Assembly (NCBI GenBank): GCA_020719045.1 | Contig: DYQY01000013.1 | Span: forward strand, 12,461 to 39,413 | DNA: 26,953 nt | Direction of reading: 5' to 3' | Source: Candidatus Termititenax sp. | GTDB taxonomy: Bacteria; Margulisbacteria; Riflemargulisbacteria; GWF2-35-9; DYQY01 | Part shown: in pieces, positions 1 to 26,953 of the stretch | Numbering within the stretch: position 1 is the first letter of the stretch | How the letters are laid out: every line of letters begins with the position of its first letter | Notes under the pieces: model-generated | The model's database searches: none | What the model was told of the DNA's origin: nothing | The model's input: the letters and a program-made list of their open reading frames with translations, nothing else | Translations under genes and position numbers: made by a program

Positions 1-900
1 TAGTAACTTCTTCGTTCAAAGAAACAACTTCAGAATCTAACTTAGGAATACTAGTCTCAGCGTTTTGAAGCTCAGCTTGCATTGGTGCAACTTTCTCCTG
101 TAAAGCCTTAAGGCTTGCTTGTAATGCAACGTTAGCTTCACCCCGTTCTTTAACTTGTTTTTCAAAACCATCAATGCTAAGTTGCAAAGCAACTGCATCT
201 ACTTTGGCTTTAGCAGAAACGTTCACGGCCTCACGTGCTCCACGAAGAGTTGAAAGAGTGGCTTTTTCTTCTTTCTCCAACGTATCTACCTTTTTCTGAT
301 CCTCATTGAATGGTATCCAATCATTAAACTTTGCCTTTTCTGTACCTAAATTAGTTTGCGTAGTTCTAAGCAAACCTTCTAGTCTGGCTACCTCTGTATT
401 TTTAGTTTCTAGATCTCCTGCTGTTGCATTAAGAGTACCTAGCTCAACTTTTTTCTTTGCAATCTCTTCTGTTATTCTTGCTATCTCAGCATCATTTGCT
501 TTTATCTCTGCCTCTATTTTCTTGGATTCTACAATTAGCCTATCCACTTCTGGTTTCAGGTCAGCAACTGTTTTTCTCGCTTTATCTAAAGCTTCTTGCT
601 TCTGTTTAGCTTCTTCTTTCTTCGGACTACTTCCAAGTGCAACAATTTCAGCTTCTAATTCTGCTTTTTTAGCCAGTGCCGCATCAAATGCACTAGTAGC
701 GTTCGCTAAACTAGCAGTTAATTGCTGAACAGATATATTTAAAGCAGCTAACGCCTGAGATTTTTCCTTTAATTCCGTTTCGCTTACTGCTAGATCTTCT
801 TTTGCGCTATCAATAGCCCCCTGACTAACTGCACTAGCACCCAATAATGAACGCTCTACCTTAACATTTTCATCTGCTTGTATTTTAGCCTTCTCAAACA
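1..900 (-). other. Coiled-coil segment at the visible C-terminal end of the giant protein
   Basis: Residues about 5066-5365 are dominated by Lys, Glu, Ala, Leu and Gln in heptad-like spacing (for example KKAELEAEIVALG, KKIEAEIKANDAEIARI, KKKVELGTLNATAGDLETK), with few glycines and almost no aromatics. This predicts a long parallel or antiparallel coiled coil, probably a stalk or oligomerisation region. It runs off the window edge. Confidence 0.75.
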
Positions 901-3900
901 TCTTCACGTAAGCAGATGGAACTCTTCCTCCGCCTTTGAACATCAAGAAAAGTGCTCTATGAAAAACATTGCTTTGCGAGTTAATCTTTACTTCAATTCT
1001 ACTTGTTTCATTTCCTTTTTTATCTTTAAATACCTGAAATAATGTCATTTCCCCTGAATCTGTTACATGTACTTCATAATGTTCTTTTTTATCTTTATAC
1101 TCTTTGCTACCAGTACCTCTCATCTCTATTGTAAAAACATTATCAAGACCATCTTTCCTAGCGTAAGCAAAATCAACATCTATCCTCTGCTTCTGAAGCA
1201 TTGCCATTAAGCTAGATAGATTCTTATCTACATAGTTTATTCGACTTACTTCACCTCTAAGCTTATTCAAAATAGAATTCTCAACCATATCGCCCTTATC
1301 CTTACCAACACTTCTTAAATTCTCAAAAGCTATCTCAAAAGAATATTGGTCAACTTCATTACTTCTGAATAATCCCAAGAAACCACTATCATCAATAGTT
1401 AGAACCATATCCGGGATTCTAGTATCTAATTCATCTCTAAAAACTGCCAACATTTTATTTAAACCAACTAAAGCATCATTATCTTCTGCAATCTTAGCTA
1501 TAATTTTGTCACTAACATTAAACTCTAACCCTTTATTCGCTAGTTCTACTATCAATGTCTGAATACTAGCCTTAAGTTCTGGAGAGCCTTTTGATAACGC
1601 AATTGCATCTATCAACTTATCTTTAGCCTCTATATTTGTTCTATTTGTATGTTTTATACTATTTAAATACTCACTAATTACTGAGTGGGCTGCTTTCCCT
1701 TTAGAAATTTCTCGTACCATTTTCTTTAGACTATCCATATCAATAGCAAGCGTATCGCCTTCGTATTTGTCTTCATCTCTATTTAGGAAAACCGCATTAA
1801 GTTCCTTAAGGGAATCAATACCTTTTGCTTTACGAACATACAATTCTGCTACTAACTGTTTAAACAAATCAAGCTCTTGCTTTCTCTCTTCAGGATAGAG
1901 TTTTGCAGCTTCTTCCTGATCATAGAAAATACTTATTCTTTTGGATTGTTGCAAAACAGAAATTATTTTATTGTTTAAACCTTTAAATTTATCACTCAAA
2001 CCTAAATCTAAATTCTTATCATTTAAATTTATATTTATACTATAATTATTATCTAAAATGCCTTTTGCCTTTAATTGCTCTCTGATTGTTTCAGACTGCT
2101 CCTGTGTTATGCCTTCAATTCCTGAAAAGGCATGTTTTGCAACAGTACTAGGAACTGCACAGACATCCTGTGCCCACTTTTTAAGATATTCAAACTGCTC
2201 GCTTCCAACATTAGCAGCAAGCATCTGATAGTTAGTTTTACCAAAATAATCTACAGCTGATACAATCTCACCAGTTGAGAATCTAAACTGTTGTCCTGGA
2301 TTCTTTTCTTTTCTAATAATCAGCCCTGTTCTACCAAACCCAGCCCAAGTAACTTCTCCACCGTGCATTGCACTACCCTCTGCATTTCCGAAAGTAATAG
2401 CTGCGGACATTCTGCCAAGCCCTGTTATAAGGCCTAGCAAGTCTACCTTTGCTCCAAAATTTACTTTAGACCTAGATGCATCCATTATTTCAACACCTGT
2501 ATTATTACCTAAGGACAACATGTATTTATCTAAATCGACTAAAACCTCTGCATGTAAATGAGGATCGAAGGTTGATATCTCTGCACCTAATCTGACTTTG
2601 ACATCCTCTGTGACTCTGAAGTCTTGCTTCATCTCGATCCCAACATTTAATAAAGCTTCTGGATGGGTAAGGATATTCGCTAAAGATGAACCAAGCTTAA
2701 TCTCAGTATCAAAACCTAGGAAATTAAGGTCCTGTATCCTCAATTTGAAGCTAGCCATTAACTGTTCTAGTTGTTCTGCTTTAAATGACAACCCTTCTGA
2801 TTTTCCGTTATTAGCTAAAACAAACGCTTCTGCAAGAATATATCTCAAAGAAACTTCATAAGAAATCTTAGCAATCAAAGTATCTGCTAATGGGTCGAGT
2901 GACTTTAAGAATCCATATTGAAACTCTGCCCTATCAGAATTTACAAATATGCTTTGCATATTCTCAATCTGAGACAATAATTCAAAATATCTTGTAACTT
3001 CCTCTGGGCTAACTCCGTCAAAATCTGCACTAGCAAACTTATCAAGCTTACTTTTCATATTGTTCAAAAGTAAAGCATTAGCTAATTGATATTCTTCCCT
3101 ATTCCCTAACTCTGTAATAAGTTCATTAAATGCTTTTCTGTCATTACATGTTAATGAAGATAGTTTTTGGCCTTCAACAGTGGTGGCTGATTTCAATGTA
3201 AAAACACCTTTGTATCTCTCTGCATTAAAAGTACTTATCTCTGCTCGTTTACCACTAGGCACAAATTCACCTTTTTCATTAATTTTAAGTCCTAATAAAC
3301 TCATTAAATTATCTAATTGATTATCTGGTACCTGCACATTCTTTACTTCTTTATCTAAAACCATATCTTCTACCATTCTCTTCAAATTATCACGATAAGC
3401 TATTCCTGCTTGTAAACTCATTAGTTGACCTTCACCTGGTTGCTGTACTGTTCCTACTAGGCTTGTTGTAACAGAAGCTCCTTCACCTAAATCTACTTTA
3501 TGTTCAATACCTGGTTGCACTACAGGACCGTCTTCTATCTTGTCTTTATTGGAATTGCTTCTAATTTGTCCTTCTAAAAATGTTGTTAATTCCCCTGTTG
3601 CTAACTTAAATGTTTTTTCCCATCTTGCACCTATTGCCTGTGCTTCCACGCTATCATACTTACCATCAGCTCCAAGGTAGTCATATTTGCCAGAGGTAAC
3701 ATATACATAAACTTTGCCTGTTGTATTATCTTTATACTGAAGACCAAGACTACCATAACGCTGACCTCTGTCATCTATTTGGTAATAACCCATAAAGGTA
3801 AATCTCTCAGATAGTTCTTTAGAGAAATTCGCACTTAATTCATCAGTAACAACTGGCTTCTTTTGTAAGAAAAATTTATCATCATAGCCGCCAACAATCG

Positions 3901-6900
3901 AACCTGGTTGTTGATTTTCTAAATAATGATTATAGTTAAGTCCAAACTGTGAACCTTCACCTTGAAAATCCATACCTAAACTTAACTTCTTAACATCTTG
4001 AATTGTACCTGCTTCTTCTTCACTATAGCCTAGCCTTCCAGTTACAGTGTCATTAAGCGGTATACCCAAATTTAGTTGTTGGTTATCCATTAAATAAGTA
4101 GCATTTGGATCAAAGGTCTTTAACCCATAATCTTTAGCAACTAACTCTTCTTGTTCCCAAGTATATGTATATGTGTATGGCGAAACGACATGATCTACTC
4201 CGTTTTCTGTCCAGGTACCTTCACCTATCTGGATAGTTATCTCGGTTGTTCCATCTGGCAAGCCACCTTCTATTGGAAGTGTCTGGTAAATTGGATATGT
4301 TCCAGAAGCTGTACCAGTATGCGTAACTGTACCCATCTCAGCATTAAGTCCTTCAACCAGTGTATTATTATTCTTCTTATGTGCGCTCATTGCACCATTA
4401 GCTGTTGTAAAATTAACAGACTTCGTAGCTGAATTTAGGTCAAGAGTCATCTTGCCAAGGAACCATCTTCCCTCAACTGAACGATTATCTATCTCAGCAA
4501 CTGGAATAGTCTGAGAGATATCTGCCATACTTGCCTTACGGCTATCTTCCCATCTAACACCAAATGGTGTAAGCATAAATCCATATTCGTTATCAGGCAA
4601 CTTTGCTGGATAGGTTCTTTCAGCTTCGAAATATGACCAACCTTTGTAACCTGCCAATGTTGCTCTTACTCTTAGAAAGGAAGTTTCATCTAGTTTTGAC
4701 AAATTACCCAACAAAGCTGAAGCTCCACTAGGATTAGTTGCAGCAAGTATAGTTGCTGCTTGGTCCCAAGACATTGGAACAACTTCTTTATCTGTTAGCC
4801 CTGCAGTCTGATACTCACCCTTAGCACTATCTACCATACGAACGTAGATTCCCATCAAAGCTTCTTCATAGCTAGCTTTGTCAACAAGTGGCATTTCATT
4901 AAAAGCACCATCCACATCCTGCTTAACTGTTGCATAATCATTAAATCCATTTTGAGCCATCTTGTTATAAGCCAGCATCATTTGATAACGGAAAGCGAAG
5001 TTAGCTTTTTCCAGTTCAGGCAGAGCTATTCCTTCTAAATTAGTTTCCGTTTTCACACCATTGGCTGTATCCAACGCCATTGTTAATAATCTAGCTTCTG
5101 CTTGAAGCTCTTGGTCTTTGCCATCTTTATCAAGTGCTTTATACGCCTCTATCGCTTCTGCAATTTTGCTTGCACCATCGCCACGCTCTCTTGGTCTCAT
5201 CAGTTGTAGTTTATCAAGTAAGATTTCTATCTTTATTTTTAGTAATTCTTTTTTAAAAAAAGCTTTTTTATCATCATTAATCTTTAACGCTTCAACAAAA
5301 CCTAATGCATCATCTGTTAACTTTAATGCCTCATCAAACAACTGAACCTGTCTATAAGCTCCTATCATGTCTGAATAGTCAGACACTTTAATACTTCCAG
5401 GATTCTTAATTAAATCTGCATCAAATATGGTTTTTGCTTCTTTAACATCAGCTACCATTTTTGGGGCTTGTGTTGGAAAATCAGCCATATTAAATACTTT
5501 AGTTTTCGTATCAATGCCACTTCTGTCTGCTTGAGTAGCTAGCTTATTTATAAATGGTGCGTCCTTAGGTAATTCTTGTTTACTGCCAATAAGTGCATCA
5601 AATGTTGCAGTATTCTGACCTGTCTTCTGTAAGAACTTTCTATATATTTCTACTAGCTGAGTAATCTGATGTTCTTGTAGATTATTGCTTTCATCAGAAT
5701 CTTCTTCTATTGCCTTAAAGAAAGCTTCTATTTGGGTAACAGGAGTATCATCCTTAGTTGCTGACTTATCTGCATATTTAATTTCCTGCGCTAAAGATAT
5801 AAATAGTATTTTGTTGTCTATTGCAATATCATTATTTAGAACTATTTCAGAAACCATATCAGAAATTGTTTTTTCAGCAGTTGGTGCTGTGCCTTTAATT
5901 TCTTTATATAAAACCTTTATAACATCTTGCGCTAACTCTATTTTTGGTTCACCACTTACTGCATACAAATTAGCAAAGCCTTTTAGTAATTCTAATTTTT
6001 GCTGAACTACTGAGCCTGCTTCTGGCTTCTGTTTGCCATCACCTAAGTCGCGTTCCTTTGCATCAAAATTAAACTTAAGCAACTCATCATAGTCTCTCTT
6101 AGCAAACATCAAATCTAACGCGTAGCTACGTTTAAGGTCATTTAACTTAGTATCATTGCCAATAAAAGAAGCTGGGAGTAATGTGTCTAGTTTAATATCA
6201 GATAAGTCTAACACTTTACCATTTTTATTTGCCTTTAAATATGTCGCGATATATACGCCTATTGTACCAAGATACTCATTACGCTCTTTGTCCGTCATTG
6301 TTTTAAGGTCATTGCCTTCAAAGTATGAACTTATTACTTCCTTGAATTTTTTACTTGCAGCTGGATATTCTCTTCTCTGAAAATGACCAAGACCACGAAG
6401 AAGTAGTATATTGTTCTGCTCCTTTGCTATCGCATTAGCATCAGAACCACCGACTAGAAGCCCTTCAGCAGCTTTTAAAAACTTATTAAAGTTATCATAT
6501 TCAGCATCTTCCTTAGTTTTTTGTCTATTTAGTATATTAACTGCCTGTAGTACTTTTACGGTTAGCTGGTCTTTTGGTGTTGTAGCAAGTGTTTCTAAAG
6601 CAGTAATCAAGTTGGCTGGCGGAATTAGTTTCCCTTGGTCATCTTTAAGTTTTTCTAAAAACTTACTATCATCAGGTGCTACCTTAAGTAAATTTGCCAA
6701 CTCTAATACTGCTAAGTTAAAAGAAAATTGTTGTTGATCAGTAAGATCAGCATACTTGATTGTCTTTATTATATTAATAACTGACTGATCAGCTTCACTT
6801 TTTAGATTAAATCTTATACTTGCTAACTTATAATCTATATTTTCCTTGAAAGAACCAGGAACTGAATTTAAGGCATTAAAAGCAGCAGTAATATTGTCTG

Positions 6901-9900
6901 TATCTTCTATATTAATAACTTGTTCAAGATAGTAATTGGCAGCAAAGAGGTTCAAGTTATATTTACTTTCATCATCATAGGCTAGCGTAGATAAAGACTT
7001 GTATTGTGCAACAAAGCTTTCTTTATTTAGTGCACCATCATAATAATCTGTTTTTAATTTAGCAAACTCAAAATAGAATCTAAGTTTAGAATCAGTTTTC
7101 TGAAGTGTATCTGAGTCAAGTGCACCAAAATATTCTTTTAAATCTGCAAAATTTGATGTGTTATCCATAAAGTTATCTGCATTATCTTTTACCTTATCAA
7201 GTAAAGCATTAACCACAAATAGGTACATAGCAACCTTGATATCAGCATCTAATTCTACTTGTACTTCACCATCTTTTATCATCTTCACAAGCTCTTTTAC
7301 GCAAGGGATACATGATCCTTCTGCATTAACAAACTCTGCTTCAACTAATTTCCCTTGATACTCCAACGATGCCAACATATACATAACTGTTGTATATGCT
7401 TGTTTAGTCTTTTCTGAAGTATTTTCTTTTACTCCAAGTGCTTTAAATTTATCTATAAACCCAACAGTTAACTCACCATTTTCAACTATTTTCGTAATTC
7501 CAGACTTAGCGACAATAACTCCTTTAAGCTCTTTATATATCTTACTAACGCTTATTTGCAAATCACCAGGTTGTATTTTCTTATTTGGCAACTTTTCAAT
7601 CTTTTTTAATAAATCATCAGCTATGTCAACTAATGCCCAAATATAATAATCACTCTGTTTAATTGCTTCATTTTTAGAAATATTTTCTATCATAGAAGTA
7701 ACTAATTCTTTTACATCTGAATCATTAGTTGCTGCTAATATTTGACGTGCCATTGACTTAACCGTTATTTCCATTTTCAAATCATTAAGAATGTCTTTTG
7801 CCTCATCTATATCATCAATATTCATTCTATATTTTTGATTCTCAATATATTCTTGGCTTGCTTTATCCAATTTAGATATATCTTTTTTAAGTTCACCAAT
7901 ATAAGTATCTAATTCATTAATATTATTAGCAACATGACCATCATCTATGGAATGTATTCCTTTTAAAACTTCATCCATTCCCTGATAGTTGCTTACAGCA
8001 TCTTGTACTTCTTTTGGAAACTCTTTATTAAGCTTATGTAAGTTATTTAATATTAGATGAACAGTTGCTTCTATTTTTACTTTCTCAAATTTTGGGTTGA
8101 TGTAGGTATAATCTGTTTTATCATCAATCAATCCATATGCCGTTTCGAAATTCTTAACTGCTTCAAGTATTTTGTTTGCTTGACCAGATGCATCACCTGA
8201 AGTGCTTATCCTAGAATATTCGATATATCCTTTACTACTATATAACCCAACTGCAAGCTCAATGTCGTCCTTTTTCAATTTATCATTTTTTAGTAACCTA
8301 AGAGTTTGAAAAGCATTAATACCTTTACTGATAGCTTCATCCATTACCGTTTCAGTAGTCTTCTCTTTTTCAACACCTGTAGTAGCATCATTAACTTTTT
8401 CTGTAAGCTTTAAATCTCCAGAAATAACAGCCTTGATTCTTCCTGCATTCATTACTTGTTGCAACTGGGAGACTGTATTAACTATTTTCTTTTCTTTATC
8501 ATCAACTATAATATAGTTATTTAATATTGTTGTAGCATACTCAATTGCCTTTAACCCTAGATTACGGGAAACTGGTTTGTCCTGTTCTGTGGCTACCTTG
8601 AGTTTAATAAAAAGATCGTTCAAGTTATCCCCTATAGCAATATTTCCCTTTTTATTATTTTTATACAGTTTAGCAAAAAAGTTCATTATTGCTTCATCAC
8701 GCTGATTGCGTTGGGCATCCGTTAACCTATCATTTCTTAAAATAAGTTCAAGCAACACTTTAGAAAGTTTTTCATTATCGTCTTTTTCCTGAGTATAGCT
8801 AAGCAAAAACAGCATAATTCTATCATCAATATTTTTCGCCTCTTCACTATTAAAATCCACATTAATAGCATTCTTCGTTAATATTTCATAAATGGCATCC
8901 AAACACTTATTCTTAAAACTTATATCCTTAGAGTCCCTATATTGTTGCATCATCGATTCTAGCTCAAGAAACATAACAACTGTCTTCTCATTATCCCTAT
9001 TCTTAAAATATATAGAATTAACAGCCACTGTTGCCTCTTCGTTTGATAGTTTTCTATTCACATAACCCTCATAATCATTTGGAAACTCTGTTTCCATAAG
9101 AATGCTTTTTGCTAAACTAATATCAGATTTTAAAATCATACCGTCGCTACTAATGACTCCATTTTTAACCAAAGCATCAAAATATAGTTGAGCTCTTCTA
9201 TCAGAAATTCCAGAACAAACAGACATCTGAGTTGGCCAAACTTTTTTAGGATTCATATATTCAGTTATCAAACTCTTATATTTATTAAAATCAGAATTTA
9301 TATCGGAATTACTATTAATGTTCATTTTATAGCTTATAATTGCCTTAATCTCTAACATAGGGATCTCAATACCCCAATTATCGTTAATTATTCTTTTCTT
9401 AAGCTGTTCAACATCGCTAGGGAAAGAAACCAAATTTTGATACTCTGACTTAAATTTATTCAAATCATCAGTATAAGAATACTCTGCTAATCCTATCGAA
9501 AGCTTTAAATACTCATATGCTTTTTGTGAAAGCAACTCAGGTATATTATATTTCTCTTCTAACTCTGTCTTTAAGGAGTTAAAACCTCCGGGACTTCTTG
9601 CTATTTCAATTTTTTCTAATAAAACATTAATAATTGTTCTCTGACGGTTAAGTGATATAGACCTTTCTTGCAACAATCTATTCACATGACCATCTTTTGT
9701 GAATCGTTGATACAATACTGAGTCTTTTTTGGTATACTCGTCAACTGCAAACTTTTTACCATTCACTTCTATCTCTGTTTCTCCATTTTGATTCTCTAAC
9801 AATTTTACTGTTTGTAGCGCTTCAGCTATATCAAGGTTTATTCTCTTAGCACTCACTTCTGGCAACAAACTAAAGCCTGAAACACTATCAATATTCTGCT

Positions 9901-12900
9901 TATCATCAACAACACCCCACTTATCAAGCAAGGTCTTTAATCCAAATAATTTTGTCTGGTCATCAAAATATATATTCTCTAAAATTGTAATTACGGATGA
10001 ATCAACTTTGTCACCATAAAAATCTAACAACGGTAATATTTCATCCTGATTAGTAATAACTTTTTTTGTTACCACATTATTAGAATCAACAAAACCATTT
10101 TCCCTTAATCTTTGTGAAAGCAAAATCGGAGTATCTGGGGAGTCACCTTCATTAAGTGTAAACCAACTCTTTTCAAAACCTTTAACTTCAAAAAAACGCA
10201 TATTGTCATACATTGTGCTTACAGGAACTAGTCCATCTTTACTAGCTGATAATAAATCTTTTACTAACATTTTAACATCATCTGTTATCTGGTATGGTTT
10301 TAAACTATTTAGAATTCCTATCAATTCTTGCACATCACCTGACTGAAAAGACAGCCTAAAATAATCACTTTTTGTTAAGCTATCAGCTTTTTTTTCGAAC
10401 ATCAACTTATATGAATTATTAAAAATATCATCACTCTCTGGTAAGTTTGGATTAAGTTTTTTAATATATTCATCTATGTTTTCTCCTAAAACAGAAGCTG
10501 AGTCAATCATTTTTAATAAAAACTTAACCTTATCCTGAGCAAAGAACTTCTGAAACTTAAATTCACTTTTCCCACTCATAATCTCTCGTAAAAATAGTAA
10601 TCGGTCACTATCAGACATAACATTCAATAAGGAATAAAAATTACTATCCAATAAATCATAATTATCTTTACCATCCGACGCTACTTTTAAAACAACTATC
10701 ATTTCTTTCTTTAATGCTGGATTAACAATATTCTCGGAAACTTTTACATTTGTAACCTCAACATTTTTATGAACATTTTTTAAAGGTACTATATTTCCCT
10801 TTCTAGGGAAAAAAGTATCTTGCTGTGCTAATAACATAAGAGTATTCTCAAAATATTTATTATCTGCATCAGAGTTTACTTGAACAATTGTCTTCTCCAA
10901 ATTAACATTTGCCCCTTTGCCATACTCTAAATAATAAAAAACTGGAAGGTACATTGAAGCCAATGCTGACGGCAAAATCAGATTCTCATATTTTTCTGGT
11001 TTATAACTATCCTTTGTTTTAATTGCTAATGACTGATACTTAGAGTCTGTTGGATAATTTAGCAACATCTTTCCTATTTCCCAAGGTGCTCTCATTCCGT
11101 CGTGAGTCATTTTATTGTAATCTGTTGTTCCATCAGAATATGGAGTAATCAATATATTATTATTATCAACTGAAATATTAAACCTAGAAATAAACGACCC
11201 ACACTGATCCAATATCTTTTCATAAATACACATTGCATCATCGGCTGCTTGTGCAAAAAATTTCTTTACTGATTCATCCATATTATATTTATTAGCAAAA
11301 TTTGCTATATCCATATACGATGAAGGAGTCATATAATCAGTGAAGTAATGTCCATCCCAATCTTCTGATGGCTTTAAAATTATCTTTCCGTCTTGTAAAA
11401 CATTAAAAAGGTTACTCTTCGCATGGACGATTAACTCCATAGCCTTATTCTTATATATATTTCCACCGAACGCCTCATCTGCATAAATAAGCGCTCTAAT
11501 TAAATCTATATCTGCATCAGCAGCTGAATTTCTATTACTTTCTGTTTGAGATGAACTAATTTCAATCTCTTTACCATTTATTGAAACTTTCCATGCAGGG
11601 AACTTTCCATCACCCCCAGCATCATTAGCCAATTTAACCATATTTTCAGTCGCTTTTAAGAGTTTATCAAACACTTGCCTATATTTGATACTATTACTTG
11701 GGTCTATTGTAGCCATTCTTGAAGCAAGAACTAACCAATATGCTTGACCTTCTGAAACTATTTGATTATCTTGAGATGGATCAACTATATATAATCCACC
11801 TGAAAATTCTTGACTAAATCGTTGAAGCCCAGCATCAAATTGCTTTACGATTGTAGCAATTTTATCAATTGATGGCTTTTGATCAACGGCGGGAGGAGAT
11901 ACTTTGTGTGCTTGGCTTGCTTTATCCAATTTAGATATATCTTTTTTCAGGTCACCAATATAAGTATCTAATTCATTAATATTATTAGCAACATGACCAT
12001 CATCAGTAATATCATCTAATAGTAAAAATAGTTTTTGAATATCTGTTTTATCTCCTTCTAAAACTCCCTCAAATCCAGACTGGTGTCCAACACCAATTAT
12101 GGAATGTATTCCTTTTAAAACTTCATCCATTCCCTGATAGTTGCTTACAGCATCTTGTACTTCTTTTGGAAACTCTTTATTAAGCTTATGTAAGTTATTT
12201 AATATTAGATGAACAGTTGCTTCTATTTTTACTTTCTCAAATTTTGGGTTGATGTAGGTATAATCTGTTTTATCATCAATCAATCCATATGCCGTTTCGA
12301 AATTCTTAACTGCTTCAAGTATTTTGTTTGCTTGACCAGATGCATCACCTGAAGTGCTTATCCTAGAATATTCGATATATCCTTTACTACTATATAACCC
12401 AACTGCAAGCTCAATGTCGTCCTTTTTCAATTTATCATTTTTTAGTAACCTAAGAGTTTGAAAAGCATTAATACCTTTACTGATAGCTTCATCCATTACC
12501 GTTTCAGTAGTCTTCTCTTTTTCAACACCTGTAGTAGCATCATTAACTTTTTCTGTAAGCTTTAAATCTCCAGAAATAACAGCCTTGATTCTTCCTGCAT
12601 TCATTACTTGTTGCAACTGGGAGACTGTATTAACTATTTTCTTTTCTTTATCATCAACTATAATATAGTTATTTAATATTGTTGTAGCATACTCAATTGC
12701 CTTTAACCCTAGATTACGGGAAACTGGTTTGTCCTGTTCTGTGGCTACCTTGAGTTTAATAAAAAGATCGTTCAAGTTATCCCCTATAGCAATATTTCCC
12801 TTTTTATTATTTTTATACAGTTTAGCAAAAAAGTTCATTATTGCTTCATCACGCTGATTGCGTTGGGCATCCGTTAACCTATCATTTCTTAAAATAAGTT

Positions 12901-15900
12901 CAAGCAACACTTTAGAAAGTTTTTCATTATCGTCTTTTTCCTGAGTATAGCTAAGCAAAAACAGCATAATTCTATCATCAATATTTTTCGCCTCTTCACT
13001 ATTAAAATCCACATTAATAGCATTCTTCGTTAATATTTCATAAATGGCATCCAAACACTTATTCTTAAAACTTATATCCTTAGAGTCCCTATATTGTTGC
13101 ATCATCGATTCTAGCTCAAGAAACATAACAACTGTCTTCTCATTATCCCTATTCTTAAAATATATAGAATTAACAGCCACTGTTGCCTCTTCGTTTGATA
13201 GTTTTCTATTCACATAACCCTCATAATCATTTGGAAACTCTGTTTCCATAAGAATGCTTTTTGCTAAACTAATATCAGATTTTAAAATCATACCGTCGCT
13301 ACTAATGACTCCATTTTTAACCAAAGCATCAAAATATAGTTGAGCTCTTCTATCAGAAATTCCAGAACAAACAGACATCTGAGTTGGCCAAACTTTTTTA
13401 GGATTCATATATTCAGTTATCAAACTCTTATATTTATTAAAATCAGAATTTATATCGGAATTACTATTAATGTTCATTTTATAGCTTATAATTGCCTTAA
13501 TCTCTAACATAGGGATCTCAATACCCCAATTATCGTTAATTATTCTTTTCTTAAGCTGTTCAACATCGCTAGGGAAAGAAACCAAATTTTGATACTCTGA
13601 CTTAAATTTATTCAAATCATCAGTATAAGAATACTCTGCTAATCCTATCGAAAGCTTTAAATACTCATATGCTTTTTGTGAAAGCAACTCAGGTATATTA
13701 TATTTCTCTTCTAACTCTGTCTTTAAGGAGTTAAAACCTCCGGGACTTCTTGCTATTTCAATTTTTTCTAATAAAACATTAATAATTGTTCTCTGACGGT
13801 TAAGTGATATAGACCTTTCTTGCAACAATCTATTCACATGACCATCTTTTGTGAATCGTTGATACAATACTGAGTCTTTTTTGGTATACTCGTCAACTGC
13901 AAACTTTTTACCATTCACTTCTATCTCTGTTTCTCCATTTTGATTCTCTAACAATTTTACTGTTTGTAGCGCTTCAGCTATATCAAGGTTTATTCTCTTA
14001 GCACTCACTTCTGGCAACAAACTAAAGCCTGAAACACTATCAATATTCTGCTTATCATCAACAACACCCCACTTATCAAGCAAGGTCTTTAATCCAAATA
14101 ATTTTGTCTGGTCATCAAAATATATATTCTCTAAAATTGTAATTACGGATGAATCAACTTTGTCACCATAAAAATCTAACAACGGTAATATTTCATCCTG
14201 ATTAGTAATAACTTTTTTTGTTACCACATTATTAGAATCAACAAAACCATTTTCCCTTAATCTTTGTGAAAGCAAAATCGGAGTATCTGGGGAGTCACCT
14301 TCATTAAGTGTAAACCAACTCTTTTCAAAACCTTTAACTTCAAAAAAACGCATATTGTCATACATTGTGCTTACAGGAACTAGTCCATCTTTACTAGCTG
14401 ATAATAAATCTTTTACTAACATTTTAACATCATCTGTTATCTGGTATGGTTTTAAACTATTTAGAATTCCTATCAATTCTTGCACATCACCTGACTGAAA
14501 AGACAGCCTAAAATAATCACTTTTTGTTAAGCTATCAGCTTTTTTTTCGAACATCAACTTATATGAATTATTAAAAATATCATCACTCTCTGGTAAGTTT
14601 GGATTAAGTTTTTTAATATATTCATCTATGTTTTCTCCTAAAACAGAAGCTGAGTCAATCATTTTTAATAAAAACTTAACCTTATCCTGAGCAAAGAACT
14701 TCTGAAACTTAAATTCACTTTTCCCACTCATAATCTCTCGTAAAAATAGTAATCGGTCACTATCAGACATAACATTCAATAAGGAATAAAAATTACTATC
14801 CAATAAATCATAATTATCTTTACCATCCGACGCTACTTTTAAAACAACTATCATTTCTTTCTTTAATGCTGGATTAACAATATTCTCGGAAACTTTTACA
14901 TTTGTAACCTCAACATTTTTATGAACATTTTTTAAAGGTACTATATTTCCCTTTCTAGGGAAAAAAGTATCTTGCTGTGCTAATAACATAAGAGTATTCT
15001 CAAAATATTTATTATCTGCATCAGAGTTTACTTGAACAATTGTCTTCTCCAAATTAACATTTGCCCCTTTGCCATACTCTAAATAATAAAAAACTGGAAG
15101 GTACATTGAAGCCAATGCTGACGGCAAAATCAGATTCTCATATTTTTCTGGTTTATAACTATCCTTTGTTTTAATTGCTAATGACTGATACTTAGAGTCT
15201 GTTGGATAATTTAGCAACATCTTTCCTATTTCCCAAGGTGCTCTCATTCCGTCGTGAGTCATTTTATTGTAATCTGTTGTTCCATCAGAATATGGAGTAA
15301 TCAATATATTATTATTATCAACTGAAATATTAAACCTAGAAATAAACGACCCACACTGATCCAATATCTTTTCATAAATACACATTGCATCATCGGCTGC
15401 TTGTGCAAAAAATTTCTTTACTGATTCATCCATATTATATTTATTAGCAAAATTTGCTATATCCATATACGATGAAGGAGTCATATAATCAGTGAAGTAA
15501 TGTCCATCCCAATCTTCTGATGGCTTTAAAATTATCTTTCCGTCTTGTAAAACATTAAAAAGGTTACTCTTCGCATGGACGATTAACTCCATAGCCTTAT
15601 TCTTATATATATTTCCACCGAACGCCTCATCTGCATAAATAAGCGCTCTAATTAAATCTATATCTGCATCAGCAGCTGAATTTCTATTACTTTCTGTTTG
15701 AGATGAACTAATTTCAATCTCTTTACCATTTATTGAAACTTTCCATGCAGGGAACTTTCCATCACCCCCAGCATCATTAGCCAATTTAACCATATTTTCA
15801 GTCGCTTTTAAGAGTTTATCAAACACTTGCCTATATTTGATACTATTACTTGGGTCTATTGTAGCCATTCTTGAAGCAAGAACTAACCAATATGCTTGAC

Positions 15901-16096
15901 CTTCTGAAACTATTTGATTATCTTGAGATGGATCAACTATATATAATCCACCTGAAAATTCTTGACTAAATCGTTGAAGCCCAGCATCAAATTGCTTTAC
16001 GATTGTAGCAATTTTATCAATTGATGGCTTTTGATCAACGGCGGGAGGAGATACTTTGTGTGCTTCACTTGCTTTATCAATTATTGGACCTGGCAT
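1..16096 (-). CDS. Giant multidomain protein with two GH8-like modules, 3' end beyond the window
   Basis: The frame starts at the ATG at 16094-16096 (MPGPIIDKAS) after a strong AGGAGG with a 7-base spacer, and has no stop down to base 1, so at least 5,365 residues are encoded and the C-terminus is missing. Visible order: a unit with a GH8-like module (about residues 35-360) followed by a long helical part; a second, apparently identical unit from residue 1396; a helical region with TPR-like hairpins (about 2750-3800); beta-rich regions (about 3870-4250 and 4440-4626); and a charged coiled coil (about 5066 onward). GH8 hallmarks are SEGQAY (E65), NSAADADIDL (D143, D145), PSSYMDIANF and HDGMRAPWEI (D282), repeated 1,384 residues later. 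I see no signal peptide and no clear transmembrane helix. Family knowledge suggests beta-glucan or related polysaccharide hydrolysis. A role in envelope or prey-wall processing is inference. Confidence 0.9.
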   Translation of the reverse strand, partial: MPGPIIDKASEAHKVSPPAVDQKPSIDKIATIVKQFDAGLQRFSQEFSGGLYIVDPSQDNQIVSEGQAYWLVLASRMATIDPSNSIKYRQVFDKLLKATENMVKLANDAGGDGKFPAWKVSINGKEIEISSSQTESNRNSAADADIDLIRALIYADEAFGGNIYKNKAMELIVHAKSNLFNVLQDGKIILKPSEDWDGHYFTDYMTPSSYMDIANFANKYNMDESVKKFFAQAADDAMCIYEKILDQCGSFISRFNISVDNNNILITPYSDGTTDYNKMTHDGMRAPWEIGKMLLNYPTDSKYQSLAIKTKDSYKPEKYENLILPSALASMYLPVFYYLEYGKGANVNLEKTIVQVNSDADNKYFENTLMLLAQQDTFFPRKGNIVPLKNVHKNVEVTNVKVSENIVNPALKKEMIVVLKVASDGKDNYDLLDSNFYSLLNVMSDSDRLLFLREIMSGKSEFKFQKFFAQDKVKFLLKMIDSASVLGENIDEYIKKLNPNLPESDDIFNNSYKLMFEKKADSLTKSDYFRLSFQSGDVQELIGILNSLKPYQITDDVKMLVKDLLSASKDGLVPVSTMYDNMRFFEVKGFEKSWFTLNEGDSPDTPILLSQRLRENGFVDSNNVVTKKVITNQDEILPLLDFYGDKVDSSVITILENIYFDDQTKLFGLKTLLDKWGVVDDKQNIDSVSGFSLLPEVSAKRINLDIAEALQTVKLLENQNGETEIEVNGKKFAVDEYTKKDSVLYQRFTKDGHVNRLLQERSISLNRQRTIINVLLEKIEIARSPGGFNSLKTELEEKYNIPELLSQKAYEYLKLSIGLAEYSYTDDLNKFKSEYQNLVSFPSDVEQLKKRIINDNWGIEIPMLEIKAIISYKMNINSNSDINSDFNKYKSLITEYMNPKKVWPTQMSVCSGISDRRAQLYFDALVKNGVISSDGMILKSDISLAKSILMETEFPNDYEGYVNRKLSNEEATVAVNSIYFKNRDNEKTVVMFLELESMMQQYRDSKDISFKNKCLDAIYEILTKNAINVDFNSEEAKNIDDRIMLFLLSYTQEKDDNEKLSKVLLELILRNDRLTDAQRNQRDEAIMNFFAKLYKNNKKGNIAIGDNLNDLFIKLKVATEQDKPVSRNLGLKAIEYATTILNNYIIVDDKEKKIVNTVSQLQQVMNAGRIKAVISGDLKLTEKVNDATTGVEKEKTTETVMDEAISKGINAFQTLRLLKNDKLKKDDIELAVGLYSSKGYIEYSRISTSGDASGQANKILEAVKNFETAYGLIDDKTDYTYINPKFEKVKIEATVHLILNNLHKLNKEFPKEVQDAVSNYQGMDEVLKGIHSIIGVGHQSGFEGVLEGDKTDIQKLFLLLDDITDDGHVANNINELDTYIGDLKKDISKLDKASQAHKVSPPAVDQKPSIDKIATIVKQFDAGLQRFSQEFSGGLYIVDPSQDNQIVSEGQAYWLVLASRMATIDPSNSIKYRQVFDKLLKATENMVKLANDAGGDGKFPAWKVSINGKEIEISSSQTESNRNSAADADIDLIRALIYADEAFGGNIYKNKAMELIVHAKSNLFNVLQDGKIILKPSEDWDGHYFTDYMTPSSYMDIANFANKYNMDESVKKFFAQAADDAMCIYEKILDQCGSFISRFNISVDNNNILITPYSDGTTDYNKMTHDGMRAPWEIGKMLLNYPTDSKYQSLAIKTKDSYKPEKYENLILPSALASMYLPVFYYLEYGKGANVNLEKTIVQVNSDADNKYFENTLMLLAQQDTFFPRKGNIVPLKNVHKNVEVTNVKVSENIVNPALKKEMIVVLKVASDGKDNYDLLDSNFYSLLNVMSDSDRLLFLREIMSGKSEFKFQKFFAQDKVKFLLKMIDSASVLGENIDEYIKKLNPNLPESDDIFNNSYKLMFEKKADSLTKSDYFRLSFQSGDVQELIGILNSLKPYQITDDVKMLVKDLLSASKDGLVPVSTMYDNMRFFEVKGFEKSWFTLNEGDSPDTPILLSQRLRENGFVDSNNVVTKKVITNQDEILPLLDFYGDKVDSSVITILENIYFDDQTKLFGLKTLLDKWGVVDDKQNIDSVSGFSLLPEVSAKRINLDIAEALQTVKLLENQNGETEIEVNGKKFAVDEYTKKDSVLYQRFTKDGHVNRLLQERSISLNRQRTIINVLLEKIEIARSPGGFNSLKTELEEKYNIPELLSQKAYEYLKLSIGLAEYSYTDDLNKFKSEYQNLVSFPSDVEQLKKRIINDNWGIEIPMLEIKAIISYKMNINSNSDINSDFNKYKSLITEYMNPKKVWPTQMSVCSGISDRRAQLYFDALVKNGVISSDGMILKSDISLAKSILMETEFPNDYEGYVNRKLSNEEATVAVNSIYFKNRDNEKTVVMFLELESMMQQYRDSKDISFKNKCLDAIYEILTKNAINVDFNSEEAKNIDDRIMLFLLSYTQEKDDNEKLSKVLLELILRNDRLTDAQRNQRDEAIMNFFAKLYKNNKKGNIAIGDNLNDLFIKLKVATEQDKPVSRNLGLKAIEYATTILNNYIIVDDKEKKIVNTVSQLQQVMNAGRIKAVISGDLKLTEKVNDATTGVEKEKTTETVMDEAISKGINAFQTLRLLKNDKLKKDDIELAVGLYSSKGYIEYSRISTSGDASGQANKILEAVKNFETAYGLIDDKTDYTYINPKFEKVKIEATVHLILNNLHKLNKEFPKEVQDAVSNYQGMDEVLKGIHSIDDGHVANNINELDTYIGELKKDISKLDKASQEYIENQKYRMNIDDIDEAKDILNDLKMEITVKSMARQILAATNDSDVKELVTSMIENISKNEAIKQSDYYIWALVDIADDLLKKIEKLPNKKIQPGDLQISVSKIYKELKGVIVAKSGITKIVENGELTVGFIDKFKALGVKENTSEKTKQAYTTVMYMLASLEYQGKLVEAEFVNAEGSCIPCVKELVKMIKDGEVQVELDADIKVAMYLFVVNALLDKVKDNADNFMDNTSNFADLKEYFGALDSDTLQKTDSKLRFYFEFAKLKTDYYDGALNKESFVAQYKSLSTLAYDDESKYNLNLFAANYYLEQVINIEDTDNITAAFNALNSVPGSFKENIDYKLASIRFNLKSEADQSVINIIKTIKYADLTDQQQFSFNLAVLELANLLKVAPDDSKFLEKLKDDQGKLIPPANLITALETLATTPKDQLTVKVLQAVNILNRQKTKEDAEYDNFNKFLKAAEGLLVGGSDANAIAKEQNNILLLRGLGHFQRREYPAASKKFKEVISSYFEGNDLKTMTDKERNEYLGTIGVYIATYLKANKNGKVLDLSDIKLDTLLPASFIGNDTKLNDLKRSYALDLMFAKRDYDELLKFNFDAKERDLGDGKQKPEAGSVVQQKLELLKGFANLYAVSGEPKIELAQDVIKVLYKEIKGTAPTAEKTISDMVSEIVLNNDIAIDNKILFISLAQEIKYADKSATKDDTPVTQIEAFFKAIEEDSDESNNLQEHQITQLVEIYRKFLQKTGQNTATFDALIGSKQELPKDAPFINKLATQADRSGIDTKTKVFNMADFPTQAPKMVADVKEAKTIFDADLIKNPGSIKVSDYSDMIGAYRQVQLFDEALKLTDDALGFVEALKINDDKKAFFKKELLKIKIEILLDKLQLMRPRERGDGASKIAEAIEAYKALDKDGKDQELQAEARLLTMALDTANGVKTETNLEGIALPELEKANFAFRYQMMLAYNKMAQNGFNDYATVKQDVDGAFNEMPLVDKASYEEALMGIYVRMVDSAKGEYQTAGLTDKEVVPMSWDQAATILAATNPSGASALLGNLSKLDETSFLRVRATLAGYKGWSYFEAERTYPAKLPDNEYGFMLTPFGVRWEDSRKASMADISQTIPVAEIDNRSVEGRWFLGKMTLDLNSATKSVNFTTANGAMSAHKKNNNTLVEGLNAEMGTVTHTGTASGTYPIYQTLPIEGGLPDGTTEITIQIGEGTWTENGVDHVVSPYTYTYTWEQEELVAKDYGLKTFDPNATYLMDNQQLNLGIPLNDTVTGRLGYSEEEAGTIQDVKKLSLGMDFQGEGSQFGLNYNHYLENQQPGSIVGGYDDKFFLQKKPVVTDELSANFSKELSERFTFMGYYQIDDRGQRYGSLGLQYKDNTTGKVYVYVTSGKYDYLGADGKYDSVEAQAIGARWEKTFKLATGELTTFLEGQIRSNSNKDKIEDGPVVQPGIEHKVDLGEGASVTTSLVGTVQQPGEGQLMSLQAGIAYRDNLKRMVEDMVLDKEVKNVQVPDNQLDNLMSLLGLKINEKGEFVPSGKRAEISTFNAERYKGVFTLKSATTVEGQKLSSLTCNDRKAFNELITELGNREEYQLANALLLNNMKSKLDKFASADFDGVSPEEVTRYFELLSQIENMQSIFVNSDRAEFQYGFLKSLDPLADTLIAKISYEVSLRYILAEAFVLANNGKSEGLSFKAEQLEQLMASFKLRIQDLNFLGFDTEIKLGSSLANILTHPEALLNVGIEMKQDFRVTEDVKVRLGAEISTFDPHLHAEVLVDLDKYMLSLGNNTGVEIMDASRSKVNFGAKVDLLGLITGLGRMSAAITFGNAEGSAMHGGEVTWAGFGRTGLIIRKEKNPGQQFRFSTGEIVSAVDYFGKTNYQMLAANVGSEQFEYLKKWAQDVCAVPSTVAKHAFSGIEGITQEQSETIREQLKAKGILDNNYSININLNDKNLDLGLSDKFKGLNNKIISVLQQSKRISIFYDQEEAAKLYPEERKQELDLFKQLVAELYVRKAKGIDSLKELNAVFLNRDEDKYEGDTLAIDMDSLKKMVREISKGKAAHSVISEYLNSIKHTNRTNIEAKDKLIDAIALSKGSPELKASIQTLIVELANKGLEFNVSDKIIAKIAEDNDALVGLNKMLAVFRDELDTRIPDMVLTIDDSGFLGLFRSNEVDQYSFEIAFENLRSVGKDKGDMVENSILNKLRGEVSRINYVDKNLSSLMAMLQKQRIDVDFAYARKDGLDNVFTIEMRGTGSKEYKDKKEHYEVHVTDSGEMTLFQVFKDKKGNETSRIEVKINSQSNVFHRALFLMFKGGGRVPSAYVKMFEKAKIQADENVKVERSLLGASAVSQGAIDSAKEDLAVSETELKEKSQALAALNISVQQLTASLANATSAFDAALAKKAELEAEIVALGSSPKKEEAKQKQEALDKARKTVADLKPEVDRLIVESKKIEAEIKANDAEIARITEEIAKKKVELGTLNATAGDLETKNTEVARLEGLLRTTQTNLGTEKAKFNDWIPFNEDQKKVDTLEKEEKATLSTLRGAREAVNVSAKAKVDAVALQLSIDGFEKQVKERGEANVALQASLKALQEKVAPMQAELQNAETSIPKLDSEVVSLNEEVT
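2219..2779 (-). other. Second beta-rich region of the giant protein
   Basis: Residues about 4440-4626 again show alternating strands (FKLRIQDLNFLGF, LLNVGIEMKQDF, DVKVRLGAEIS, HLHAEVLVDLDKYMLSLG, SKVNFGAKVDLLG, RMSAAITFG, GEVTWAGFGRTGLII). A mostly helical insert separates it from the first beta region. The two could be halves of one barrel or separate sheets. Confidence 0.4.
3347..4489 (-). other. Beta-rich region with outer-membrane-hairpin-like pattern
   Basis: Residues about 3870-4250 switch sharply from helical to beta composition. Gly, Thr, Ser and Asn become frequent, and segments of 8-11 residues alternate polar and hydrophobic side chains: QLNLGIPLN, TVTGRLGYS, KLSLGMDFQ, SQFGLNYNHYL, LSANFSKEL, RFTFMGYYQID, YGSLGLQYKD, VYVYVTSGKY, AQAIGARWEK, ELTTFLEGQI. 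They are joined by short polar turns and aromatic ends, which is the pattern of membrane beta-hairpins. A preceding stretch (GTVTHTGTASGTYPIY and a YTYTYTW run) reads as an Ig-like or linker beta region. A soluble beta-sandwich or fibre is the alternative. Confidence 0.45.
5000..7850 (-). other. Helical, TPR-like region of the giant protein
   Basis: Residues about 2750-3700 are almost entirely helical in composition, with amphipathic pairs resembling tetratricopeptide hairpins. The clearest is near residue 3226 (plus 6421 downward): NNILLLRGLGHFQRREYPAA followed by SKKFKEVISSYFEG, with small and aromatic residues at the usual TPR positions. Other pairs are more divergent, so this is a solenoid-like scaffold by inference, probably for protein or glycan-chain contacts. 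A CxxC pair (SCIPC) near 7300 is the only notable cysteine motif. Confidence 0.5.
7852..7945 (-). repeat. Short linker module, copy 2
   Basis: Partner of 11911-12004. It encodes DDGHVANNINELD through LDKASQ (residues 2718-2748) and then enters unique sequence (EYIENQKYRMN). Relative to the first junction, the preceding 31 codons are absent, so the large unit ends GIHSI and passes directly into this module. Confidence 0.85.
7946..11926 (-). repeat. Long in-frame tandem direct repeat, copy 2
   Basis: Second copy of the unit at 12098-16078 (residues about 1391-2717). On the low-coordinate side it joins directly to the short DDGHVANN module at 7852-7945. In copy 1 an extra 93 bases (12005-12097, 31 codons) sit between the unit and that module. 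Absence of synonymous drift indicates a recent duplication, ongoing homogenisation, or an assembly artefact. Confidence 0.93.
10865..11842 (-). other. GH8-like domain, second copy in the giant protein
   Basis: This is the copy of the first GH8-like domain displaced by exactly 4,152 bases (1,384 codons). The sequence looks identical, so the same candidate catalytic residues fall at E1449, D1527/D1529 and D1666. Two intact modules in one chain suggest avidity or processivity, or simply a recent duplication. Nothing separates these explanations within the window. Confidence 0.75.
11911..12004 (-). repeat. Short linker module, copy 1 (DDGHVANN...DKASQ)
   Basis: Ninety-four bases encoding a helical linker (residues 1365-1395, beginning DDGHVANNINELD and ending KLDKASQ) that closes the first large unit and leads straight into AHKVSPP of the second. 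It matches 7852-7945 at an offset of 4,059 bases, not 4,152, with two substitutions, one synonymous and one changing D to E. This shows the large duplication and the linker have different histories. Confidence 0.85.
12098..16078 (-). repeat. Long in-frame tandem direct repeat, copy 1 (N-terminal unit)
   Basis: About 3.98 kb matching 7946-11926 at a constant offset of 4,152 bases. In every stretch I lined up (near 8041, 8401, 9001, 9601, 10201, 10801, 11401 and 11701, plus both ends) I saw no difference except two bases close to the right end (16066-16067 against 11914-11915). The offset is a multiple of three, so the frame is kept. The unit encodes a GH8-like domain plus about 960 residues of helical sequence of unknown function. 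Confidence 0.93.
15017..15994 (-). other. GH8-like domain, first copy in the giant protein
   Basis: Residues about 35-360 follow the GH8 (alpha/alpha)6-barrel signature order: VSEGQAYWL, FPAWKV, NSAADADIDLIRALIYA, LKPSEDWDGHYF, TPSSYMDIANFA and HDGMRAPWEIGKMLL. In GH8 endoglucanases the Glu of SEGQ-Y is the proton donor and the Asp of the D-(A)-R-x-P motif is the general base in one subfamily. Both are kept here as E65 and D282, and the Asp-rich motif supplies D143 and D145. The length, about 325 residues, matches the family. Activity therefore looks possible. Substrate preference (cellulose, mixed-linkage glucan, chitosan or xylan-type) cannot be read from this. Placement rests on motif recognition, not a profile search. 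Confidence 0.75.
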
Positions 16097-16219
16097 TAAG
16101 TAACCTCCTATTAATATACACTATCAATAATATATCGATATACAATTAATAAATTCCCACTAAATACGTCTTTTAAACTACTAAATATATGGTTAATATC
16201 TGTTGTTATTCGAAATAGG
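16097..16219 (-). other. 123-base intergenic gap with a 12-base AT palindrome
   Basis: This gap separates the 1,223-residue gene from the giant gene. I see no GC-rich hairpin with a T-run, so no intrinsic terminator, and no convincing -35/-10 pair at 17-base spacing. The perfect palindrome TATATCGATATA lies at 16131-16142, upstream of the ribosome site. It could be an operator or chance in AT-rich DNA. The gap is wide enough for a secondary promoter, but read-through from upstream is equally likely. Confidence 0.4.
16101..16109 (-). promoter_or_regulatory. Shine-Dalgarno sequence of the giant gene
   Basis: On the minus strand AGGAGGTTA precedes the ATG at 16096. The AGGAGG core (16104-16109) is 7 bases from the start, near the optimum. 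It decides the start of the giant protein and implies strong initiation for a very long message. Confidence 0.85.
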
Positions 16220-19200
16220 TTAGTAGTGATTCACTGTTGCAATCTGCCTGTAAATATAATCATACGCTCTATTTCCATCAGATTTTCTAACACTTAAGAT
16301 TTCATCATCGCACAAATCCAATAATTTTGTTTTTTGATTTTCTCTTCTATACAATATAGCTAAATTAAATAAAAACTCAACATATGCCTCATGGTTTCCA
16401 ACTTGTTTTGTGGTATTCAATACTTCAGATATTTCATTAACCAATTTAGATTTAGCATCTACATTGGAAAGATCCACACTCTGAACATCTCGCCTTAACT
16501 TCAAAGCATAATACTTAAAATTTGAATGTTTATAATCAGGTATTTCATTATCAATATATTTATACAATCCCTCTACCTTATTACCTAAAAGCGCATCACA
16601 TTTTTCCATCTTGCTTGATGAAGCATCAATCTGATAATCCACCCAAAACAACAAGTTAAGTGACTGAGTTAATAAAGAAATGTAACTAGCCTTTGACTCT
16701 TTTTTATACGCATCAAACATATCTCGATCAAATCTATCCACAAAATCTGACGTTGCTACACTGATACTTCCTCTATTAATATTTTCAGCATATGGCATAG
16801 AAAGTTTAGTTAACTCCACAAATTCTTTTACTAAATCTCTCAGGGATTCTTCGTTTTCTGAATTAACTCCATTTTCAAAAATTTTTGATATTTTCTGAAA
16901 AACCAACTGCTGATGTGCTTGATAAATCATAAAATATCTTTGCATATAAAGCTTCTTATCTTGAATGCTATTATTCTTAATATCTACTAACGATTCTTTT
17001 ATAAAAACTTCTCTTTCATTAAATGTAAAATTATGACTGTACATTACCTGAGATAGTGGTTGACTCAAATACTTATCTGGCGTGACACGCAAGACCATCT
17101 TTAAATCATTAGATAATTCTCTCACTCCATCCCTATTTGTCTCTTTTCTATTCTTCTCAGAACTTATCGTTTCTTGTAACACCCTAAATGATTGAGACTT
17201 TGTTTCTGAAACCTGTTTTTCTAACCATAATTGCACTTGACCGACATCTCTAGTTAAAGGAAAAACAAAATGCCCATTAACTATATACTTATTAAACTTA
17301 CTCTCAAATTCGTTATACTCTTTTCCTGAAGATAGAATACTTTTAGCCTTAGATATTTCTAGTGAAACGCCAAAAGCTATTTGTGTGTCTCTTTTTAATA
17401 CTTCTTGAATTAATAATTTCTTTAAATTCGAAGAAATAGGTAAAACTAATATATCCTGGATACTTATCTTGTCAGTATTTATACTTACTCCATTAATTTC
17501 AGTTATAATGGTATTATAGTTATAGACATTATGAACATTTGCTCGCCTGTCTTCCATATATTTAACTATACTTTTTATACCATTACTTCGCCAATCAATT
17601 TGACCAGCTGTTTTCTTTAATACATCTCTTTCTCCATCTGTCATAACATCCCACAACAATATTTTTTCTAAATACAATGCACTTACAATTGGGTTATCAA
17701 ACCCACTTTTTCCCAAATAATTTGTTATTGATAGAATCATTTTATCTATCTCATCCACAATCTGCCTATCAGAGTAACCAAACATATTTCTTAGGTTCTC
17801 TAAATTATAAGAAACTAAATGAACACAACTTTTACTAACTCTCTCTGAGTATGGCTCATAATCTCCTCCCATTGCTCTTTTTGCTTTATCAATACCAGTA
17901 CCTGCAACTAAATTATCAATACCCAAGTTGAAGGCTGCTTTATTTATTGCATCCAACGCCTTATAGCTCATATATCCTGTATATATATTTTTCTCTGAGT
18001 TATCTTTATTATACATATCAGCTAACTTAGCTGTTTCAATAATAAGTCTCTTGTAAAGCAAATCACCAAACTCAGACATTGTTCTTGAATTACTTAAATC
18101 TATGTATGCCATAAACGATTTTTCTAATGCACTTGGATTATCTTGATACTTGCTTCCTCTAAAAATATTTACTGGGGTTTTTGAAACTGAATAAATCTGA
18201 TTCTCTGATACGACTGAAAGGTCTGCATCCTTAACTTCAAATCCAGAGTCTAAAAGATCACTATCCATACCTCTCGTTGTTAATCCCCAGTGCCTAGATA
18301 AATTTAACAAATTCACAATACCGTAAGCATTGTTATAAAGAGTATCATCGTATAAAGACATATTTAAGCCAGAGCTTACATTGCTTGTCTTTCCAACATT
18401 TTTAATTTGATTCAAATAATAATAGTAAGAACTGTCTGTTCTATCTGGAATATTAAAGGAGTTTAACTCAAGATCTGTTCTCCAGTTTAGTCTTGAATTC
18501 GAAGAATGTGCTCTTGAGCTTTCGTCCAATGTTTTCTTAGTGTCCAAAAGAAAGACGTATCTACCTTTAGAATCTACGGTAACATGAACACTTTCAGGAA
18601 AATTATCTTTAAACGTATCTTGGTCAACACCAAATAAAAGTTGTCCTCTAAAATCATTTGAATCAACTAATAACTTATTGTAATTCCTATATAAATGGTC
18701 AGAACCTTCAAATCTTTTCTGATGATCACTCTTAAAAAAATCTCTTATCTCTTTAATAAAATTATCACTAGGATAGGAAGGAAAGAACTCATAAAAAATA
18801 CCACTCTGCTTGCTAGTAGGAGTTGCTTCTTTTGCAAAAGGAATACCCGCCTTCTCTTCAATCGAATATTCTTTATCTAGCCCTGGCACTAACGCTCCAG
18901 TACCCAGAATTAACTTGAAATGGTTATTACCGTTTTCATCTAAATAAGAAAACATTTTTACATCCTGGTCAAGAATATGTCTGGCATAAGAATACACTAA
19001 GTATCTTAATTCTCTATCTTTAGAAGCCCAACTCCACTTCTTTAAACCTTTAATTAGCGCTGCACAAATATCTATATCAGAATCAGAAGCAGAAGCATTC
19101 CCGTAATACCTATTATCTGCCCTCGAAGCAATCTCAAAAGGAAAAGGATCTTTTAAAGATTTAATCAAACTGTTTAGCTGCTTTTTACTAACAATACTTT

Positions 19201-19891
19201 TTAATTCACTACTATTCTCAATTAAACTATTAACACTAACAATCTTATCTATATCAATTTTCCCATCATCATTAATAACTCCATTTGCCTTTAATAAATC
19301 ATAGACTCGTACTGATAAATCATTAGAACCAAAAATAGTATTAAACGATAATTTATTAACTTCCCCCTCCGAAACATACATTTTCCATGGAACCAAAAAC
19401 GTTGTATTATCTGTTTCAACTTTATTTTTTACTGACATTAATTGAACTGTATTTAATAAATTTTCATACATTGTTTTATCGTTTTTCTCTATTGCATACA
19501 GTAACCCATAACCAAGACTCTCTGAATTAACAACTTTTGCATCAGAGTCTTCATCAATAGGCTTATCATTAACAATATATCCATACACTTTTCCATTATA
19601 TTCAACTTCAGAATAATACCTGGTCATTACTCTTTGAGCTTTATCTGGATTACTAACAGCAAAGTTAATATCCTCTAATGTAATTTCTGAATCATTTCTA
19701 AGCCCTGCCCCTATCTCAAGTCTTAAACGAGATATTGCCTCATAATTATCATAATTAATTACTTCATTCTTAAATGTTTCATCTAAGCCACTAATCTTAA
19801 ATATTTCAGCTTTAGATATTTTTGTTAAGTTATTACTAGACATATAGTTTTTTATAGTCTGTAAATTATTATTAATTGTTGTCTTATCCAT
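16220..19891 (-). CDS. GH8-like large protein, 1,223 residues
   Basis: The start is the ATG at 19891, with GGAGGT ten bases upstream inside the 17-base gap; the stop is TAA at 16220-16222. Residues about 115-480 carry a divergent GH8-like module: NSESLGYGLL (E124 in the proton-donor position), FLVPWKM, GNASASDSDIDICAALI (D270, D272), FFPSYPSDNFIKEI and NSRLNWRTDL. In the last motif the usual base Asp of D-x-R-x-P-W is Asn (N465). GH8 subfamilies differ in where the base sits, so it may be active with another base, or inactive. Between the first two motifs there is an insertion roughly 65 residues longer than in the giant protein, including a segment LLKANGVINDDGKI. Residues 500-1223 are mostly helical and not recognised; the end (about 1165-1223) looks TPR-like. 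No signal peptide or membrane segment is visible. It is probably co-transcribed with both neighbours. Confidence 0.93.
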   Translation of the reverse strand: MDKTTINNNLQTIKNYMSSNNLTKISKAEIFKISGLDETFKNEVINYDNYEAISRLRLEIGAGLRNDSEITLEDINFAVSNPDKAQRVMTRYYSEVEYNGKVYGYIVNDKPIDEDSDAKVVNSESLGYGLLYAIEKNDKTMYENLLNTVQLMSVKNKVETDNTTFLVPWKMYVSEGEVNKLSFNTIFGSNDLSVRVYDLLKANGVINDDGKIDIDKIVSVNSLIENSSELKSIVSKKQLNSLIKSLKDPFPFEIASRADNRYYGNASASDSDIDICAALIKGLKKWSWASKDRELRYLVYSYARHILDQDVKMFSYLDENGNNHFKLILGTGALVPGLDKEYSIEEKAGIPFAKEATPTSKQSGIFYEFFPSYPSDNFIKEIRDFFKSDHQKRFEGSDHLYRNYNKLLVDSNDFRGQLLFGVDQDTFKDNFPESVHVTVDSKGRYVFLLDTKKTLDESSRAHSSNSRLNWRTDLELNSFNIPDRTDSSYYYYLNQIKNVGKTSNVSSGLNMSLYDDTLYNNAYGIVNLLNLSRHWGLTTRGMDSDLLDSGFEVKDADLSVVSENQIYSVSKTPVNIFRGSKYQDNPSALEKSFMAYIDLSNSRTMSEFGDLLYKRLIIETAKLADMYNKDNSEKNIYTGYMSYKALDAINKAAFNLGIDNLVAGTGIDKAKRAMGGDYEPYSERVSKSCVHLVSYNLENLRNMFGYSDRQIVDEIDKMILSITNYLGKSGFDNPIVSALYLEKILLWDVMTDGERDVLKKTAGQIDWRSNGIKSIVKYMEDRRANVHNVYNYNTIITEINGVSINTDKISIQDILVLPISSNLKKLLIQEVLKRDTQIAFGVSLEISKAKSILSSGKEYNEFESKFNKYIVNGHFVFPLTRDVGQVQLWLEKQVSETKSQSFRVLQETISSEKNRKETNRDGVRELSNDLKMVLRVTPDKYLSQPLSQVMYSHNFTFNEREVFIKESLVDIKNNSIQDKKLYMQRYFMIYQAHQQLVFQKISKIFENGVNSENEESLRDLVKEFVELTKLSMPYAENINRGSISVATSDFVDRFDRDMFDAYKKESKASYISLLTQSLNLLFWVDYQIDASSSKMEKCDALLGNKVEGLYKYIDNEIPDYKHSNFKYYALKLRRDVQSVDLSNVDAKSKLVNEISEVLNTTKQVGNHEAYVEFLFNLAILYRRENQKTKLLDLCDDEILSVRKSDGNRAYDYIYRQIATVNHY
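18452..19549 (-). other. GH8-like domain of the 1,223-residue protein
   Basis: Residues about 115-480. The motif order matches the giant-protein modules (SE-x-x-GYG, PWK, ASDSDID, PSYPSDNF, SRLNWR) but the primary sequence is far more diverged than the two giant copies are from each other. The acid Glu (E124) and the Asp-rich motif are kept; the Asp before Arg in the last motif is replaced by Asn (N465). A small motif (LLKANGVIND-DG) lies inside the enlarged first loop. Confidence 0.65.
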
Positions 19892-19900
19892 AAAAAAACT

Positions 19901-19906
19901 ACCTCC
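19901..19906 (-). promoter_or_regulatory. Shine-Dalgarno sequence of the 1,223-residue gene
   Basis: GGAGGT on the minus strand, with the GGAGG core ten bases before the ATG at 19891. It lies wholly inside the 17-base gap after the preceding stop (TAG at 19909-19911), which supports tight transcriptional linkage of the two genes. Confidence 0.8.
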
Positions 19907-19908
19907 AG

Positions 19909-22900
19909 CTATTCTTTAAATAAAGTAGCATTATCAGTTGTCAATTTTTTCACTTCTGACTCATTTGCACTTGCAACACCAATATATCTATCCTTAACAA
20001 CACCTCTTGGACCTTTATGATTCTCAAGAAGCATCCTAGCGGCAAAGAAAGCCAACGCTATACCCAACGTTGCTTGAGCTGAAGCAAAAGCAGCCAAAGC
20101 AAATAATGTTACAGTAGCCCATTTTTTAAATACTCTTGCATTCTTTGAGTTTCCTACTATTCTAGACAAATACTGGTCAGGTGCAACCAAGGCGATAGTC
20201 GCTGCTATTAGCATTATCCCAGGAATCACCCCAGAAACAGCACCACCAGCAAAGATACCAGCAAGTGTTGTTTTATATGCCAAATAGAAGAATGTTGTAG
20301 CAGCCGCCATACCAGCCATTTGTTTAGTCTGTATAATATTCTTAGTTAAGTATCTGAATCTTTCTAATCTTCGCTCCCAAGAAGTTTTATTTTCAAAATA
20401 ATGAATAGCATTAGCTGGCAACCCTTTTTCATGTTGAGTTTTCAACATTGCCATCCATAAACTATGCACATTTCTATTATCTATCTTGCTAAGATAAAAA
20501 TGTAAGTTTTGTGCAAATAACTGTTTCTGTTCTGAGGTTTCTAATCCCAAACTGGTACATTGTTTAATAAACTCTGAATCACCCATTAATCTATCAACAA
20601 ATCTCTCTTGAGATTTAACAAAACCTTCCTGCAGACCGTGTTTCTTCGTAGCTTGTTCTTTGTTTAATTCAAGGGTATTTCCTAACAACCCTTTCTTATT
20701 TATCAGTTTACTTGATTCCATATAGTTAATTAGTCCACCTAAGTCACTCACTCCAGTAATGTTCATCGCCTTCAAATTTTCTTTCACCTGCGCTTCAAGT
20801 TCTTCTCTGGATAATAAAGATTGTTTTGCTTCAGTAACACCAATGTGTCTAAACTTTAACTTATCTTCCTCAGGGTTCTTAAAGTACCTCGTCCATACAT
20901 CACTGTCTCCATATACTTTTTTAACTGCTGATTTATCCACAGTAATAGGGTCTGCAGCCCCCAAATTCCGCTGAAACCATTTATGCCTCCTTGTATTACC
21001 ATCAAAAACTGTACCAGAGCCCCAATAGTTCATATAAACATCCATCTGCGTTAGTACGTTTCTAACTGTGTTCCTTATATCAAAGTCTATTGGCTCTGAA
21101 GAAATAAAGAAAGCTTTTGCTTTAGATATAGCAGTATTTAATACAGTCGGCGTGTTCCTTTGTCCAACAGCAACAAACCTTGCTAACGCATTATCACTTG
21201 CATCTGCATCGTTTCCTTTTCTTCTATGGAACCCTCTGATTTGATTGTACTTCAAATTCAAATACTCAGTTAACCCTACTGCTGCAGTTAACCCGATTGC
21301 ACCCTCTTTACCCATAAGGCGTTGAAATTCTGTTCCACTATATTGAAATGGAGATATTCCTGTTGCAGCATATAAAAATAATGGAAATGCAAAAGCTGAA
21401 TTCATTTTATTTGCATAATAAGGATATTTATAATTTCTTCCCTCTTCCTTTATAAAATCTCCCTGCATATCTAAAATCTCTTCAGGAATATTGTTCCTTT
21501 CTCCAAACTCAACTAAAGCTTTTTGTGTTGTAATCATTAATGGAATTATCTCTGCTGTGGCTGCATCCCATCTTGGACTCTGTACTACAAAAACTACTGA
21601 CAATGCACTTTCTGCTATTGCATACATCTCAGTATCAGGAATCTTCTTAGTAAATGCTGAAGCACCATATTTCAGGAATACTAATAAAAGGAATATAGCT
21701 ACCAATGTTTTCTTATCCTCAACTGATGATTCTGCTCTAGTAAAAAGAGCGCATCCAACTATTAACCTGTCTAATTCTTGTGACATTGTTTCTAAAAGTC
21801 TTTTAGTTTCTTTATCATTTAAAAATGACTCTAAAGCAGGACTAAGCTTATAAAACGCGGAAAATGTTAATAAATTTTCTGCAATTGTCATCCCCGTTCC
21901 ACCTGCGACGTTTAGCGATGTCCACTGCATAACAGCCCTTATTGCCGTAGCGACTGCTACAGTTGTAGCAGTTGTTGCTAAGCTAGTTCTTGCCCAGCTA
22001 CTGTGCATTGGAATCATGTTCCTATCAGCTTTTGGCTGAACATCTACAACATATTTGGTAAAATCCATTCTGGCATCACCAACTAATAAATCAAACCCTG
22101 CACATCCAGTATGTACCATATGCAATTCTTTGGAATCTTTATTTGCTTTCCCTCTATCAAAATCCTGCATATCATTTGCTGAACCTCTTCCTACAGGATT
22201 CTGTGACCAAACAAGCCCTTGATTACTCTGAATTAATACAACAGAGGAATTAACAATATTTCCTCTTTCATCTGGCTTATATTCCCTTAACCAAGACTTA
22301 ATAAAATCTGATGGAAAAAAATTATCTTTATCAGAATTAGACCTTGCACTGTCCTGTGAAACGTCTGTTAATGTCTCCCTTCCGGACACAATTAACAACA
22401 TATTAAAGTAGTCATCCTCTAATTCTTTTCTTTCCTTATCACTTAAATTACTTTTTGCTAATGACTGTTCTGTTTCACTAATTATTTCTTTCATAATGTT
22501 TTGGAACTTAATATTAATTGTGTTTCGATAATCTCTTCTAGCTTCTTCATTAGGCAAGCTGGTTGGATCAATAGAAGTTATACCTTTTTCATCCATTTTA
22601 TCGACTATCTTTCCTAGTAAAGTAAAAAATGGATATTCTACTTGATGATAATTCTTGGTATCTACCTTATTCCCAATAATATCTTGGGTAGATTTTACTT
22701 TATATGCGTTAAAAATATCATGATAAGTAGCAGTTGGTGTTCCCATCTTTCTGCTAATTACAAATTTCAATACTTTTTGCATTTCCTCTATTGGATTAGT
22801 CCCTAAGTAGCTTTTATTATGATTATCTGGCTTTTGTCTCTTAAGCTCAAACCATATATGTCTTATCCTATACATAGGTGAATACTCTTCATATCTTTCT

Positions 22901-25900
22901 GTGCTAACTTTAGTATCAAATTGATTTTCAACTGGCGAGTCTATTGTTCGAGCAACATAATCACCAAAAACATCCCACCATGCATTCTGAAATCCACCGG
23001 TACTTTCTTTGTATATGTCGGCTAAATGATGTTTTGTATACTCGACTATATCTACTTTAGGATTTTTTAATGCTTTGATGTCCTTTGAAGATGTAAAAGA
23101 TGTTTTCAGTTCTTCAAATTCTGTTTCTGTCATTTCACCAATAAATGTAAGCTCTCCAGTATCTTTATTATAAGAATATTTATTTGGATATTGATTCAAA
23201 AAATTAGTCAAATCAATACCATTTGATAAACTCACAAAGCTCTTAGTTAATAAATTATTAATATCTCCTTTAAGAATTCTATTCTTACCCTCTTCATTTA
23301 AATAATTCCCTGTACTATTCTGAAAATAATACCTTACAAGTTCTGCGCCTACCTCATGGTCAAGACCAAATCTATTTTCCAAAGAAACCATTAACGCTCT
23401 ATGTATTTGAGCTTCTAAGGATAAATAATTCACTACAGCATCTACTCTTTTTTCTATCTCTTCTTTTGGCATTGATGTATTTAGACCATAATTGTAAAAC
23501 ATGTTTTTAAGATCCGTATAAGTCATTATTACATGCTTATAATTTTTAAAAGTTTGAGTATTCTCATTAATATTATCAGGAGTATCTTTATAATCTAAAA
23601 TCTTTTCTCTATCATAATCTGGCTTTTCTATTAACTCTCCTAAGTCATAAATAAAATCATTATCCCTACTTTCAGGCATCTCAGATTCATTCATATATAC
23701 TTGCTTAAGTGCTTCCTTTAATCTATCTCCAACTAAACCATAATTTAAATAACCATTCTGACTACCATTGCCTTTTCCTTTAAAATCTACTGCCATATTT
23801 AACAAACTAACAATAAATCTGTCAGCACCTAAGGTGGCATTAAGTTTACTGATTATAACAGCTGCTTCAGCATCAGGTATTCCGATATCACTAAAGCTCG
23901 TTTCACCCATAACACCTTTAACAACATACTTATCACCAACTACTGAAATTTTTTCATTTGTAACTAAAAAATCTATTATCTGTTGAGCTTTCACTTTATC
24001 AAAACCCTGTGCCTTTAGTTTATCCGCTAGATAGTCTGCATCAAAAGAAACTGCCTTCTGAATTCCCTGGCTCTGTTTTCTATATTCATCCAGTTTCTTA
24101 GAAAGCTCATCAACTAACGAATCTTTACTTTTATCCCCTACTTTATCAAGCAATCCCTTACCTTTAATCTTACCTACATTGGAAGCTATTCTGCTGGCTT
24201 CTAAAATTGTTCCTCTTACTGTTGCCATATGGAATCTAAATTTACTAACATATAAACCTTCTATAATCGATCCTTGATCCTCATTAAACCCTCCATCGGT
24301 TAGTCCCGTTTTAAACTTACTAAAATTTTCTTGCCATATAGCCTCATATTGCTGAAGTCTGGATAATTTACCAAATGAACCACCAGCTTGTACTCGACGA
24401 TCTATCTCTGCCTCAATCTGCTCATAACTCATAAAGTGTTTTGACTCTAACGCTTTAACTTTCTTCATGTCCTCAAAAGCTTTATTAATAATTTCAACAT
24501 CCATATCACTTCCAGGAGGAATAGACCTAGTATCATTAGTAATATTCATCTTTCTACAATAGTCTTTACTCCACTCCCTACGGTAGTACATCTCCATACC
24601 TTCTCTAATTACAGAAGTTAATCCTCCGTTTCCAGCAGCAGCATTTTTCTCATAAAGTGCAACAACTGAAGCTGGCAAATTACCAGTTCTATCTAATTTG
24701 TTTATAGTTTCTGTCTTGCACGCCTCTCTACCACGCTTGTCTGCATGTTGAATAACTTCTGCGTATCTTACAATGTTTATAAATTCTTTTAACTTAAATT
24801 GTTTTGTAGAAAAACCACCAAATTGCCAGTTTCCTCTATCTTTAGCTAACTTTTTCTCTGTTACATCTTCTATTTCATCGACACTTTTAACTAATCCATC
24901 AACAACAGCAGCTGCTTCAGCGTTAGTAAGATCGTATCTGTTTTGTAGTATGTTAGTTAACTTTGTTTTGCTTTTTGGTTCAAGTCCTCTTGTAAACTGT
25001 AGTTCTCTTACTAGTTCCGCTGTCTCTGATTCTTGATCCCTTATTACTAGTCCTCTTTCGAACAGTTTCACAAACTGATCTATTTCTTCTTCAGTAAAGA
25101 ATGAAAAATCATTTGATTCACTTAATAGTTCTTGGTTAACTTCATGCAATGCCTTCTGTAAAGAAACTCTATCCTTAATATCATAACTATCAAAAAATCG
25201 TTGATATGGAGAATACTCTATAGTAATCTTTCTGTTGTGTTTATCTGTAACCTGCTTAATTCCATCAGTATTCCAATGTAATTTCAAATAATTTAGCATT
25301 ACCTGGAAATTTTTTCTTCTAATTCCATCAGCAGGAAAGAATTTTTTGACTAGTTGATCTAATACTAACTCATCTCCATCTACTTCACCTGATCTATCTG
25401 CTAACTGGAAAAACATTTGCATATAATTATTAGACTTTTCTATATTTCCCTTACTATCTCCTAACCATCTAGCTGGCAAAAACTTTTTTAAGGCAGTTCT
25501 CATAACATGCACTCTATGTTCAATCTCAGAACACTCTAATAAGCTTCCAACGCTACTATCTTCAAAGGCTGATCTTGCATCACTATTGGATAAAGTAACC
25601 AACTCCAGTGGAGTATCTTGATAACCTTCCATCCTACTCTTAACCGTCTTTAATTCAGCATTGTGTGGCGCACCATACGTATGAGTTCTTTCAGTTGATA
25701 CTCTCTGTCTGTTCTTTATATCATAATTAGGATTATTTAAATAATTAATATGATCATAATCTGCTGTTGAGCCTTTATTAACAATCTTTCTAGCAATCAT
25801 TACTTTTTTAACAAAATCAATCCCAATATTTGACTTATCCTTTAAACACTCTGTTGAAAATTTCTCAAAATCAATAGTCTTAAGTCTATGATCAATCTTT

Positions 25901-26889
25901 AGAATATTACCCTCTATTACTTCTATTCCTCTAATTGGATTACTATCCAAATAACTAACTATGTCATTAATACCTGCTTTTACCTCAGATTTCAAATCAA
26001 AATACCATTCATCAGCTAAATCCCTGCTATCTTTACCAATAAATGTTCCAACGTCTCGTCTATTAATAAGATAAACAATACCTTGTAAATTTCCCATCCT
26101 TAAAGAAAGCTCTTCAAATTTTTCTTTATTATTACCTCTTACTGCTTTTGAAATCGCAACATCTATTTCAGCAACTTCCTTTTGAATATACTTCATAAAT
26201 AAAGCTGTTTTCCTTGAATCCATACTATAGTCAATTAATAGCTTACCATCCTTATAGGTAATACCAGAATATTTATCCTCTAATATAGCTTTAATGACTG
26301 GGTCTTTAACTTTTGACGGCTCAAATAAGGCATTCAGATAATCACTATCTAATTCTATCTCCCATATAGCTGAATCTCCCCTACTTTTTTCTACTTCTAC
26401 CATTACTTTATAATAATCTTTAAGGGACTCATTCATGTAGGACTTGCCTTCCATAAACTTTGCAAAAGCAATATTTGACATCACTTCGGACATATTAAAT
26501 GGAATGCCTGGAGTAATCATTGCTAAAACAAAAAGACTCATATAATGAAAAATCATGCTCATCGGCATTTCTTTTATCATGTGCAATCTTTCTTTAATTC
26601 CCTTTGGAGTGATTGCCTCAGCTCCACATTCCTCCATCTTCTCCTTAATTGCTCTCCATGTTGACTCTCTCATAGGCTTTAGACTTATTTCTCTATGCGC
26701 TAAATCTATCTTTAGATTTTTTACTTGATTAGCTATATAATCTTTTTTTTTTGTTTTACGAATCTCTTTTTTGTCTGTTGTAGTTAAACCTGTTTCGATA
26801 TGCGCAAAGGAAATATTGGAATTATCTTCTAAAGATACTATCTTATATTTCATATAACTCGCTTCGATAAGATTATGTTTATTATTCAT
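19909..26889 (-). CDS. Large membrane-associated protein of unknown function, 2,326 residues
   Basis: I chose the ATG at 26887-26889 (MNNKHNLIEAS), preceded by GAGG at 12-base spacing. The frame stays open upstream to the window edge and a GTG at 26940 would add 17 residues, but it has no visible ribosome site. Numbering from the ATG, a basic N-terminus is followed by a hydrophobic segment at about 110-131 (MSMIFHYMSLFVLAMITPG). A helical, charged, soluble-looking region follows to about 1630. Hydrophobic segments then lie near 1637-1656 (weak), 1728-1746, 1831-1848, 2191-2236 (two helices) and 2257-2288 (two helices), and a short polar tail ends at LFKE. No catalytic motif or named domain is recognisable, and I see neither a Walker A motif nor glycosyltransferase signatures. 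Its position as first large gene of the cluster suggests a membrane anchor, assembly or export factor for the two GH8-like proteins; that is inference. Confidence 0.88.
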   Translation of the reverse strand: MNNKHNLIEASYMKYKIVSLEDNSNISFAHIETGLTTTDKKEIRKTKKKDYIANQVKNLKIDLAHREISLKPMRESTWRAIKEKMEECGAEAITPKGIKERLHMIKEMPMSMIFHYMSLFVLAMITPGIPFNMSEVMSNIAFAKFMEGKSYMNESLKDYYKVMVEVEKSRGDSAIWEIELDSDYLNALFEPSKVKDPVIKAILEDKYSGITYKDGKLLIDYSMDSRKTALFMKYIQKEVAEIDVAISKAVRGNNKEKFEELSLRMGNLQGIVYLINRRDVGTFIGKDSRDLADEWYFDLKSEVKAGINDIVSYLDSNPIRGIEVIEGNILKIDHRLKTIDFEKFSTECLKDKSNIGIDFVKKVMIARKIVNKGSTADYDHINYLNNPNYDIKNRQRVSTERTHTYGAPHNAELKTVKSRMEGYQDTPLELVTLSNSDARSAFEDSSVGSLLECSEIEHRVHVMRTALKKFLPARWLGDSKGNIEKSNNYMQMFFQLADRSGEVDGDELVLDQLVKKFFPADGIRRKNFQVMLNYLKLHWNTDGIKQVTDKHNRKITIEYSPYQRFFDSYDIKDRVSLQKALHEVNQELLSESNDFSFFTEEEIDQFVKLFERGLVIRDQESETAELVRELQFTRGLEPKSKTKLTNILQNRYDLTNAEAAAVVDGLVKSVDEIEDVTEKKLAKDRGNWQFGGFSTKQFKLKEFINIVRYAEVIQHADKRGREACKTETINKLDRTGNLPASVVALYEKNAAAGNGGLTSVIREGMEMYYRREWSKDYCRKMNITNDTRSIPPGSDMDVEIINKAFEDMKKVKALESKHFMSYEQIEAEIDRRVQAGGSFGKLSRLQQYEAIWQENFSKFKTGLTDGGFNEDQGSIIEGLYVSKFRFHMATVRGTILEASRIASNVGKIKGKGLLDKVGDKSKDSLVDELSKKLDEYRKQSQGIQKAVSFDADYLADKLKAQGFDKVKAQQIIDFLVTNEKISVVGDKYVVKGVMGETSFSDIGIPDAEAAVIISKLNATLGADRFIVSLLNMAVDFKGKGNGSQNGYLNYGLVGDRLKEALKQVYMNESEMPESRDNDFIYDLGELIEKPDYDREKILDYKDTPDNINENTQTFKNYKHVIMTYTDLKNMFYNYGLNTSMPKEEIEKRVDAVVNYLSLEAQIHRALMVSLENRFGLDHEVGAELVRYYFQNSTGNYLNEEGKNRILKGDINNLLTKSFVSLSNGIDLTNFLNQYPNKYSYNKDTGELTFIGEMTETEFEELKTSFTSSKDIKALKNPKVDIVEYTKHHLADIYKESTGGFQNAWWDVFGDYVARTIDSPVENQFDTKVSTERYEEYSPMYRIRHIWFELKRQKPDNHNKSYLGTNPIEEMQKVLKFVISRKMGTPTATYHDIFNAYKVKSTQDIIGNKVDTKNYHQVEYPFFTLLGKIVDKMDEKGITSIDPTSLPNEEARRDYRNTINIKFQNIMKEIISETEQSLAKSNLSDKERKELEDDYFNMLLIVSGRETLTDVSQDSARSNSDKDNFFPSDFIKSWLREYKPDERGNIVNSSVVLIQSNQGLVWSQNPVGRGSANDMQDFDRGKANKDSKELHMVHTGCAGFDLLVGDARMDFTKYVVDVQPKADRNMIPMHSSWARTSLATTATTVAVATAIRAVMQWTSLNVAGGTGMTIAENLLTFSAFYKLSPALESFLNDKETKRLLETMSQELDRLIVGCALFTRAESSVEDKKTLVAIFLLLVFLKYGASAFTKKIPDTEMYAIAESALSVVFVVQSPRWDAATAEIIPLMITTQKALVEFGERNNIPEEILDMQGDFIKEEGRNYKYPYYANKMNSAFAFPLFLYAATGISPFQYSGTEFQRLMGKEGAIGLTAAVGLTEYLNLKYNQIRGFHRRKGNDADASDNALARFVAVGQRNTPTVLNTAISKAKAFFISSEPIDFDIRNTVRNVLTQMDVYMNYWGSGTVFDGNTRRHKWFQRNLGAADPITVDKSAVKKVYGDSDVWTRYFKNPEEDKLKFRHIGVTEAKQSLLSREELEAQVKENLKAMNITGVSDLGGLINYMESSKLINKKGLLGNTLELNKEQATKKHGLQEGFVKSQERFVDRLMGDSEFIKQCTSLGLETSEQKQLFAQNLHFYLSKIDNRNVHSLWMAMLKTQHEKGLPANAIHYFENKTSWERRLERFRYLTKNIIQTKQMAGMAAATTFFYLAYKTTLAGIFAGGAVSGVIPGIMLIAATIALVAPDQYLSRIVGNSKNARVFKKWATVTLFALAAFASAQATLGIALAFFAARMLLENHKGPRGVVKDRYIGVASANESEVKKLTTDNATLFKE

Positions 26890-26901
26890 TTTTATATTTC
26901 G

Positions 26902-26905
26902 CCTC
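26902..26905 (-). promoter_or_regulatory. Probable ribosome binding site of the 2,326-residue gene
   Basis: GAGG lies 12 bases before the ATG at 26889. The spacing is long and the match short, so it is weaker than the other two sites. It overlaps a TGA (26904-26906) that could end an upstream gene, an arrangement common in operons. Confidence 0.5.
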
Positions 26906-26953
26906 AATAATTTATCGTAACGTTTCTGAAATATTCCCACAAAAATGTCATAT
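26904..26953 (-). CDS. Possible 3' end of an upstream gene (about 16 codons visible)
   Basis: In another minus-strand frame the last bases of the window read MTFLWEYFRNVTINY and stop at TGA (26904-26906), 14 bases before the chosen start of the 2,326-residue gene. The spacing resembles the other gene junction here and would explain why the ribosome site sits where it does. So few codons being open is easily chance, and the product cannot be named. Confidence 0.25.
   Translation of the reverse strand, partial: MTFLWEYFRNVTINY

Follow-up and report, generated by a model that had tools for sequence, protein, structure and literature searches.

A giant gene with an exactly duplicated, predicted GH8 unit in a Margulisiibacteriota bacterium

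RESULTS

A giant coding frame and its neighbours

The window, that is, the whole stretch of 26,953 nucleotides analysed here (G000:C20:12461-39413), belongs to a genome of 1.75 Mb in 31 contigs that is 99% complete. A giant frame and, beside it, two other very large genes (g2 and g3) occupy its minus strand (Table 1). This agrees with a preliminary description made from the letters of the window, which had placed the giant frame at 1-16096 with its strand left unstated.

Table 1. Positions of the features in the window
Feature	Window position	Strand	Remarks
Giant ORF	2..16096	minus	5,365 stop-free codons in the window; 5,569 residues in all
AGGAGG ribosome-binding site	16104..16109	minus	7 bases 5' of the giant's ATG (from sequence)
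GH8 module 1	14942..16024	minus	residues 25-385; Pfam match 53-219
GH8 module 2	10790..11872	minus	residues 1409-1769; identical to module 1
Repeat copy 1	12098..16065	minus	exact 3,968-bp in-frame tandem repeat
Repeat copy 2	7946..11913	minus	offset from copy 1 4,152 nt = 1,384 codons
93-nt stretch	12005..12097	minus	found after copy 1 only
91-nt flank repeat, before copy 2	11914..12004	minus	differs from its counterpart at 2 positions
91-nt flank repeat, after copy 2	7855..7945	minus	
Helical solenoid, TPR-like	4607..7099	minus	residues 3000-3830; orthologous to S39c of G028, 36-37%
Beta-rich region	2147..4549	minus	residues 3850-4650; conserved at 25% in G028
Predicted coiled coil	2..829	minus	from about residue 5090; weak SMC coiled-coil match (from sequence)
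g2	16220..19891	minus	1,223 aa; N-terminal part GH8-like (residues 105-175); signal peptide absent
g3	19909..26940	minus	at least 2,343 aa, reaches the contig end; C-terminal part with hydrophobic membrane segments

The giant frame opens at a single ATG (window position 16096) behind a ribosome site that had been called excellent; an in-frame stop lies shortly 5' of this ATG, and counting from stop to stop adds only 8 residues to the frame. The chance of so many open codons at the base composition of the window is minute (log10 P about -213), a GC1>GC2>GC3 coding pattern runs along almost the whole frame, and GC3 is steady at 0.19-0.27, compared with 0.22-0.29 in housekeeping genes nearby. The frame is a true coding gene of a Margulisiibacteriota bacterium. 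As had been noted, it does not end in the window: extended on the contig, it stops at C20:11847, 204 codons outside, which gives a gene of 16.7 kb. A run of 100 N (C20:12361-12460) abuts the first base of the window inside the frame, and 34 of the giant's residues fall in it. Assemblies commonly use exactly 100 N to stand for an unspecified distance, so the true length of the giant is uncertain at this point, and its last 169 residues are part of it only provided that the frame really runs on. No convincing homologue of these residues was found in eight genomes of the class, and the piece past the gap is thus tied to the giant by frame and orientation only. The assemblies of both this and the sister species (G028) break within the coiled-coil part of the third giant gene (C20:12361-12460 and the 3' end of L017 respectively), which suggests repetitive sequence there.

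The likeness to giant genes of Omnitrophota had been taken as a pointer to the lineage of the DNA. A SecD tree of 35 rows instead grouped the genome with Margulisiibacteriota/Saganbacteria, with a 100/99 split from all seven Omnitrophota rows (one long-branched Chloroflexota row on the same side is not trustworthy). This tree rules out Omnitrophota as the source, and the genome belongs to Margulisiibacteriota. On the other side of the giant lie bacA, secF, secD, tgt, a GH57 gene and a homoserine dehydrogenase gene; secF, secD, tgt and the GH57 gene are also grouped in G028, on contig C2, with identities of 67-94%, showing that the giant locus lies in the chromosome. The linked type II secretion genes proposed as a check were not seen, the only secretin of the genome being encoded on another contig; its presence makes an outer membrane probable.

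By hydropathy and N-terminal sequence, neither the giant nor g2 has a signal peptide or a membrane segment (in the giant, no 19-residue segment reached a mean hydropathy of 1.6). The GH8 signature of g2 scores over the Pfam cut-off at 27.2 bits. In G033, g2 has a relative whose length is 1,255 aa or more; the gene that comes after this relative measures 2,489 aa or more. The other two GH8 genes of the genome encode a 2,020-aa protein on C28, with a hydrophobic segment at its start, and a 591-aa protein on C22, with a probable signal peptide. The former (L019:5935-11997) has a hydrophobic segment near each end and lies beside two ABC-transporter permease genes. Close to the latter, a ~2,995-aa ORF with internal repeats is followed by ORFs of 1,223 and 1,174 aa (G000:C22:56043-65030, minus strand; L020 and L132). 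Within g3, a 60-aa module (NKYSYNKDTGELTFIGEMT...; window 23059-23238, residues 1235-1294) is 42-49% identical with the sister giant S39c and a frame of G033, the surrounding sequence being unrelated.

The N-terminal part is duplicated in the assembly without a mismatch

The two copies of the repeat are identical over all 3,968 bp. The duplicated unit measures ~1,384 aa and carries the GH8 module at its start; without one copy the protein would measure ~4,185 aa. The copies are separated by 93 nt that occur a single time and by a flank of 91 nt, of which a second version, changed at two positions, follows copy 2. In the assembly, the two-copy duplication has a copy-to-copy junction of distinct sequence, unlike both the gene start and the downstream flank. 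This unique junction indicates that the adjacency of the copies is probably real. An 11-bp match, GATAAAGCAAG, occurs at both repeat boundaries (gene start and flank) and could have seeded a duplication by unequal recombination. The duplication of the GH8 unit is apparently very recent. Such an exact, recent duplication is unusual, and it had been missed in the preliminary description.

The GH8 modules retain two candidate catalytic acids

The GH8-like modules described earlier were recovered by Pfam (PF01270, 26.5 bits, cut-off 24), and a GH8 profile search gave 31.7 bits at each of the two repeat copies. Relatives of the module in genomes of the class are 33-40% identical to it; they include sequences from G034 and from G028 (the latter 386 aa long and located at a contig end). 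The motifs SEG and DAD are invariant in the module and these relatives. Profile alignment to CelA structures set E65 against Glu95 and D143 against Asp152, the catalytic residues in CelA numbering. The E65 part of the alignment to 1kwf, the E95Q structure of CelA with glutamine at the Glu95 position, is a separate low-scoring stretch. The motif DGMRAPWEI, a candidate for the position of the second catalytic Asp (CelA D278), is kept in two of three relatives; L032 ends before the motif, and the structure alignment stops short of it. The fold of GH8 enzymes is an (alpha/alpha)6 barrel. A structure model of residues 1-1190 (mean pLDDT 44.0) was mainly helical and of low confidence in the module (pLDDT 23-49), and residues 400-1170 were predicted, also with low confidence, to be mostly helical. 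Taken together, the alignments show homology of the modules to GH8, with two predicted catalytic acids in place.

The C-terminal half is a separate gene in the sister species

The helical, beta-rich and coiled-coil stretches described earlier were also found. Residues 3000-3818 of the giant match S39c, a gene of G028, at 37%, and residues 3983-4670 match it at 25%; the coiled coil is predicted from a weak SMC match. An amphipathic-strand signal in residues 4460-4620 amounted to 0.27 against 0.10 in shuffles (2.6 times), with 0.26 in the sister sequence. The structure model of residues 3820-4670 had a mean pLDDT of 29.6, and in it a helical stretch interrupts the beta region. Since the structure models are of low confidence, it is patterns in the sequence that underlie the reading as a solenoid and a beta-barrel.

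Judged by these alignments, the C-terminal part of the giant corresponds to an independent gene in the sister species: S39c stands alone in G028, where the GH8 sequence lies on another contig. Relatives of the C-terminal half were absent from the 74 genomes of the phylum other than G028, and none appeared in GTDB 220 genomes or viral contigs scanned with two short peptide patterns per scan. For the presumed fusion point (residues ~2717-3000) no relative was found in any genome searched. A 71-aa module is common to giant residues 4651-4721 and the sister giant S45c (L018, giant residues 143-216), suggesting that small pieces move between giant genes.

Giant clusters elsewhere in the class

G028 is the sole other species of the genus among the genomes compared. 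Its SecD and TGT are 90-94% identical with those of the present genome, as opposed to 25-37% for the giant; together with the separate C-terminal half in G028, this contrast points to a probable fusion in a fast-evolving giant cluster. Contigs C45 and C39 of G028 overlap by 166 bp at 99%, and three giants lie there in a row: A (~3,898 aa), B (2,338 aa) and C (S39c, at least 2,864 aa). Two paralogues (660 and 577 aa, 47% identical; L018:265-4170) lie directly upstream of the first of these, and the first paralogue gave no significant Pfam match. Giant clusters of a comparable kind are present in three further genomes of the class, and a fourth has a similar pair of genes. In G030, an A-like gene (open frame 3,979) adjoins a B-like gene; on a second contig a B-like gene adjoins a gene of at least 2,096 aa, and this positional counterpart of the third giant carries TPR matches. 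G034 has two giant frames: one is A-like (5,021), and in the other (at least 4,357) B-like sequence is joined to sequence matching the third gene of G030, a fusion of neighbouring giants comparable to the one proposed here.

Neither the A nor the B family was found in the genome of the window. Their places are occupied by g3 and g2, for which no homology to the sister's neighbouring giants A and B was detected. The N-terminal domain of the B family aligned with GH8 in an order-preserving but non-significant manner (E about 0.002, probability 12%) and gave no GH8 match among solved structures; from this alignment it may be a GH8 relative without the catalytic Glu. A repeated motif, L..NG.ID..G.I, sought across the giants was not convincing (12 in 36,181 residues, mostly seeds, against 3 in 31,504 in the control).

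DISCUSSION

We infer, tentatively and at somewhat less than even chance, that the giant arose by fusion of a GH8 unit, since duplicated, to an older giant gene, and that it places an enzyme on an envelope scaffold. A GH8-bearing N-terminal unit would have been joined to a formerly separate giant gene comprising the TPR-like solenoid, the beta-rich region and the coiled coil, and would have been tandemly duplicated after the fusion. The paired GH8 domains may cleave a beta-1,4-linked polysaccharide akin to cellulose, glucan or chitosan, with the rest of the chain serving as a long scaffold that would hold them at a fixed place. The giant would then sit in or on the cell envelope, probably together with its membrane-anchored neighbour g3, after export by a route that uses no Sec signal. 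The location is the weakest link: the absence of a Sec signal is observed, and the other route is a guess; a giant protein that has neither signal peptide nor membrane segment fits an extracellular role poorly. Our best reading is a predicted GH8 glucanase on a giant scaffold, possibly exported without Sec.

The same absence speaks for a cytoplasmic role, a serious rival, albeit an unlikely one. The giant would be a scaffold that is not exported, its GH8 acting inside the cell or its fold reused for binding. Both the giant and g2 differ in this respect from the other two GH8 genes of the genome, which carry such a signal or segment, and the possible loss of the catalytic Glu in the weakly GH8-like domain of family B would fit reuse of the fold. 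Yet the giant's GH8 retains two predicted catalytic acids, g3 next door has membrane segments, and we know of no cytoplasmic beta-1,4-glucan in such cells. Considerably less probable still is a one-chain machine for exopolysaccharide export, which would combine in a single protein what BcsZ (GH8) and BcsC (TPR and outer-membrane barrel) do separately. The order of the parts is the same, from GH8 through a TPR-like solenoid to a beta-rich region with an amphipathic-strand signal, and the secretin makes an outer membrane probable. A solenoid followed by a beta-rich region, with a glycoside hydrolase in the system, likewise recalls the BcsC/PgaA exporters. In contrast with these, no cellulose synthase was found in the genome (the best TIGR03030 match to BcsA is 20.5 bits, cut-off 699.1), the BcsC barrel profile is absent from the Pfam matches of the beta-rich region up to E = 1, the giant lacks a signal peptide, and its beta region is broken by a helical stretch in the low-confidence model. 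A cellulose-secretion machine is rejected on the missing synthase and barrel-model match.

It is also conceivable, although improbable, that part of the giant's size is a product of assembly, by a graph loop or a join of strain variants, and that the gene holds one GH8 unit (~4,185 aa) or some other number. The copies show no difference, yet the flanks that adjoin them differ by the 93-nt stretch and two substitutions, a pattern expected if an assembler passes twice along one edge that lies between different edges, and the same contig carries the 100-N scaffold gap. On the other hand, the distinct junction means that reads must have supported the copy-to-copy adjacency unless the junction is chimeric, the repeat keeps the frame (4,152 = 3 x 1,384), and GC3 is uniform along the frame.

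The fused and duplicated giant that we favour resembles several known systems in part. Giant ORFs have been described in Omnitrophota (Seymour et al. 2023, PMC10066038); they too are poorly conserved, have few annotated domains, belong to an uncultured lineage with small genomes and have a proposed use against polysaccharides of other cells. They differ in phylum and size (more than 20 kb, against 16.7 kb here), and most of those in the class Omnitrophia combine membrane helices with large domains predicted to be extracellular, some of them adhesive, neither of which the present giant has (PMC10066038). The V. archaeovorus giant likewise has transmembrane helices, unlike the Margulisiibacteriota giant, which in turn differs from the Omnitrophota giants in carrying GH8. 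A paper citing the latter names Elusimicrobia and CG03 as well (PMC12057145). In a survey of huge proteins, Margulisbacteria are reported among six bacterial phyla enriched in proteins of more than 5,000 residues, the same phylum and size range as here; the accessible part of the survey only counts these cases and describes no architecture, cluster or GH8 duplication (PMC11573180). CelA of Clostridium thermocellum and BcsZ share with the giant the signature around the catalytic Glu and Asp and a PF01270 score over the cut-off, but they are small secreted enzymes, whereas here two identical modules start a giant chain that has no signal peptide. Giant adhesins secreted by the type I route also have no N-terminal signal peptide. 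Pfam gave no RTX nonapeptide or Ig-like repeat arrays in the parts of the giant searched, and no linked ABC transporter with a membrane-fusion protein on the 39-kb contig.

The giant belongs to a kind of gene already known; its lineage is new, and the recent duplication within it is unusual. We would regard it as a long shot that a class of Margulisiibacteriota holds an undescribed, fast-evolving locus of two to three giants (one membrane-anchored, one GH8-like and one of TPR/beta/coiled-coil type) whose parts repeatedly fuse and exchange; an apparently active GH8 unit would have been captured and doubled in the third gene of this species, and the products would form a polysaccharide-degrading complex that spans the envelope without signal peptides. 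Omnitrophota are not alone in having giant genes that carry glycoside hydrolase domains. In uncultured bacteria, giant genes have been known chiefly as orphans, and these two congeneric species show one being built, with a diverged giant, a probably fused enzyme and a duplication free of mismatches. They offer a concrete case for asking how giant genes grow and turn over.
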